Below are positions 1 through 64,000 of a stretch of 64,000 nucleotides of DNA, piece by piece (the first letter of the stretch is position 1; each line of letters begins with the position of its first letter). Source of the DNA: Acetomicrobium hydrogeniformans (lineage in GTDB: Bacteria; Synergistota; Synergistia; Synergistales; JAFGMB01); the NCBI GenBank assembly GCA_016841745.1, contig JAENYO010000001.1, positions 308,799-372,798 of the forward strand, given 5' to 3'. Under the pieces are notes generated by a model. The model did not search any database. It was not told the DNA's origin and saw only the letters and a program-made list of their open reading frames with translations. Both the position numbers and the translations under genes were made by a program.

Positions 1-276
1 CAGCAACCTCATTATTTCATGGCGATGCATTAGAAGTTTTCTAGGTCGGACCGGTTCATGATTGTAGAAACTTGCTTTCTCATATGGAGAAATATGGACA
101 TTCCATAGCCAAAGCTCTCCACCCTTGATACTAGCGTAACCATCCTTGAGATTCAACCGGCCGGCCCTTACCGATTTAATTTCTGTACCTGTAAGAACTA
201 CACCGCACTCAAAAGTATCCAGGATAAAGTAATCATGTCTGGCTTTTCTATTCTGTGCTACTTTATGGTCATCCAT
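1..276 (-). CDS. smpB: SsrA-binding protein SmpB, N-terminal part (cut by window edge)
   Basis: Binds tmRNA and delivers it to stalled ribosomes for trans-translation. Ninety-two N-terminal codons are present and the 3' end lies outside the window. The translation opens [18 protein letters not shown] and contains the SmpB hallmarks [18 protein letters not shown] and a PHEPxRxRKLLMH-like segment ([14 protein letters not shown]). The ATG at 276 is preceded by a strong SD (GGAGGGGAA). The gene lies downstream of the tRNA-Pro on the same strand but is separated from it by a terminator, so it is probably transcribed on its own. Identity is near certain. Confidence 0.95.
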
Positions 277-360
277 GAATTCCCCTCCGATGCAGATTAT
301 AACAGGTTAGTCAGCATTAATCAAGGCAAGACGAAACGTTTCATAATCAAAAACTTCGTC

Positions 361-400
361 AAGAAAAAAACAAAAATCCTGGCAGGAAATGCCAGGATTT
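361..400 (-). terminator. Intrinsic terminator after tRNA-Pro
   Basis: An 11-bp stem (374-384 with 390-400, loop GGAAA) is followed on the minus strand by a long U-rich tract (TTTTTGTTTTTTT). It sits directly 3' of the tRNA gene and upstream of smpB. Confidence 0.85.
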
Positions 401-411
401 CGTTCCATAAT

Positions 412-489
<78 letters not shown>

Positions 490-597
490 AACGGCGGAAT
501 TGTATCATTCCGACAAGTCTGCGTCAAACATTAAAATACATCCTACATTGATGAGAGATACAATATCCTTCGTTTTAGATCCTGAAATTAAACTATC

Positions 598-1224
598 TTA
601 TCGACTATTACTGTTTCCATCATCTTCAAGGGGTGCATTAGGCTTGCTGGAAGAACCCTTCCTTGGATTTTTCCAGTCAAGTTTTCTACCAGCAACTGGA
701 TCATGACTTATTGGTATCTCTGACCATCCCCAGGGAGTCACCAGTATGAAATGAAAAGTTACCCCTTCGCTGTTCAGAGCCCTGATATGCTGAAGGTATC
801 TTATTACTTCTCCCATTATCCAGTTATCACAAAGGATCCAGACCCTTTTACACAATCCCCTTGCGAAAAGGGCCGAATGATCAACGGCTATCCTCATTCC
901 ATCATCGAAATCAGCAGGACCCAGGCAAAGCACTATCATATCCTTTTGACCCGAAGGTTGAGAGGTCCCAGGAAACAGATCGGCAAAGTCCTCTACCCAT
1001 TCCAGTTCTCTTATGAGTTTTTCAGGATCACCAGGAACTGAACTATCCATCATGGAATAAAGGTCTCTTTCAGTCTCATCTCTGTCTTCATATATAAGCT
1101 CAGACATCCAATTCTGAACCTGGTCTATCACCCTGGTAATAAAATGGGGAAATCTTGGGGTAGACATTTCCCGAAGTATTTCTCCAATAGTCCATTCCTT
1201 ATCTTTATCATGACGGGAATGCAT
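598..1224 (-). CDS. Hypothetical protein, 208 aa
   Basis: I do not recognise this gene. The start is set at the ATG at 1224 because AGGAGGGGG lies 10 nt upstream; an upstream in-frame start (1302) lacks an SD. The protein is soluble, with no signal peptide or membrane segment. It has an acidic helical N-terminal half and a more hydrophobic alpha/beta-looking core near residues 95-165 (DMIVLCLGPADFDDGM, then RVWILCDNWIMGEVIRYL). The tail is low-complexity and polar, rich in Ser, Asn and Gly. It stands alone between the tRNA-Pro and a divergent hydrolase operon. It is probably a real lineage-restricted gene because the SD is strong and the reading frame is long. Confidence 0.7.
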   Translation of the reverse strand: MHSRHDKDKEWTIGEILREMSTPRFPHFITRVIDQVQNWMSELIYEDRDETERDLYSMMDSSVPGDPEKLIRELEWVEDFADLFPGTSQPSGQKDMIVLCLGPADFDDGMRIAVDHSALFARGLCKRVWILCDNWIMGEVIRYLQHIRALNSEGVTFHFILVTPWGWSEIPISHDPVAGRKLDWKNPRKGSSSKPNAPLEDDGNSNSR

Positions 1225-1429
1225 ACTTTCCAAACCCCCTCCTGTAAAAGGCATTTTGTCCGATTTTTGCAAGCATAGCACAAAGACATGGAAATGCAAC
1301 ACAGGAAAAATGCGTAGAACAGAAAGTACTATGGTTATGATCCTTCGTATGTGTTATAAAATGCAGTAAGTCATAAGCCTTTAGAGTAATTGATTATGAA
1401 TGGTTCTTTTGGAAGGAGAGATAATTTTA

Positions 1430-1993
1430 ATGACACCCTTTACGCTAAATATAGATAAGGCCCAGTTTCTTATGATCGATATACAGGAAAAACTTCTACC
1501 GGCTATAAACGGTCATGATAAGGTCCTCCGAAACAGCATTAAACTCGCAAGGGCAGCTATAACTCTGGATGTTCCCCTTAAATATACAGAACAATATCCC
1601 CGCGGACTGGGGGGGACTTCGGAAGATCTGGTTAAAGTACTTCCGCCTAATTCGGAAAGGTTCGAAAAAACCCACTTTTCCTGCATGGCCGAACCGGGTT
1701 TTGAGGTATTCTTGAATAATCAGATCAGAGAACAGGTCGTTGTATTCGGCATTGAGAGTCACATATGCGTCTTTTCGACTGTAATGGCAATGCTTGAGAA
1801 AAGAATTAAGGTAATAGTAGCGGTTGATGCATGTGGGAGCAGGGTATGTCAGAATCATACTTATGCCATGGATACCATGGGCCGATATGGTGCTATGATA
1901 ATCCCATCAGAGTCAGTCATTTACCAGTTGATCTGCAGAGCAGGTACCACCCAGTTCAAGGAGCTTCTGCCTTTATTCAAGGAAACGGAGTAA
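1430..1993 (+). CDS. Isochorismatase-family cysteine hydrolase
   Basis: A 187-aa single-domain protein of the isochorismatase/nicotinamidase-like fold. The expected triad is visible: Asp17 (FLMIDIQEKLL), Lys80 (FEKTHFSC) and Cys113 (GIESHICVFSTV). The substrate is not defined by sequence; this short YcaC/hydrolase subgroup acts on unknown amides or isochorismate-like compounds. No metal-binding His cluster of true nicotinamidases is evident. The ATG at 1430 has SD GGAAGGAG about 9 nt upstream; an earlier ATG at 1400 has none. It is the first gene of a three-gene plus-strand run with the MBL-fold protein and malic enzyme. Confidence 0.85.
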   Translation: MTPFTLNIDKAQFLMIDIQEKLLPAINGHDKVLRNSIKLARAAITLDVPLKYTEQYPRGLGGTSEDLVKVLPPNSERFEKTHFSCMAEPGFEVFLNNQIREQVVVFGIESHICVFSTVMAMLEKRIKVIVAVDACGSRVCQNHTYAMDTMGRYGAMIIPSESVIYQLICRAGTTQFKELLPLFKETE

Positions 1994-1999
1994 GAACAT

Positions 2000-2890
2000 T
2001 TGAATTCATTGCCGGAAAACTTCCTTCTATTCCTTGGAACATCCGGAGCCAGGTTTTCGATGATGTATCAGATGAGAGCTTCAGGTGGTATGTGGATAAG
2101 GATAAACAGAAAGAATTTCGTAATCGATCCAGGTCCCGGGGCTCTGGTCAAAATATGTGAAATGTTACCAGACCTTGATCCAACAAAGATAGATGCTATT
2201 ATCCTGACCCATCGTCACATAGACCACAGCAACGACCTCAATGTCCTGGTTGAATCAATGACCTTCGGGGGAAGAACCAGGCGGGGGACCCTTGTAATAC
2301 CTGAAGACAGCCTTGTAGAAGGAAGTTCCATTCTTCTGGAACATCTCCGGAAACACATTGACAGGCTCCATACATGGCAGGAAGACAAAGATATTGACCT
2401 AGATGGTCATATCAGAATCAGGGGTAAAAAACTTATTCACCACGGTGTGGAATGCTTTGGCTTTACCCTTGAAAGCGAAACAACACCTATAATAGGTTTA
2501 ATTTCAGATACCAGACTGAAGGATCATTGGCTGGAACACTTTTCTGAGAGCAGGATCCTTATCGCCAATATTACCCTTCTGAAAAAAATCGAAAGGATAG
2601 ATCATCTGTCAATCGAGGAAGTACCATATATACTCAGGAAACTGAATCCCGAATTAATGCTCATTAACCACATGGGTACGTCCATCCTCGAGGCAGGACC
2701 AGACAACCTGGCAAAAGCTCTATGTACTCCACTAACCAGCGTTATTGCCGCGAGAGATGGAATGCTGGTAGATCTTGATACGGGCAATATCGTGTTACCT
2801 GGGAATAACAATGACAGTAAAATAATTGAAAGAATACAGAACATGGTTATACATAGAGGCAAAAGAGATAAACCTGAAGGGGGAAGATAG
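2000..2890 (+). CDS. Metallo-beta-lactamase-fold hydrolase
   Basis: A 296-aa MBL-fold protein. It carries the zinc-binding motif HxHxDH at residues 71-76 (THRHIDHSND), a glycine-rich start (FLGTSGARFS), a GLISDTR strand carrying the probable bridging Asp, and a late NHMG histidine. This fits the YcbX/RNase Z-like phosphodiesterase branch, but the substrate cannot be given. Translation probably starts at TTG (2000), 6 nt after the preceding stop, with GGAG 9 nt upstream inside the end of the isochorismatase gene, so the two are translationally linked. Confidence 0.85.
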   Translation: MNSLPENFLLFLGTSGARFSMMYQMRASGGMWIRINRKNFVIDPGPGALVKICEMLPDLDPTKIDAIILTHRHIDHSNDLNVLVESMTFGGRTRRGTLVIPEDSLVEGSSILLEHLRKHIDRLHTWQEDKDIDLDGHIRIRGKKLIHHGVECFGFTLESETTPIIGLISDTRLKDHWLEHFSESRILIANITLLKKIERIDHLSIEEVPYILRKLNPELMLINHMGTSILEAGPDNLAKALCTPLTSVIAARDGMLVDLDTGNIVLPGNNNDSKIIERIQNMVIHRGKRDKPEGGR

Positions 2891-2893
2891 CTA

Positions 2894-4138
2894 ATGACAG
2901 TGGACAGATTAAAAGCTCTGGAAATGCATCGGAGATCCAAGGGAAAGATAAAGATCTATCCCTCCATTAATATCCGCGACGAGGAAGATCTCGCTATGGC
3001 TTATGTCCCGGGAAGCATCCATGCCGCAAACGAGATCATAGCCGATAAAAGTATGACCTATGAATACACAGGGAAAGGCAACAGACTTGCTCTTATTACG
3101 GATGGTTCAGCCGTTCTGGGAATGGGCAATATTGGTCCAGATGCCGCATTGCCGGTTATGGAGGGGAAATGTCTCCTTTTCAAACTTTTTGGAGATGTCA
3201 ATGCTTTCCCCTTGTGTATATCTTCCCAGAAGGCAGACGATATAATATGCGCCGCCAGACTCATTGCTCCGACGGTAGGTGCAATCAACATTGAAGACGT
3301 TGTTACTCCAAGAACGTTTACAGTAGTAAGGAAACTTCAGGAAAGTCTTGATATTCCTGTTATCTGCGATGACCAGCATGGATCGGCAGTGGTTGTTCTA
3401 GCAGGTCTGATCAATGCGCTGGAGGTTGTAGGAAAAGAACTGGAGGACATCAAGATAGTCATTTTCGGTTCCGGCGCTGCTGGTATTGCTACAACGGAAC
3501 TGCTCCTTTACGCAGGAGCAGAAAATATAATAACTCTGAACAGTTCGGGGATTCTTGGTCCAGAGAATCCCAAAATGAACTACATTCAGGAGGAGCTGTC
3601 TGTCAAGATAAATCCAGAGGGAATATCAGGAGGCCTTGAAGAGGCAGTAAGGGGAGCAGATGTCCTCATAGGCTTCTCCGGAAAAGGGAAATTCTCTACA
3701 GACCATATCAGACAGATGAATTCCAGATCAATAGTATTTGCCCTATCCCTTCCAGAACCCGAGATCATGCCGGAAGAGGCTAAAGCAGCCGGAGCAACAA
3801 TTGTTGCATGCGGATTGAGTGAATGCATAAATGCAATGCCTAACCTTCACGCTTTTCCAGGAATCTCAAGAGGGCTTCTGGATGTAAGGGCTCGAGGAGT
3901 TAATAATAACGTTCTGATCAGAGCAGCCGAGGCCCTGGCTAGTGTAGTGGACAGGAGAAGACTATCGGAAAACAGGATAGTACCTCCATTATTCAGTGAC
4001 GAGGAAACACCGCGTGTGGCAGAAGCAGTTGCCCAGGCAGCAATAAAGGAAGGCCTCGCCCTGATCAAGGTCCCACCTAAACAGGTTTACGATGAAACCT
4101 GGCAGAGGCTTTATGGCGGCCACATGGCAAGACTTTAA
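2894..4138 (+). CDS. NAD(P)-dependent malic enzyme (decarboxylating)
   Basis: Converts malate to pyruvate and CO2 with reduction of NAD(P). The 414-aa length fits the short bacterial family. Motifs include TDGSAVLGMGNIGP, EGKCLLFKLFG, the metal-binding segments NIEDVV and CDDQHGSA, and the Rossmann segment IVIFGSGAAGIAT. It lies 3 nt after the MBL gene and ends at a strong terminator. An extended N-terminus before the usual start of the domain (about 30 residues, KIKIYPSINIRDEEDL) is common in anaerobes. In amino-acid fermenters it probably feeds pyruvate from C4 acids. Confidence 0.93.
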   Translation: MTVDRLKALEMHRRSKGKIKIYPSINIRDEEDLAMAYVPGSIHAANEIIADKSMTYEYTGKGNRLALITDGSAVLGMGNIGPDAALPVMEGKCLLFKLFGDVNAFPLCISSQKADDIICAARLIAPTVGAINIEDVVTPRTFTVVRKLQESLDIPVICDDQHGSAVVVLAGLINALEVVGKELEDIKIVIFGSGAAGIATTELLLYAGAENIITLNSSGILGPENPKMNYIQEELSVKINPEGISGGLEEAVRGADVLIGFSGKGKFSTDHIRQMNSRSIVFALSLPEPEIMPEEAKAAGATIVACGLSECINAMPNLHAFPGISRGLLDVRARGVNNNVLIRAAEALASVVDRRRLSENRIVPPLFSDEETPRVAEAVAQAAIKEGLALIKVPPKQVYDETWQRLYGGHMARL

Positions 4139-4169
4139 AGAGGAGGCGGATATCCGCCTCCTCTTTTTC
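4137..4169 (+). terminator. Strong terminator after malic enzyme gene
   Basis: A perfect 30-nt palindrome (4137-4166) centred on GATATC runs into TTTTT on the plus strand. The mirrored A-run also allows it to stop minus-strand transcripts, and it separates this operon from the convergent genes. Confidence 0.92.
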
Positions 4170-4194
4170 CTACAATTTATTCGCTATTCCGAAG

Positions 4195-4752
4195 TTACCA
4201 CCACAATCTGCTTATTATCAGGATAGTCCCAAGGACTGTAACTATGATAGAGTGTCTCTCGCTCTTCCACAATATAGAACGATCAAAGGGACCGTATATG
4301 TCTTTACCCGGAAACCCCCTGGGGATAAATCTTCCAGTTCTATTCTTGTAATTTATATATCTTTCGCCAAATTTATTTTCAAGGAAGGATTCTTCAGAAG
4401 GGACAATAAAGTAGTTATACATAAGGCCAAAAAGGACAATAAAAAGTATCACCGCTGACCAGCCAGCAATTAATGACCATCCAAGACCTATGAGTCCATT
4501 ACCTATATAAAGGGGATTCCTTATAATAGAATAAGGCCCCCAGGTTGTAAGCCTTAAAGCCTGGAGTTCTTCTCCCCTGTATTTTACTATGCAGCCTGAA
4601 GCCCAAAGCCTTATGCCCTGACCAATTACTACAAGGGGTATACCTATCAAGGGTCTGGCTCCATAGGGCCTTGCCAAAAATAGTACGGCGACAAAAAAGA
4701 TCGTCCATATTCCACCCCTTAACCGGAATACCTTTTGTCCAGTATTATTCAT
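4195..4752 (-). CDS. Isoprenylcysteine methyltransferase-like membrane protein
   Basis: A 185-aa integral membrane protein with about four to five hydrophobic segments. It carries the ICMT/PEMT-type signature: RxPLYxG (IIRNPLYIGN), a preceding GPY, and a late EExxLxxxFGxxYxxY stretch (SEESFLENKFGERYINYKNR) that binds S-adenosylmethionine. The substrate (a lipid, quinone or modified cysteine) cannot be predicted. The ATG at 4752 is preferred: a TTG at 4761 lies too close to the AGAGAGGA ribosome site. The start overlaps the end of the flippase-like gene by a few bases, so the pair is co-translated. Confidence 0.85.
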   Translation of the reverse strand: MNNTGQKVFRLRGGIWTIFFVAVLFLARPYGARPLIGIPLVVIGQGIRLWASGCIVKYRGEELQALRLTTWGPYSIIRNPLYIGNGLIGLGWSLIAGWSAVILFIVLFGLMYNYFIVPSEESFLENKFGERYINYKNRTGRFIPRGFPGKDIYGPFDRSILWKSERHSIIVTVLGTILIISRLWW

Positions 4753-5797
4753 CAGCTTCAAAATCCTCTCTGTCTTTCCTGAATATTTCTTCTGTCATTC
4801 CCCATCCAAGCATTCTTAAGGCTACGAAGGCACCCATCAGTATGGCAAGATATTCTGTAAAGAATCTCCAGGCAAGAGCCATTATCCCTGCCATATTCCA
4901 AGGGACCAGGAGGCTGAAAATTATTGCCCCGCCAGCCTCGGCAAAACCGCTTGCACCTGGGGTAGGGACAAAATACAGAATAAACATAAACACACCTTGG
5001 GCAAGGATAGTCTGAACATAGTTGAATTCAAGCCCGACTGACCATATTAGCACAGGAAGAACTGAGAATAGGAATAAAAGATGCAGAAAAGAAAAAACAA
5101 CTGCTTTGATAAAAAAAGAACGTCCTGAAGTAAAAAACAGGCGGAAGTTCATATTGTAGTTATCAATCTCACGGTTTATCCTTCGGATCATAAAAAGAAC
5201 TGATCTGGGCTTAACGAGACCTATCCTTTTCAGGAGAAGGATAATTATCTGACCCCATCGTTTAATGATCTGAGGTCTTAAAAGGCTTATAACAACAAGA
5301 GTCCAGGAAAAAATGACAAAGATAACTACATATGAGAAAAAACCTGTAAGAATATGATGTCCTCTGAGGAGGTCCGGCTCGAGAATTACAGCTAAAGGCA
5401 CTACAAGACCTAGAAGAAGCATTGATAGAAGGGTTCTGGTAAGAGTTATTGCAACACCTTTTCCAATAGGCATCTTTCCCTTGTAGAGAACATATATCTG
5501 GAATGGACCTCCACCTGTCTGCATGGGGGTAACTGCACATCCAAAATAGTGAAGCCAGGTAAGGATAAGGCCGAGTCTGAAACTTATTTTCTCCGAAGCT
5601 GCCCTTGCAACTGCGCAAAATCTTAATGCATCACAACACCAGGCCAGAACGACAAGGATCAGGGCTATCAACAATGCTCTTTTATCAGCCTCAAACAAAA
5701 GAGCAAAGGTTCTTCTGTCTACGCTTGTTAAAAGAACAAAAACACTTACACCAAAAGTACATAGCAGAAAAATAACAAGCCCTTTTCGAAGAGACAA
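4745..5797 (-). CDS. Lysylphosphatidylglycerol synthase-type flippase domain protein
   Basis: A polytopic membrane protein of 350 aa with about seven or eight hydrophobic segments. It matches the UPF0104/AglD2 (MprF flippase) family, including the conserved TPGASGFAEAGG segment near residue 290. The family is thought to flip lipids, but substrates are mostly unknown. An internal AAGGAGG followed by 9 nt and TTG (5797) marks a better start than an upstream GTG at 5833. It is downstream of the response-regulator gene (23 nt beyond the alternative start) and overlaps the methyltransferase-like gene, suggesting an envelope-lipid unit. Confidence 0.85.
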   Translation of the reverse strand: MSLRKGLVIFLLCTFGVSVFVLLTSVDRRTFALLFEADKRALLIALILVVLAWCCDALRFCAVARAASEKISFRLGLILTWLHYFGCAVTPMQTGGGPFQIYVLYKGKMPIGKGVAITLTRTLLSMLLLGLVVPLAVILEPDLLRGHHILTGFFSYVVIFVIFSWTLVVISLLRPQIIKRWGQIIILLLKRIGLVKPRSVLFMIRRINREIDNYNMNFRLFFTSGRSFFIKAVVFSFLHLLFLFSVLPVLIWSVGLEFNYVQTILAQGVFMFILYFVPTPGASGFAEAGGAIIFSLLVPWNMAGIMALAWRFFTEYLAILMGAFVALRMLGWGMTEEIFRKDREDFEADE

Positions 5798-5856
5798 ACG
5801 GATTATCCTCCTTAAATGAACTCTACCGTACACATAAGGAAATATGTGAAAAGGGA

Positions 5857-6549
5857 TCAGACAGTTTTCCGGCTGATCTCAAGGATTTTATGGACAGAAT
5901 CTGGATTGAGCTGGGCGAAACCAACTTTCCAGGCCATAATAGCAGCCTGGGTACGATCTCGAAGATCCAGTTTTTTCAAGACATGACTGACATGATTCTT
6001 GACAGTTTTTTCTGAAAGGACCATCCTGTTTGCTATTTCTGAATTACTGAACCCCTGGGAAAGCCAGTAAAGTATCTCTTTTTCCCTTGGGGTGAGTTCA
6101 TAAAGCTGATCTGTTTCTTCTTTCCTCCTGTAAAAAGAGGTAAGAAGTTTTCCTGCCACCTTAGGGTCAACATAATTCTGCCCACGGCTGGCAGATCGTA
6201 TGGCGGAGAGGAGTTCCACTTTTCCAGATGCCTTAAGGACAAACCCCTGAACTCCTTCAGCTGAAAGGGCAGAAAGACGATCTTCATCGTCATAGGCACT
6301 TATGGCAACATAACGCACTTCACTCTGAAGATTATTAAGTTCCCTTACGACCTGTAGACCATCAAGCCTCGGGAGGTTTACATCGAAAAGCAATATATCG
6401 GGACAGAAACTACGAACCATTTCCAGGGTTTCAATCCCGTCTGCAGCCTCTCCAACTACTTCTATATCTACTTCAAGCTCAAGCAATTTTTTAATACCAT
6501 CCCGAAACAACTTATGATCATCCGCTACAACAAGAGAAATCTGCTGCAT
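5857..6549 (-). CDS. NarL/FixJ-family response regulator
   Basis: A 230-aa two-domain regulator. The receiver domain has acidic Asp10/Asp11, phospho-acceptor Asp56 (LLFDVNLP) and the late Lys in GFVLKAS. The C-terminal LuxR-type helix-turn-helix contains LTPREKEIL and SNSEIANRM with SEKTVKNHV. The SD GGAGGTG precedes the ATG. No histidine kinase gene is adjacent, so it is an orphan in this window; its likely nearest targets are the two membrane-protein genes downstream on the same strand, which is inference only. Confidence 0.93.
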   Translation of the reverse strand: MQQISLVVADDHKLFRDGIKKLLELEVDIEVVGEAADGIETLEMVRSFCPDILLFDVNLPRLDGLQVVRELNNLQSEVRYVAISAYDDEDRLSALSAEGVQGFVLKASGKVELLSAIRSASRGQNYVDPKVAGKLLTSFYRRKEETDQLYELTPREKEILYWLSQGFSNSEIANRMVLSEKTVKNHVSHVLKKLDLRDRTQAAIMAWKVGFAQLNPDSVHKILEISRKTV

Positions 6550-6698
6550 TACTTAACACCTCCACAAGCACTTTCGATATCAATAAAGAGAATTATGGAC
6601 TGAAGTTAAAATGACTTGACTTTCCCAAAAGCACAACCTGAGAAAATTATCCTAAATCTATTTTGTATTACTATGGCCTGAAGAGAACCCGTTTGCAC

Positions 6699-6896
6699 TT
6701 GACATACGGATTTGCACGAAAAGAATGCATGTTTATGTTAATATTCATACTGTCGGGGGTAATTTAGGCACCAAAGCCCCCACCTCTTGATTTATAGGTC
6801 TTGATACCCAGAATGAGTCTTTAGACCTAATTATACAGTATCTTGGGATTCAGACCAGCCCCAAGAATTTTTTATCCGCCAGGGAGTTGTATCATT
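6699..6896 (+). promoter_or_regulatory. Hairpin-rich leader of the TtcA-like gene (candidate riboswitch or attenuator)
   Basis: The 347-bp gap 6550-6896 holds no credible gene. From about 6755 three stems line up in order: GGGGG/CCCCC (6755-6759 with 6777-6781), TAGGTCT/AGACCTA (6795-6801 with 6823-6829), and CTTGGG/CCCAAG (6842-6847 with 6860-6865). The last is followed by AATTTTTTAT, like a weak intrinsic terminator, just before the SD at 6881. A possible promoter is TTGCAC (6711) 16 nt before TATGTT. It matches no riboswitch class I can recall. The architecture suggests premature-termination control. Confidence 0.4.
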
Positions 6897-7649
6897 TTGT
6901 CAGATAAAACCTCAGGAATTTACCCTTCCATCAGTCAAAGAGTTAAAAAGGGGATAGGGTGTGCCATTGGAGATTACGATCTGATATCGACAAATGACAG
7001 GATAATGGTTGGATTATCTGGAGGAAAGGACAGTGCTTTGCTCCTTCTGGCCCTTACAGAGATCCTTAAAAAGAGTCCGGTCAAGTTCGAGCTTGAGGCA
7101 TGTACTGTCGATATGACGAACGGTAAAATGGACACCTCATGTATAGAGGCTTTCTGTAATTCTCTGGGTGTACCTTATCATGTAAAATGCCATCCTATAG
7201 AGGAGATCATAAATATCAGGGACGAAAGATCTCCCTGTAGTCTTTGTTCTAATTTCAGGAGGGGGATAATCTGTAGTATGGCTGTTGAAAGGAACTGTGA
7301 TTCCATAGCTCTTGGCCATAATCTGGATGATGTATCAGAAACGGCCCTGATGAATCTGTTCCATACCGGAAGATACCGATGTTTCAAACCAAAACTCTGG
7401 CAAAGCCGCTCGAAAATATGGGTAATCAGACCTATGGTCTATATTGAAGAAAGGCTGATACAGAATGAAACTGAACGGCTTGGAATCCCGATAGCAAAAA
7501 ATCCATGCCCCTACTCCGGAAAAACAGAAAGGAACAGGACAAAGGATCTGATTTCGACACTTTCGGATCAAATTCCCGATATCAGAAAGAAAATTATTAA
7601 ATCCTTTACTAACATTGATACAGAAGACAGATGGGTCAAGAACAACTGA
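6897..7649 (+). CDS. TtcA/TtuA-like PP-loop tRNA thiolation protein
   Basis: A 250-aa adenine-hydrolase-type PP-loop ATPase. The P-loop motif SGGKDS lies in RIMVGLSGGKDSALL. The paired cysteines CSLC (SPCSLCSNFRRG), a GHNLDDVSET segment and a late KNPCPYSGKTERNR cysteine could hold an FeS cluster, as in TtcA-type tRNA 2-thiocytidine synthases. The substrate may be C32 of tRNA, but the short form also occurs in other thiolases. A TTG start at 6897 with AGGGAG 10 nt upstream is favoured over an ATG-like start within the leader hairpin region (6843). Confidence 0.8.
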   Translation: MSDKTSGIYPSISQRVKKGIGCAIGDYDLISTNDRIMVGLSGGKDSALLLLALTEILKKSPVKFELEACTVDMTNGKMDTSCIEAFCNSLGVPYHVKCHPIEEIINIRDERSPCSLCSNFRRGIICSMAVERNCDSIALGHNLDDVSETALMNLFHTGRYRCFKPKLWQSRSKIWVIRPMVYIEERLIQNETERLGIPIAKNPCPYSGKTERNRTKDLISTLSDQIPDIRKKIIKSFTNIDTEDRWVKNN

Positions 7650-7804
7650 AATATTTAGTTAAAAAGAGAGGTCTTGAGAGAATACCAAGATCCTGGTGAC
7701 TTTCTGCTAAAATAAGAATACTTGTATCAAATGGATACAATGCGGCAAGAGGTTTTCATAAACGAGAAAGTCATAAGAGAGATACAAAGATTAGGAGAAA
7801 TCAT

Positions 7805-9550
7805 ATGACTGTAAATGATAAGACGGTTCAGGAATACTTTTCCTGGAATCCCCAGAAAGACCCTCAGTTCGCCCCTCTTATAGTAGGTGAAGGCCATATC
7901 GGAGGCAAAGGTAGATCTCTCCTTTATGGCATCCGGAAACTGTGGGATCAAGATGAAGAACTTGCAGCCAAGGTCATATTCCCACCTTCTCTTTTCTTTG
8001 CTGTAAGCATATACCAATATGTCCTGAACCAGATTGAAGATCTTGATTCACTTGTAACAGAGGATCCGGAAACAATTGAAAAACGCTTCCTCAAAACTGA
8101 ATTGCCTCTCTACGTAACAAATTCTCTAAGGACATTTCTGACCAAGATCAAAGATCCGATCGTGGTCAGAAGCAGCAGTATCCTCGAAGATTCACTTAAA
8201 TACTCTTTTGCCGGGAAGTACCTCTCCACATTTCTTATAAACGATGAAAAAGATCTTGAAGAAAGGGTAAGACTTGTGGAGAACCAGATGAAGATGATCT
8301 TTTCCAGGGTTTATTTCCCTATAGCCGTGGCCTACCGCAAGAAGCACGGTCTTGGCACAGATCAGATGGGAATAATTGTCATGAGAGTTTCTGGAAAGTG
8401 GCGGGGCAGGTATTACTACCCTACCCTTGCCGGTGTCGGATTTTCAAAATATTACAGAAGATGGACTACCCGGATAAAGCCTGAAGACGGTATTATCAGA
8501 CTGGTTTTCGGTATGGGAACCACCAGTACAAAGAGAGGTTACGCAAGATCTTTCTCCCTTACAATGCCCAGTCTAAGACCGGAGGGGCAAAATCCCTTTA
8601 ATATCATGAGACATTCCCAGGAACATTTCCAGGTTGTTGATAGAGAAAGACGGGATCTCGTAACAGTTCATATCAAAGACATCTGGAAGGATATTGTTCC
8701 CTTTCACAGCTGTTTCCCCGAATATGCCCAAGTCTACACATCAGACGTTGAGGGTGGATACTTCAGAAGGATGGGCAAGGGGAGTTTCTGTGTAGACAGG
8801 GATTCCAAAATCTGTTTTACCTTTGAAGAATTTGCCAATCGTTCAAAGAATTTCTTCATCAGAATGAAAAAGATATTGAAGATCCTGGATGAATCAATGG
8901 GAGTACCTGCGGATGTGGAGTTCGCTTACCATCCCACTGAGGACCTGATCGAACTTATTCAATCAAGGCCTCTATGGATAAAGGATTCTCTAAAATCAGC
9001 GCCTATGCCAGATCTTAATTCATCTAACATTATTCTAAAAGCCGACAGAATGGTTACAGACGGTCAGAAAAGAAATATTCCCTACCTGGTAATGGTGGAT
9101 CATAAGCTATACTGCGTTGCCAGGAACTGGTGCGATATTGCCAGGGGAATAGGACAGGTTAATTACAAACTTGGAAAAGAGAAATTTATTCTGGTTGCAC
9201 CTGGAAGGGTTGGGTCAAGTAATCCACTTCTGGGAGTACCTGTTAGATATGATGAAATAACAAGTTGCTGCTGTATCGTCGAGCTTGGCATTCCCCAGGA
9301 AGGGTTTATGCCCGAGCTTTCTTTCGGAACCCATTTCTTTACAGATCTGGAGATCGATGGAATACTTTATATGCCAGTTTACAAGGGCGAAGACAGAAAC
9401 CTATTTGATGAAAGTTTCTTTGATCATCAACCCTATGCTCTAGGTCCAGATCCTTCAATACGAATCTACACTGGTTCTTTTTCAGTATATCTGGACGGAG
9501 GGGCAAACACTGGAGTTGTAATCGCAGACAAGGTCGACAAACACCTTTAA
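7805..9550 (+). CDS. PEP/pyruvate-binding (PPDK_N) domain protein without phosphohistidine domain
   Basis: A 581-aa protein related to the ATP-grasp half of PEP synthase and pyruvate phosphate dikinase. Signature segments are VVRSSSILEDS, SFAGKYLST and, near residues 375-400, DVEFAYHP..LIELIQSRPL. The last 180 residues contain LVAPGRVGSSNPLLGVPV and SFGTHFFTDLEIDG, a C-terminal module I recall from large PPDK_N proteins of unknown role. The swivelling phosphohistidine domain and the PEP/TIM-barrel domain are both missing, so it is unlikely to be a complete PEP synthase. The SD AGGAG precedes the ATG by 8 nt. Confidence 0.75.
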   Translation: MTVNDKTVQEYFSWNPQKDPQFAPLIVGEGHIGGKGRSLLYGIRKLWDQDEELAAKVIFPPSLFFAVSIYQYVLNQIEDLDSLVTEDPETIEKRFLKTELPLYVTNSLRTFLTKIKDPIVVRSSSILEDSLKYSFAGKYLSTFLINDEKDLEERVRLVENQMKMIFSRVYFPIAVAYRKKHGLGTDQMGIIVMRVSGKWRGRYYYPTLAGVGFSKYYRRWTTRIKPEDGIIRLVFGMGTTSTKRGYARSFSLTMPSLRPEGQNPFNIMRHSQEHFQVVDRERRDLVTVHIKDIWKDIVPFHSCFPEYAQVYTSDVEGGYFRRMGKGSFCVDRDSKICFTFEEFANRSKNFFIRMKKILKILDESMGVPADVEFAYHPTEDLIELIQSRPLWIKDSLKSAPMPDLNSSNIILKADRMVTDGQKRNIPYLVMVDHKLYCVARNWCDIARGIGQVNYKLGKEKFILVAPGRVGSSNPLLGVPVRYDEITSCCCIVELGIPQEGFMPELSFGTHFFTDLEIDGILYMPVYKGEDRNLFDESFFDHQPYALGPDPSIRIYTGSFSVYLDGGANTGVVIADKVDKHL

Positions 9551-9574
9551 GTCATAAATCAAACACAAACTCTC

Positions 9575-9615
9575 AAACAGAGGGAAGGGGTTATTCCCCT
9601 TCCCTCTGTTTATCT
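9575..9615. terminator. Bidirectional terminator between convergent genes
   Basis: A perfect 16-bp stem (9575-9590 with 9596-9611, loop TTATT) lies between the 3' ends of the PPDK_N-type gene (+) and pgi (-). A-rich and T-rich flanks on the two sides allow it to work both ways. Confidence 0.9.
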
Positions 9616-9638
9616 CTCCTTTAAGAATTTCATAAGCC

Positions 9639-11021
9639 TTAGAGTTCAATCGATTTCCGGTTCAGCATATGGAAGAGATCTTCAGCTTCTCTGCGATGTT
9701 CCGCATATCCTTTTCTACCCATAAATCCATAGGTATAACGCTTCCCCTGCTCCACCCCCGGCTGATCAAATGGGTCGATCTCGAGAAGGCGCCCTGTCAG
9801 AGCGACTACGTATTCAAAGAAGAATATCATTCCACCAAGAGTTCTGGGTGAAAGTTCTTCCACTTCAATCCATAAAACAGGTTTACCGGATCTGTATATG
9901 GCTGCCGCAGTAGCCATAGCCTCATAGGAAAGCATCTGTCCCATTTCTTTTTCATAAAGATATGACAGTTCTTTCAGACTGGGCTGGTTCACCCCGGGTA
10001 TGGAGATCGGATTGTCAGTTCTCTTTACTTCTATAATAGTGAAGAGTTTATCATCCGGACCTTCTGTGTAAAGCTGAACCTGGGAGTGCTGATCAATACT
10101 TCCCAGAGCCCTTACAGGAGTAAAGCCCTGTCCTTGTTTACCCAGGCTTTCTGCACATAACTGAGCATACCATTCGACAAAATCTTCAAGTCTGTCTGAA
10201 TAGGGCATGAGGACATCAATATTTCTTCCTTTTCGATAATGAAGGTAATGAAGGGCAGACAGTATCCATGCAGGATTATCCAAAATCACTTTTCGTGAAT
10301 TCAGCTTTTCATCAACCTCTCCTGCCCCTTCAAGAAGATTTTCAATATCAATTCCCATGGCAACCGCCGAAACCAGGCCGACAGCAGAAAGAACAGAATA
10401 ACGCCCACCTACACCTGATGGTATGGTAAGACTTCTACATCCAGTATCTTTCGCAAAGGCACGGAGACTACCTCGGGATTCATCGGTGATAACGAGGACA
10501 TGATCCGGAGCCATAGATGCTCCCACTGCCAGTTCCAACTGATGAAAGAAATACAGGAAGTTTGCCATTGTCTCAGCTGTAGAACCTGACTTACTTACCA
10601 CAATAAGAGCCGTTCTGGAGATATCGACAACGTCAAGAATGGATTTACTCCCATGGGGATCGACATTATCTGCAACATAAAAGGCCGGCCCTTTTCTTTT
10701 TTGCAGGGGAATTTCATTGTAATATGGATGAACAAGAGCATTTCTGAGCATAAGATTACCAAGAGCTGATCCGCCGATTCCTATCTGAACAACATTTTCA
10801 AAGTTACCAAGCCAGTTACCATACTCAAATACATGCTCAGTTTGCTGGTAAGGAAGTTTAAGCCAGCCAAATCCATCATTTCCTTCATCTATTCCTTGTC
10901 TTAGCCATTTATCAGCTTCCTCAAGCCTGTTTTGAAGTTTCTCCAATTCTACAGGATCAACAGCAGGCCCCTTAAATACAGCCCCCGTAGAACCTCCATA
11001 AACCAATTTTAAAAAATCCAT
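9639..11021 (-). CDS. pgi: Glucose-6-phosphate isomerase
   Basis: Interconverts glucose 6-phosphate and fructose 6-phosphate. The 460-aa length fits the shorter bacterial form. Recognisable segments are the glycine-rich IGIGGSALGN, the phosphate-binding VVSKSGSTAET, the active-site region GVGGRYSVLS and the late FDQPGVEQGK signature. The ATG at 11021 is preceded by AAGGGGGGG. It stands alone between two terminators and points to glycolysis or gluconeogenesis in an organism otherwise rich in amino-acid catabolism. Confidence 0.96.
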   Translation of the reverse strand: MDFLKLVYGGSTGAVFKGPAVDPVELEKLQNRLEEADKWLRQGIDEGNDGFGWLKLPYQQTEHVFEYGNWLGNFENVVQIGIGGSALGNLMLRNALVHPYYNEIPLQKRKGPAFYVADNVDPHGSKSILDVVDISRTALIVVSKSGSTAETMANFLYFFHQLELAVGASMAPDHVLVITDESRGSLRAFAKDTGCRSLTIPSGVGGRYSVLSAVGLVSAVAMGIDIENLLEGAGEVDEKLNSRKVILDNPAWILSALHYLHYRKGRNIDVLMPYSDRLEDFVEWYAQLCAESLGKQGQGFTPVRALGSIDQHSQVQLYTEGPDDKLFTIIEVKRTDNPISIPGVNQPSLKELSYLYEKEMGQMLSYEAMATAAAIYRSGKPVLWIEVEELSPRTLGGMIFFFEYVVALTGRLLEIDPFDQPGVEQGKRYTYGFMGRKGYAEHRREAEDLFHMLNRKSIEL

Positions 11022-11082
11022 AATCTACCCCCCCTTAATTCAGACTATGAAAATTGAAACTACATCTATTTTAACAGGATGA

Positions 11083-11106
11083 TAAAAAAGGCCCTGAAAA
11101 GGGCCT
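11083..11106 (-). terminator. Terminator after glutaredoxin-like selenoprotein gene
   Basis: Stem AGGCCC/GGGCCT (11089-11094 with 11101-11106) is followed by TTTTTTAT on the minus strand, 72 nt beyond the stop codon at 11179. Confidence 0.8.
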
Positions 11107-11178
11107 GTAATACCGCCTTGAATTATAAGTAAGACATAGTTTCTGTTCTACAGAATCAGGGAAATAACCGTTGCAGGG

Positions 11179-11415
11179 TTATTCTGTTTTTGCAAGCAGT
11201 TCATCTATCCGGGCAGTATCATAACCAACAACAAACTCTTCCCCTATCTGAGTTACCGGAACACCCATCTGCTTTGTTTTACGGACCATTTCCATTGCGG
11301 CTTCCCTGTTAGCACTTACGTCTATATATTCAAACTGTATTTCTTTTTTTACAAGGTAATCCTTTACCTTTGTACACCATGGTCAAGTAGGAGTTGAAAA
11401 AACTCTGACATTCAT
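11179..11415 (-). CDS. Glutaredoxin-like selenoprotein (UxxC), read through in-frame UGA
   Basis: Seventy-eight residues beginning MNVRVFSTPT-U-PWCTK. Codon 11 is TGA (11383-11385), exactly where glutaredoxin/NrdH proteins have the first Cys of CPxC, giving U-P-W-C. The rest is a standard glutaredoxin: beta strand EYIDVSA, MGVPVTQIGEEFVVGYD with the cis-Pro TVP-like segment, and a C-terminal helix. SD GGAGGG lies 7 nt from the ATG. A 7-bp hairpin (11353-11359 with 11364-11370) starts 12 nt after the UGA and may act as the SECIS element. It probably serves as a thiol/selenol reductase. Conventional gene callers would miss or truncate it. Confidence 0.88.
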
Positions 11416-11562
11416 CGCAATCCCTCCTTAGTAGTCTTACCCTTATGGGTATATACTTATTTTAACGTATCATGTTAACAGTATTATATCAGAAGTGCTC
11501 AATTATATATTTTTGTCCAGTTGGCCCAAAAAACAAGCAGTAATCTGGTACCTAAGGTCAGT

Positions 11563-11590
11563 TTGCCAATGATCAGCTTGAAGTTATAAT
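11563..11590 (+). promoter_or_regulatory. Predicted promoter of the NuoE/NuoF/GltD-NuoG operon
   Basis: TTGCCA (11563-11568) and a perfect TATAAT (11585-11590) are separated by 16 nt, 60 nt upstream of the first gene of the operon. The SD GAGGAGGG occurs just before the ATG at 11651. The rest of the 235-bp divergent gap shows only A+T-rich sequence and a small ACCC/GGGT hairpin on the glutaredoxin side. Confidence 0.6.
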
Positions 11591-11650
11591 AGTAAAGTTT
11601 GAAGTGGGGATGATCGTACGCTAATTACTATTCCAGAGGAGGGACATTCA

Positions 11651-12139
11651 ATGACGTCTTCGCCTGCTAAGGGCATCGAAAACATGTCTAAACGCCTTGA
11701 CCCGATTATTGAGAAATACAGGGGTAAAAAGGGCGTAACAATTCCCCTGCTGGCCGATGTTCAGAAAGAACTTGGCTATGTTGCAGAGGAAGCTGTGGGT
11801 TATCTTGCAGAAAAAGCTGATATTCCTGCAGCAGAACTGTTTGGAGTGGCTACCTTTTATGCTATGTTCCGGATGCAACCAGAGGGTAAATATGTGGTCA
11901 GGGTCTGCAGAGGAACTGCATGCCATGTTCAGGGTTCGGCCCTGATAGGCGATCAGATACAGAGGCATTTCAAAATCAAGGATGGAGAAACAACTTCTGA
12001 CGGCATATTCACTTTACAGTACGTAGCCTGTCTTGGGTGCTGCAGTCTGGCTCCTGTATTGATGGTGGGAGATGAAGTTTACGGAAGGCTCACTCCCGAC
12101 AAGGCTGTTAGTATACTTGAATCCTATCGGGATAAGTAA
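11651..12139 (+). CDS. NuoE-like [2Fe-2S] thioredoxin-fold subunit
   Basis: A 162-aa electron-transfer subunit of the NuoE/HndA/HydC family. It has the four-cysteine [2Fe-2S] pattern: CRGTACH (VRVCRGTACHVQG) and CLGCC (VACLGCCSLAP), after an N-terminal helical region that includes GVATFYAMF. First gene of a three-gene operon with a NuoF-like and a large GltD/NuoG-like protein, spaced 19 nt from the next start. In such complexes it relays electrons between the flavin subunit and the partner. Length and motifs are normal. Confidence 0.92.
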   Translation: MTSSPAKGIENMSKRLDPIIEKYRGKKGVTIPLLADVQKELGYVAEEAVGYLAEKADIPAAELFGVATFYAMFRMQPEGKYVVRVCRGTACHVQGSALIGDQIQRHFKIKDGETTSDGIFTLQYVACLGCCSLAPVLMVGDEVYGRLTPDKAVSILESYRDK

Positions 12140-12158
12140 TTATTTGGAGGTGTCCGTA

Positions 12159-13928
12159 TTGCCAAAGACTCTGGTAAAGGTGGGTATGGCAAGCTGCGGC
12201 GTTGCAGCCGGAGCCGAACCTGTCTACAAAAAACTCACCGAAATGTTAAAAGATCGAGACGATGTGGAAGTCAAGAAAGTTGGCTGTATAGGTTTCTGTT
12301 ATCTTGAGCCGCTTGTTGAAATAGAAAAAGGGAGTTCCAGGATAACCTATGGGAAGGTCGACGAGGCCATAGCTGAAGAGATTGTAGAAACACACATTGG
12401 TCACGGTGAGACCATTAAAAAATATGTGGTCCTGAATAATTCTGATGAAGCCCCTGAAAATCCAAGACTGGAAAATCAGGTTCGTATCGTTTTGAGGAAC
12501 AGCGGCCTCATCGATCCAGAAAATATCGATGAATATATTGAAAGAGAAGGTTACAAGGGTCTGGAAAAAGCCCTCAAGGAAATGAGCCCCATGGACGTTA
12601 TCAAGGAGGTTCTGGATAGCGGTTTACGGGGAAGAGGAGGAGCAGGATTTCCTACAGGCCTGAAGTGGAAATTTGCTCATATGGCAAAATCAGACATGAA
12701 ATATTTTGTATGTAATGCTGACGAAGGTGACCCGGGAGCCTTTATGGACCGTTCAGTTCTGGAAGGAGACCCCCACAGCATAATAGAGGGCATGGCCATC
12801 GGAGGTTATGCTATCGGTGCAAGTGAAGGAATAATCTACTGCAGAGCTGAGTACCCCCTTGCTATCAAACATCTTAACACGGCCCTGGAACAGGCCAGGG
12901 AAAAGGAACTCCTTGGTGATAATATAATGGGCACTGATTTCTGTTTTGATATCCACATTAAAGAAGGCGCAGGAGCCTTCGTATGCGGAGAAGAGACAGC
13001 TATGATAGCGTCAATTGAGGGTAAGAGGGGAATGCCACGCCCCAGACCGCCCTTCCCTGCCAATAAGGGAGTTTTCGGTAAACCCACAAACATCAATAAC
13101 GTGGAAACTCTGGCAAATATCCCCTGGATCATAACCAACGGCGCAAGTGCCTTTAACCGATATGGTATAGGCAGAAGCAGGGGAACAAAGGTGTTCGCCC
13201 TTGCCGGGAAAGTCAATAAGGGGGGCCTGGCAGAAGTTCCTATGGGCATGCCTCTGCGAGATGTTATTTTTGAGCTTGCCGGTGGCATCCCCAATAACAA
13301 AAAATTCAAAGCTGTCCAGCTTGGAGGACCATCTGGGGGATGTCTCCCCGAAGCACTTCTGGATACTCCTGTTGACTACGAATCCATTAATGCCACTGGA
13401 GCCATAATGGGCTCAGGTGGAATGGTAATTATGGATGAAACCACCTGTATAGTGGATGTTGCCAAATTCTTCCTTTCATTTGTTCAGAAAGAATCCTGCG
13501 GTAAATGTCCCTTCTGCAGGATCGGAACAAAGAGGATGCTTGAAATTCTGGAAAGGATATCCAGAGGTGAAGGGAAAATGGAAGATCTTGATCTTCTGGA
13601 AGAACTTGCCTACCAGATAAAGGATGGCTCCCTCTGCGGCCTTGGCCAGACAGCTCCCAATCCTGTTCTTACAACTCTAAAGTATTTCCGGGAAGAGTAT
13701 GAAACTCACATCCAAGATAAAAAATGTCCTGCTAAAGTATGTACTTCTCTCATAAAATACAGTATTGATCCTGAGAAATGCATCGGCTGCACAAAATGCG
13801 CCAGGAACTGCCCTGTCAATGCAATTTCCGGGGAAATTAAAAAGGCCCATGTAATTGACGACAGTATCTGTGTTCGCTGCGGGAAATGTATTGAAGTCTG
13901 CCCGGTTAACGCCGTTAGCGTGGAATAA
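12159..13928 (+). CDS. NuoF-like flavoprotein with extra FeS domains (HydB/HndC/NfnB type)
   Basis: A 589-aa NADH-binding subunit. In order: an N-terminal thioredoxin-like [2Fe-2S] domain (MASCGVAAGAEP, VGCIGFCYLEP), the NuoF core with FMN/NADH segments ([26 protein letters not shown]), the 4Fe-4S motif ESCGKCPFCRIGT, and two C-terminal ferredoxin motifs (CIGCTKCARNCP, CVRCGKCIEVCP). This architecture is that of the flavin subunit of electron-bifurcating hydrogenases and transhydrogenases. A TTG start at 12159 with GGAGG 8 nt upstream excludes 29 residues that would otherwise overlap the preceding gene. CPFC replaces the usual CTPC, but the cysteines are kept. Confidence 0.92.
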   Translation: MPKTLVKVGMASCGVAAGAEPVYKKLTEMLKDRDDVEVKKVGCIGFCYLEPLVEIEKGSSRITYGKVDEAIAEEIVETHIGHGETIKKYVVLNNSDEAPENPRLENQVRIVLRNSGLIDPENIDEYIEREGYKGLEKALKEMSPMDVIKEVLDSGLRGRGGAGFPTGLKWKFAHMAKSDMKYFVCNADEGDPGAFMDRSVLEGDPHSIIEGMAIGGYAIGASEGIIYCRAEYPLAIKHLNTALEQAREKELLGDNIMGTDFCFDIHIKEGAGAFVCGEETAMIASIEGKRGMPRPRPPFPANKGVFGKPTNINNVETLANIPWIITNGASAFNRYGIGRSRGTKVFALAGKVNKGGLAEVPMGMPLRDVIFELAGGIPNNKKFKAVQLGGPSGGCLPEALLDTPVDYESINATGAIMGSGGMVIMDETTCIVDVAKFFLSFVQKESCGKCPFCRIGTKRMLEILERISRGEGKMEDLDLLEELAYQIKDGSLCGLGQTAPNPVLTTLKYFREEYETHIQDKKCPAKVCTSLIKYSIDPEKCIGCTKCARNCPVNAISGEIKKAHVIDDSICVRCGKCIEVCPVNAVSVE

Positions 13929-13946
13929 GGGAGGATATCTGACGTT

Positions 13947-16900
13947 ATGGAAAGAACAGTTAAAGTAATCCTGAATGGGAAAGAAGTATATGGCTTCCCG
14001 GAGCAGAAAATACTGGATCTCTGTACCGAATGCGGAATAGAGATACCCACCCTGTGTTATGATCCTCACCTTTCAGTTCACGGAGGGTGTTCAGTATGTC
14101 TCGTAGAAGTAAAGGGAGCAAAGAGCCTCGTGAGGGCCTGTTCGGCTGCTATTTCTAACGGAATGGAAATCAACACAAGGTCATCCAGAGCTGTAAATGC
14201 TCGCAAGCTTGCACTGGAACTCCTCCTTTCCGACCATGTGGGGGACTGCAGGCCTCCATGTACCTTGACCTGCCCTGCAAATGGAAATGTGCAGGCATAT
14301 ATTAATCTCGCCGCACAGGGAAAATACAAAGAATCTCTGGACATACTCCATGAACATGTAACTCTTCCAGCCTGTATAGGAAGGGTATGCCCCGCTCCCT
14401 GTCAGGAAAAATGCCGAAGAAACTTCGTGGACGAAGAGCCTGTATCCATAAGGGAGATAAAAAGATTCGTCGGAGATGTCGCCCTTGAAAAAGGTTTTCT
14501 GGGGACCATGCCTTCCATAAAGGAAAATGGCAAGTCTGTTGCTGTCGTTGGTGGAGGCCCCGCTGGAGTTTCAGCTGCATATTATCTGAGACTAAAAGGA
14601 TATCAGGTTACTCTTATTGACAAGGAACCTCTGCTTGGGGGAATGATGCGCTATGGTATTCCCGATTACAGACTTCCACAGAATGTTCTTCAGAGTGAAA
14701 TAGACTGGCTGTTAGGACATGGTGTTACCGTAAGGACGAACACCTGTCTTGGCAAGGATGTGACTCTGGATGAACTCAGGAACGATAATGATGCAGTTCT
14801 TCTAGCAATGGGTTGCTGGTCTTCCTCACCCATGAGAGCTGAAGGGGAAGATCTCCCTGGAGTTCTCGGGGGCATTGACTTCCTTTATACAGTTAACAGC
14901 GGAAATCCTGCACTTCTTGGTAAGAAAGTAGCTGTTATAGGCGGAGGAAATACTGCAATGGATGCTTGCAGATGTGCCAAAAGACTCGGGGCTGAAGAAG
15001 TTTCTGTAATTTATCGAAGGACAAGAGCCGAAATGCCTGCTGAGGATATCGAGATTGAAGAAGCAATGGAAGAAGGCATCAATTTCACCTTCCTTGCTTC
15101 TCCAACTAAAGTTGAAGGAAAGGGCAAAGTCGAAAGGATCATCTGTGAGAAGATGGAACTTGGTGAACCAGACGCTTCTGGCAGAAGAAGACCCATAGCA
15201 ACAGGAGAAACATTTGCAATGGATGTTGATAACGTTATAGCAGCCATTGGGCAGAAAACTGACTTTGCAGGTCTTCCAGGATCTATACATGACGGCAGGA
15301 AAATGATCGTCAATGAGGATTACGCTACTCCCCTTCCCGGTGTCTTTGTTTGCGGAGACCAGCAGACAGGTCCGAAAATAGCCATTGAAGCTATAGGAAA
15401 TGGCCATTGGGCAGTTGATTCAATCGATCATTATCTTACTCATGGTTATGCTAAAAAACCTTTCTACTTTGATGTTACAAGAGATGATCTTGGACCTGAA
15501 GATTTTACTGACAGGGAAAAACAACCCCGGGAACAGCCAGCTCATGTCCAGGCAGAAAAACGTATGTCAAAACCTTTTGAAGAATATAACGCAGGTCTTA
15601 CTGAAGAACAGGTTCTCAGAGATGCATCAAGATGCCTTGAATGCGGGTGTGAAGATGTCTTCGAATGTAAACTCAGGAAATATGCCATCGATTACGAGGT
15701 GGATCCATCAAGGGTCGCCGGCGAACATATTTCCAAAGAAGAAAATGCAAATGAGTACTACATCCGAAATATGGATAAATGTATCCTTTGCGGGAGATGC
15801 GTCAGAGCCTGTGACGAGATAGCCGGATTCCATGCAATTGATTTCGCAAAAAGAGGATTTGATTCAGTAATGGCTCCCCAGTTCTTTGTTCCCATTGAGG
15901 ATTCGGATTGTACTTTCTGCGGACTCTGCACACAAGTATGTCCAGTAGGTGCATTGGTCGAAAAACGAGCACCCAGATGGCCACATACTGAAAAACCAGA
16001 GATCGTCAAAACAACATGCAATAAATGCCCTGTAGGTTGTGAACTGGACCTTAATCTTGACAACTCAAGGGAAAGGATCGTTCGTATAACTACTGATCTT
16101 GACAATCCGGCTTCCCCAACCTATGGTAACTGCTGCGTTAAAGGTAGATATTCCTTTGGAGATGTTTCAAAGGACCGGATCATTACACCTCTGCAGAACG
16201 GAAATGAGGTTGCGTGGAATGACGTTATTGCTGAAATAGGACAGATAACTGAAAATGCAGAGAAGGATGACACAGCATTCCTCACCAGCGCATCTCTTAC
16301 CAACGAGGAAATGAAGGCACTTAAGATCCTGACAGGAGAAGTTCTACAGGATATTCCCGTGACCGTAAAAGACTTTGATATCTTCAGACCAGGCCTTGAC
16401 ATCCTGAATAGTAAATGGGGAATTAATGGTTCTACGGCAGGTTATGACCAGATCCTCTCTTCGAACTGCATTCTCCTTATCGATTCAGATACCGATGAAG
16501 AACAGCCCGTACTTTCGTCATGGATAAGACGTGCAATGAGGAAGAACTCCACCCAGGTCATTTATCTTGGAAACGATCCCGGAATTTTAGGGAAAGGTGA
16601 CTCTATGCTCCTGTCTCCAAGGCAAGGGACAGAAGAAGACCTTCTGAAGGGTATCCTGGCCGAAGTAACCAGGAAGACAGAAGGTAATGTTCAGGACGAA
16701 CTGAAGCCTTATACTCTTGAACATACGGAGTCTCTGACCGGTATTTCTTCAACTGAAATAGCCAGGTGTGTAAACCTGCTTCTCGAAAGCAAAGGCCTCG
16801 TAACCATGTGGGGGAGTAAAGTTGCAGCAAGCAGCTCCAGAACGGAAAAGGTCCTCAAGCTGATGGAAAAGCTTGATAAGAAATCTTTCTTCCTCCTTTA

Positions 16901-17297
16901 CAGGGAAGCCAATATGCAGGGAGCTATTAATATAGATCTCTCTTCTCTTTCCATGATGAAACTTCTGGAAGGAGTCAAGAATGGGCAGATCAAAAACCTC
17001 TTCGCTGTAGATGTTGACCCTGTATCTGTTGGTTTTACAAAAGAAGATCTTCAGAAACTCGATAACCTTGTAATACTGAACAGTAATCGTTTCGACGGCT
17101 GCGAAGAAGCTGCATTCGTACTGCCTCTAACATCCTGGGCCGAAAAGAACGGAACCTTTACGAATCTCTGCGGTCGCCATGTAGATATAATGGCAGGTCC
17201 TCTTCCAAAAGGAGAAGCCAGAAATCTTGCGTGGATAATTTCCAATACTGCCAGAACTGCAGGAAGAGAATTACACGCAAATCCCCTCAGTTACTAA
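13947..17297 (+). CDS. NuoG-GltD-ferredoxin-MopB fusion oxidoreductase, 1116 aa
   Basis: Domains in order: [2Fe-2S] with Cys37/48/51/65; His97-Cys101/105/109 motif; GltD-type N-terminal cluster (ACIGRVCPAPCQEKC, about 142-156); FAD motif VVGGGPAG (201-208); NAD(P) motif VIGGGNTAMDA (330-340) with IYRRTRAEMPA (355-365), which in GltD homologues favours NADPH; two ferredoxin clusters (Cys612-622, Cys655-665); then a molybdopterin-oxidoreductase-like part starting CNKCPVGC (691-698) and ending NuoG-like (WAEKNGTFTN). No Cys, Sec or Ser ligand of a catalytic molybdenum site was recognised there. It is likely the NAD(P)H-oxidising partner in an NfnABC-like bifurcating complex; a formate dehydrogenase-derived role is the alternative. 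Confidence 0.88.
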   Translation: MERTVKVILNGKEVYGFPEQKILDLCTECGIEIPTLCYDPHLSVHGGCSVCLVEVKGAKSLVRACSAAISNGMEINTRSSRAVNARKLALELLLSDHVGDCRPPCTLTCPANGNVQAYINLAAQGKYKESLDILHEHVTLPACIGRVCPAPCQEKCRRNFVDEEPVSIREIKRFVGDVALEKGFLGTMPSIKENGKSVAVVGGGPAGVSAAYYLRLKGYQVTLIDKEPLLGGMMRYGIPDYRLPQNVLQSEIDWLLGHGVTVRTNTCLGKDVTLDELRNDNDAVLLAMGCWSSSPMRAEGEDLPGVLGGIDFLYTVNSGNPALLGKKVAVIGGGNTAMDACRCAKRLGAEEVSVIYRRTRAEMPAEDIEIEEAMEEGINFTFLASPTKVEGKGKVERIICEKMELGEPDASGRRRPIATGETFAMDVDNVIAAIGQKTDFAGLPGSIHDGRKMIVNEDYATPLPGVFVCGDQQTGPKIAIEAIGNGHWAVDSIDHYLTHGYAKKPFYFDVTRDDLGPEDFTDREKQPREQPAHVQAEKRMSKPFEEYNAGLTEEQVLRDASRCLECGCEDVFECKLRKYAIDYEVDPSRVAGEHISKEENANEYYIRNMDKCILCGRCVRACDEIAGFHAIDFAKRGFDSVMAPQFFVPIEDSDCTFCGLCTQVCPVGALVEKRAPRWPHTEKPEIVKTTCNKCPVGCELDLNLDNSRERIVRITTDLDNPASPTYGNCCVKGRYSFGDVSKDRIITPLQNGNEVAWNDVIAEIGQITENAEKDDTAFLTSASLTNEEMKALKILTGEVLQDIPVTVKDFDIFRPGLDILNSKWGINGSTAGYDQILSSNCILLIDSDTDEEQPVLSSWIRRAMRKNSTQVIYLGNDPGILGKGDSMLLSPRQGTEEDLLKGILAEVTRKTEGNVQDELKPYTLEHTESLTGISSTEIARCVNLLLESKGLVTMWGSKVAASSSRTEKVLKLMEKLDKKSFFLLYREANMQGAINIDLSSLSMMKLLEGVKNGQIKNLFAVDVDPVSVGFTKEDLQKLDNLVILNSNRFDGCEEAAFVLPLTSWAEKNGTFTNLCGRHVDIMAGPLPKGEARNLAWIISNTARTAGRELHANPLSY

Positions 17298-17314
17298 ATC
17301 TATCAAAAAGCAAA

Positions 17315-17350
17315 ACAAGGGGAAGCGCTGAATAGCGCTTCCCCTTGTCA
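17315..17350 (+). terminator. Terminator after the bifurcating-complex operon
   Basis: A perfect 15-bp stem (17315-17329 with 17334-17348, loop GAAT) lies 17 nt after the stop codon at 17297. The plus-strand U-tract is short, but the position between convergent genes supports bidirectional use. Confidence 0.85.
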
Positions 17351-17385
17351 TTAGGATACTTAAAAAATATACAGGCTCTTAAGAA

Positions 17386-19467
17386 TTACTTTTCTTCCTC
17401 TTCCTCCTGGCGGGCAGCTATTACCTTTTTGGTAATATCTCCCGGAACTTCCTCATAATGGGAATAATCCATCGTAAAGAATCCTCTTCCAGAAGTCATG
17501 GATCTCAAGATAATGGCGTATCGGAACATTTCTGCAAGGGGCACCTGGGCTTTAACCACCTGGAGTCTACCTTTACTGTCTATTCCCATTATACGTCCCC
17601 GTCTGCTGTTGAAATCTCCCATAACATCGCCGAGGTAATCCTCCGGGACAACTACCTCTACGTTCATAATAGGTTCAAGAAGTACAGGTGACGCTTCAAG
17701 CATTCCTTTTTTAAAAGCAAGGTGAGAAGCTATCTTGAATGCCATTTCAGAGGAATCGACATCGTGGTAGGAACCAAAGAACAGACTAGCTTTAAAATCC
17801 ACTGTCGGGAAGCCTGCCAGTACACCGTTCTTAATAACCTCTTTAAGACCTTTTTCTACTGCAGGTATATATCCCCTTGGTACGGATCCTCCAACTATCT
17901 TATCTTCAAACTCGAAACCGGAACCTCTCTCGAGAGGAATGAATTCGATATGGACATCTCCATATTGTCCCCGTCCGCCAGACTGTTTTTTATGTTTTCC
18001 CTGAGCCTTGGCAGATTTCCGAATAGTTTCACGGTAGGGAACCTGAGGAGTGTGCGTTTCAAGCTCTACTCCATATCTTTCCTTGATCCTTGACAAGACT
18101 ATGTCTATGTGAAGGTCACCCATGCCCGAAAGAACATTATCATTGGTTTCGATGTTTTTCACGAACTGAAGGGTGGAGTCTTCTTCAAGCATCTTGTGAA
18201 GAGCACTGGAGAGTTTATCTTCATCAGCCCGGCTTTTGGCTTCAAGGGCAACACTGTAAACCGGTTTTGGGAACCTGATGGGCGGGAATGTCATCTTTGC
18301 ACCCTTAAGGGCAAGGGTATCCCCTACATGAGTGCTATGAAGCTTTGGAATGGCTACAATATCTCCAACTACAACATCTTTGGAGTCTTCTCCTTCTTTC
18401 CCTTTCATAACCCTGAAAGAACTGATACGTTCTTCTTCGTCCCTGTTAACGTTATAGACAGGATGATCAGAGTTAAGGGTTCCAGAATTGACTCTGATGA
18501 ATGACAGTTTTCCCACATAGGGATCGACCATTATCTTGAAGCATAGAGCTGTAAAGGGAGCTTCCGGATCCGGACTTATCATGACTTCATTTTCACCTTC
18601 CAGAGCGATCCTTGGCCTGGTTTCCATAGGATCCGGAAGAACATGGATAATTGAATCCAGAAACTGGGTAACACCGACGTTAGTAGTACTGGAACCAGGG
18701 ATCACTGGGAATAGGATCCTTTTTGCTACAGCTTTTCTGAGAGCTTTATGAAGATCATCCTCTGATATTTCTTCCCCTTCAAGATAAAGCATCATAAGCT
18801 CGTCGTCAGCTTCAACAATGTTCTCAACGAGTGATTCTCTCGCAGATGAGGCTTCATCTGCCATCTCTGGGGGAACCTCCGTTTCCTCAAAGGCTGCAGA
18901 ACCATCCCCTTTGTAAATATATGCTTTGCCTCTCAGAATATCCACTACACCTTTAAAAGATGTTTCCTTGCCAATTGGAAGGAATAGGGGGGTAGCTTTC
19001 TCTGAAAGCTCTTCTTTAATCTCTGTGACAGTTCTCTGGAAATCAGAGTTCTCCCTGTCCAGCTTACTTACGTAAAAAACTACTGGCAGGTTAAAATCTT
19101 CAGAAAATTCCCAGGCTTTCCCAGTGTGCACCTCTACCCCGTGAAGTCCGCTGATAACAATAGCAGTAGAATCTGAAACACGCATGGCTGATCGCATTTC
19201 ACCGATGAAGTCAGCATAACCAGGGGTATCAAGTACGTAAATGACCTTATCATTTCGATTCAGAGTCAAAAGGGCCGAATTGATAGAGATCTGCCGCTTA
19301 TGTTCCTCACTTGTGAAGTCAGAAACCATGTTCCCGCCTTCGATGCTTCCCATACGGGTAATATCTCCATTGTTGAACAACATTGCCTCGGAAAGAGAAG
19401 TTTTCCCTGCTCCTCCATGAGCAACAATAGCTATACTCCTTATGTCTTGGGGCTTGTGTTTTCCCAT
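17386..19467 (-). CDS. Elongation factor G-like paralogue
   Basis: A 693-aa translational GTPase with full EF-G domain order: G domain, domain II, then domains III-V (late GYIPAVEKGLKEVIKNGVL and FNSRRGRIMG). The P-loop is AHGGAGKTS, G3 is DTPGYADF, and the G4 motif reads SKLD rather than the NKMD of canonical EF-G. These features match the EF-G-like protein found beside the true EF-G in many anaerobes, whose role (recycling, stress) is unclear. The ATG at 19467 with GGGAGG upstream is chosen over one at 19491. No str operon ribosomal genes are next to it. Confidence 0.9.
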   Translation of the reverse strand: MGKHKPQDIRSIAIVAHGGAGKTSLSEAMLFNNGDITRMGSIEGGNMVSDFTSEEHKRQISINSALLTLNRNDKVIYVLDTPGYADFIGEMRSAMRVSDSTAIVISGLHGVEVHTGKAWEFSEDFNLPVVFYVSKLDRENSDFQRTVTEIKEELSEKATPLFLPIGKETSFKGVVDILRGKAYIYKGDGSAAFEETEVPPEMADEASSARESLVENIVEADDELMMLYLEGEEISEDDLHKALRKAVAKRILFPVIPGSSTTNVGVTQFLDSIIHVLPDPMETRPRIALEGENEVMISPDPEAPFTALCFKIMVDPYVGKLSFIRVNSGTLNSDHPVYNVNRDEEERISSFRVMKGKEGEDSKDVVVGDIVAIPKLHSTHVGDTLALKGAKMTFPPIRFPKPVYSVALEAKSRADEDKLSSALHKMLEEDSTLQFVKNIETNDNVLSGMGDLHIDIVLSRIKERYGVELETHTPQVPYRETIRKSAKAQGKHKKQSGGRGQYGDVHIEFIPLERGSGFEFEDKIVGGSVPRGYIPAVEKGLKEVIKNGVLAGFPTVDFKASLFFGSYHDVDSSEMAFKIASHLAFKKGMLEASPVLLEPIMNVEVVVPEDYLGDVMGDFNSRRGRIMGIDSKGRLQVVKAQVPLAEMFRYAIILRSMTSGRGFFTMDYSHYEEVPGDITKKVIAARQEEEEEK

Positions 19468-19620
19468 ACGCTTTTTACCTCCCTGTTGCAATCGTGTTTT
19501 CAGTGCATGAAATATGTTGCCTCTTTATCACATTTCTTTTACTCACTTGAAATATCTTACGCACACATGCTCATATCGTCAACAAACCAGGTGCAGCTTT
19601 TCCTGAAAAACACCTGCCGA

Positions 19621-21093
19621 TCAGTTGTTTTCCAGAAGGGATGCCAGTATCCATGAAACCTCAGAAGGATCAGCCTGTCCCCTTGTTTCCCTCATGACAA
19701 GTCCCTTAAGATATTTCTGTTTCTTTCCATTAAGGTCCTCTCCTGATCTTATTACTCTAACTACATCATTATTCTGTTCAAGGATCTTGCTGACAAGGTC
19801 CCTGAGTTGATCCCCTGCTATTCCTCCCGCGCTGATATCACAAAGGGACATTGCAGAATGGAGATCAGAACTATTTTCTATCATATGTTCAAATACTTCC
19901 TTCGCAGCTGTATTTGAGAGTTTTCGGTTATCCATCATCACTATCATTTCCGCGATTATATGCGATGAAATGGGAAAATCTTTCAGTTCCATCTTGTTCT
20001 CATTAAGAACACGGAGAACTTCCGTGCGAAGCCAGTTGGCAGTCCTCTCTGGAGAACCTCCTGATATAAGACAGTTTTCATAAAAATCAGCCATATCACG
20101 ATTTTCTGTAAGAGTAGCACTATCCTGTTCAGACAGGCCATAAGTGTCCTTGAATCTTCTCTTCCTATCCCATGGGAGTTCTGGTAATTTATCCAGCTGC
20201 TCCTTTACATATCCATCAGGAAGGACAAGAGGGGGTAGATCTGGTTCCGGGAAATATCTGTAATCATGCGCTTCTTCTTTACTCCTCGAAGAAATGGTTA
20301 TGCCCTGGGAATCATTCCAGTGACGTGTTTCCTGTATGATAATTTTTCCTTCTGAAAGCATCTTGATATGCCTTTTAATCTCATATTCAAGGGCCCTTTC
20401 AAGAGCTTTCAGTGAATTCATATTCTTGATCTCAGCCCGCTCTCCCCATCTTCCATCAGAACATTTTACAGAGATATTGGCATCCACCCTCAGCGAACCT
20501 TTTTCCATATCTCCATCTGAAACTCCAAGATATCTTACAAGCTGTCGTATGACAGATACATACTGTCTGGCCTCGGCCGGAGTTCGAAGATCGGGCTCAG
20601 AAACTATTTCGGCGAGGGGAACACCACCCCGGTTGTAGTCCACAAAAGACTGGGAGGCTCCGGTCAGACGACCATCGCTGGTTCCATGAACAAGTTTCCC
20701 GGCATCCTCTTCCAGGTGGAGTCTGGTTATTCCAATTGGCCTCAGGGTGCCGTCCTCAGATGTAATATTTATAAATCCATGTTCAGCAAGAGGAAGATCG
20801 TACTGGGATATCTGATAAGCCTTGGGAAGATCCGGATAAAAATAATTCTTTCTATGGAACCTTGTGGCATTCCTCACTGTACAATTCAACGCAAGAGAAG
20901 CTCTAACCCCATACTCAACTGCTTTTGCATTAAGCACGGGGAGGGTTCCCGGCAGCCCCAGACACAGAGGACAGACATTCGTATTTGGCACAGCTCCGAT
21001 ATAATCAGTTGAACAGGAGCAGAATATCTTACTCGCCGTGGCAAGCTGTACGTGGATCTCAAGTCCAATAACTGGTGTAAAAAGCAGGGACAT
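19621..21093 (-). CDS. gatB: Asp-tRNA(Asn)/Glu-tRNA(Gln) amidotransferase subunit B
   Basis: A 490-aa subunit that binds the mischarged tRNA and performs the kinase/amidation step with GatA. N-terminal LFTPVIGLEIHVQL, the zinc cysteines CSCSTDY and CPLCLGLPGTLP, and the C-terminal YqeY-like domain are all present. Start and stop of gatB and gatA touch at 21093, so the genes are translationally coupled in the order gatC-gatA-gatB. Presence of the system implies indirect synthesis of Gln-tRNA and/or Asn-tRNA. Confidence 0.97.
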   Translation of the reverse strand: MSLLFTPVIGLEIHVQLATASKIFCSCSTDYIGAVPNTNVCPLCLGLPGTLPVLNAKAVEYGVRASLALNCTVRNATRFHRKNYFYPDLPKAYQISQYDLPLAEHGFINITSEDGTLRPIGITRLHLEEDAGKLVHGTSDGRLTGASQSFVDYNRGGVPLAEIVSEPDLRTPAEARQYVSVIRQLVRYLGVSDGDMEKGSLRVDANISVKCSDGRWGERAEIKNMNSLKALERALEYEIKRHIKMLSEGKIIIQETRHWNDSQGITISSRSKEEAHDYRYFPEPDLPPLVLPDGYVKEQLDKLPELPWDRKRRFKDTYGLSEQDSATLTENRDMADFYENCLISGGSPERTANWLRTEVLRVLNENKMELKDFPISSHIIAEMIVMMDNRKLSNTAAKEVFEHMIENSSDLHSAMSLCDISAGGIAGDQLRDLVSKILEQNNDVVRVIRSGEDLNGKKQKYLKGLVMRETRGQADPSEVSWILASLLENN

Positions 21094-22559
21094 TATTGAT
21101 CACCTCCAGCAATAAGGGACGGTCCAAAACTTCTCTCCAGAACAGATGCAGCAGCCAGTAGTTGCATTTCTCCCCATTTAGGACCGATGAGCTGGACTCC
21201 AAGAGGAAGCCCCTTCCGGGAATAACCGGCATTTAGAGAAAGTCCGGGAAGACCTGCCATATTTATGGGCAGAGTAAATACATCCGCCATGTACATCTGG
21301 ATAGGATCGTCCAGGAGTTCACCCTTCCTGAAGGCCGGAGTGGGAGCAGTCGGCATGATAATAGTATCAACCCTGGAAAAAGCTTCCTTAAATTCACTGG
21401 TCATTATCTGGCGAACCTTCTGGGCAGTTAGATAATATGCATCATAGTATCCGGAACTCAACACATAAGTTCCAGTTAATATTCTCCGTTTGACTTCTTC
21501 TCCAAAACCGTCTCCACGGATCTTCAGATACATATCCATAAGATCTTCTTCCTCACTGCTGATACCATATCTGACTCCGTCATATCTGGCCAGGTTCGAA
21601 CTGGCCTCTGCGGGAGCAATAATATAGTATGTTGCAAGACCATAGCGGACCATTACCGGGAGGGAGAGTTCCACTATCTCCGCTCCCTCAGACCTCGCAA
21701 CTTCTATTGTTTTCTCAAGGGCTTCCCTTACCTCGGGATCAATGTCATAATCCATAAATTCTTTTACTATCCCTACCTTCTTTTCCTTAAGAGAAGATTG
21801 ATCCAGAACAGATTGATAATCAGGCCTTTTAGAGGGATTGCAGGTTGAATCCCGTGGATCAGGTTTTGAAATAACCTGCAGCGTAAGAGCAATATCTTCT
21901 ATGGATCTTGCAAAGGGACCGATCTGGTCAAGAGAAGACGCAAAAGCTACCAGTCCCCATCTACTCACAAGTCCATAAGTTGGTTTAAGTCCGCAGGTCC
22001 CGCAGAAGGCTGCTGGCTGACGTATGGAACCACCCGTATCACTTCCAAGGGATATAGGTGCATAACCAGCAGCAACAGAGGCCGCACTGCCCCCTGAACT
22101 TCCTCCTGGGACCCGGTCAGGATCCCAGGGATTGCTGCAGGGTCCAAAGGCTGAGTGCTCCGTGGAACTTCCCATGGCAAATTCATCCATATTGGCTTTA
22201 CCAAGGACAATAGCTCCTTCTTTCTCAAGTTCGGCGACAACAGTCGCAGTAAAAGGAGGCTTCCAGTCCCCCAGAATTCTACTTGCACAAGTCGTTCTGA
22301 TACCCTGAACGCACATATTATCCTTGATCACCACAGGAACTCCGGCAAGAAGTCCAGGATCCTCTCCCGCGGAGAGCATCCTGTCTACCCGGTCTGCTTT
22401 CTCCAATGCCCTTTCATCCACCCTTGTTATCAGGGCATTGAGACCTTTTTCCAGACTGTTTATTCTTTCAAGGGAAGATTCTATGGTTTCTCTTGCCGTT
22501 ATTTCTCCCGATTTAACTTTTCTGCATATCTCATGAGCAGATAAACGATAGAAATCCAT
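21093..22559 (-). CDS. gatA: Asp-tRNA(Asn)/Glu-tRNA(Gln) amidotransferase subunit A
   Basis: A 488-aa amidase-signature enzyme releasing ammonia from glutamine for transamidation. The Ser-cisSer-Lys triad elements are visible: VVIKDNM carries the Lys, and GGSSGGSAASVAAG with LGSDTGGSIRQPA carries the serines. Normal length. SD GAGGAGGGG precedes the ATG, which starts 5 nt after the end of gatC. Confidence 0.97.
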   Translation of the reverse strand: MDFYRLSAHEICRKVKSGEITARETIESSLERINSLEKGLNALITRVDERALEKADRVDRMLSAGEDPGLLAGVPVVIKDNMCVQGIRTTCASRILGDWKPPFTATVVAELEKEGAIVLGKANMDEFAMGSSTEHSAFGPCSNPWDPDRVPGGSSGGSAASVAAGYAPISLGSDTGGSIRQPAAFCGTCGLKPTYGLVSRWGLVAFASSLDQIGPFARSIEDIALTLQVISKPDPRDSTCNPSKRPDYQSVLDQSSLKEKKVGIVKEFMDYDIDPEVREALEKTIEVARSEGAEIVELSLPVMVRYGLATYYIIAPAEASSNLARYDGVRYGISSEEEDLMDMYLKIRGDGFGEEVKRRILTGTYVLSSGYYDAYYLTAQKVRQIMTSEFKEAFSRVDTIIMPTAPTPAFRKGELLDDPIQMYMADVFTLPINMAGLPGLSLNAGYSRKGLPLGVQLIGPKWGEMQLLAAASVLERSFGPSLIAGGDQ

Positions 22560-22564
22560 ATTCT

Positions 22565-22858
22565 CTACCCCTCCTCACTAACAATCCGTGGGACCCGGAA
22601 AAAATCTCCATCCCTGTGAGAAGCTTCGTTAAGAGCATCTTCTCTAAGTTCCCATTTTTCTGCCCTGTCTTCTCTGAGAGGGGTCTGGGTTTCATCCATT
22701 ACGAATGGATCAATGTTATCAAGATCCAGCTCATTCAGTTTGCCGAAATGTTCAAGAATGCTGTCAAAATGATGAGCCAGTGACCGGACTTCCTCTTCAT
22801 CTACTTCAAGACGTGCCAGTAGGGCAACTTTCCTGACTTCCTGTTCTGATATGGCCAT
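22565..22858 (-). CDS. gatC: Asp-tRNA(Asn)/Glu-tRNA(Gln) amidotransferase subunit C
   Basis: A 97-aa accessory subunit that wraps around GatA and GatB and stabilises the complex. Typical opening SEQEVRKVALLARLEVDEEE, then an ILEHFGKLNELD helix and a late LREDRAEK segment (usual LRxD). First gene of gatCAB. It follows ligA by 84 nt, so it may share a transcript with the upstream ligA and lysS genes. Confidence 0.95.
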   Translation of the reverse strand: MAISEQEVRKVALLARLEVDEEEVRSLAHHFDSILEHFGKLNELDLDNIDPFVMDETQTPLREDRAEKWELREDALNEASHRDGDFFRVPRIVSEEG

Positions 22859-22942
22859 TCAGATTCCTCCCTGTTTGGAAAAGAACCATATCTTTTCTTT
22901 TCTGAATGATATGGCATCCATAAAATAATTAGTATTAAATTT

Positions 22943-24976
<2,034 letters not shown>

Positions 24977-24985
24977 CTATAACCT

Positions 24986-26500
24986 TCAGATCTTCGGTTT
25001 CATTGTCGGGAAAAGGATAACATCTCTTATGGACCTGGAATTAGTAAGGAACATTACCAGCCTGTCAATACCTATCCCTAGACCACCTGTAGGAGGAAGA
25101 CCATATTCAAGAGAATTTATATAATCTTCATCAAAGGCATGGGCCTCTTCATCACCCATTTCCTTCTTTTTGAGCTGATCTTCAAAACGGGATCTCTGAT
25201 CCAGAGGATCATTCAGTTCACTGAATGCATTAGCGATCTCTGAACCATTAATGAAAAGTTCAAACCGGTTAGTATAATCCGGATTTTCAGGGTCTCTCTT
25301 GGCAAGGGGGGATATCTCTGTTGGATGCCCGAGTACAAAAGTAGGCTGAATAAGCTTATCTTCCACAAACTCCTCGAACATCTCCGCAAGAAGTATGAAT
25401 CTGCTCTCATGACCTTCAACTTCCAGTCCTGCCCCCTCTGCAATTTTCCTTGCTTCATGATCAGAGGTTATACTGGAGAAATCCACATCACAGTGCTCTT
25501 TCACAAGATCAAGCATGGTTGCCCTCTTGAAGGGAGGCGTAAGATCAAGCAATGTACCCTGGTAATCTACCTTTCTCTCTCCGATAGCATCTGCACAGGC
25601 AACTATTATCTCCTCTGTAAGGTCCATCATGTCTTCATAATTGGCATAGGCCCAGTACACTTCCATGGCTGTGAACTCAGGATTATGCATAAGATCTATT
25701 CCTTCATTTCGGAAGTTCTTCCCGATCTCATAAACTCTGCCGAACATCCCGACTATCAATCTCTTAAGATAGAGTTCTGTAGCTATTCTCAAATACATAT
25801 CTACACCAAGGGCATTATGAAAGGTTTTGAAAGGTCGGGCATTTGCACCACCAGCAAGTACAGATAATGTAGGTGTTTCAACCTCAAGAGTCCCATGGTC
25901 ATCCAGGACTCTTCGGAATGTCTGGATGATCTTCGTTCTTTTCCTGAATACCTCTCTGACATCCGAATTGGCAATTAGGTCTACATAACGCTGTCTGTAA
26001 CGTGTTTCAACATCCTTCAGTCCATGCCATTTTTCGGGTAGAGGTCTCAAGGCTTTGGAAAGGAGGGTACATTCTGTTACAAAAAGGGTCAATTCACCCC
26101 TTCTGGTTCTGAAAGGATGCCCCTTAACACCTATAATATCTCCTGTATCCACCCATTTTTTAACAAAGTTGTAATTATTTTCGCCCATGGCATTGAACTG
26201 AAAATAAAGCTGAAGACGGTCATTTTCATCTTCCAGAGTAACAAAACTGGCCTTCCCGTGTTTTCTGAAAGTCATAACCCTTCCTGCAGTGACAATTTCG
26301 GAATCCTCTTCTCCCTGGTCAGGCTCAAGATGAGAAAATTTATTAAGGACGTAGGCCAGATCGTGCTTTTTATCCCACTTCTGGTGAAGAAAGGGATCAT
26401 ATCCCTCTTCTTCTCTGAGGCGTGTTAACTTGTCTAACCTCTGTTTGACGATCTCATCCTCCGGTAACCTATATTTTTCCTGTTCATTACTTGAACTCAT
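24986..26500 (-). CDS. lysS: Lysyl-tRNA synthetase, class II
   Basis: A 504-aa LysRS. It has an N-terminal OB-fold anticodon domain and class II catalytic motifs: motif 2 region FRNEGIDLMHNPEFT and motif 3 near the C-terminus (GIGIDRLVMFLT). The ATG at 26500 is placed by AAAGGAGAG 7 nt upstream, a ribosome site that overlaps the last codons of the dus gene. A start six codons earlier would begin inside that SD and is rejected. Confidence 0.97.
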   Translation of the reverse strand: MSSSNEQEKYRLPEDEIVKQRLDKLTRLREEEGYDPFLHQKWDKKHDLAYVLNKFSHLEPDQGEEDSEIVTAGRVMTFRKHGKASFVTLEDENDRLQLYFQFNAMGENNYNFVKKWVDTGDIIGVKGHPFRTRRGELTLFVTECTLLSKALRPLPEKWHGLKDVETRYRQRYVDLIANSDVREVFRKRTKIIQTFRRVLDDHGTLEVETPTLSVLAGGANARPFKTFHNALGVDMYLRIATELYLKRLIVGMFGRVYEIGKNFRNEGIDLMHNPEFTAMEVYWAYANYEDMMDLTEEIIVACADAIGERKVDYQGTLLDLTPPFKRATMLDLVKEHCDVDFSSITSDHEARKIAEGAGLEVEGHESRFILLAEMFEEFVEDKLIQPTFVLGHPTEISPLAKRDPENPDYTNRFELFINGSEIANAFSELNDPLDQRSRFEDQLKKKEMGDEEAHAFDEDYINSLEYGLPPTGGLGIGIDRLVMFLTNSRSIRDVILFPTMKPKI

Positions 26501-27533
26501 AATTATCTCTCCTTTCAAGAAAATCCTGTAATTTATCGAGAAGATGGCTCAGGTTATCCCAGCCGTGTGTCATTGCAAACTGTCTTCTGAACTCTGCTAC
26601 TCCAGGTATGCCCTTGAACATACCTGAGAGGAAACGTTTGACCAGAATCTCAGCTATTTTAGCATTATACTTGTTCTGAATATCCTCTCCCATTCCCTTT
26701 AAAAGTTCTGCCTGAAAACCTGTTGATGGGTAGATCATTCTCTCTTCAACGTTATATCCCATCTTTGCCAGAGTCCTGGGAACAAGAAAAGGATCCCTCA
26801 GGGCCCCTCTTGCAAAAAGGACAGCAGAACAGCCTCTATCAAGAAAATCAAGAGCATCTTCAGGATTGAATACATCACCGCTTGCACCGATAAAACCGGG
26901 AAATTCACGTGCTGCCTCATATATTGCATTCCTGTCAGAAATTCCCTCATATCTCTGGGAAGGTGTTCTTCCATGAATAGTGATATGGCTGGCACCAGCA
27001 GTGACAAGTTCCTGGCAAAGACTGAGAGTATTCAGGGGGTGCAGATCTCCAGTTTTTCTTATCTTCAGCCAGACCGGATAACCGAGCTTACGGAGCTGAG
27101 TTACCATTTCAACAGCAAGACCAGGATTTTCTAAAAGCTTCGATCCAGCTCCCTTTTTCAGTACTTTGGGCATGGGACAAGCCATATTGATCCCCAATGC
27201 AGCAAAGGAATGATTCTGAAGGGCTATTTCTGCCCCTTCGACAAGCGTCTTGACATCTCCAGCAAACAACTGGAGAACAAGAGGTGTCTCACATGGATCA
27301 GGTTCCAGCATGTTCCCGGTTTTATTGTTTCCCCTGCTCAGGCCCGCACAACTGATCATTTCTGTATGCACAAGCCCAGCCCCTAGAAAGACAAAGAACT
27401 TTCGTACAGGAGAAATGGTGATCCCGGCCAGAGGTGCAAGCCATAGAGGATTCCTTGCCATTACTCCACCTATTTCAAGGGAAGGGTTATTCAAAGGCTT
27501 ATCAAAAGACGAAGAATCAGTTTTACCCAACAT
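26487..27533 (-). CDS. dus: tRNA-dihydrouridine synthase
   Basis: A 348-aa FMN-dependent reductase that makes dihydrouridine in the tRNA D loop. TIM-barrel motifs include LAPLAGIT, the catalytic Cys region GINMACPMPKVLKKGAGSKL, TIHGRTPSQRYEG and IGASGDVFNPEDA. DusB-like by overall pattern; the exact target uridines cannot be assigned. Its end overlaps lysS by 14 nt and its start is 8 nt after coaX ends, so coaX-dus-lysS-ligA-gatCAB is probably one transcript. Confidence 0.94.
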   Translation of the reverse strand: MLGKTDSSSFDKPLNNPSLEIGGVMARNPLWLAPLAGITISPVRKFFVFLGAGLVHTEMISCAGLSRGNNKTGNMLEPDPCETPLVLQLFAGDVKTLVEGAEIALQNHSFAALGINMACPMPKVLKKGAGSKLLENPGLAVEMVTQLRKLGYPVWLKIRKTGDLHPLNTLSLCQELVTAGASHITIHGRTPSQRYEGISDRNAIYEAAREFPGFIGASGDVFNPEDALDFLDRGCSAVLFARGALRDPFLVPRTLAKMGYNVEERMIYPSTGFQAELLKGMGEDIQNKYNAKIAEILVKRFLSGMFKGIPGVAEFRRQFAMTHGWDNLSHLLDKLQDFLERRDNYEFK

Positions 27534-27541
27534 TCTAACAA

Positions 27542-28336
27542 TCAGTTTTCCAGACCGGGCATGGTTTCTGGATCAGGACAATTACGGCAGAAGATCATTC
27601 TTAATCCTTCAAGTGTAATCCACGGATCAACGAGATCTATGGTCCTGGAAAGTGCTGCGATCTTGTCGGCATGACCTCCAGTTGCTATTACTTTTCCCTT
27701 TTGATCCAACTCATCCCATGTCTTGGTGACAAGAAAGTCGACAAGGCCTGCATTTCCATACATTATACCAGCCTGAATCGAACCGATGGTGTTATTGCCT
27801 ATAACAGTCGATGGGGCTTCAAGAGAAACCTGGGGAAGTTTAGCTGTTTTACCGAAAAGCGCCTCCATACCTGTAACCAGTCCCGGCGATATGGTACCTC
27901 CAAGGTAAGCTCCATCCGGTGAGATGATATCGAGCGTAATGGCTGTGCCAAAATCCACTATTATTAAAGGAGTACCATGCTTTTTCACCCCTGCAACTGC
28001 ATTAACGAGGCGGTCTGCGCCGACTTCAGAGGGAGATGAATATCTTATTTCAATTCCAAGATCCATATCAGATGAAACTCTCATGCAATCGATCCCAAGA
28101 TAGTTCTGGACTCCTTCCCTGATAACCGCATCAAGGGGAGGTACAACGCTTGAAAGGATGGCTCCTTTGATTTCATCTGGTTTTATCGATACGGTTGCAA
28201 GCAGATTAAGAAGATAGACACCTATTTCATCTGCCGTCCTGCCCTTGGATATGAGTCTCCAGTGTGTCAGGAGTTCCACCCCGTCATATATTCCTATTAC
28301 AGTGTTACTGTTACCAACGTCAATTACCAGAAGCAA
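27542..28336 (-). CDS. coaX: Type III pantothenate kinase
   Basis: First step of coenzyme A synthesis from pantothenate. The 264-aa protein has the ASKHA-fold motifs DVGNSNTVIGIYDG, GADRLVNAVAG and VDFGTAITLDIIS, with the later GTISPGL segment. The start is a TTG at 28336 with GGAGGG upstream. The last residues (PDPETMPGLEN) extend slightly past the usual end. Confidence 0.95.
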   Translation of the reverse strand: MLLVIDVGNSNTVIGIYDGVELLTHWRLISKGRTADEIGVYLLNLLATVSIKPDEIKGAILSSVVPPLDAVIREGVQNYLGIDCMRVSSDMDLGIEIRYSSPSEVGADRLVNAVAGVKKHGTPLIIVDFGTAITLDIISPDGAYLGGTISPGLVTGMEALFGKTAKLPQVSLEAPSTVIGNNTIGSIQAGIMYGNAGLVDFLVTKTWDELDQKGKVIATGGHADKIAALSRTIDLVDPWITLEGLRMIFCRNCPDPETMPGLEN

Positions 28337-28388
28337 TCCAATCCCTCCAAAGAAAGTTTCATTACGGATACATTACATCAATGCAATA

Positions 28389-29837
28389 TTACACCAAAAT
28401 ATATTTATAAAGAAAAGCCAGAAAAATAATTACCACACCTGAAGCAGAAAGGGAACGATAAAAATTATAACTTATACTTCTGAAGATAACTGCGAAAAAG
28501 ATCAACACTGAAATGATTATCACGAACCAGTTCGATCCAAGAGAATAGGGGAATAGAAAACAGAAAAAATGAGCCACCTTTTCCCATGCCAGAAAGGGTA
28601 TCTCGCAAGCAATAGAAAACAGATCACCAAAGGGAAATCCGAAAAGCACCCAGATAGATATAAGGCTTGCGAGAGGAAGAAGAATTCCGAAAAGAGGAAT
28701 GGTAAACAGGTTAACGACCGTCCCGGAAAGGGGGACCTGTCCAAAGGCTGAAATTATAAGAGCAGCTGTGCTTAACCATACCATGGGGCTTATCAGAAAA
28801 ACCTTGACCCTTTTGTGAAGTTCAAGTTCAACAAAGGCAGAGATGGTAAGTGATGCTACCATGGACAATCTCCATCCAAGATCCCAGAAACAGAAGGGGT
28901 TCCAACAGAGCATTATCACTCCTGCAACTGAAACCGAATTAATGGGCGTTACCGGTCTTCCAAAAAATCTGGAAATAAGAACAAGCTGGAGCATCATGGA
29001 TGCTCTTGAAGCACTGGGAGCAAAACCGGTAAGAGCTACATAGAGCCACAGGAAAAGAGAAATAAGAATATTACAGGCGGAAAAGTTCCGAAATATAAAG
29101 AAGAGTCCAGAGGCAAGTATGGCAACGTGGAAACCTGACACAGCCAGCAAATGGACAGTCCCTGAAGTAGAATGGATCTGAACCAGATCAGGATCTTTTG
29201 CCCCGAGCCATGAAGCGAGCATATATCCTCTTGTCTTTTCTGGAAGGGACAGAAGGATCTTCTGACGGAGGTAACTTCTCCAGCTATGGATATCCTTCCC
29301 TGAAGAAGAAAGCAATTTCATAGATTCAGGGAGATATTCTCCTTTTACACCTTTTGCCTTCCAGTACATGTCCTCTCTAAAACCACCAGGATTTTTCAAA
29401 GAACTCTTCATAGGAATAATGTACCCTGTTACAAACAGGGTATCCCCTTCCCTGTAACCTTTATTCGGAGATACTTTAGCGATATACCTGCTTCCATCCA
29501 GGGAAAGTATAATGGCTCTCTTGCCTCCCCATGCTCTCTCGGAAAGAACATGCCCCTTCATCCGGACATACGTATTATCTACATGATTATGCTCAATCCT
29601 GGCAAGAGAATAATATCCCATACAAACAGAGAGTAGCAGGACCAGGAAGGAAAAAGCCCAGAAACCTTTCACCGTCCCCCTGGAAGAAAGCAGGATCATT
29701 CCAAAAGAAAGAACTGCACCGGTCAAAGGACTCACAATAAAGGGCAAACCAGTATCGTAAAGCAGGATGGCAGAGCAGATGCCAACAAGTATAAACAGAG
29801 CTGGAGCTTTACTCAGAGATGTTACCTTGGATAGCAA
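28389..29837 (-). CDS. ComEC/Rec2-family DNA-uptake channel, membrane part only
   Basis: A 482-aa membrane protein with many hydrophobic helices. It matches the N-terminal DUF4131 region and the Competence domain of ComEC (AVSGFHVAILASGLFF; GFAPSASRASMM is the conserved PxxRAxxM motif). The C-terminal metallo-beta-lactamase domain of full-length ComEC (about 750 aa) is absent, and no separate MBL gene follows. Either a short ComEC or an uptake system with the nuclease elsewhere. It starts with TTG at 29837, overlapping comEA by 16 nt. Confidence 0.85.
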   Translation of the reverse strand: MLSKVTSLSKAPALFILVGICSAILLYDTGLPFIVSPLTGAVLSFGMILLSSRGTVKGFWAFSFLVLLLSVCMGYYSLARIEHNHVDNTYVRMKGHVLSERAWGGKRAIILSLDGSRYIAKVSPNKGYREGDTLFVTGYIIPMKSSLKNPGGFREDMYWKAKGVKGEYLPESMKLLSSSGKDIHSWRSYLRQKILLSLPEKTRGYMLASWLGAKDPDLVQIHSTSGTVHLLAVSGFHVAILASGLFFIFRNFSACNILISLFLWLYVALTGFAPSASRASMMLQLVLISRFFGRPVTPINSVSVAGVIMLCWNPFCFWDLGWRLSMVASLTISAFVELELHKRVKVFLISPMVWLSTAALIISAFGQVPLSGTVVNLFTIPLFGILLPLASLISIWVLFGFPFGDLFSIACEIPFLAWEKVAHFFCFLFPYSLGSNWFVIIISVLIFFAVIFRSISYNFYRSLSASGVVIIFLAFLYKYILV

Positions 29838-30490
29838 GTAACACAGTCCTTTATAGCTTCAAGCTTTTTAGGACCTATACCCTTGACTTTGAGTAATTCC
29901 TCTATTGAATTAAAGCATCCCCTTTCTTTTCTATAAGAAAGGATATTTTCTGCAGTTTTCGGACCAATCCCAGGAAGGGTCTGCAACTCGGAAATATCTG
30001 CCCTGTTGATATCGGTTTTTCCCTGTACATTACTGCTATAAGAGTGGCTAATTTTTCCTGTTGCAGTAGAAGGCACAGGGGGATCCGGAGAATTCGATCT
30101 TTCTTCCAGAGAAGGCACATGAACATGCATACCATCAGACAGGGCAGAGGCCAGATTTATTGCAACCGGATCCGCTTCAGATGTCAGCCCTCCAGCTTTA
30201 TCGACGGCCTGATACACTCTCGATCCTGATTCTATCTCATAAACTCCAGGCACTTTGATAGAACCTGTTATGTAAATCACCCACTTTGAAGGCTGCCTGT
30301 TCCCTTTATTTTCCCTGGCTTCGCTGTTGGAAGATACCACTTCAATCTGTCCCGGCATGGGACCAGCAACTGTAGTGGGCCCAGAACTGACAAATTTACC
30401 AGTAAAATGCCATACCAATAATGCCGCAATAATAAAACAGCCTATCCCTCCAAGAAAAAAGAATATGGCAGTCCTTTTTCTCGTAAACAA
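29822..30490 (-). CDS. comEA: ComEA-like helix-hairpin-helix DNA-binding protein
   Basis: A 222-aa protein with one N-terminal membrane anchor (about residues 9-28, FFFLGGIGCFIIAALLVW), an SLBB-type domain (YITGSIKVPGVYEIESGSRVY) and a C-terminal tandem helix-hairpin-helix (LPGIGPKTAENIL, VKGIGPKKLEAI). In competent bacteria ComEA binds double-stranded DNA at the outer face of the membrane. It overlaps comEC. TTG start with GGAGGGG upstream. Confidence 0.92.
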   Translation of the reverse strand: MFTRKRTAIFFFLGGIGCFIIAALLVWHFTGKFVSSGPTTVAGPMPGQIEVVSSNSEARENKGNRQPSKWVIYITGSIKVPGVYEIESGSRVYQAVDKAGGLTSEADPVAINLASALSDGMHVHVPSLEERSNSPDPPVPSTATGKISHSYSSNVQGKTDINRADISELQTLPGIGPKTAENILSYRKERGCFNSIEELLKVKGIGPKKLEAIKDCVTCYPR

Positions 30491-30530
30491 AAGACAACCC
30501 CTCCAGTATTATGAAAGTCATAAGGAACTG

Positions 30531-30558
30531 AAAAATCATGGATGATCTTGAATCATCC
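30531..30558 (-). terminator. Terminator after miaB
   Basis: Stem GGATGAT/ATCATCC (30540-30546 with 30552-30558) is followed by ATGATTTTTC on the minus strand, immediately after the miaB stop. Confidence 0.75.
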
Positions 30559-30563
30559 AGTCT

Positions 30564-31889
30564 CTAATCAAGAAAACGCAAGATTTTGCCATGTAGACAC
30601 CAATGCTCAGCCCTGATTATTTCAACTTCAGCAAAACGCCCAAGGCTTTCCTCATCAGAATCGAAAAGAACGACCTTATCGGAAGGTGTTCTTCCCTGAA
30701 AGAGAGATTCTCCCTTGGGTGCTTTGCCATCCACAAGGAGAATATACTTGTTACCCACAAGCTGCTGGTTAATTTCAAAAGCTATCTTTGACTGCAGATC
30801 ATTGATAATATTGAGACGTCGTTTTTTTTCAGCTTCAGATAGCTGCTCCTCCATGGAGGCTGCAGCGGTACCTTCTCTTGGAGAATAAGCAGCTGTGTGA
30901 ACCAGATCAAATCTGAACTTCTCCAAAGCTTTCAGGGAATCATTGAAATCTTCCTCCGTTTCACCTGGAAACCCTACTATAAGATCACTTGTCAATCCAG
31001 CATCAGGAAATCTTTTCCTTATCATATCTACCGTAGCAGTATATGTAGCCAGATCATATTTTCTGTTCATCTTCTTGAGGATCCTGTCACTTCCCGACTG
31101 GATGGGAAGGTTTATCCCGGGACATATTACTGCATTTTGTGCCATAACCTCAATAATATCCTCGGTAAAATCCTTTGGATGGGAGGTGACAAATCTTAAA
31201 AGCCTGAGTCCCTCAATTGAAGATACGTCCCTGAGTAGGTCGGAAAACCTGTAGCCATTTTGGAAATCAGTGCCATAACTGTTTACATTCTGTCCAAGGA
31301 GCGTTATTTCCTTTACTCCATCCTGAACAAGTGTTTCGGCTTCGGCTAGTATTTCCTCAGGAGGGCGTGACATAAACCTTCCCCTTACATAGGGCACAAT
31401 GCAATAGGTACAGAAATTATCACAACCATGAGCTATGGTAAGAAATGCTTTCCAAGGATTATTCCTTTTTAAAGGGGCTGTTTCCAGGTCCAGGAACAAC
31501 CTTTGATCTTCATCCATAAGAAACTTCTTCTTCCTTGACTCAACCACTTCCATGAGCGCATCGGGAATCATCCCAATATGTCTTGGACCAGCTATCAGCT
31601 CGACCCATGGAAATCTTTCCGCCATCTGCTTCCCGACATTCTGGGCAATGCACCCCAGCACTGCTACGCTTGGTTTATGTTCTCTATCCCATCGATCAGA
31701 ATATCTTCCAAGCTGACTCCAGACTTTATGCTCTGCTTTATCCCTGATACTGCACCCTACGTAAATTACTGAATCTGCTTCATCTTCGTCAGACTCAACC
31801 CAACCCCTGTTAAGCAGGTCTGTGGAAATCTTGTCAGCATCATAAACATTCATCTGACATCCATAGACTTTCATGCAAAATTTAAACAA
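30564..31889 (-). CDS. miaB: tRNA-2-methylthio-N6-isopentenyladenosine37 methylthiotransferase
   Basis: A 441-aa radical-SAM methylthiotransferase. An N-terminal UPF0004 domain holds three cluster cysteines (YGCQMN, YVGCSIRDKAE, VLGCIAQ). The radical-SAM core has CDNFCTYC, preceded by TIAHG. A C-terminal TRAM domain is present. It modifies A37 of tRNAs that read UNN codons. The start is a TTG at 31889 with GAGGGG 8 nt upstream; an ATG at 31874 lies too far from the SD. Transcribed alone, downstream of a terminator. Confidence 0.95.
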   Translation of the reverse strand: MFKFCMKVYGCQMNVYDADKISTDLLNRGWVESDEDEADSVIYVGCSIRDKAEHKVWSQLGRYSDRWDREHKPSVAVLGCIAQNVGKQMAERFPWVELIAGPRHIGMIPDALMEVVESRKKKFLMDEDQRLFLDLETAPLKRNNPWKAFLTIAHGCDNFCTYCIVPYVRGRFMSRPPEEILAEAETLVQDGVKEITLLGQNVNSYGTDFQNGYRFSDLLRDVSSIEGLRLLRFVTSHPKDFTEDIIEVMAQNAVICPGINLPIQSGSDRILKKMNRKYDLATYTATVDMIRKRFPDAGLTSDLIVGFPGETEEDFNDSLKALEKFRFDLVHTAAYSPREGTAAASMEEQLSEAEKKRRLNIINDLQSKIAFEINQQLVGNKYILLVDGKAPKGESLFQGRTPSDKVVLFDSDEESLGRFAEVEIIRAEHWCLHGKILRFLD

Positions 31890-31942
31890 TTTCCGAACCC
31901 CTCTCCTGAAAGGACCATTTTTTGAAAGAACCCGGGTAGAAC

Positions 31943-31976
31943 ATAAAAGAAGATCCTGTTCCAGAAACAGGATCTA
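31943..31976 (-). terminator. Terminator after the XdhC-family gene
   Basis: A 10-bp perfect stem (31951-31960 with 31966-31975) and TCTTTTAT on the minus strand end the molybdenum/tungsten cofactor gene run. Confidence 0.8.
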
Positions 31977-32007
31977 TCGAATTGGTAAATTATAACTATT
32001 GATCATT

Positions 32008-32817
32008 TTATTTTCCAGTCCCCCGGGCCAACACTTCCACATCTGCACCGTTCTTCACAGCTATGATCTCAGCAAGAACTGAAACAGCTATCTCCCGGGG
32101 AGAATCTGCATTTATGGGAAGACCTACTGGCGTATGGATACTGTCAAAAAATTCCATAGGAACTCCCAGGGCGAGTAACTTTTGCCTCAACTGTTCTCTC
32201 TTTCTGGTTGAGGCAAGCATACCCACATAGGCCGTTTTTATGTCCTGGATCATTTCAACAACCTCTCCATCAAGGGAATGTCCCCTGGTACATACTATTA
32301 CATAAGAACCATGATGTAATTCTATATGTTCTTTAAACTCCCGAAGGGGACAGCATATCTTTTTGCCTACAGGGATATTATCCGAATTAGCGTATTCCTC
32401 CCTGTCATCCCACACAATAACCGGAAACCCGCAAAGATCTGCTGCTAAAGCTATAGCTTTTCCAACGTGTCCTGCGCCAAAAATCATGATCTCATTTCTG
32501 TTTCCAATGACTTCGAGAAAGATCGATGTATTTCCTCCACACAAGGGAGCGTCACCAGAATCTTGATCACTTGTGAAAATTCCCTTGATAAGATGGAATG
32601 CCTCTGAACCTGAAATGAGATCAAGGGCTTCCCTTATCACCATATGTTCGGTGCTTCCGCCTCCAACTGTTCCGATAATACCTCCATTCCGGTCTACCCA
32701 CATTTTGGAACCTGTATTACAAGGAGTAGATCCGTTTTTCTCTATTACCGTACATAGGACTCCTCTATTTCCTGACGAGAGAGCCTGCTCAATGGCATTT
32801 AGTATTTCAGGTGTCAT
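32008..32817 (-). CDS. XdhC/CoxI-family molybdenum cofactor insertion protein
   Basis: A 269-aa protein with an N-terminal XdhC/CoxI domain (GVLCTVIEKNGSTPCNTGSKMW, with IIGTVGGGSTEHMV) and a C-terminal Rossmann domain (MIFGAGHVGKAIALAADL, YVGMLASTRKREQL). XdhC proteins bind and sulfurate Mo-bis-MPT or Mo-MCD cofactor and hand it to Mo hydroxylases. No hydroxylase gene is present here; the only Mo/W enzyme in the window is the divergent aldehyde oxidoreductase. It follows the NTP-transferase/HD gene by 19 nt. Confidence 0.9.
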   Translation of the reverse strand: MTPEILNAIEQALSSGNRGVLCTVIEKNGSTPCNTGSKMWVDRNGGIIGTVGGGSTEHMVIREALDLISGSEAFHLIKGIFTSDQDSGDAPLCGGNTSIFLEVIGNRNEIMIFGAGHVGKAIALAADLCGFPVIVWDDREEYANSDNIPVGKKICCPLREFKEHIELHHGSYVIVCTRGHSLDGEVVEMIQDIKTAYVGMLASTRKREQLRQKLLALGVPMEFFDSIHTPVGLPINADSPREIAVSVLAEIIAVKNGADVEVLARGTGK

Positions 32818-32836
32818 TCCAGTTCCCCCTTTTTGA

Positions 32837-33970
32837 TCAGATCACCTGACTGAAAAATGTACTGTCCAGAGGTCTGCCTATTATCAACTCGGCTTCATCC
32901 CTCACTTTAAGGGCAACAGAATACCTTTCCATAACTGCATTTGTTGCCAAAACATCTGAAGAAAACTTTGATAAAGTCCGATTAAACCTTTCTTCCAGAC
33001 ATACAATTTCATTTCCTGCAACAAGTTTATCAGCAAGATAAAGAACGGAGTGTTCATCGAGGGGATAAAAATTCTTCTTCCCAAGGTCCTGATGAGTCTC
33101 AACAACATCAGCAACACGACTAAATCCATTTTCCCTTAAAAGGGCGGCTCCGGCAAATGGGTGATTTTTCTTTCCCTTTGCAATATCATGAAGCAGGGCT
33201 GCAGCTTTCAAGAGAGGAATATCGATCTTGTCATGCTTTTTCTCATTAATTTTCCCAGCTATCAATTCAGCTACATCAATTACTCTCTTTCCGTGGTTGA
33301 TCACATTCTCGGGGCATGAAAACATTTCAAGAAGGGCTACTAACTCTTTTGCGGATGGTATATGATCCGTTCTGGCCCGTTCTTTGATCCTTTCAAGATC
33401 TTCAGGCGTATCCATATCCATTATCGTAAACTCATCTGCAACCTTAACAGATATGGACCTTGTCTCATTTTGTTCGAGTATACGGTTCAGGGCATTATCA
33501 GAAGAAAAGGAAACAATAACTTTTCCCAGTCTGGCTGCAAGCAAAGGAGGATGCCCTCTTTCACCCAGAAATACTGGATGAGCAATATCGTATCTATCAT
33601 CCATGGAAAAGATCAGTTTTCTGAAAGTTTCCGGTCTGATCATGGGAACATCTACCGGAAGGACAAAGAATGCCTTGCTTTGAGAAGACATATATCTTAC
33701 CCCTTCCTGGACAGAAGAGAACATTCCTTTTTGGAAATTTTTGTTTTCAACAGGCCTGAATCCAAGAGATACAGCTTCGGCAATTACCTTGTCTGCCATG
33801 AAGCCCGTAACTACAACAATATCTGAAACACCTGCCTCTCTCAGGCCGGACACAGCTCTGGAAATACAGGTTTCCCCTCCAATTTGTACCAAAGGTTTAA
33901 ATTTACCCATTCTGGAAGAAAATCCTGCTGCCAGAATAATGGCAGAAACATCAACGAGCAGAATGATCAT
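32837..33970 (-). CDS. MobA-like nucleotidyltransferase fused to HD domain
   Basis: A 377-aa two-domain protein. The N-terminal half is a MobA/MocA-type nucleotidyltransferase (ILAAGFSSRMGKFKPL, then VLPVDVPMIRPETFR) that would attach CMP or GMP to molybdopterin. The C-terminal half is an HD phosphohydrolase (LLHDIAKGKKNHPFAG, with ETHQDLG). The fusion is known from anaerobes with selenium-dependent Mo hydroxylases, though the function of the HD part is not established. The SD GGGGGAA sits very close to the ATG at 33970. Confidence 0.85.
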   Translation of the reverse strand: MIILLVDVSAIILAAGFSSRMGKFKPLVQIGGETCISRAVSGLREAGVSDIVVVTGFMADKVIAEAVSLGFRPVENKNFQKGMFSSVQEGVRYMSSQSKAFFVLPVDVPMIRPETFRKLIFSMDDRYDIAHPVFLGERGHPPLLAARLGKVIVSFSSDNALNRILEQNETRSISVKVADEFTIMDMDTPEDLERIKERARTDHIPSAKELVALLEMFSCPENVINHGKRVIDVAELIAGKINEKKHDKIDIPLLKAAALLHDIAKGKKNHPFAGAALLRENGFSRVADVVETHQDLGKKNFYPLDEHSVLYLADKLVAGNEIVCLEERFNRTLSKFSSDVLATNAVMERYSVALKVRDEAELIIGRPLDSTFFSQVI

Positions 33971-34063
33971 TTCCCCCTTTGAGAAACTTTTTTTTCATAT
34001 GAAAAAAACGATAAACAACTGCCAATTTCGCCAAATTAGAGATCTGGGATAGAGCCCCTTTAA

Positions 34064-35086
34064 TTATGGCCTTACAGAAAAAGAACAGTGGGGATAGTTG
34101 CAGATCTCACAGTTCCTGCAAAGTCCGCCAACTCCCCATGATGCTACAGTCGCGCTATCCGGGATCAATCCAGCGAATAATCTGTCAAGAACAAGATCCA
34201 GACTGGTTCGTTCATTATGGGCTACACAGGCAGGAGCGCCAATGATCAAGGTGGTGCCCTTACGCCCAAGCATCAACATGGATCCGGGAAGAACAGGAAT
34301 ACCCTGAAAAAAGATTTCGTCACACAAACATCTTATCGCTGAGGGAGTCCTGTCATCCGCATCAACACTCATTCCTCCAGTACATATTACGATATCGCAT
34401 CCAGACTGTTTTAATTTCAAGATTGCTTCAACAATCTCATCCTCATTATCATGGACTGTCAGTTGTTCCTGCAGCATCCCTCCCATGGAAGAGAGCTTTT
34501 TTTCAAGTCTGGGCCTGAAAACATCCCTTATAATTCCATCAGCCAGTTCATTACCAATTGTAACAAGACCTGTAACACTGGACTTAAAGGGTATAACCTC
34601 AAAGGTCCCGGACAGATCAATGGCATGAAATACCGTGTCCTCCTTCACAACAAGAGGGAGGACACGGAATCCCGCCAGTGGCTGATCTTTTTCAACCCTC
34701 TCATATGGATTGAGTGTTGACAGCACCCATTCTCCTATCTTGTTGATCATCCAAACCTTTTCCGGGTCAAAAGAAAGGATACCCTGATGTTTTGCCTTTA
34801 TTACACATTTCCCCTCTGAGGGACCCTCCAGCAAAACACCTCGTCCAACCATGGCCCTACCTAGCCTTAAGGCCGCATTGTCCTCATGGACTTCACCTTC
34901 CTGCAGGATGATGATGTTTAGATATTCCCTGCCCATTCTCTTCAGAATCACCAGGTCCTCTTTCCGGATAATATATCCCTTCCTGAAACGGGGTCCCTTA
35001 TAATGTTTTGCAGGATCTATCTGTGTAAGATCATGAGATAGGGGAAGACCCACCGACTCTGCTGCAGAAACTTTCCTTATTTCCAT
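34064..35086 (-). CDS. Molybdopterin-binding (MoeA/MogA-type) protein
   Basis: A 340-aa protein with a MoeA-like N-terminal part and a central MoCF_biosynth domain: VTIGNELADG, VICTGGMSVDADDRTPSAI and PGSMLMLGRKG. The C-terminus ends with a cysteine cluster (CRNCEICNYPHC) that could bind a metal or cluster. It would insert Mo or W into molybdopterin or sense the cofactor. The ATG at 35086 with a GGGGG SD is preferred to an upstream start at 35104. It is divergent to the tungsten oxidoreductase operon, which suggests a joint role in W/Mo cofactor supply. Confidence 0.8.
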   Translation of the reverse strand: MEIRKVSAAESVGLPLSHDLTQIDPAKHYKGPRFRKGYIIRKEDLVILKRMGREYLNIIILQEGEVHEDNAALRLGRAMVGRGVLLEGPSEGKCVIKAKHQGILSFDPEKVWMINKIGEWVLSTLNPYERVEKDQPLAGFRVLPLVVKEDTVFHAIDLSGTFEVIPFKSSVTGLVTIGNELADGIIRDVFRPRLEKKLSSMGGMLQEQLTVHDNEDEIVEAILKLKQSGCDIVICTGGMSVDADDRTPSAIRCLCDEIFFQGIPVLPGSMLMLGRKGTTLIIGAPACVAHNERTSLDLVLDRLFAGLIPDSATVASWGVGGLCRNCEICNYPHCSFSVRP

Positions 35087-35423
35087 CTTTATACCCCCTG
35101 ACAAATACCTCTGGATTTAGAAAGGGAACAGGAAATAATAATAGACATATTCCCTGCATGGTAAATCTATTATATCCATTTCCAGGATATCATCACACAA
35201 TCTAAATATTTCATGAGTCACGGATAAGCGGGTATTGATCTTTATCCCGATGCTATCAGGAACAGAATAGATTGGTGAAATATAATTAATTTATTATAAT
35301 ATTGCGAATTCGTTTATCCCTTTAATTGTTACCAGTTCTATCTAAAATAGCAGTATAATTAAATGCGGTATTTTAAATCACTTTTCATATTTGCCAAAAA
35401 GCCGGCTAAAGGGGGAAGCTTCC
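35087..35423. other. Divergent intergenic region between cofactor genes and aldehyde oxidoreductase operon
   Basis: Non-coding, A+T-rich stretch of 337 bp with no convincing gene. A TATAAT at 35354-35359 may be the -10 box for the plus-strand operon; no good -35 hexamer was found at 16-18 nt. An inverted repeat ATATCC-N7-GGATAT (35172-35190) lies on the minus-strand gene side and could be an operator. No riboswitch class was recognised. Confidence 0.4.
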
Positions 35424-35933
35424 GTGGCAGATAATCTTGTTGCGTGTTTAGAAGAAGATGTTTCCACCGACACATCCGAAATTGAGGATATTCTCTCCAG
35501 TTATCCAAAGGAACCCCGGTTCCTCCTTCCCGCTCTCCTCGACATCCAGAAAAGATTTCGCTACCTTCCAGTCTCAGCAATGAAAAGAGTTGCCGAATAT
35601 CTTTGCGTACTCGAAACAAGAGTTTTCAGTGTAGCCACATTCTACAAGGCCTTAAGCCTTACTCCGAAAGGAGAAAGAACTATCAGGGTCTGTGCCGGGA
35701 CGGCATGTCATTTGAGAGGCAGTTCTTCGATCCTGAGACAGATCGAAAAGGAGTTGGGTATTCTCTCTGGAGATACGACAGAAGACGGAATGTTCACCCT
35801 TGAAACTGTGAACTGCCTTGGAGCATGTGCTCTTGCACCTGTAATGATGATAGATGACCGGGTTTATGGGAAAATGACACCTCATAAAGTTTGTGAGGTC
35901 CTCCGGAAGGACTCATGCAATGACTCTGAATGA
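35424..35933 (+). CDS. NuoE-like [2Fe-2S] subunit of the aldehyde oxidoreductase complex
   Basis: A 169-aa NuoE/HndA-type subunit. The cysteine motif is [10 protein letters not shown] ([10 protein letters not shown]) plus CLGACALAP ([13 protein letters not shown]), with the helical [11 protein letters not shown] segment before it. A GTG start at 35424 follows GGGGGA at 7 nt; an earlier TTG at 35391 lacks an SD. It is clearly a paralogue of the NuoE-like protein at 11651. First gene of a five-gene cluster ending in a tungsten aldehyde oxidoreductase. Confidence 0.9.
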
Positions 35934-37794
35934 AAAAGATTATCTGAACCTGGACAGAAAAGATATCATACAACTTCCGATGGTAGAAGAAGTTACGATA
36001 AGGGTCTGCTGCGGCACTGGCTGCCTTGCAAACGGAAGTGAGCTGGTCCTCAGGGAATTTCACAGATTGATCCAGAAAGCTGAAGATCCTCTGAAAGTTA
36101 CAGTTATGGCAGACTCAACAGGATGTCATGGGTTTTGCGAACATGGGCCCATTGTGACCATCCATCCCTATAATATCTTTTATCAGAAAGTTCACAAGAA
36201 GGATGTTGAGGAGATCTTTGAAAAAACGATCAGAGAAAGAAAACTGGTCCGGCGACTCCTTTACACCGACCCGAATACAAAAGAGATATCTATGACATCA
36301 GAGGAAATCCCATTTTATTCAAAACAGACCAGGAAGGTCCTCAGCCTTTCAGGAAAGGTGGATCCTGAGTCAATTGACAGCTATATATCCTTTGGCGGAT
36401 ATTCTGCTCTGGCTAAAGCTTTGTTCATGGATAAAAAGGAAGTCATCGAAGAAGTTGCAAGATCGGGCTTGAGGGGAAGAGGCGGAGGGGGATTCCCTAC
36501 CGGGGAAAAGTGGAGATCCTGTTCTGAAGCCGAAGATACTGAAAGGTATGTTATAGCGAACGGGGATGAAGGAGACCCAGGTGCTTTTATGGACAGAAGC
36601 CTCATGGAAGGGGATCCTCACAGCATAATAGAGGGAATGATCATTGGCGGGTATGCCATTGGAGCCAGCAGAGGATTTATCTACGTAAGGGCTGAATATC
36701 CACTGGCAGTTAAACATCTGGACCATGCCATCAAAGAGGCTCAGGCGAGGGGTTTTCTGGGTAAGAACATCCTTGGAGGAAACTTCTCTTTCGAACTTGA
36801 AACATACAGGGGTGGCGGAGCTTTCGTATGCGGAGAATCTACTGCCTTAATGGCTTCCATTGAAGGAAAGATCGGTGAACCAAGGGTCAAATATATCCGA
36901 TCGACCCGAAAGGGACTCTGGGGAAAACCGACAGTGCTCAATAATGTTGAAACATGGGCCAATATACCCCATATTATCCTCCAGGGTGCCACTCCTTTCC
37001 GAATGTCAGGTACTGAACAGAGTCCTGGGACAAAGATCTTTTCCCTTGTTGGAAAAATCAAGAATAGCGGCCTTGTTGAGGTTCCCATGGGAATCCCCTT
37101 ACGGGAAATCATTTACGGAATTGGCGGGGGAACTCTGAGTAATAGACCATTTAAAGCAGTCCAGACAGGGGGACCATCAGGAGGATGCATTCCCGGGACA
37201 ATGCTTGATCTTAAGGTGGACTTCGATAGCCTGACTGAAGTTGGTTCAATGATGGGTTCCGGTGGACTGATCGTCATGGATGACAGGACTTGTATGGTAG
37301 ATATAGCCCGTTACTTTGTCGACTTTCTCGTTGAAGAATCATGTGGAAAATGCACTCCCTGTCGGGAGGGACTGATGGAAATGCAAAATATTCTCCATCG
37401 TCTCACAACCTCCCGGGCAGCAAAGGGGGACGTTAAGAAACTGCGGGAAATTTCAGAATGCCTTCCCCATACAGCTCTCTGCGGTCTTGGAAAAACTGCT
37501 GCCAATCCAGTTATCTCCACACTCAGATATTTCCCGGAAGAATACATGGAACATGAAGAAGATAATTTCTGCCGGGCCGGCGTTTGTACAGGCATGTTCT
37601 CACTCACCATCAATCCTTCCAGATGTGTTGGATGCCATGCCTGCTTCAGGGAATGCCCTGAAGCAGCGATAAAGGGAAATCCCGGCCAACCCCATGAGAT
37701 CTCCAATAATGAATGCATCTTGTGTGGGACATGTCTTAAGACCTGCAAATTTGATGCGATCGTTATCGGAAGGAGGCGACAGGATGATGATTGA
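35920..37794 (+). CDS. NuoF-like NADH-binding flavoprotein subunit
   Basis: A 624-aa paralogue of the NuoF-like gene at 12159. It has an N-terminal [2Fe-2S] domain ([25 protein letters not shown]), then the FMN/NADH core ([30 protein letters not shown]), the 4Fe-4S site [12 protein letters not shown], and two ferredoxin motifs ([24 protein letters not shown]). The ATG at 35920 overlaps the preceding stop by 14 nt. In this cluster it probably carries electrons between NADH and the aldehyde oxidoreductase. Confidence 0.92.
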
Positions 37795-38533
37795 GATCGT
37801 TATCGACGGGCAGAAATGTTATGTTGAAAAGGGGATAACTATCCTTGAAGCAGCAAAAACTATGGGTATCAGGATCCCGACAAAGTGTTACCATCCTGGT
37901 CTCTCCCCTTCGGGAAGCTGTAGATTATGTTCCGTTGAAATAAAAGAAATGGGCAGGCACAGGATCGTAATGTCCTGTATGTTCCCCATAGAAAATCCTG
38001 GTCTTGAAGTGATAACTTTCAATGAAAGAATAAAAAAACTCAGAAGTTTCATTGTGGAAATGCTTCTTCTCAGAAGCCCTGATGATCCTTCACTGAAGGC
38101 TCTTGCCAGAGAATATGGAATTGAAGATCAGCCCTCTCATAATTCTTACACAAGGGAGAATAAATGTATTCTTTGCGGATTATGTATCAGTGCCTGTGAA
38201 GCCTCAGGAAGCGCTGCCCTGAGCTTCATTAACAGAGGCCATGAAAGAGAGGTTGCAACACCATTCGACGAGCCTTCACTCACCTGCACAGGCTGTGGTG
38301 CATGTGCAGAAATCTGTCCTGTAAATTTCATAGAAATGGAAGATAAAGATGGGGTCAGGTTCATCTGGGGAAAGATCTTTGCTCTGGCAAAATGCAGAAT
38401 CTGTGGAAAATATTTCGCCACTTTTGAACAGTTAGCTGCAGCGACTGGAAATGACGAACCGGAACTGCTCTGCATGAGATGCAAACAACTGGAAGAAGCC
38501 AGAATCATAGGCCATGGGATTACCACAGGCTGA
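37784..38533 (+). CDS. NuoG-N/HydA-like [2Fe-2S] and 4Fe-4S electron-transfer subunit
   Basis: A 249-aa subunit. N-terminal [2Fe-2S] ferredoxin domain ([15 protein letters not shown], then MSCMFP), then two 4Fe-4S motifs ([24 protein letters not shown]) and a C-terminal region with CRICGKYF and CMRCKQ. It lacks the His-Cys cluster typical of NuoG. The start is at the first of two ATGs (37784), 7 nt after GGAGG, overlapping the previous gene by 11 nt. It would link the NuoF-like subunit to the ferredoxin-like subunit downstream. Confidence 0.9.
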
Positions 38534-38630
38534 AGTTCTATGTAAGGCACATAAACAGGGGGGAAGTCCTTTGAAAAAGGGATTTTCAGAATAAAGGCTG
38601 CATATCATAAATAAAGGGAGGAATGCCCAT

Positions 38631-39110
38631 ATGGAAAAGGTTCTTCTAATATCACCCGAAAAGTGTATTGGCTGCGGTAGTTGCGAAAGTGCCTGCTCTT
38701 TCGCCAACGAGGGAGAGTTCAGGCCCTCGTTGTCCAGGATCCAGGTTTTCAGATTTAAGATGGGAATAAACGTTCCCATGACATGTCTACAGTGCGAAGA
38801 CGCTCCTTGTGCATCGGTATGTAAAACAGGAGCCCTTGTAAGGGATGATGATACCGGAGTTGTGAACATTGATTCAGAAAAATGTATAGGTTGCCGTATG
38901 TGTGTAATGGCATGTCCCTTCGGAAATATTTCATACAGCAGTGAGAAAAAAACGTCCATTAAATGCGATCAATGCGCAGGTGACCCTCAGTGTGTCGAAT
39001 TCTGTCCCACAGGGGCCCTCTCTTATATCCCAGCTGAAAAGGATAGTCTCGACAAAAAGAAAGCCTTTGCTGCAAGATTCGCTACTATCGTAGAGGAGGT
39101 GGAGAAATAA
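38631..39110 (+). CDS. Four-cluster ferredoxin-like subunit (WorS/AorA type)
   Basis: A 159-aa polyferredoxin with four 4Fe-4S motifs: [36 protein letters not shown] and [15 protein letters not shown]. Such small subunits pair with the tungsten catalytic subunit (as in AorA and WorS) and pass electrons to it. It starts after a 97-nt gap with AGGGAGG upstream of ATG, and its last base is shared with the aldehyde oxidoreductase start (TAATG), indicating tight translational coupling. Confidence 0.93.
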
Positions 39111-40909
39111 TGTTCGGGTGGAAAGGTAAGGTTCTCAGGGTTAATCTTACAGAAGGAACCATTGTTACCGAGTCTCTAAACACGAAGGATGCGAAGGAAT
39201 TCATTGGCGCCAGGGGACTAGCCACCAGATATTTCTTCAAGGAAGTAGACCCTGCGGTCGATCCTCTGAGCAAAGAGAACAAACTTCTTTTTGCTACAGG
39301 ACCTCTGACAGGAACTCTGGCAACATCGGCAGGCCGTTACGATGTTGTAACCAAGGGTCCCCTTACCGGCGCCATCGCTGCCTCAAATTCAGGAGGCTTC
39401 TGGGGACCTGAATTGAAGTATGCAGGTTTTGACATGGTAATTTTTGAAGGATCTTCTCCCAAACCGGTGTACCTTTACATATACAATGATGAGATCGAAT
39501 TGCGGGATGCTTCCCATGTCTGGGGGAAGAATACCCATGAAACAACCGATACCCTGATGTCAGAGACAGACTCAGAAGCCAAGGTGGCCTGCATCGGTCC
39601 TGCAGGAGAGAATCTGGTCAAATTCGCATGCATAATTAATGATAAAGATCGGGCTGCAGGCAGGTCTGGCGTAGGAGCGGTAATGGGTTCAAAAAAACTC
39701 AAAGCCGTTGTTGTCAGAGGGACAAAGGGGATCAAAGTCGCAGATAAGGAGGAGTTTATTTCCGCAGTTAAATCTGCAAGAAAAAAACTGAAAGAACATC
39801 CTGTGGCATCACAGGGACTTCCAACTTTTGGAACCAATGTGCTGGTAGGGGTTATCAACTCAGCAGGAGCCCTTCCTACCAGGAATTTCAGGGAAGCCAT
39901 ATATGAAGGTGCAGACAAGATAAGCGCCGAGACTTTCAACTCCCAGAACCTGATAACTAACAAGGCCTGCATGGGATGCATGATCGGGTGCGGAAGGGTT
40001 TCGAAAAGTTCTGGTCAATACGTAGGAGAGGGAGAAGGACCTGAGTATGAGACAACATGGTCCTTTGGATCTCAATGCGGTGTTGATGACCTTGATGCAA
40101 TTACAAAGGCCAACTATATATGCAATGAACTCGGACTGGATACCATAACCATGGGAAGCACCATCGGCTGTGCAATGGAACTTTACGAAGAGGGTCTTGT
40201 GTCCCAGGAAGAAGCCGGATACAAGCTTTCCTTCGGCAACGCAGAAGCAATGGTCAAGCTGACTGAACAGACGGCTTATCGGAAAGGCTTCGGCAATTCC
40301 CTGGCTGAAGGATCCTATAGACTTGCATCCGGATACGGAAGACCGGATCTCTCCATGAGCGTAAAAAAACAGGAAATGCCCGCATACGATCCGAGAGCTC
40401 TGCAGGGAATGGGCCTGGAATATGCCACATCAAACAGAGGCGGGTGCCATGTAAGAGGATATCTAACTTCACCGGAAGTACTGGGTGTACCAGTGAAACT
40501 TGACCCGGCTTCCACAGAAGAAAAACCCAAGTTTCTGAAGATATTCCAGGATCTTACAGCAGCACTTGATTCCTCAGGAACATGCCTTTTCACAACCTTT
40601 GGACTGGGCGGGGCAGATATAGCTGCCCAGCTTGCCGCAGCAACAGGAGTGGATTATTCAGAAGAAGAGTTCATGAAGGCAGGAGACAGAATATGGAACC
40701 TTGAAAGGTTATTTAATCTTGAAGCTGGCCTGTCCGCAGAAGATGATAACCTTCCGCCAAGAATGTTCGAAGAGCCAATTCCTGCAGGCCCTATGAAAGG
40801 TGCCTTAAGCAAAGTCTATGAAATGCTCCCCGAGTATTATAAAGAAAGGGGTTGGGATGCAGAAGGAGTCCCAACATCTGAAAAACTGAAGGAGCTTGGA
40901 TTGGACTAA
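39110..40909 (+). CDS. aor: Tungsten-containing aldehyde:ferredoxin oxidoreductase catalytic subunit
   Basis: A 599-aa AOR-family enzyme oxidising aldehydes to carboxylates. Visible hallmarks: opening [15 protein letters not shown], domain-1 [21 protein letters not shown], the 4Fe-4S motif [10 protein letters not shown] with a later Cys (CLFTTFGL) completing it, and the glycine-rich AMELYEEG and RGGCHVRGY segments around the bis-tungstopterin. With the upstream NuoE, NuoF, NuoG-N and polyferredoxin subunits it most likely forms an NAD/ferredoxin-linked complex of the WorABSL or Bfu type. Tungsten rather than molybdenum is assumed from the family. Confidence 0.94.
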
Positions 40910-40930
40910 ACTCAATAGGTTTTCAAAAGG

Positions 40931-40967
40931 AGAGGATGGAGGGAACATGTACCCTCCATCCTCTTTT
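40931..40967 (+). terminator. Terminator after the aldehyde oxidoreductase operon
   Basis: A 13-bp perfect stem (40931-40943 with 40952-40964, loop AACATGTA) is followed by TTTT, 22 nt past the stop codon. Confidence 0.9.
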
Positions 40968-41013
40968 ACGATAGAATATGTATAGTAGCTATATTTTAAA
41001 TGAGGGCAAACCG

Positions 41014-41529
41014 ATGAAGACCGAAAAGGGTAATTTATATTTCCTGGTGATAACTTTGTTTTTCTGTAACACTTTCTGTTGCCATGGTCCCTGCTATGGC
41101 GAAGATGTTCCCATAATTCCCCTACTGTCTGAATGGGAAATTATAACAGAACAGGTCAGGGAGCTTAAGACAGAAAAGGAGAACCTCGGATGGTATATTC
41201 AGCAGGAGATTAAATCTCAGCCCCATAAGAATGCCAAGGTAATCCTGCTGACAGGATCCGGTCCAGGAGAGCTGTATGTCCCTTCCGGGAACATAAGTAA
41301 CAATGACAGACCCATTGGATTTGGTGCTGAATATTCGACCCTGGAAATAGAAGGCTTAAGAGCTGTCTTTGAAAATTACCCTTATGCTGGAATGGCTGTC
41401 TCAATAAATATACCTGAAAAAGGTACCCTTACCATTGAATCGCGAACTTTGTCCAGAAACGCTATTATTGCCCTTGCTGGGAAATATATTCTTACAATGA
41501 ACACATGGATATACAATAACCATAAATAA
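41014..41529 (+). CDS. Hypothetical secreted protein, 171 aa
   Basis: Not recognised. The ATG at 41014 is preferred (SD GAGGG 7 nt upstream) over one at 40978. Residues 8-30 form a signal-peptide-like hydrophobic stretch (YFLVITLFFCNTF) with several cysteines, so export or lipidation is possible. The mature part holds a mixed alpha/beta sequence with NAKVILLTGSGPGELY and ends in a basic tail. It stands alone between two terminators, so it has its own promoter. Confidence 0.65.
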   Translation: MKTEKGNLYFLVITLFFCNTFCCHGPCYGEDVPIIPLLSEWEIITEQVRELKTEKENLGWYIQQEIKSQPHKNAKVILLTGSGPGELYVPSGNISNNDRPIGFGAEYSTLEIEGLRAVFENYPYAGMAVSINIPEKGTLTIESRTLSRNAIIALAGKYILTMNTWIYNNHK

Positions 41530-41562
41530 TAAGACCTCCCTGATCAGGGAGGTCTTATTATT
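41525..41562. terminator. Bidirectional terminator, perfect palindrome
   Basis: AAGACCTCCCTGATCAGG and its mirror form a 26-nt perfect palindrome (41531-41556), extended by AATAAT/ATTATT flanks. It separates the plus-strand secreted-protein gene from the convergent ArsA-like gene. Confidence 0.92.
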
Positions 41563-41597
41563 TATCATAAAATGCCAGGATCTTTGTATTTAAAATG

Positions 41598-42554
41598 TCA
41601 CTCCTTATCCAGATCTCCCATGATTTTAGCAACAGTTTCCATCTGTTCCATTCCCTGGATATCAGTTTCCAACATGGGCAATCTCACTATGCTAAGGTAG
41701 CCGAACCGTTTATCTATGTCCTCAAGATACTCTTCCTGAGTCTGTCTCCGCTTTTCAAAGAAAGCACCTGCTTCCGAAGGTATCACCCTGTTGACCACTA
41801 CTCCACCTACTGGAATTGAAAAAGTCTTAAGTATCGTAATAGCTCTTTCTGTTTCCAGAATGGGCATTTTTTCAGCATTCAGAACAAAAATAAATTCGCA
41901 GGAATCTCCATCTGTAAGGATCTTTCGGGCAAACTCGAACTTGTTTTTTCTTTTCATGAGCACATCGACTATAGGATCATCTTCAAGTTTCTTTTTCATT
42001 ATCTTGTCATACCGGGCTGACATTTTCATAAGCTGCCTTGCGTTCATATGGCGGTCAATGAGATGATCGATCCAGGCTCCCAGAATCTCCGGTAAAGTAA
42101 GAAGACGAAGTGTATGGCCCGTAGGAGCAGTATCAAAGACTATAACATCATATGGATTATCGATAAGCCCCATAATTTCTATAAACTTGTCAAAAATAGC
42201 AGCCTCTTCTGCCCCTGGCGACATATAGGCTATCTCCAACTGGCGTTTTATCTCCTCAACGATCACTGCACTGACAAGGTTCAACATCTGGTCCTGGATG
42301 GACTTCATATATTTTTTGGCTTCCAGCTCAGCATCAATCTCTATACCCCAGAGATTATGAGTTATAGGAACAATATCCGGGCCTATGGATGAACCGAAGG
42401 CATCCGCAAGAGAATGAGCGGGATCTGTAGAAATAACGAGAGCCTTGTAACCCTCATTAGCCATTTTCAAGGCATAGGCTCCAGCGCAGGTTGTCTTACC
42501 CGTTCCGCCTTTTCCGCCAAAAAAAACAAATTTACGAAAAGCTTTTCCCTTCAT
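41598..42554 (-). CDS. ArsA/GET3-family ATPase
   Basis: A 318-aa P-loop ATPase of the ArsA/TRC40 type with one ATPase domain. The deviant Walker A GGKGGTGKTT lies at the N-terminus, followed by the signature STDPAHSLADAFGS and VFDTAPTGHTLRLL. The arsenite-binding cysteines of ArsA are not seen, and no arsB or arsR is adjacent, so an arsenic role is unlikely; membrane-protein targeting or another ATPase role is possible. The ATG at 42554 follows AAGGAG by 9 nt. It is co-transcribed with the small gene upstream. Confidence 0.85.
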   Translation of the reverse strand: MKGKAFRKFVFFGGKGGTGKTTCAGAYALKMANEGYKALVISTDPAHSLADAFGSSIGPDIVPITHNLWGIEIDAELEAKKYMKSIQDQMLNLVSAVIVEEIKRQLEIAYMSPGAEEAAIFDKFIEIMGLIDNPYDVIVFDTAPTGHTLRLLTLPEILGAWIDHLIDRHMNARQLMKMSARYDKIMKKKLEDDPIVDVLMKRKNKFEFARKILTDGDSCEFIFVLNAEKMPILETERAITILKTFSIPVGGVVVNRVIPSEAGAFFEKRRQTQEEYLEDIDKRFGYLSIVRLPMLETDIQGMEQMETVAKIMGDLDKE

Positions 42555-42567
42555 TGATCCATGCTCC

Positions 42568-42861
42568 TTAGTCGAAATCATATTGGGCTGCTTTTTCTGC
42601 CACTATGAACTTTCTGTTCTGGATCCTTCGTTCCCATGGAACCAGTTCATCAGCCATGTAGGGTAAAAGTTCAAGCATGTAGTAAGAAATTGGGTTGGGA
42701 ATTCCTAGAAAGTCGCTGAAGAGAAGAAGCATCAGATTGTCATACTGATCAAAGGCTTCTTTCCGGACAACCCCCATTCTTTTATCTACAAAAACTCCAT
42801 AGGAAAATGCTCCAAACCACTCCTTAAAGTTTGCAAAGGCTGATCTTTTGTCTTCATCCAT
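42568..42861 (-). CDS. Small protein partnered with ArsA-like ATPase, 97 aa
   Basis: Not recognised with confidence. Mostly helical and aromatic-rich (NFKEWFGAFSYGVFVDK, SYYMLELLPYMADELVPW), soluble, acidic tail (QYDFD). The ATG at 42861 with GGGAG upstream is chosen. It ends 13 nt before the ArsA-like ATPase starts. Small proteins beside ArsA-type ATPases occur in several anaerobes and may be client-binding partners; this is inference. Confidence 0.65.
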   Translation of the reverse strand: MDEDKRSAFANFKEWFGAFSYGVFVDKRMGVVRKEAFDQYDNLMLLLFSDFLGIPNPISYYMLELLPYMADELVPWERRIQNRKFIVAEKAAQYDFD

Positions 42862-42954
42862 GTTAAAACACACTCCCTATTTATCCTATCAGGACTATTA
42901 TACCTCCATTATCATCAAAGGAAATAACGCGTTACATCCCTGAAAATGACAGAA

Positions 42955-43012
42955 TAAAAAAGGGCAAAAGAGAAAGGAACAGGAAAGATTTCCTGCCCCT
43001 TTCTCTTTAAGG
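42955..43012 (-). terminator. Terminator after the amino-acid binding protein gene
   Basis: A long imperfect stem (11 bp outer AAAGAGAAAGG with its complement, 42967-42977 and 42998-43008) with an inner AGGAAA/TTTCCT extension. The minus strand continues into a U-rich tract. Confidence 0.85.
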
Positions 43013-43037
43013 ATTTAATGGAAAGGACTTGAACCTT

Positions 43038-43799
43038 CTATTCTGAGAACCACTTCTTTTCAACCATTTCCAGCGATCCATCTTCCTTGAGTTCCCTAAG
43101 TGCATTGTTAACTGCCTCAACAAACCTCGTATCTTCCTTATTCATGGCCAGAGCCATAGCAGAACTGCCGATCTTGTGATTAAATGCAATCTTCAGTTTT
43201 CCAGCAAAATCTTTATTGGATTTAAGGTTTTCAGAAGCAACAGTGCTGTCAACAACAGCAAAGTCAACCCTTCCAAGAAGAACCTCTCTCAAGGCATCAT
43301 CGGTTTTGGAAAATCTCTTTATTTCCAGATCCTTCAAACCTGAAACGAATCCGTCCTGAATAGTACCCAGCTGAACAGAACAGGTTTTTCCTGCTAGATC
43401 TTCGATGCCCTGTATCTTATCATTCTCGCTCTTTACGATAAAGGAATCGGGTGTGGAATAGTAGGAATCTGAAAAAGCCACTTTCTTTGCCCTTTCGGGG
43501 GTGTTACTCATACCAGCAGCAACAATATGGATCTTCTTTGTAAGTATGGATGGAATAAGAGCATCAAAGGCCATATCGATTATTTTTACCTCTTTACCAA
43601 GTTTATCTCCTATCATCCTGGCTAGATCCATATCGAAACCAACAATTTCATTATCTGCACTTCTAAATTCGAAGGGTCTGAATGTAGACTCCGTACCAAC
43701 TATTAGTACATCAGAGTCAAGAGCAGATGCCCCAAAAGCGGCAGAACCCATAACAAGGAACATTGCAGCAAAAGCAAAACACATAACTTTTCTGAACAT
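43038..43799 (-). CDS. Amino-acid ABC transporter substrate-binding protein
   Basis: A 253-aa SBP_bac_3 family periplasmic binding protein. Signal peptide at residues 1-24 (MFRKVMCFAFAAMFLVMGSA). Mature part with GTESTFRPFEF, GFDMDLARMIGDKLG and the family motif DALIPSILTKKI. Likely ligand is a polar or basic amino acid, but not assignable. No permease or ATPase gene is adjacent, so it is an orphan here. Confidence 0.93.
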   Translation of the reverse strand: MFRKVMCFAFAAMFLVMGSAAFGASALDSDVLIVGTESTFRPFEFRSADNEIVGFDMDLARMIGDKLGKEVKIIDMAFDALIPSILTKKIHIVAAGMSNTPERAKKVAFSDSYYSTPDSFIVKSENDKIQGIEDLAGKTCSVQLGTIQDGFVSGLKDLEIKRFSKTDDALREVLLGRVDFAVVDSTVASENLKSNKDFAGKLKIAFNHKIGSSAMALAMNKEDTRFVEAVNNALRELKEDGSLEMVEKKWFSE

Positions 43800-43926
43800 T
43801 GGAAGACCTCCTATTGATTTGTTTGTGCTGGAACAAGGATCAACATATTAACGAACTTTTGTTTTATATTAATTGCTTGCTCGTCACAGTGTTCATTACA
43901 AGTTGAGGAAATTACCTGTTAAGAAA

Positions 43927-43970
43927 ATTACATACAAAAAGAGGGGTATCCCCCTCTTTTTGTATGTAAT
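43927..43970 (-). terminator. Terminator after rubredoxin
   Basis: A 20-bp stem (43927-43946 with 43951-43970, loop TATC) with inner U5 tract on both sides. It ends the rubredoxin transcript. Confidence 0.9.
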
Positions 43971-43988
43971 TTATCACACTCAGTTTTC

Positions 43989-44147
43989 CTATTCTGGCTC
44001 AAACATATCCTTACCCACAGCACACACCGGGCAAAGCCATTCATCGGGAACATCTTCCCAGGAGGTTCCGGCAGCTACACCGTTATCAGGATCCCCTTCA
44101 GCAGGATCATAGACATATCCGCAGACAGTGCAACGATACTTTTCCAT
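43989..44147 (-). CDS. Rubredoxin
   Basis: A 52-aa single-iron electron carrier. [15 protein letters not shown] and [13 protein letters not shown] supply the four cysteines, and the W-E-D-V-P-D-E segment is typical. SD GGAAGGAGGAG precedes the ATG at 44147. Probably involved in oxidative-stress or low-potential electron transfer. It stands alone with its own terminator. Confidence 0.97.
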
Positions 44148-44244
44148 TCTATCTCCTCCTTCCTGAAAATCTATCCCAATTATATACACTAGTCTGACTC
44201 AGCACAATGGCAATACGGAAAGGGGATCTTAACATCAGGGGGAA

Positions 44245-45345
44245 TCAGATAGACCTCAGTTCCTTATCAGGTCCGCCGCTGAGACATATGCAGCCTTCCG
44301 TTGAAACAAGGTAATCATCCTCTATTCTCATGCCTCCAAGACCTTCAATATATATCCCCGGTTCGATGGTAACAACATCTCCAGCCATCAGCACATCTTC
44401 GGATGTGGAGGAAAGCCTCGGACTTTCATGTACCTCCAAACCGAAGGAATGGCCCAGGCCATGAGTAAAATATTTTTCATAACCGGCTTTCTTTATCACA
44501 TCTCTTGCTACGGCATCCACATCTCTTCCTGTTACTCCCGCCTCGAGGGTTTCTACCGCTTTTATATGGGCTTCGTAAAGAACGGAATGGATCCTTTGAG
44601 CCTCCTCAGAGGGATCTCCAACAATAAAATTCTTTGTAATATCACTCAAATATCCTTTGAAAGCAGCCCCGAAATCTACTGTAACCCAGTCGCCCCTGGT
44701 AAATTTTCTTGTTGTTGGTACTCCATGGGGCAAAGCGCTTCTTGGACCGGAAGCAACGATAAAGCAATGGCCAGGCCAGCCGCCTTCGGCTCCCAGATCT
44801 TTCATATTGAATTCCAGCCAATTCGAAAATTCCTGTTCCTTCATTCCTTCATAAGAACCCTTAAGTGTCTTTTCATAGGCTGCAAGGGCAATTTCGGCCG
44901 CTTTCCGGATGAGAAGGATTTCATTATCGTCCTTGGAACGTCTCATTTCAGGAATGACTCCTTTAAGGTTTTCCCATTGATTCCCAGAAACTGAAAATTC
45001 TTCATACTGGCTTAAAGTTATTCGGTCAGCCTCGAATCCGATATTCTGAAGACCGTACTTATTGATCTCTTCTATAACAGCGCTCGTCATAGATCTTCCT
45101 GCCTGGTCTACTATAGAAAAGGGAGTCTGATCTCTAGCCTGTGTCAGATATCTGCCATCAGTGATAAGGATGGATTCGTCATTTGATACCAGAATGGAAC
45201 AACTACTTCCCCTGAAGCCTGAAATATAATAAGCGCTCTCCCAGTTATAACCTTCTGTTACTATAAGAAAAAAGGCATCTACTTCCCTTTTAGACAGGAT
45301 ATGCCTCAGTTTTATAACCCTTTCAGATATTCTCTGGAAATCCAT
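44245..45345 (-). CDS. M24-family Xaa-Pro aminopeptidase
   Basis: A 366-aa pita-bread metallopeptidase. Metal-ligand segments are visible: VDFGAAFKGYLSDITKNF (two Asp), LGHSFGLEVHESP (His), VTIEPGIYIEG (Glu) and GGMRIEDDYL (Glu). It removes an N-terminal residue next to proline and supports peptide use. The ATG at 45345 with AAAGGAGC upstream is preferred over a start at 45372. It lies 16 nt from the HypE-like gene upstream. Confidence 0.93.
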   Translation of the reverse strand: MDFQRISERVIKLRHILSKREVDAFFLIVTEGYNWESAYYISGFRGSSCSILVSNDESILITDGRYLTQARDQTPFSIVDQAGRSMTSAVIEEINKYGLQNIGFEADRITLSQYEEFSVSGNQWENLKGVIPEMRRSKDDNEILLIRKAAEIALAAYEKTLKGSYEGMKEQEFSNWLEFNMKDLGAEGGWPGHCFIVASGPRSALPHGVPTTRKFTRGDWVTVDFGAAFKGYLSDITKNFIVGDPSEEAQRIHSVLYEAHIKAVETLEAGVTGRDVDAVARDVIKKAGYEKYFTHGLGHSFGLEVHESPRLSSTSEDVLMAGDVVTIEPGIYIEGLGGMRIEDDYLVSTEGCICLSGGPDKELRSI

Positions 45346-45361
45346 TTCAATGCTCCTTTCC

Positions 45362-46339
45362 TTAAAGATCAAGGATCCTCCAAAGTTCTTCCTCAGAAGT
45401 CAGATCACATGTCTCTTCGCTTTTCGGGATCATACTGCCAATGGCAGAGGCTTCTATCCCTGCATTCTTAAGGCTTTCAAGAACAAGGGAACTCTTTTCC
45501 CTGTCTACCACCATAACAAGGACTCCCGAAGATATGAGATGATAAACGTCGAAACCAAGATGTTTTTGTACTTTTCTCGTGAGAGGATGAACTGGAATGG
45601 CATCATGATCAAGATTTATACCCAGTCCGCTGAGCCTTGCTATCTCGGCCAGTCCGCCCTTGAGACCTCCCTCTGTGGGATCATGCATAAACTTTACATT
45701 ATCACGAACCAGGATAGACTCAGGGTAAATAGAAAGATCGGAAACCCATGAAAGGATCTCCTGCAACTCTTCAGGAGTAACTACAGGGGAGATAAGATCA
45801 GGTCTGTCATTTGCCAGAATGGACATCCCTTCCAGACCTGCATGTTTTGTCATTATCAGCACATCTCCGGGAACGAGTGATTCCGCTTGATAAAGGAAAG
45901 AGGTACTACCAACTGCAGTACCCACTATTACAGGTTTATCGTAACGATCTGTAAACTCCGTGTGGCCTCCAATTATCGCTATTTCGAGATCTCGACAAAC
46001 AGCATCGATCTCAGACATTATTTTTTCTGCAAATGGAAGACCCATGGAAACCGGTATGATAAGGGTTACCATGAAATATGCCGGATCCCCGCCCTTGCAG
46101 GCTATGTCATTGACATTTACATGAACCAGCAGTCTTCCCGCTCCCTCGGAAGCACCTACGATAGGATCAGATGCCACAACAGTATATTTATCCCCCGGAA
46201 GATCAATTATACAGGCATCCTCCCCGACACCGGGACCGACCAGGACTTCGGGCCTTTTAAAACCAGAGAAACGCAGGATCCTCTCTTGAAGAATCCGGGG
46301 TGGTAATTTGCCTACCGGTACAGGAATTGTTTCATTCAT
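45362..46339 (-). CDS. HypE-like AIR synthase family protein
   Basis: A 325-aa PurM/HypE-type ATP-binding protein (VGPGVGEDACIID, DPIVGASEGAGR, HVNVNDIACKGGDP, IIGGHTEF, MHDPTEGGLKGGLAE). The C-terminus lacks the PRIC cysteine of true HypE, which is present in the gene at 62041, so it is a paralogue of unknown substrate. Several ATGs occur near the SD GAGGAG; the one at 46339 is at usable spacing (12 nt). Overlaps queH by 8 nt. Confidence 0.85.
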   Translation of the reverse strand: MNETIPVPVGKLPPRILQERILRFSGFKRPEVLVGPGVGEDACIIDLPGDKYTVVASDPIVGASEGAGRLLVHVNVNDIACKGGDPAYFMVTLIIPVSMGLPFAEKIMSEIDAVCRDLEIAIIGGHTEFTDRYDKPVIVGTAVGSTSFLYQAESLVPGDVLIMTKHAGLEGMSILANDRPDLISPVVTPEELQEILSWVSDLSIYPESILVRDNVKFMHDPTEGGLKGGLAEIARLSGLGINLDHDAIPVHPLTRKVQKHLGFDVYHLISSGVLVMVVDREKSSLVLESLKNAGIEASAIGSMIPKSEETCDLTSEEELWRILDL

Positions 46340-46889
46340 CTGATAGTTCATCTCCTCTAAAACTGTAAATACATCCACAGTATGTCTGGCGGTAAAGACC
46401 TATTTCTCTGCTAAGATGTACCGATCGCTGGAATCCACTATTTTTTCTCCATATTTTTTCAACCCATATCAATCCATAACGTGAAGCCACTTCTTTCCCG
46501 ATGCTATTTATAAGACCTGGATCTTTATGGGGACTTATGGTCAGAGTTGTACTCAGAAATTGACAGTTAAGTTTCAATGCAGCCTCTGCACTTGACTCCA
46601 GCTGAATTTTAAAACAAAGGAGGCATCGTTTGCCACGTTCCGGTTCCGAAGCATATTCTCGAGTAGAATTGATCCAGAGTTCAGGTTCATAATTATTTAT
46701 TATGAACTTTACATTCATTAACTCTGCAAGGCGAAGAGCTGCTTCTTTCCTTTTAAGAAATTCTTCGTATGGGTGTATGTTATTTCCATAAAAAAAACCG
46801 ATAACATTATTACGTTCTGACACAAGTTCAATTAAAGGGACAGTCCCATCAGGAGCACAGCAGACATGTAAAAGGATATTTTTCATCAA
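46332..46889 (-). CDS. queH: Epoxyqueuosine reductase QueH
   Basis: A 185-aa radical-free, FeS-dependent reductase that converts epoxyqueuosine to queuosine in tRNA, the QueG alternative. Cysteine motifs are CCAPDG near the N-terminus, KRCLLCFKIQLE in the middle and YCGC near the end. It overlaps the HypE-like gene, and its own first codon is an ATG at 46889. No other queuosine genes lie in the window. Confidence 0.93.
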   Translation of the reverse strand: MMKNILLHVCCAPDGTVPLIELVSERNNVIGFFYGNNIHPYEEFLKRKEAALRLAELMNVKFIINNYEPELWINSTREYASEPERGKRCLLCFKIQLESSAEAALKLNCQFLSTTLTISPHKDPGLINSIGKEVASRYGLIWVEKIWRKNSGFQRSVHLSREIGLYRQTYCGCIYSFRGDELSDE

Positions 46890-46994
46890 AAACCCTCACA
46901 TTTCACCAAGTTCCGCAACTGAACTCTTTAAGATCATAATATCTGATCCAAGAGTGTTATTAAAAGAGGTGAGTTTTCAGTAACGATCTCCATT

Positions 46995-48932
46995 TTATCT
47001 GAGGAGAAGCTGCATCTGAAGGACTATGTCATCTACGTCAAGTCCCATATGCTCAAAAACTTCAGCAGAAGCTCCAGAAGTCCCATATCTGTGAACTCCC
47101 ATTGAACCGATCCTGGCATGTAAACCAAGAGAGGCCATCTTTGCGGCCACGATGGAACCCATACCACTATTGACATTATGGTCTTCACAAGTAAGGATCG
47201 CTCCTGTCGATGCGGCTTCCTTCAAAGAATCAACGTCCACTTCAAGAGGACATGAAACGTTGTAAAGCTTCACTTCAAGTCCCCTGTTTTTAAGGACCTG
47301 CCATGCTTTAAAAGCCTTGGGAAACATGCTTCCCATAGCGAGAATGGCACCGCAGGTTCCATTTCTTACAAGGTCATAACGGCCATATGTAAAGGCATAC
47401 TTTCCGGAAAAACAGGGGGTATCATCTTCATCAGTAATAATTTCAGTCTTGCTCCTGCCCATTGCTAAACAGATATTTCCTCTCTCACAGATGGTCCACC
47501 GTGTTATACGATCAGTCTGATTAGGATCTGCAGGCACGACAAGCTTCCAGCCAAAAGTGTTTCTGAGAAGGCCAACATAATCAATACACTGATGGGTCAT
47601 CCCATCCTCTCCAACATCAAGACCGACGTGTGTAAGTACCAGTTTGAGATTAGAGTTGTTAATATCATTCAGGCGCTGTTGGTTGTAGGCTTCACAGAGT
47701 CCAAAAACACCAAAATCTGCCCACAGGCTTACAACCCCTCCTGCAGAAGCGGCACCGGCAACTGTAGCTACAGAATGTTCCTGTATACCTGCCTGTATAA
47801 ACCATTCAGGGCAGCTTTCTGCAAAGGACAATGTTTTAACGGAACTGGCAAGGTCACAATCAAAAACAAGTATAGGAGTCCTCCCGGGAACCTTATAATT
47901 GAAGACACCAACATCAGACAGCGCTTTTCCAAAGGCTGACCTGTTGTCTGTTTTTACATCCGAAGGATAATCAACCGGATCAGGGGAAACGAGGTTAATC
48001 GCTGGCATGGAAAGCTTAATTCCAGGAGGGAGGGAACCGGACCTGAGATCAACTGCTTTCTCAAGAATAGCTGGGTCTTCTCCAAGCTCCTTCAATGCCT
48101 GCAAATATAGCTCACCAGAAACGGCCTTTCCATGATAGTCAGGAATATTCTCCATGAAAGAAACGCCTTTACCCATAATGGTATGACAAAGAATTACCGT
48201 GGGTAATTCCGATCTCGATGCCAGTAAAAGGGAAGAATAAATGTCTCTGAAGCTGTGGCCGTCACACTCAAGAACATCCCAACCATCAGCCTCCCATAGA
48301 AGCCTGAGATCAGCCTGCATTATTTCCTCGGTACGTCCAGAAATCTGAATATGGTTGTAATCGATCAGAACAGTAAGATTGGACAATCCCTGCTTTACAG
48401 CTATTCTCCTTGCCTCAGCGATCTGTCCCTTGGTCTGCTCTCCGTCGCTTGAAAGGACAAAGACCCTCCCATCATATCCCCTACTCTTTTGAGAAAGGGC
48501 ATAACCCACGCCCGCGGACAATCCCTGGCCCAGGTTACCCGTTCCCCAGTCTATACCTGGAACTTCCCTTTCAACATGCCCTTGAAAAGGGCTCCCTGCC
48601 TGTCTGAAATGAGCCATTACATCCCATGGATCCACAAAACCATAACAGGAAAGGGCTGAATAGGCTCCGGGAGAAGTATGGCCATGGCTTACCAGAACAT
48701 AATCCCTGTCCCGGGATTTGTAGTTGAAGGGAGATAAATCTGCGACACTGTAGGTCATAATATACATTTCCATACTGGAAAGAGAACCTGCAGGATGACC
48801 ACTACCTGCAACTGTAGTCATGGTAACTGCCATGGCTCTGCACTTTCGTGCCGCCTCGGACAGAATATCTATCTGATCCTGAGAAAGATCTTCTGTCGGA
48901 AAATCCGTTAGGGTAATTTTATCCGGGAACAT
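46995..48932 (-). CDS. tkt: Transketolase (full-length, single polypeptide)
   Basis: A 645-aa thiamine-diphosphate enzyme of the non-oxidative pentose phosphate pathway. It has the N-terminal TPP domain (DWGTGNLGQGLSAGVGYA, VLSSDGEQTKGQI, VLIDYNHIQISG), the pyrimidine-binding domain (AGIQEHSVATVAGAASAGG) and a C-terminal domain. Length is near the usual 620-670. SD AGGAGGAAC is upstream of the ATG at 48932. Some anaerobes use split N/C genes instead; this one is intact. Confidence 0.93.
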   Translation of the reverse strand: MFPDKITLTDFPTEDLSQDQIDILSEAARKCRAMAVTMTTVAGSGHPAGSLSSMEMYIMTYSVADLSPFNYKSRDRDYVLVSHGHTSPGAYSALSCYGFVDPWDVMAHFRQAGSPFQGHVEREVPGIDWGTGNLGQGLSAGVGYALSQKSRGYDGRVFVLSSDGEQTKGQIAEARRIAVKQGLSNLTVLIDYNHIQISGRTEEIMQADLRLLWEADGWDVLECDGHSFRDIYSSLLLASRSELPTVILCHTIMGKGVSFMENIPDYHGKAVSGELYLQALKELGEDPAILEKAVDLRSGSLPPGIKLSMPAINLVSPDPVDYPSDVKTDNRSAFGKALSDVGVFNYKVPGRTPILVFDCDLASSVKTLSFAESCPEWFIQAGIQEHSVATVAGAASAGGVVSLWADFGVFGLCEAYNQQRLNDINNSNLKLVLTHVGLDVGEDGMTHQCIDYVGLLRNTFGWKLVVPADPNQTDRITRWTICERGNICLAMGRSKTEIITDEDDTPCFSGKYAFTYGRYDLVRNGTCGAILAMGSMFPKAFKAWQVLKNRGLEVKLYNVSCPLEVDVDSLKEAASTGAILTCEDHNVNSGMGSIVAAKMASLGLHARIGSMGVHRYGTSGASAEVFEHMGLDVDDIVLQMQLLLR

Positions 48933-49000
48933 ATTCTGTTCCTCCTTTCTCTACTAAAAGTACATTATATAACGATTCCGGGTGAGAATTACATAACGAA

Positions 49001-49028
49001 AAGGCGGTCCCCAAACAGGGACCGCCTA
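49001..49028 (-). terminator. Terminator after alr
   Basis: Stem AGGCGGTCCC/GGGACCGCCT (49002-49011 with 49018-49027) with TTTTCGTT following on the minus strand. Confidence 0.85.
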
Positions 49029-49047
49029 TAAAATAATCTGAAATGAA

Positions 49048-50166
49048 TCAATCAATGTAGACCCTTGGAACTCGTTTAAGAAACATTATAGGCACTTCAT
49101 AATTGATAGTATTCCTGGCAGATGCTATTTCTTCCGGCGTTATTAATTCATCTCCCTGGCGTCCGACGATCACAACTTCATCCCCCACCTTTACATCTGG
49201 TATAGAAGTAATATTGACCATGGTCTGGTCCATACAGATATTTCCACATATGGGAACACGTCTGCCGTGAATAAGTACATCCACTTTCATTGAGAGAGCA
49301 CGCGAGAAACCATCTGCATAGCCTAAGGGGAGAACTGCAATCTTTTCGTTTCCCCTTGTCATATATTTAAGCCCATAACCTATTCCACTCCTTGAGGGCA
49401 GATCCCTGACCAGGGAAACCGCAGTTTTCACCTCAAAGGTGGGTTTGAGTTCAATGGGTCTTATACATTCTGCAGAAGGCCACATTCCATAAAGAATGAC
49501 CCCTGGTCTTACTGCATCCAGATATTTTTCGGGCGAGTTGAGGGTACCGGCACTGTTACAGACATGGCGGAGGGGAACCTTAATGCCCTTATCCTCCAGA
49601 AGGTTAAGAACTTCTGTATATTTTCTGAATTGGGATTCAGTATAATCAAGTCTGACTTCATCAGCAGTTGCAAAATGTGTAAACAGGCCTTCCAGTTCAA
49701 CACCAGGAATGGATGAGATTTCGTTCATAACATCCGGGACTTCTTCAGGCAAAAATCCGATACGACCCATTCCAGTATCGATCTTCATATGCAGAAGGCC
49801 CGGTTTACCTTCCTGCAATGCAGCTTCACTCATGGCTCTTGCAAAATCAAGGTCTGTGAAGGCAGCACTAATATTCAGTTTTATATATTCCCTGGCAACA
49901 CTACAGGGAGATGGACCGAGGACAAGAAGGGGCTCATTAATCCCGGCTTCTCTCAGTTCAAGAGCTTCATCCGGGGTAGCAACAGCAAATCTCTGGCATC
50001 CTTCCTCCAGCAGTGCCCTGGAAACAGGGATAACTCCGTGACCATAGGCATCTGCCTTGAGCACTGCCATTATTTGAGGACCACTCCCTATATGTTGATG
50101 TATAGCCCTGAAGTTATGTCTTATGTTACCAAGGTTCACTTCCATTCTTGTCAAGCGATACGTCAA
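49048..50166 (-). CDS. alr: Alanine racemase
   Basis: A 372-aa PLP enzyme interconverting L- and D-alanine. Lys37 in VLKADAYGHG binds the cofactor. The other signatures are IDTGMGRIGF, CNSAGTLN, the tyrosine region GYGLKYMTRG and late DQTMVNI. The start is a TTG at 50166 with GGATGA about 8 nt upstream. Follows the AGCS symporter gene on the same strand after a terminator; D-alanine for peptidoglycan or alanine catabolism. Confidence 0.95.
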   Translation of the reverse strand: MTYRLTRMEVNLGNIRHNFRAIHQHIGSGPQIMAVLKADAYGHGVIPVSRALLEEGCQRFAVATPDEALELREAGINEPLLVLGPSPCSVAREYIKLNISAAFTDLDFARAMSEAALQEGKPGLLHMKIDTGMGRIGFLPEEVPDVMNEISSIPGVELEGLFTHFATADEVRLDYTESQFRKYTEVLNLLEDKGIKVPLRHVCNSAGTLNSPEKYLDAVRPGVILYGMWPSAECIRPIELKPTFEVKTAVSLVRDLPSRSGIGYGLKYMTRGNEKIAVLPLGYADGFSRALSMKVDVLIHGRRVPICGNICMDQTMVNITSIPDVKVGDEVVIVGRQGDELITPEEIASARNTINYEVPIMFLKRVPRVYID

Positions 50167-50187
50167 AATATATCATCCTTTCATCAG

Positions 50188-50214
50188 GAAGGGCGGAGGT
50201 AATATCCTCCGCCC
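50188..50214 (-). terminator. Terminator after AGCS symporter gene
   Basis: Stem GGGCGGAGG/CCTCCGCCC (50191-50199 with 50206-50214), followed by TTCCTG on the minus strand; the U-tract is poor. Confidence 0.65.
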
Positions 50215-50276
50215 AATGTGGATAATCGAAAAAAGAAATTTCAGGATCTATTGTTCAGGGATCGGGAAGATCGTTC

Positions 50277-51653
50277 TTATTCAAGTTCTCCAGATTTACG
50301 CTTATCATCAAAATCCTTAACCAGTTCGCGGAGCTTGCCTGACAGCCACAACAGGGCAATAAGGTTAGGTGCAGCCATCAGACCGTTCATGGTATCGGAC
50401 ATATTCCAGATGTTGGAAAGGAAAGCTCCTCCCCCACCCCAGGCACCAATTACAATTACAATTACCCAGAGGATCTTGTAAACAGGGATAACTTTTGTAC
50501 CGAAGATATAGACAGCACCGGTTTCTCCATACCAGTACCAACCCAGAATCGTTGAAAAAGCGAACATTGCAAGACCAACAGAGAGGATCATTACCCCAGT
50601 ATCTCCAAGCACCGTCTGGAATGCAGAGAGAGTCAGCTGTGCGCCTGTAAGGTCAGCGTTGCTGGTAAGAACCCCGGTAGTCAGTATAGCAAGGGCTGTG
50701 AGGGTACAGATAACAATGGTATCGGCAAAGACTTCAAAGAGACCGTAGACACCCTGGCGGACAGGATGATCGACTTCAGCAGTGGCATGGACTAGAGGAG
50801 CAGAACCAAGGCCTGCTTCATTCGAGAATACACCTCTCGCTATTCCCTTTGTCAGGGCCAGCTTGATGCTCCACCCTGCCAATGCACCCGGCATGGCCAT
50901 GGGATCACTGACGGCATATTTGACTGCTTTTGCAAGGGAAGGAATGATAAGGTCTGAATGGAGTCCCACGGTAATGACAGCACCGATAACATAGAAAACA
51001 GCCATTACAGGCACAAGATAAGTAGTAACTTCAGAAATCCTCTTCAGTCCTCCATAAATTACCAGTGCCGTAAGGATAGCCATCACAATACCGGTAGCTA
51101 CATGGGGAATACCGAAACCGAGGTTAAGCCCCTCAGCAGTTGAGTTGGCCTGTATGGCATTACCGATGCCAAAGGCTGCAAAGGTGGTGAAGAAGGCAAA
51201 GAGCCATGCAAGCCATTTCTGGCCAGTTCCCTTTTCGAGCATGTACATGGTACCACCACGAATATTACCAAGGTCATCCTTGTCGCGGAAGTGGACTGCC
51301 AGCGTGACTTCGGCAAATTTTGTGGTCATACCGAAAACTGCTGAGATGAGCATCCAGAAAAGTGCTCCCGGACCTCCAAGGTGAAGGGCTGTAGCAACAC
51401 CTGCGATGTTGCCCGTTCCTATAGTAGAAGCAAGAGCCGTTGAAAGGGCTGCGAAGGAAGAGATACTGCCTTCCTTTCCTTCTACTTTCTTTCTCTTGCA
51501 AAAAACAGTTTTGAACATAAAACCAAAATAACGAATCTGTGGGAAACCAAGAATAATAGTAAGATAAACTCCAGTTCCCACGAGAAGGGTCAACATCCAG
51601 GGACCCCATACGATACCATTAACTATTCCATTCATTCTCATTACAGCTTCCAT
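50277..51653 (-). CDS. AGCS-family sodium:alanine/glycine symporter
   Basis: A 458-aa membrane protein with about 10-11 hydrophobic segments. It carries the family signatures AGVATALHLGGPGALFWM, KFAEVTLAVHFR, GGTMYMLEKG and FSNEAGLGSAPLVHATAE. Imports alanine or glycine with sodium. The ATG at 51653 with GGGGGAA 8 nt upstream is chosen over a start at 51728. It is downstream of the glycine reductase operon on the same strand, which suits glycine supply. Confidence 0.94.
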   Translation of the reverse strand: MEAVMRMNGIVNGIVWGPWMLTLLVGTGVYLTIILGFPQIRYFGFMFKTVFCKRKKVEGKEGSISSFAALSTALASTIGTGNIAGVATALHLGGPGALFWMLISAVFGMTTKFAEVTLAVHFRDKDDLGNIRGGTMYMLEKGTGQKWLAWLFAFFTTFAAFGIGNAIQANSTAEGLNLGFGIPHVATGIVMAILTALVIYGGLKRISEVTTYLVPVMAVFYVIGAVITVGLHSDLIIPSLAKAVKYAVSDPMAMPGALAGWSIKLALTKGIARGVFSNEAGLGSAPLVHATAEVDHPVRQGVYGLFEVFADTIVICTLTALAILTTGVLTSNADLTGAQLTLSAFQTVLGDTGVMILSVGLAMFAFSTILGWYWYGETGAVYIFGTKVIPVYKILWVIVIVIGAWGGGGAFLSNIWNMSDTMNGLMAAPNLIALLWLSGKLRELVKDFDDKRKSGELE

Positions 51654-51950
51654 TACTGCGATTCCCCCTTTTGAGTCCAGAAAACGGGATCCCCCTCGGA
51701 TCCCTTCAGTTTCTGAGATAAAACTCAATTCGCACGAACGTCAAGCTTCATTTAATCCCTGATCCACAAGATCCACAAGATCCTTACTATTACTCTTCTC
51801 TCCCCACCTCCTTAGCTAAATAAAAACCGGGTTGATTGTGAAAAACAAATCAACCAAGCATATTATATCATGGAATTCTGGCTGCTTTTCCATGATAGAA
51901 AGGGGCAGGAAATCGAAGATAATAACCTACCCCCTGACAACTGTCATAAT
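51654..51950 (-). promoter_or_regulatory. Leader of the AGCS gene with repeats and hairpins
   Basis: A 297-bp gap between grdD and the symporter gene. From the grdD end: an imperfect hairpin AGGGGGTAGG/CCTGCCCC (51901-51935); a 10-bp inverted repeat around the AGAATTCC segment (51866-51896); a hairpin GGTTGAT/ATCAACC (51830-51836 with 51849-51855) followed by TTTTTATTT, a good terminator; tandem GATCCACAA direct repeats (51761-51783); and a GGGATCC/GGATCCC hairpin (51686-51704) before the SD. No glycine aptamer core was found in it. Confidence 0.5.
51815..51855 (-). terminator. Terminator of the grd operon
   Basis: Stem GGTTGAT/ATCAACC with a minus-strand tract TTTTTATTT, 96 nt downstream of the grdD stop codon. 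Confidence 0.7.
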
Positions 51951-53102
51951 TTACATATAGTTGCTTTCCTTAAGGATCTGGACTCCCTTTTCCATGTGTT
52001 TGGATGGAATTTTTACAACCGGTCCCGTGCAACCCATGGCTGATTCTGCATAGATCCCGGCCTTCCAGAGTTCTCTCACTGCATTTTCCACATCCAGAAC
52101 ATCGATACCGTGGATTTCTTCATCAGTTGGTTCCTGGGGAGGAGCCGTTACCTCTTCCCGACATTCATCCGGCTTTGGCTGAAGGGATGATATGAGATCA
52201 TCCAGTCCCGCTTCTTTTGCTTTGCAAATTTCGTCCGCAACAACTCCGGGTAAATTGCCTGCAACAGCGGAAGCATTGAAAGAAATGGCATTTGCAATAA
52301 CAGGAGCACCAGATGCCCTCGATATGATAGAGATAACATGGGGCCATCCTTCACCGACAGAAGGACCGTATCCCCAACCCAGGGCCTCAAAGGACCCTCC
52401 AGTGTTAAAGGATGAAAAAAGTTTCATCAGCACATTGCCGGTGAGCGTATCGTTGACACATATATCAACGGCTCCTGAAAGAAGGTCGTTTCCTCTCAAA
52501 ACGGCCCCTCCGTCCTTACGTATGCTCTGACCAAATTTGATATCATAACCATTTTCTTTAAGCTGTCCAAGAGCCCTGTAGACGGGATGGGCACCTTCCA
52601 CGTTCAGAATACCGACGGTTGGATCCTTTTTCCCTATGGACCTGGCAACGGCTATTCCGTAAATAGCATTCCGCAACATGGCCTCTGTTCGCAATATCGC
52701 TGAAGTTCCGGTAGATGAGGCAATTATCATATCCTGCCCCTTTGCAGGAGTCAGAACCCGGCCTATTGTCGTTACCCCCATGGGGAATGGGTAATGAAGG
52801 GCAACAGCACCCATAATTACACCGTCATTAAGGGCCTGGTCCATGGCTGAAGCAATATCAGCATCACAGTCAGATGTTTCTATCCATTCAAGATCTTCAT
52901 ACCCCTCTATCCTGGGACCTATCATCACAACCCTGATATGGGAATACTGCTGCTGAGCGAGTCTGCCTCCCCTTGCCAGTTCCTCATCACCAAGTTCACT
53001 TCCGCCAGCCATAAGTCCCACCCGCACCTTGGGACCGCCAGTTTTTGCTGATTCTATAATATCGGCAAGAGCTTCACCGACCAACTTACGGATATCGGAC
53101 AT
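51951..53102 (-). CDS. grdD: Glycine/sarcosine/betaine reductase complex component C, alpha subunit
   Basis: A 383-aa GrdD, phosphate-acetyltransferase-like. With GrdC it accepts the carboxymethyl-selenoether from GrdA and releases acetyl phosphate. Recognisable segments: GSELGDEELARGGRLA, MGVTTIGRVLTPAKG, GEGWPHVISIISRASG. The ATG at 53102 follows GGCGGGG by 8 nt. Last gene of the operon. Acetyl phosphate links glycine reduction to ATP through acetate kinase, which is not in the window. Confidence 0.95.
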   Translation of the reverse strand: MSDIRKLVGEALADIIESAKTGGPKVRVGLMAGGSELGDEELARGGRLAQQQYSHIRVVMIGPRIEGYEDLEWIETSDCDADIASAMDQALNDGVIMGAVALHYPFPMGVTTIGRVLTPAKGQDMIIASSTGTSAILRTEAMLRNAIYGIAVARSIGKKDPTVGILNVEGAHPVYRALGQLKENGYDIKFGQSIRKDGGAVLRGNDLLSGAVDICVNDTLTGNVLMKLFSSFNTGGSFEALGWGYGPSVGEGWPHVISIISRASGAPVIANAISFNASAVAGNLPGVVADEICKAKEAGLDDLISSLQPKPDECREEVTAPPQEPTDEEIHGIDVLDVENAVRELWKAGIYAESAMGCTGPVVKIPSKHMEKGVQILKESNYM

Positions 53103-53120
53103 AAATACCACCCCGCCAGA

Positions 53121-54650
53121 TCACTTTAAAGACTCGCTAATTTCAGAAAGGACCTCAAGGATCATGTTCTTTATTTCATCCTTGCTTATTGCTCCCACTG
53201 CTTCGGTCCCACTACTTTTTTCAATGAAGAATGAAGCTCCATCTGAAAGATTTGTTAATCTTGCGAGGAAAAGGCTTCCTTTACCTATGATCATTACTCT
53301 TTTCATTTTTCCATCTCTAATGGCATCACAGGCATGCCCCACAAAGGGAACGCCGGAAGGAATATGTCCCTGTGTGTGGGCAAAACCGGTCAGACCCTTT
53401 TCCTTGACAAAAGCCATCATATCCTTTTTCTCTATCTGTTTCTTCATTACAGCTAGAGCAGCTATCATCTTGGCATTCGCAAGGGGAACATCTCCAGCAC
53501 CTGCAGGAAGGGTTATCTCCGGAGTGTGAAGCTCTGCAGCATACTTATTAACATCCTGAAAGGAAAGTCCGAGTTTCTGCAGGGGTTCCCATGTAAGAGC
53601 AGATGTAACAGCCTGGGGTGATGCGCCTGTTCCGACAGAGTGTTTGCCCAGGGCATCCAATCTCATTACCGGATACTCTCCATTATCAGGAACAAGCAGG
53701 ATGGCAAAGTTACCCAGACAGTCCTCAAGGGCTGGTAATCCTTTTTTCACGTGGTCGCGACCATTCATGTAAAGCTTGGGAATCGCACCACCGGCAACTA
53801 CGATACAGTTCTTCCTTGCACCTGATGCAACCTGGGAGGCTGCCGCTATCATGGCATTGACAGGGCCGGCACAAAAACCTCTGACATCGCATCCGCTGGC
53901 ATTTACACAGCCGGCTATTTCAGCGATAGCCTTGGCGAAATTACCACCAGCCCGCTGATTCATGTCTCCTGCGCCTTCCTCGGAACATTCGATAACAAAA
54001 TCGATCTCCTGAGGCGAAATAGCGCTATTCTTCAAAAGATGAAGTACAGAAAGAACTCCTCCCGCTTTAGACGCAATGTTTTCAAGCAGGACATATGGAA
54101 AGAGACACTCATCGACTTCATGTCCGCTACGGACACAGCCTACAACATTGCCGTCAATATAAAGAGGCATAGCCTTATGATCTTTTATTTCACTGTCTAT
54201 GTCTTCCTGATCATGACCAGTTTCAAGCCTTGCAAGGATAGTTTCACTGATGACAGGATCCTGCACCAGCTTTTCCTTTACCAGGGAAGCAAACCCCTTC
54301 TCAAGCCAGATGAGGTCGAACACGTCGCATATATCAATTAGTCCAAGGAATTCATCCTCGGGCATGATCTCACCGTATTTTCCATAACGCATGGCATCTG
54401 CCATACGGTTTTCATACCATGGCTGGGGCTGAGCTTCATATTCGTCCAGAGTTATGCCACCGATATAAGCCTGGTTAGGGGCATAACTTACTGCTTCCCC
54501 GTAGGCCTGCAGATGCTTGGGAAGCTCAGACAGGAACTCCGTCTCTCCCCTGGTCATTCTCTCAATATAAGGGGTATTCCCGTAATGAAGACCAAGCTCT
54601 GGTGTGTGATTTAGACAATATGCGTAACCCTTGATTCCGACACTGGACAT
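53121..54650 (-). CDS. grdC: Glycine/sarcosine/betaine reductase complex component C, beta subunit
   Basis: A 509-aa GrdC, related to beta-ketoacyl synthase III. Opening VGIKGYAYCLNHTPELGLHYG is characteristic, with later CSEEGAGDMNQRAGG and GFCAGPVNAMIAAAS. It forms an enzyme-bound acetyl thioester before phosphorolysis. SD GAGGAGG precedes the ATG. It follows grdB by 77 nt and precedes grdD by 18 nt. Confidence 0.96.
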   Translation of the reverse strand: MSSVGIKGYAYCLNHTPELGLHYGNTPYIERMTRGETEFLSELPKHLQAYGEAVSYAPNQAYIGGITLDEYEAQPQPWYENRMADAMRYGKYGEIMPEDEFLGLIDICDVFDLIWLEKGFASLVKEKLVQDPVISETILARLETGHDQEDIDSEIKDHKAMPLYIDGNVVGCVRSGHEVDECLFPYVLLENIASKAGGVLSVLHLLKNSAISPQEIDFVIECSEEGAGDMNQRAGGNFAKAIAEIAGCVNASGCDVRGFCAGPVNAMIAAASQVASGARKNCIVVAGGAIPKLYMNGRDHVKKGLPALEDCLGNFAILLVPDNGEYPVMRLDALGKHSVGTGASPQAVTSALTWEPLQKLGLSFQDVNKYAAELHTPEITLPAGAGDVPLANAKMIAALAVMKKQIEKKDMMAFVKEKGLTGFAHTQGHIPSGVPFVGHACDAIRDGKMKRVMIIGKGSLFLARLTNLSDGASFFIEKSSGTEAVGAISKDEIKNMILEVLSEISESLK

Positions 54651-54727
54651 ACTTCAAATTACCTCCTCGAAACAGCTATAAATTAAGCCCCGGCCCGGTA
54701 AGATTCGGGCCAGGGCAGAAACACTTT

Positions 54728-56035
54728 CTAGTCGTTGAAAACAGTCTGTTCAGTAACAGGTGTCTGAAGGGCCTTAAGAGCCTTCTCTACAAGGTGGCGG
54801 CGAATAGCCTTTTCTTCTTCGAATGGTTTCGTTGGATCCCCAAGGGGATGGGGAATGGCTATTGCAGGTACTATCCGGTTGGCTCCAACAGTAAGAGAAA
54901 TAGGAACGATAGTACATACATGGACAACAGGCAGTCCTGCTCTTTCAATTTCCTTAACCATCGTTGCACCGCAACGAGTACAGGTTCCTCAGGTGGAAGT
55001 CAGTATTACCGCATCGACTCCGTCTGCTTTAAGTTTATCAGCGATCGCGGCACCGAATTTTTTGGCGCTCGCCACTGCAGTTCCATTACCAACTGTAGTA
55101 TAGAACTTGTTATGGAGTTTCTTGAAAACTCCTTCTTTCTCCATTTCCCGCATAACATCAACAGGAAGAACGCGGTCCGGGTCATCATCGGCATAGGTCG
55201 CATCATAGCCACCATGAGCAGTACAGTGATCTGCTGAAGTGAGGTCATCATAACCCTCAATACTGTATTCACCATATTTGCTTGCACTTGATGCCTCAAT
55301 ATGATCGGGATTCCCCTTGGGGCAGATACCACCCGAAGTTACAATGGCAACAGTGGCATTTTTCATGTCTGTCACAGGGAGGTTGGGCTCAACCCTGTCA
55401 AAGACCGGCATGGGGTATTCTGTAACAAAAGGCTCACCCTTGAGTTTGCTGACGAACATATCAACGCATCTCTCAGCTGCAAGTTTTTCATAGAACTTGT
55501 TGATACGGATACCACGCTCGATGTAACCTTCCTCAGAAGGAAGACCTGTTTTTTCGCCTTTGAGCAGTTTGAGGAGCATTTTTGCCATGGCTGGAACGGC
55601 CTTACCCATTCCCCTGGCACTGTCGGGGGTTTCGATGATATACATGCTTTTTCTGTACATCTCCACCCCGGGATTCTCTGGATACATTCCGGAAACGACG
55701 GGTATACCAAGTTCTGTAGCTATTGCATCTCCCATTGCTCCACAGGCTGAACCGTACCTTCCGGCATTGAAGGCAGGGCCCAGAACAACTGCATCCGGGT
55801 TGTATTTTCTGATCATTTCAAGAACTTCTACAGCGGCTTTTTCTATATCAGTCGCAAAATAGGTATCACCGCATATAGCAGTTGCAACTATTTCAGCCTC
55901 ATCTCCGAGGGCATTATTCAGAGCCATTCCTGGCCCTACTACACCTTCTCTTATCTCGGGTTTATGATCGGCTTTTTCTTCTCCACCGATACCTGCAAAG
56001 AACTGATTTATATAATGAACGACACGGTAGGACAT
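54728..56035 (-). CDS. grdB: Glycine reductase component B, gamma subunit, selenocysteine-containing (one gene across UGA)
   Basis: A 435-aa GrdB read through TGA at 54989-54991 (codon 349). The residues around it are TST-U-GTCTRCGATM, the UxxCxxC motif of GrdB, and the protein continues for 86 residues with GANRIVPAIAIPHPLGDP. It binds glycine as a Schiff base with the GrdE pyruvoyl partner and transfers the carboxymethyl group to GrdA. The ATG at 56035 follows AGGAGGGG. A perfect 6-bp hairpin CGTTGC-GGT-GCAACG (54962-54976) begins 12 nt after the UGA and looks like the bacterial SECIS. Confidence 0.96.
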
Positions 56036-56059
56036 TGTTTCCCCTCCTTTCATTAAGGA

Positions 56060-56536
56060 TTAGAGAGAATACTTGCTAAACTCTTTCCTCATCGCTGCGA
56101 CCGCTGCACTCAAGGCTTCTGGATCGAGCACCATTTCCATCATGGAAATCTGCTCTTCCCAGGCTGCAGTATCCGCTTCTGCCCTTATCTCTTCCTCAAA
56201 AATATCATATACACAGAGTCCCAACTGGACTCCAGCCAATGGTCCTGCAAAGGTAGGATCCCCGTTTGCTACAGTTTCTGCGTAAATCTCAGCACCTTCT
56301 GCATCAGAAGATCCGAGTATTACTACAAGTTCTTCGGGGTTGTACTTTTCAGCAGCATCTTTGATCCTCTGCTGATTCTGCAGATCCATGGCTCCTGCTG
56401 CGGTTCAGACAAAGCATTCGGTAACGGAGAATATAACCTCGGCACCGCTATTCTGGAAAACCGATTCCATTGCAGGACCAGGGACCCCGTCACGTTCGCC
56501 AAGAAGAAGTAGTTTCTTTCCAGCCAACTTACCCAT
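56060..56536 (-). CDS. grdA: Glycine reductase component A, selenoprotein
   Basis: A 158-aa GrdA with Sec44 (TGA at 56405-56407) in the motif ECFV-U-TAAGAMDLQNQ, the expected CxxU with a following AGAMDL segment. It is the carrier that receives the carboxymethyl group from GrdB and is regenerated by thioredoxin. N-terminus reads MGKLAGKKLLLLGERDG. The ATG at 56536 has GGAGGTG upstream. Read without the UGA, only a 109-residue C-terminal fragment would be reported. Confidence 0.97.
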
Positions 56537-56580
56537 GCTTCGCACCTCCTTTATTAAAATGGGTTAGATTGTACAATCTG

Positions 56581-57867
56581 TTAAATGGTGTAAGCGCCAA
56601 GCTTTGTGAATCCAAGTTCGCATGTTGAACCAATGATAGCCTGAAGTTCAACTGTTATAGTTCCGTCAGAAGCCAGAGAACCGTCCCAGCCGCCAGCGAT
56701 GATATTAGCTTCATCGGGATATCCAAGTACTTTTTCCATAGGCGGAAGGGTAATAACCTCATTTGCATTACCGGCTGTTACACATGCATCACCTTCGGGA
56801 CAGGAGTCTGCAAGGGATTGACTGGCTCCATCCTGACCGGCATATTCATCCGTCAGGAGTGTAGTTTTCATACCGGCTCTTTCGGCTTTCCAGCAATTCA
56901 TAATGAGATCTGCGTCGGGATTCCCAAATCCCTCTTCGGAAATAAGAAGACCGTCAAGGCCCATCATGCTTGCCAGTTTGATGGAATATGAAGAACTCCT
57001 CTTCTTGTCTGCAAGAGTAACGTTTTCATTGGTAATGATACAGCCCACAAAATTAAAGTCCTTTCCATGATGTTCGTACATGGAATTGATTATAGGATTA
57101 TTAAGATGGACATAGGTATTGTTCTTGTCACAGGCGGAAACACAGTTACCTGAAACAATGGCCCCATCCATTACTTCGGTAGGACTGATAAGAGTTGGAA
57201 GACTCTTCTTGGCGTCTACACCGTATACCCATGTGTCATGAAGGAGTCCCTGGGACTGAAGCATATAAAGATAGGCTACCTTCGGAAGATCCGGATATGC
57301 GTGCATGGATTCCCTGAAAGAAAGGGTTTCATAGACATCCACCCTGTCAGGTTCACAATCTCTGCAACATTCAGCAAGGTATGCCGCAGTCTTCAGGCCG
57401 GCAAGTCTGCATGCAGCTTCGTGATCATGTTTTTCAAGATCCACTACGGGATCAAGAAGGAGAACAACGTTGTTCGTCTGTGAATAGGGACAGTAATCTG
57501 CTCCAGGCCCAGACATGTCGATAATGCCTTCCTGGAACCGTACGATCTTGCCTGTTGTTACGACCGCTGCTCCCTCAAGAACCAGGGTTTTACCTTCGCC
57601 AACGGTTTCAACATCGCTTACCATTCCCGGGAAGATACCTCCCTTGCCCTCGATCTTGCAACGGGGCTCAATGACATCCTTGACAGGAAGTATCCTGACA
57701 CTTTCTCCTGGCATGGCCAACTCAACATCAACCTTGGCAAGCCTTTCGTCTTCAGAAAGCATGGATACAAGTTCTTCCTTATTGACGAAAAGGACTCCGT
57801 CCCTGACTGCTGTCTTGTCACCCCATGCCAGCTTGCTAACTTTAACCTTATGGAGTTCAAGTTTCAA
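56581..57867 (-). CDS. grdE: Glycine reductase component B alpha/beta pro-subunit (pyruvoyl)
   Basis: A 428-aa pro-protein that is cleaved before Cys242 (SGN-CVSACDKN), leaving a pyruvoyl group. Opening MKLELHKVKV and GPGADYCPYSQTNN match GrdE. It provides the carbonyl group that binds glycine in component B with GrdB. Starts with a TTG at 57867, with AAAGGGGGG 8 nt upstream. Located between the thioredoxin and grdA genes. Confidence 0.96.
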   Translation of the reverse strand: MKLELHKVKVSKLAWGDKTAVRDGVLFVNKEELVSMLSEDERLAKVDVELAMPGESVRILPVKDVIEPRCKIEGKGGIFPGMVSDVETVGEGKTLVLEGAAVVTTGKIVRFQEGIIDMSGPGADYCPYSQTNNVVLLLDPVVDLEKHDHEAACRLAGLKTAAYLAECCRDCEPDRVDVYETLSFRESMHAYPDLPKVAYLYMLQSQGLLHDTWVYGVDAKKSLPTLISPTEVMDGAIVSGNCVSACDKNNTYVHLNNPIINSMYEHHGKDFNFVGCIITNENVTLADKKRSSSYSIKLASMMGLDGLLISEEGFGNPDADLIMNCWKAERAGMKTTLLTDEYAGQDGASQSLADSCPEGDACVTAGNANEVITLPPMEKVLGYPDEANIIAGGWDGSLASDGTITVELQAIIGSTCELGFTKLGAYTI

Positions 57868-57899
57868 AGAGATTCCCCCCTTTGGATTGAGTTCAACTA

Positions 57900-58217
57900 T
57901 TAAAGCATCTCTTCGATCTTAGCCTTAATATTCTCTGCGGAAGCATCACCACCGCCCAGTCTTGCCACTTCTTCGCCACCTTTAAAAAACAGGATACCCG
58001 GGAGTCCCATAACCCTGTTTGCGATGGCAACTCGTCTATTGCCGCTTACGTTTACCTTGGTAAACTTGACCTTGCCTTCGTACTCCTTTTCCATAGCCTC
58101 CACATGGGGCATAAGAGCAAGGCAGGGACCACACTGAGGACCCCAGAAGTCAACAATAACGGGAAGTTCACTTTCCTTTACCTCTGCATCAAAGGTTTCC
58201 TTGGTAAGTTCTATCAT
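57900..58217 (-). CDS. trxA: Thioredoxin of the glycine reductase system
   Basis: A 105-aa thioredoxin with active-site WGPQCGPC (Cys29/Cys32), cis-Pro GLPGILFF. It reduces the oxidised GrdA after each turnover. In Grd operons the thioredoxin reductase is often adjacent, but none is seen here. SD AGGAGG precedes the ATG. Second gene after grdX. Confidence 0.95.
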   Translation of the reverse strand: MIELTKETFDAEVKESELPVIVDFWGPQCGPCLALMPHVEAMEKEYEGKVKFTKVNVSGNRRVAIANRVMGLPGILFFKGGEEVARLGGGDASAENIKAKIEEML

Positions 58218-58272
58218 CTAGTTCACCTCCTTTGCTTTAAAACTGTCTTTGTCCAGTTATGGCCGGACAGGC

Positions 58273-58683
58273 TCAAACACCCTTTTCGGAGAAAATATCA
58301 TACTGCAGGAGGGTCTGCTTCATAAGTTCCATATCCATAAAGGCATAATCCTCTTCGGTTGCAGGGGGCAGGACCCCCCTCAGCAGAAGTCTGTCAAGGC
58401 ATGAACGGTACACTGACAGGGCATGTTCAATCAGTGTGAGAGAATACTCATCTACTCTGGAGTAATCATTATCTGACTTGAGAGAAAGGATGGCCGAACG
58501 GAAAGGCTGCTGGTAGGGCCGGAGATTACCATATAATGGATGGGATAGTAACTTACATCCACCATGGACCATATCCCTGACTTTTACAAGAACATCCCAC
58601 GAACTTCCATCAATAAAATCTATGGAAGTAACATTTGAAAGGTATCTGGGGTTATTAGTCACAAGAACTACACGACCTGACAT
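58273..58683 (-). CDS. grdX: GrdX family protein
   Basis: A 136-aa first gene of the glycine reductase operon. It matches GrdX by its position and opening VVLVTNNPRYLSN. No enzymatic motif is known; its role in the operon (Sec insertion or regulation has been suggested) is unproven. The ATG at 58683 has GGAGGCG 7 nt upstream; a longer frame from 58758 would overlap the aptamer leader and is rejected. Confidence 0.88.
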   Translation of the reverse strand: MSGRVVLVTNNPRYLSNVTSIDFIDGSSWDVLVKVRDMVHGGCKLLSHPLYGNLRPYQQPFRSAILSLKSDNDYSRVDEYSLTLIEHALSVYRSCLDRLLLRGVLPPATEEDYAFMDMELMKQTLLQYDIFSEKGV

Positions 58684-58769
58684 GGAAACGCCTCCAATAA
58701 CGAAAACGATACCAATCTCTGTCGTATAGCCCGTGGAAGGAATTATTACATGAACCACTTATGGCTAGG

Positions 58770-58905
58770 TTTTCAGAGATCCGTCCAGCCGCAATCCCTT
58801 TGCCTGAGAGTTTCAGTACACTGCTAGGCGTACCTTGCCCCTTCGGCGCCCCTGCTCTTTCGAGAGGATGATAATGGGGTCTCTCTTGCGACCTTCACCC
58901 GGAGC
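58770..58905 (-). ncRNA. Glycine riboswitch (gcvT class) upstream of grdX
   Basis: On the minus strand the leader contains GAGAGACC (from about 58894), GGCGCCGAAGGGGCAAGG (58850 region), then AAACTCTCAGGCAAAGGG and GGCTGGACGGATCTCTG. These are the conserved core blocks of the glycine aptamer: GCGCCGAAGGxGCAA, ACTCTCAGGCAAA and the closing pair with GAGAGA. Only one aptamer could be recognised. It lies between the operon promoter and grdX, so it most likely switches the whole grd operon on when glycine is plentiful. No terminator stem follows, which suggests translational control at the grdX start. Confidence 0.93.
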
Positions 58906-58915
58906 GTACGGGTAG

Positions 58916-58943
58916 ATTTTACACTATGTCGCGACATAGTCAA
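58916..58943 (-). promoter_or_regulatory. grd operon promoter with perfect 18-bp palindromic operator in the spacer
   Basis: Minus-strand -35 TTGACT (58938-58943) and -10 TAAAAT (58916-58921) are 16 nt apart. The perfect palindrome ACTATGTCGCGACATAGT (58923-58940) covers the spacer and overlaps the -35 by three bases. Such placement is typical of a repressor operator for a dimeric transcription factor. Transcription would start around 58908, just before the glycine aptamer. Confidence 0.75.
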
Positions 58944-58991
58944 GACAAGTGTGAAGAAAAAAACTATTATCGGTTAATGTATCCAAATACA

Positions 58992-59019
58992 ACAAAAAAG
59001 GCGGGGAAACCCCGCCTTT
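58992..59019 (-). terminator. Terminator after NSS transporter gene
   Basis: Stem AAAGGCGGGG/CCCCGCCTTT (58997-59006 with 59010-59019), then TTTTTTGTTG on the minus strand, 14 nt after the stop codon. Confidence 0.9.
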
Positions 59020-59033
59020 AATTTAATCTCTGA

Positions 59034-60371
59034 TTACCACTTAAGACCTTTAAGGAATATCCAGGCAATGGCTAAGGGTGCCACTACTCTGCATATCCAG
59101 AGCCAGGGACCCATAAGACCAAAGGGAATGGTACCTTCATTGGTAATTTCTTTCTTGGCACCATCGGTCCAGACCCAGCCTACAAAGAGGGCTATGAAAA
59201 GTCCGCCCAGTGGCAGAAGGATATTTGAAGCAAGGAAATCCGCCGCATCAAGGAAGTCCTTGCCTGCAATCTTGAGGCCTCCGCCGAGGGAAATGGCGGA
59301 AGGAACACCAAGGGCAAAGATAACCAACCCCATGACCCATGCAGCTTTTGCCCTGGACCAGTTCATCTCGTCAATGAAGTAAGCGCATACAACCTCAAGA
59401 AGAGATATGGATGAAGTGATGGCCGCCACCAGGAGAAGAAGGAAGAAAAGAGCTGACCACATTGCTCCACCTGGCATCTGGGCAAAGACGTTTGGCAGGG
59501 TGATGAAGGTAAGTCCGGGACCTGCGCCGGGTTCAAGACCAAAGGCAAAAACAGCCGGGAATATTACAAGACCTGCAAGGAAAGCTACGGCCGTATCAAG
59601 GAAACAGACCTGTGCTGCAGCACCGGGAATACTCGTCTCTTTGGGAAGATAACTGCCGTAGGTCACCATACATCCCATACCAAGGGACAGGGAGAAGAAA
59701 GCCTGTCCAAGGGCTGCCAGAAACACTCCGCCATTGAGCTTCGAAAAGTCGGGCTTAAGGTAGAAAGCAAGCCCCTTGCCTGCACCGGGAAGGGTAACAG
59801 ACCTTACTATCAGGATCAAAAGAAGTATGAAGAGTCCAGGCATAAGAACTTTACAGTACTTCTCTATTCCTTCTCCAATACCTTTGTAGACTATCCAGAT
59901 GGTTACAAGCATGAAAATAAGCTGATAGATGATAACCTGAGGAGCATTAGTGATAAAACCACCGAAGAGATCCCCAGCAGTTCCAGCTGCTCCAGCCGCC
60001 ATGAGACCAGTAAAGGATGCCAGAATATATTTTATGCACCATCCGCCTATGACACCATAAAAGGAAAGGATTATGAAACCAGCAGCTATTCCCATCCATC
60101 CTACAAGTACCCATGGACCACCTTTAAGCTTGGCAAAGGATCCAACCGCATTGAGCTCTGCCTTACGGCCGATAACGATCTCTGCCATCATTACAGCGTA
60201 ACCGATGACAAAAACGAGTGCGACATACATGATTACAAAGGCCGCACCACCATTCTGACCGGTAATATAGGGGAACTTCCATATATTACCAAGTCCTACA
60301 GCTGAACCAGCTGCCGCCATTATAAAACCGAGTTTACTACCCCATTGTTCTCTTTCTACACCATTACTCAT
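59034..60371 (-). CDS. Sodium-dependent NSS-family amino-acid transporter
   Basis: A 445-aa symporter with about 11 hydrophobic segments. N-terminal signature WGSKLGFIMAAAGSAVGLGN and IWKFPYITGQNGG is that of the LeuT/NSS fold, including the unwound TM1 region. Imports amino acids with sodium; the ligand is not assignable. SD AGGAGGGG lies upstream of ATG. It ends just upstream of the grd promoter. Confidence 0.95.
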   Translation of the reverse strand: MSNGVEREQWGSKLGFIMAAAGSAVGLGNIWKFPYITGQNGGAAFVIMYVALVFVIGYAVMMAEIVIGRKAELNAVGSFAKLKGGPWVLVGWMGIAAGFIILSFYGVIGGWCIKYILASFTGLMAAGAAGTAGDLFGGFITNAPQVIIYQLIFMLVTIWIVYKGIGEGIEKYCKVLMPGLFILLLILIVRSVTLPGAGKGLAFYLKPDFSKLNGGVFLAALGQAFFSLSLGMGCMVTYGSYLPKETSIPGAAAQVCFLDTAVAFLAGLVIFPAVFAFGLEPGAGPGLTFITLPNVFAQMPGGAMWSALFFLLLLVAAITSSISLLEVVCAYFIDEMNWSRAKAAWVMGLVIFALGVPSAISLGGGLKIAGKDFLDAADFLASNILLPLGGLFIALFVGWVWTDGAKKEITNEGTIPFGLMGPWLWICRVVAPLAIAWIFLKGLKW

Positions 60372-60723
60372 TTTCCCAAAACCCCTCCTTTTGGCCTAAA
60401 TGATGAAGCTCAACAACCATACGACAAAAAAACGACAAATCCCCCCTGCTTATTTGCACCTCCTTTGATTAATTGTATTACTGAACAATGAACTCTTAAA
60501 GACCCGAAAAAGGGTCATGGTAAGAAACAAATGAAAAGGTTTAAACATCCATTGAGAATACTCAGAAAACATTATACAACATCTCAATGTATTCTTTTAT
60601 AAAATAATTGAAAAAGACCATTTTTTCAACAAGAAGTTTTATTCAGAAGATTTAAAGACATCCTGACCTTGTTTGTTTTATTAATGATATGGGTTAGAAT
60701 ATCCTCCGAAAGGTGGAATGTTC
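60372..60723. other. Divergent intergenic region between NSS transporter and hypC
   Basis: A 352-bp A+T-rich region with no gene. It holds a small GACCC/GGGTC hairpin (60501-60516) and an 8-bp inverted repeat CATTGAGA/TCTCAATG (60550-60557 with 60582-60589) that could be an operator. Promoter hexamers could not be assigned with confidence; TAGAAT near 60695 may be a -10 box for hypC. Confidence 0.4.
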
Positions 60724-60963
60724 ATGTGTCTAGCCATACCGCACAAGATCATTGAAATAATTGATGCAAAAAGGGCCTATGCTTCTGCAGGAAAAATCAG
60801 GACCGAAGTCAGGACAGACCTTATGGAAGAACTTAAAGTGGGAGACCCTGTCCTTGTCCATGCCGGTTTTGTAATAGAAAAACTCGAACCGGAAGAATCT
60901 GAGGAGCTGAATTCTCTCTGGGACGAGATCCGGAAACTGGCAGGAGAGAATGACCTTGTCTGA
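60724..60963 (+). CDS. hypC: Hydrogenase maturation chaperone HypC
   Basis: A 79-aa HypC/HypG. It begins MCLAIPHKI with the essential Cys2, and contains VGDPVLVHAGFVIEKL. The ATG at 60724 puts Cys at position 2; one at 60718 would add two residues and is less likely. It carries Fe(CN)2CO with HypD for [NiFe]-hydrogenase assembly. First gene of hypCDE. Confidence 0.95.
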   Translation: MCLAIPHKIIEIIDAKRAYASAGKIRTEVRTDLMEELKVGDPVLVHAGFVIEKLEPEESEELNSLWDEIRKLAGENDLV

Positions 60964-62053
60964 GTCAGAAAGATCGAAAAGGGTAGATCTGCTCCTTAAG
61001 GCCCTTAACAGACTGGCCGTAAGGCCCATGACCGTTATGGAGGTTTGCGGAACCCACACCGTTTCCGTTTTCCGCAATGGTATCCGTTCCCTTATTCCGA
61101 AAAACATACGACTGCTTTCAGGACCTGGATGTCCTGTCTGTGTAACCGACCAGGGTGACCTAGATGCAATTATAAGCCTTTCAGAAGAACCCGATGTCAT
61201 AATAGCTACCTATGGTGATATGATGCGAGTTCCGGGCACCTTCAGTTCCCTTGCAAAAAAGAAGGGGGAAGGCTCGGATATAAGAGTTATTACAACAGCG
61301 ACAAGCTGTCTTGATCTGGCCAGAGAAAATCTTTCAAAAGAGGTAGTATTCCTGGCTATTGGCTTTGAAACAACATCCCCTGCAACAGCCTCCATGCTTA
61401 TGGAAGCAAAGGAAACAGGGATCACCAATTTATCCATTACATGTTTCCACAAGAGAACGCCCCCTGTTCTTGAACAGCTGGCCATGGATGAAGAACTGAA
61501 AATAGACGCTTTTCTGCTGCCTGGACATGTCAGTGTGATACTGGGATACGAACCTTACAGTTTTCTTGCTGATCACTATGGCATCGCCTGCACCATTGCC
61601 GGCTTTGAGGCTGAAGATATCCTTCTTGGACTGGTGGATCTTGCCTCACAGGTTGCCAGAAGAAACCCGCACCTGGATTCCACGTACCAGAGGGCAGTTC
61701 GTCCATCAGGTAATGTGGTTGCCCAGAAACTTCTGGAAACGGTTTTTGAGTACGGTAATGCATGCTGGAGGGGAATTGGAGAAATCCCGAATTCCGGTCT
61801 TCGTCTCAGGGAACCCTTCAGAAATTACGATGCCCTGGAAAGATTTAATTTCAAGATAGAGAAAATCCTGCCGCCTGAAGGATGTCTCTGCGGAGAAGTA
61901 CTCTCCGGGAAAATAATTCCCCCTGAATGTCCCCTTTTTGCAGAAAGCTGCACACCTGTAACACCTGTAGGACCCTGTATGGTGTCCGGAGAAGGAACCT
62001 GTTCCGCATATTACAAGTTCACCAGAGGGGGTACTATATCATGGGAAAATTGA
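60950..62053 (+). CDS. hypD: Hydrogenase maturation protein HypD
   Basis: A 367-aa HypD with VMEVCGTHTVSVFRNGIRSL, LSGPGCPVCVT, IGFETTSPATA, and the C-terminal FeS cysteines (EGCLCGEVLSGKIIPPECPLF with later CTPV and GPCMVSGEGTCSAYY). It assembles the Fe(CN)2CO unit with HypC. ATG at 60950 overlaps hypC by 14 nt; a TTG at 60956 is an alternative start. Confidence 0.96.
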   Translation: MTLSESERSKRVDLLLKALNRLAVRPMTVMEVCGTHTVSVFRNGIRSLIPKNIRLLSGPGCPVCVTDQGDLDAIISLSEEPDVIIATYGDMMRVPGTFSSLAKKKGEGSDIRVITTATSCLDLARENLSKEVVFLAIGFETTSPATASMLMEAKETGITNLSITCFHKRTPPVLEQLAMDEELKIDAFLLPGHVSVILGYEPYSFLADHYGIACTIAGFEAEDILLGLVDLASQVARRNPHLDSTYQRAVRPSGNVVAQKLLETVFEYGNACWRGIGEIPNSGLRLREPFRNYDALERFNFKIEKILPPEGCLCGEVLSGKIIPPECPLFAESCTPVTPVGPCMVSGEGTCSAYYKFTRGGTISWEN

Positions 62054-63030
62054 CCCTTGGACACGGAAGCGGCGGGAGACTGACCCAGGAGCTAATTACA
62101 GAGATCACAAACATATTTCCTGACAAGGCAAAACTGTCAGAACTTGAGGATTGTGCATTTATTGGAAACGGTTACGCTGTAACCATTGATTGCTTTACTG
62201 TTACCCCCAGAACTTTTCCAGGGGGGGACATTGGAGAGCTTGCAATTTGCGGAAGTGCCAATGATCTTGCAGTAAGAGGAGTCAGACCTGAATTTATCTC
62301 GCTGAGCATCGTTATCGAAGAAGGCTTCGAACTTGAAGAACTGAAATTATACATGAAAAGCGCAGCTGCCATATGTTCCGACCTTGGGATCAAGCTGGCT
62401 TCGGGCGACACCAAGGTCGTTCCAATGGGAGCCGTAGACGGGATTTTCTTAACCACCTGTGCCATAGGAAGGTCTGAATTGAATCTTCCACTTGGCATGA
62501 CAAATCTTCAACCGGGAGACGGCATTCTGGTAAGCACTTCCATTGGAAGACACGGTGCGGCAATTGGAGCATCCCGTTTTGAACTTGAAGCAGAAGGGCT
62601 GAAAAGTGACTGCACCCCCTTATGGCCAGCATTGAAAGATATTCTTGACCTGGAAGGCCTTAGATCCATGAGGGACTGTACCCGTGGAGGACTCGGTACA
62701 GTCATGTGCGAATGGGCAGAAGGCAGGAACATTGGAATAGAAATGGAAGAAGCGAAAATCCCCATCCAGGAAGAAGTTGCTTCTGTTTGTGACATTCTTG
62801 GATTTGACCCTCTCTATCTGGCCTGCGAGGGATGTGCCGCCATCGCAGTATCACCTGACCAGGAAGAAGAAGCCCTTCAAAGACTCAGAAAACATGAAAT
62901 ATGCAAAGAAGCTGCACTTATTGGAAGGGTTGTTGATTCCCATAAAGGCCTGGTGGGGCTCAGGACATCCATAGGCGGAATGAGAGTGGTGGATATGCCG
63001 GTTGGAGAGATGTTGCCCAGGATTTGTTGA
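62041..63030 (+). CDS. hypE: Hydrogenase maturation protein HypE
   Basis: A 329-aa HypE that dehydrates its C-terminal thiocarboxamide to a thiocyanate, the source of cyanide ligands. Opens MGKLTLGHGSGGRL and ends with the essential PRIC cysteine. ATP-binding CGSANDLAVRG and MRDCTRGGLGTVMCE are present. The start at 62041 overlaps the hypD end by 13 nt. HypF, HypA, HypB and the hydrogenase are not in the window. Confidence 0.97.
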   Translation: MGKLTLGHGSGGRLTQELITEITNIFPDKAKLSELEDCAFIGNGYAVTIDCFTVTPRTFPGGDIGELAICGSANDLAVRGVRPEFISLSIVIEEGFELEELKLYMKSAAAICSDLGIKLASGDTKVVPMGAVDGIFLTTCAIGRSELNLPLGMTNLQPGDGILVSTSIGRHGAAIGASRFELEAEGLKSDCTPLWPALKDILDLEGLRSMRDCTRGGLGTVMCEWAEGRNIGIEMEEAKIPIQEEVASVCDILGFDPLYLACEGCAAIAVSPDQEEEALQRLRKHEICKEAALIGRVVDSHKGLVGLRTSIGGMRVVDMPVGEMLPRIC

Positions 63031-63044
63031 GGAAACCAGCCCGA

Positions 63045-63075
63045 ATAAAAAGAAGCCGCCCCGTGGGGCGGCTTC
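63045..63075 (-). terminator. Terminator after ymdB
   Basis: Stem GAAGCCGCCCC/GGGGCGGCTTC (63052-63062 with 63065-63075) followed by TTTTTATTC on the minus strand. It lies between the convergent hypE and ymdB genes and can also slow plus-strand transcription. Confidence 0.88.
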
Positions 63076-63078
63076 AGA

Positions 63079-63852
63079 CTATTTGGGAACTGAGATTCTT
63101 TTTATACTAACAGCCTTACAACTTTCTTCATCGATGTCTACTAACACCGCGCAAAGCCTGAGATCATCTTCAGCAACCTCAAAACGGGTAGGCATTCCAG
63201 TAAGAAAACGGGGAATCACCGAATCCAGAGACATTCCGATAGCACTACGATGGGGTCCGGTCATTCCGACATCAGTGATGTATGCGGTCCCTTCGGGGAG
63301 GATCTCTTCGTCGGCAGTCTGAACATGCGTATGGGTTCCCAGGAAAGCTGAAACCCTCCCATCCAGGTAAAATCCAAGAACCCTCTTTTCCGAGGTGGCT
63401 TCTGCATGAAAATCCACCAGTACAGGGATATCTTTCACTTCATCAAGGATCTCATCGGCTTTTCTGAAAGGACAATCCAGTGGAGGCATGAAAACCCGCC
63501 CCTGCAGATTGAGAACCCCAAGGGTCTTGCCTTTTTTTTCAAACACCCTGAAGCCACTTCCAGGACAGGAAGGAGGGTAATTCGCCGGTCTAAGGAGATT
63601 AGGTTCTTCATCAATCAAATGTATAAAATCCTTTTTGTCCCATATATGGTTGCCAGAGGTCATAAGATCTATACCGAGTGAAAAAAGCTCATTCATCACC
63701 TTTTCAGTGAGGCCCTTGCCTCCTGCGGCATTCTCGCAGTTGGCTATGATAAAATCGAATCCTCCGTATTCCTGCTTCAGAACAGGAAGGAGCCTGGCAG
63801 TTATCTTTCTGCCAGGCCCTCCTATGATATCTCCGATAAAAAGAACCTTCAT
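63079..63852 (-). CDS. ymdB: YmdB-family metallophosphoesterase
   Basis: A 257-aa metallophosphoesterase of the YmdB/TIGR00282 family. Opens MKVLFIGDIIGGPGR, has ANCENAAGGKGLT, TSGNHIWDKKD, VDFHAEATSEKR and GTHTHVQTADE. In Bacillus it hydrolyses cyclic nucleotides in vitro and works with RNase Y. Located directly downstream of rny, as in many bacteria. ATG at 63852. Confidence 0.94.
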   Translation of the reverse strand: MKVLFIGDIIGGPGRKITARLLPVLKQEYGGFDFIIANCENAAGGKGLTEKVMNELFSLGIDLMTSGNHIWDKKDFIHLIDEEPNLLRPANYPPSCPGSGFRVFEKKGKTLGVLNLQGRVFMPPLDCPFRKADEILDEVKDIPVLVDFHAEATSEKRVLGFYLDGRVSAFLGTHTHVQTADEEILPEGTAYITDVGMTGPHRSAIGMSLDSVIPRFLTGMPTRFEVAEDDLRLCAVLVDIDEESCKAVSIKRISVPK

Positions 63853-63864
63853 AACATATTACTC

Positions 63865-64000
63865 CTACTTGGCATATTCAATGCTTCGGATCTCCTTGGT
63901 AACGGTAACCTTGATCTGTCCCGGATATTTCATTTCTTCTTCTATCTTCCGGGCTATATCCCAGGCCAGTTTATGGATAACACCCTCATCGGTGATACTG
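63865..64000 (-). CDS. rny: Ribonuclease Y, C-terminal part (cut by window edge)
   Basis: Forty-four residues at the C-terminus of RNase Y, ending [20 protein letters not shown], the conserved tail of the family. The 5' part lies outside the window. RNase Y initiates mRNA decay. It ends 12 nt before ymdB begins, so the two are an operon. Confidence 0.9.

Follow-up and report, generated by a model that had tools for sequence, protein, structure and literature searches.

The locus considered here raises the question of whether a short frame interrupted by TGA, located in a stretch of 64,000 nucleotides of the Acetomicrobium hydrogeniformans genome (the window, understood as the whole stretch analysed), encodes a glutaredoxin with selenocysteine (Sec) at its active site, and which proteins such an enzyme might reduce. 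The source genome (G000) comprises 3.04 Mb and is 99.6% complete. The gene, its putative decoding signal and its neighbours are arranged as follows:

11415-11179, minus strand: putative Sec-glutaredoxin gene of 78 codons plus TAA, active site U11-P-W-C14
11385-11383, minus strand: in-frame TGA at codon 11, read as Sec, aligned with the catalytic Cys of 94 homologues
11374-11349, minus strand: bacterial SECIS-like hairpin, UACAA-A-GGUAA-AGGA-UUACC-UUGUA, loop AGGA
11429-11422, minus strand: Shine-Dalgarno sequence AAGGAGGG, 6 nt 5' of the ATG, read from the sequence
11106-11089, minus strand: intrinsic terminator AGGCCCTTTTCAGGGCCT-TTTTTATC, hairpin and T-run 3' of the gene, found by pattern scan
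11021-9639, minus strand: open reading frame of the downstream neighbour, pgi (glucose-6-phosphate isomerase)
11651-12139, plus strand: divergent open reading frame for an HndA/NuoE-like subunit, the first of a cluster of the electron-bifurcating hydrogenase type

The initial annotation had given the coordinates of the frame, its Shine-Dalgarno sequence, the TGA at codon 11, the UPWC motif and the terminator correctly, but had left unstated that the gene lies on the minus strand; a plus-strand reading of 11179-11415 is on the wrong strand and gives a meaningless translation. With TGA read as U, the product is MNVRVFSTPTUPWCTKVKDYLVKKEIQFEYIDVSANREAAMEMVRKTKQMGVPVTQIGEEFVVGYDTARIDELLAKTE, and between ATG and TAA the frame holds only one TGA, that of codon 11. 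In the list of open reading frames of the window no ordinary frame of at least 60 amino acids covers 11179-11415, so that a standard gene caller would probably miss the gene, as had been claimed. When the complete window was searched for frames that read through TGA, contain U in a redox-like motif and hardly overlap long open reading frames, five candidates emerged, of which the glutaredoxin and GrdA are gene-like and the other three are without gene signs. GrdB is not among these candidates because the long frame to which it belongs masks it.

With Cys put in place of U, the product matches the Pfam glutaredoxin family PF00462 at 61.4 bits (gathering threshold 22.9, E=9.4e-17) and the NCBIfam model TIGR02196 (GlrX_YruB) at 91.7 bits, above the curated cut-off of 88.55, the first Cys of that family being replaced by Sec in the window protein. 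The earlier assignment to a small Grx/NrdH type is therefore correct in its glutaredoxin part and to be dropped in its NrdH part, since the NrdH-redoxin model TIGR02194 scores 38.6 bits, under its cut-off of 85.75; the score against the NCBIfam model for glutaredoxin 3 is likewise below cut-off. Invariant among 38 homologues are residue 11 (a Cys, replaced by Sec in the window protein), C14, V52 and P53, the last two forming the V-P of the cis-Pro loop. The AlphaFold model has a confident thioredoxin/glutaredoxin fold (mean pLDDT 89) with the predicted order E-H-E-H-E-E-H, in which the U-P-W-C motif opens the helix 12-23, and the top fold matches of this predicted structure in the PDB are E. 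coli Grx3 and Clostridium oremlandii cGrx1. The latter (7c10) is also the closest PDB relative by sequence (E=4.9e-12). The UXX-star families also resemble glutaredoxins and have Sec as their first active-site residue, but the window protein retains the second Cys (UxxC), hence dithiol-type chemistry, and scores 34.8, 34.9 and 49.8 bits against NF041114, NF041211 and NF041212, under their cut-offs of 72, 100 and 66. We are highly confident that the gene product is a dithiol-type glutaredoxin of the YruB subgroup with Sec as its nucleophilic residue.

Codon 11 was read in 101 homologous genes from the phylum Synergistota. Ninety-four of them have Cys (TGC or TGT), seven have TGA and none has anything else, and the alternation of TGA and Cys is confined to the catalytic position. 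The seven TGA genes are distributed over five genera in three families (G000; G106; G065, G049 and G094; G080; G082), and each has Cys forms from its own lineage close by. About five changes between Sec and Cys are needed on the gene tree, which is poorly resolved with its 80 columns. The source genome possesses a tRNA-Sec with the anticodon TCA (UCA as written for RNA), and its SelA, SelB and SelD score above cut-off, selD carrying an in-frame TGA of its own. All of selC, selA, selB and selD, named earlier as a check on Sec decoding, were found. A tRNA-Sec is present in 21 of the 22 genomes checked, the exception being the fragmented metagenome-assembled genome G106, itself a Sec-glutaredoxin genome.

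The hairpin that follows the TGA in the window has its apical loop 19 nt past the UGA, ten base pairs, one bulge and a minimum free energy (MFE) of -7.5 kcal/mol. It satisfies the published constraints of the bSECIS model (loop of 3-9 nt with G in the first two positions, stem of 4-16 bp, distance of 16-37 nt from the UGA and MFE of at most -7.5; PMC13188914), with an MFE exactly at the limit. A SECIS-like hairpin occurs in all seven TGA genes, in three different sequences, with the loop starting 19-21 nt after the TGA. G000, G082 and G106, which represent three families, share the core AAGGTAAAGGATTACCTT without a difference; as KVKDYL can be encoded in 384 synonymous ways, of which just 2 produce the window hairpin, convergence of the three cores is possible, and common ancestry is not claimed. 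Hairpin energies range from -4.9 to -9.2 in the Sec genes compared to a mean of -0.85 in the Cys genes (Mann-Whitney p=4e-7, uncorrected for kinship).

Whether the amino acids explain the hairpin was asked by synonymous resampling, with 2000 recodings per gene under local codon usage. The resulting p-values are 0.001-0.023 in all seven Sec genes (0.009 in the window gene) and fall below 0.05 in only 3 of the 94 Cys genes, which is no more than chance; the sequences are related, so that the p-values of resampling and of the energy comparison are not independent. The protein sequence alone does not account for the hairpin. Compared with dinucleotide shuffles, the MFE of the 61-nt stretch as a whole is unremarkable (z=0.08), and the Rfam SECIS families have zero matches at the glutaredoxin hairpin.

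The family match, the complete Sec machinery, the alternation of TGA and Cys and the SECIS hairpin at the correct position, the latter sustained by the synonymous-codon test, suggest in combination that the TGA at codon 11 almost certainly encodes selenocysteine, as the initial annotation had proposed; the insertion of Sec at this codon is what we infer from sequence. It is very improbable that the TGA instead stems from an error in sequencing or assembly, or from a nonsense mutation that struck a Cys glutaredoxin whose work is done by a paralogue. One base separates TGC and TGT from TGA, and the genome holds a close Cys paralogue, so that a loss would be tolerable, but the frame 3' of the TGA is intact and conserved, the hairpin is built by synonymous sites and the Sec machinery is complete. 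Moreover, TGA recurs at the exact codon in six other genomes from four further genera, which makes a read error very unlikely, and among the 101 genes neither TAA nor TAG is found there; both a read error and a plain stop in homologues had been named earlier as threats to the Sec reading. A genome-wide change of the code, with UGA as Trp, has a negligible probability. No point in its support was found, the Sec machinery is present, long conserved genes of the window such as GrdC stop at TGA at the expected length, and the alignments already refute it, as the site holds Cys and never Trp in the homologues.

The surroundings of the gene provide insight into the history of the Sec residue. The open reading frame at 9639-11021, which we take to be pgi, has counterparts 3' of the glutaredoxin, on the same strand and within 600 nt, in 7/7 Sec and 59/94 Cys homologues. 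The HndA-like upstream neighbour is kept in several families, while an NfnA-like gene replaces it in others. As the pairing of glutaredoxin and pgi is syntenic across families, Sec and Cys substitute for one another at a single orthologous site. The closest relative of the window glutaredoxin (G001) is 79% identical and has Cys in the same neighbourhood, which makes an exchange of the residue in place at the orthologous locus most likely. Within the window, two separate HndA/HndC-like modules are found on the plus strand (11651-17297 and 35391-38533), of the bifurcating hydrogenase or formate dehydrogenase type.

The Cys paralogue in the source genome (L031:4054-4290) is 73-75% identical, is unlinked to pgi and lacks a SECIS-like hairpin; it could do the job of the Sec-glutaredoxin. 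Its flanks are presumably a TRAP-transporter operon and an EamA-type gene. A different pattern is observed in the genus g22, where G044 (L081) and G088 (L082) carry Cys (TGT) together with a hairpin of -8.9, against -9.2 in their Sec sisters. These are two of the three Cys genes with a resampling p<0.05, and they are sisters of the Sec clade of g22. Their hairpin is likely a fossil SECIS left after a reversion from Sec to Cys, a direction read from two genomes with identical glutaredoxins. That Cys and Sec were exchanged repeatedly and in both directions at the glutaredoxin-pgi locus, with g22 as a case of reversion with a fossil SECIS, is a scenario that we consider as probable as its opposite.

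Selenocysteine-containing glutaredoxins have been known since 2006, when members with PF00462 and UxxC were catalogued in Geobacter, Alkaliphilus and Moorella (PMC1794560), and they are listed as experimentally verified (PMC13188914); the gene described here adds a member, not a new kind. It shares family and Sec position with those of Geobacter, Alkaliphilus and Moorella but belongs to Synergistota, a phylum that was described in 2016, as Synergistetes, as rich in selenoproteins (PMC5029168). The Cys forms around each Sec form come from its own phylum, which points to a local switch between Sec and Cys rather than to transfer from the Geobacter, Alkaliphilus and Moorella groups. A search of viral contigs gave no match to the glutaredoxin, and the phage records listed contain only distant relatives, mostly of the NrdH type. 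We likewise note an un-annotated Sec-glutaredoxin with UPHC in Acetoanaerobium noterae (L139:2501-2722), which has TGA at the equivalent codon and a hairpin after it, and which is 40% identical to the window glutaredoxin but has other neighbours. The record that holds it is 2.6 Mb long, filed as a plasmid, and has only 4 annotated features.

The closest known counterpart is cGrx1 of C. oremlandii (PDB 7c10, 7c12, 7c13), a verified Sec-glutaredoxin that reduces a Sec-containing methionine sulfoxide reductase (MsrA); tandem use of Sec in C. oremlandii is referred to, as a citation, in PMC4479559. Glutaredoxin reduces the C. oremlandii MsrA efficiently whereas thioredoxin does not, and with Sec that MsrA has 20 times the activity of its Cys form (PMC4479559). 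Both cGrx1 and the window protein are small single-domain glutaredoxins with U-P-x-C and about 40% identity, and the source genome, too, has an MsrA of the C. oremlandii type with Sec. They differ in phylum and in motif (UPHC in cGrx1, UPWC here); in addition, the source genome has the Cys paralogue, and here the partnership of glutaredoxin and MsrA is one that we infer.

The only MsrA match in the source genome (L141, C10:44977-45384) is a selenoprotein with the motif ALGUFWG. Its catalytic part is without a resolving Cys, its C-terminal helical domain is kept, and its closest PDB chains are those of C. oremlandii MsrA, including 7c13, the complex of cGrx1 and cMsrA. TGA-bearing MsrA matches are present in about 25 other Synergistota genomes. 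The glutaredoxin occurs in 23 of the 26 genomes with Sec-MsrA compared to 78 of the 162 others (Fisher p=9e-5, uncorrected for phylogeny). A strict dependence between the Sec forms of the two proteins was considered and rejected, as only G000 and G106 among the seven Sec-glutaredoxin genomes have a Sec-MsrA. This proportion also implies that MsrA cannot be the only substrate. Many Sec-MsrA genomes carry a Cys glutaredoxin, i.e., the Sec status of the one protein is uncoupled from that of the other.

Further candidate partners are found among the AhpC/TSA-family matches of the source genome, 4 of 7 of which contain an in-frame TGA:

C7:431362 (L142): putative Sec-Bcp, TPGU at the peroxidatic position
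C7:566560 (L143): putative Sec-containing AhpC-type peroxiredoxin (Prx), FVU at the peroxidatic position
C14:60038 (L147): putative Sec-Tpx, TPTU at the peroxidatic position
C8:386418 (L146): fourth TGA-bearing AhpC/TSA-family match

A canonical resolving Cys was not seen in the Sec-containing AhpC-type Prx or in Sec-Tpx. The sequences point to the Sec-glutaredoxin acting most likely as the selenol reductant of Sec-MsrA, and perhaps also of the Sec-peroxidases. In the cell, tRNA-Sec and SelB would decode the UGA with the aid of the hairpin 3' of the codon. The selenolate of Sec11 would attack the oxidised partner and Cys14 would resolve the mixed bond. Re-reduction would probably be achieved by a flavoenzyme of the thioredoxin-reductase type or by low-molecular thiols other than home-made glutathione. 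A thioredoxin reductase is encoded in the source genome (C13:80997), and a search for the GCS2-type glutamate-cysteine ligase, the one glutathione route covered, found none there.

The alternatives concern the partners. That Sec-MsrA is a main substrate we rate at about even. Only a little less probable is a real Sec-glutaredoxin whose main job is the general balance of protein disulfides and thiols, or a place in a chain from flavoprotein over glutaredoxin to peroxidase, and not Sec-MsrA. Such a role is in line with the membership in TIGR02196, with the presence of Sec-glutaredoxin in genomes that have an ordinary Cys-MsrA and with the conserved neighbours, which are pgi and NAD(P)H/ferredoxin-type enzymes and not MsrA. 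Also consistent with it is a related Cys glutaredoxin, 38% identical and plasmid-borne in Selenomonas ruminantium, which has an FAD oxidoreductase on one side and glutathione peroxidases on the other. Among the Synergistota loci that were read, however, neither a flavin reductase nor a peroxidase adjoins the glutaredoxin, and the Sec-MsrA of the source genome, lacking a resolving Cys, has a specific need for a glutaredoxin.

Service to glycine reductase, which the initial annotation had suggested alongside the peroxidases as a thiol-balance function, is very unlikely. Its two further selenoproteins in the window are real, and they belong to a complete glycine reductase locus (51951-58898, minus strand) with GrdX-like, thioredoxin, GrdE, GrdA, GrdB, GrdC and GrdD genes:

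58782-58898, minus strand: glycine riboswitch of the glycine reductase operon
57900-58217, minus strand: thioredoxin gene of the operon
56545-56060, minus strand: GrdA, CFVU
56053-54728, minus strand: GrdB, UGTC
54951-54988, minus strand: match to Rfam SECIS_4, in GrdB

The selenoproteins thus share one 64-kb window, but some 43 kb lie between the glutaredoxin and the grd genes, which form an operon of their own with a riboswitch and a thioredoxin gene, and in relatives the glutaredoxin stays with pgi. GrdA and GrdB accordingly lack support as partners, and the Sec-MsrA, Sec-Prx, Sec-Bcp and Sec-Tpx of the genome are the better candidates. Elsewhere in the window, an AIR-synthase-like (SelD/HypE-like) protein is encoded at 45362-46378 (minus strand), with a weak TIGR00476 SelD match below cut-off, and is adjoined by a QueH-like gene at 46332-46889.

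With the Sec-glutaredoxin, a phylum already rich in selenoproteins gains one that is easy to overlook, and the synonymous-codon test offers a simple, sequence-only support for a bacterial SECIS. As one orthologue occurs with Sec or with Cys in the same neighbourhood, at up to 79% identity in some cases, the locus represents a natural experiment on why cells bear the cost of selenium in an active site. For the organism itself, the Sec-glutaredoxin, Sec-MsrA, Sec-Prx, Sec-Bcp and Sec-Tpx likely constitute a selenium relay, which could be rebuilt in vitro.
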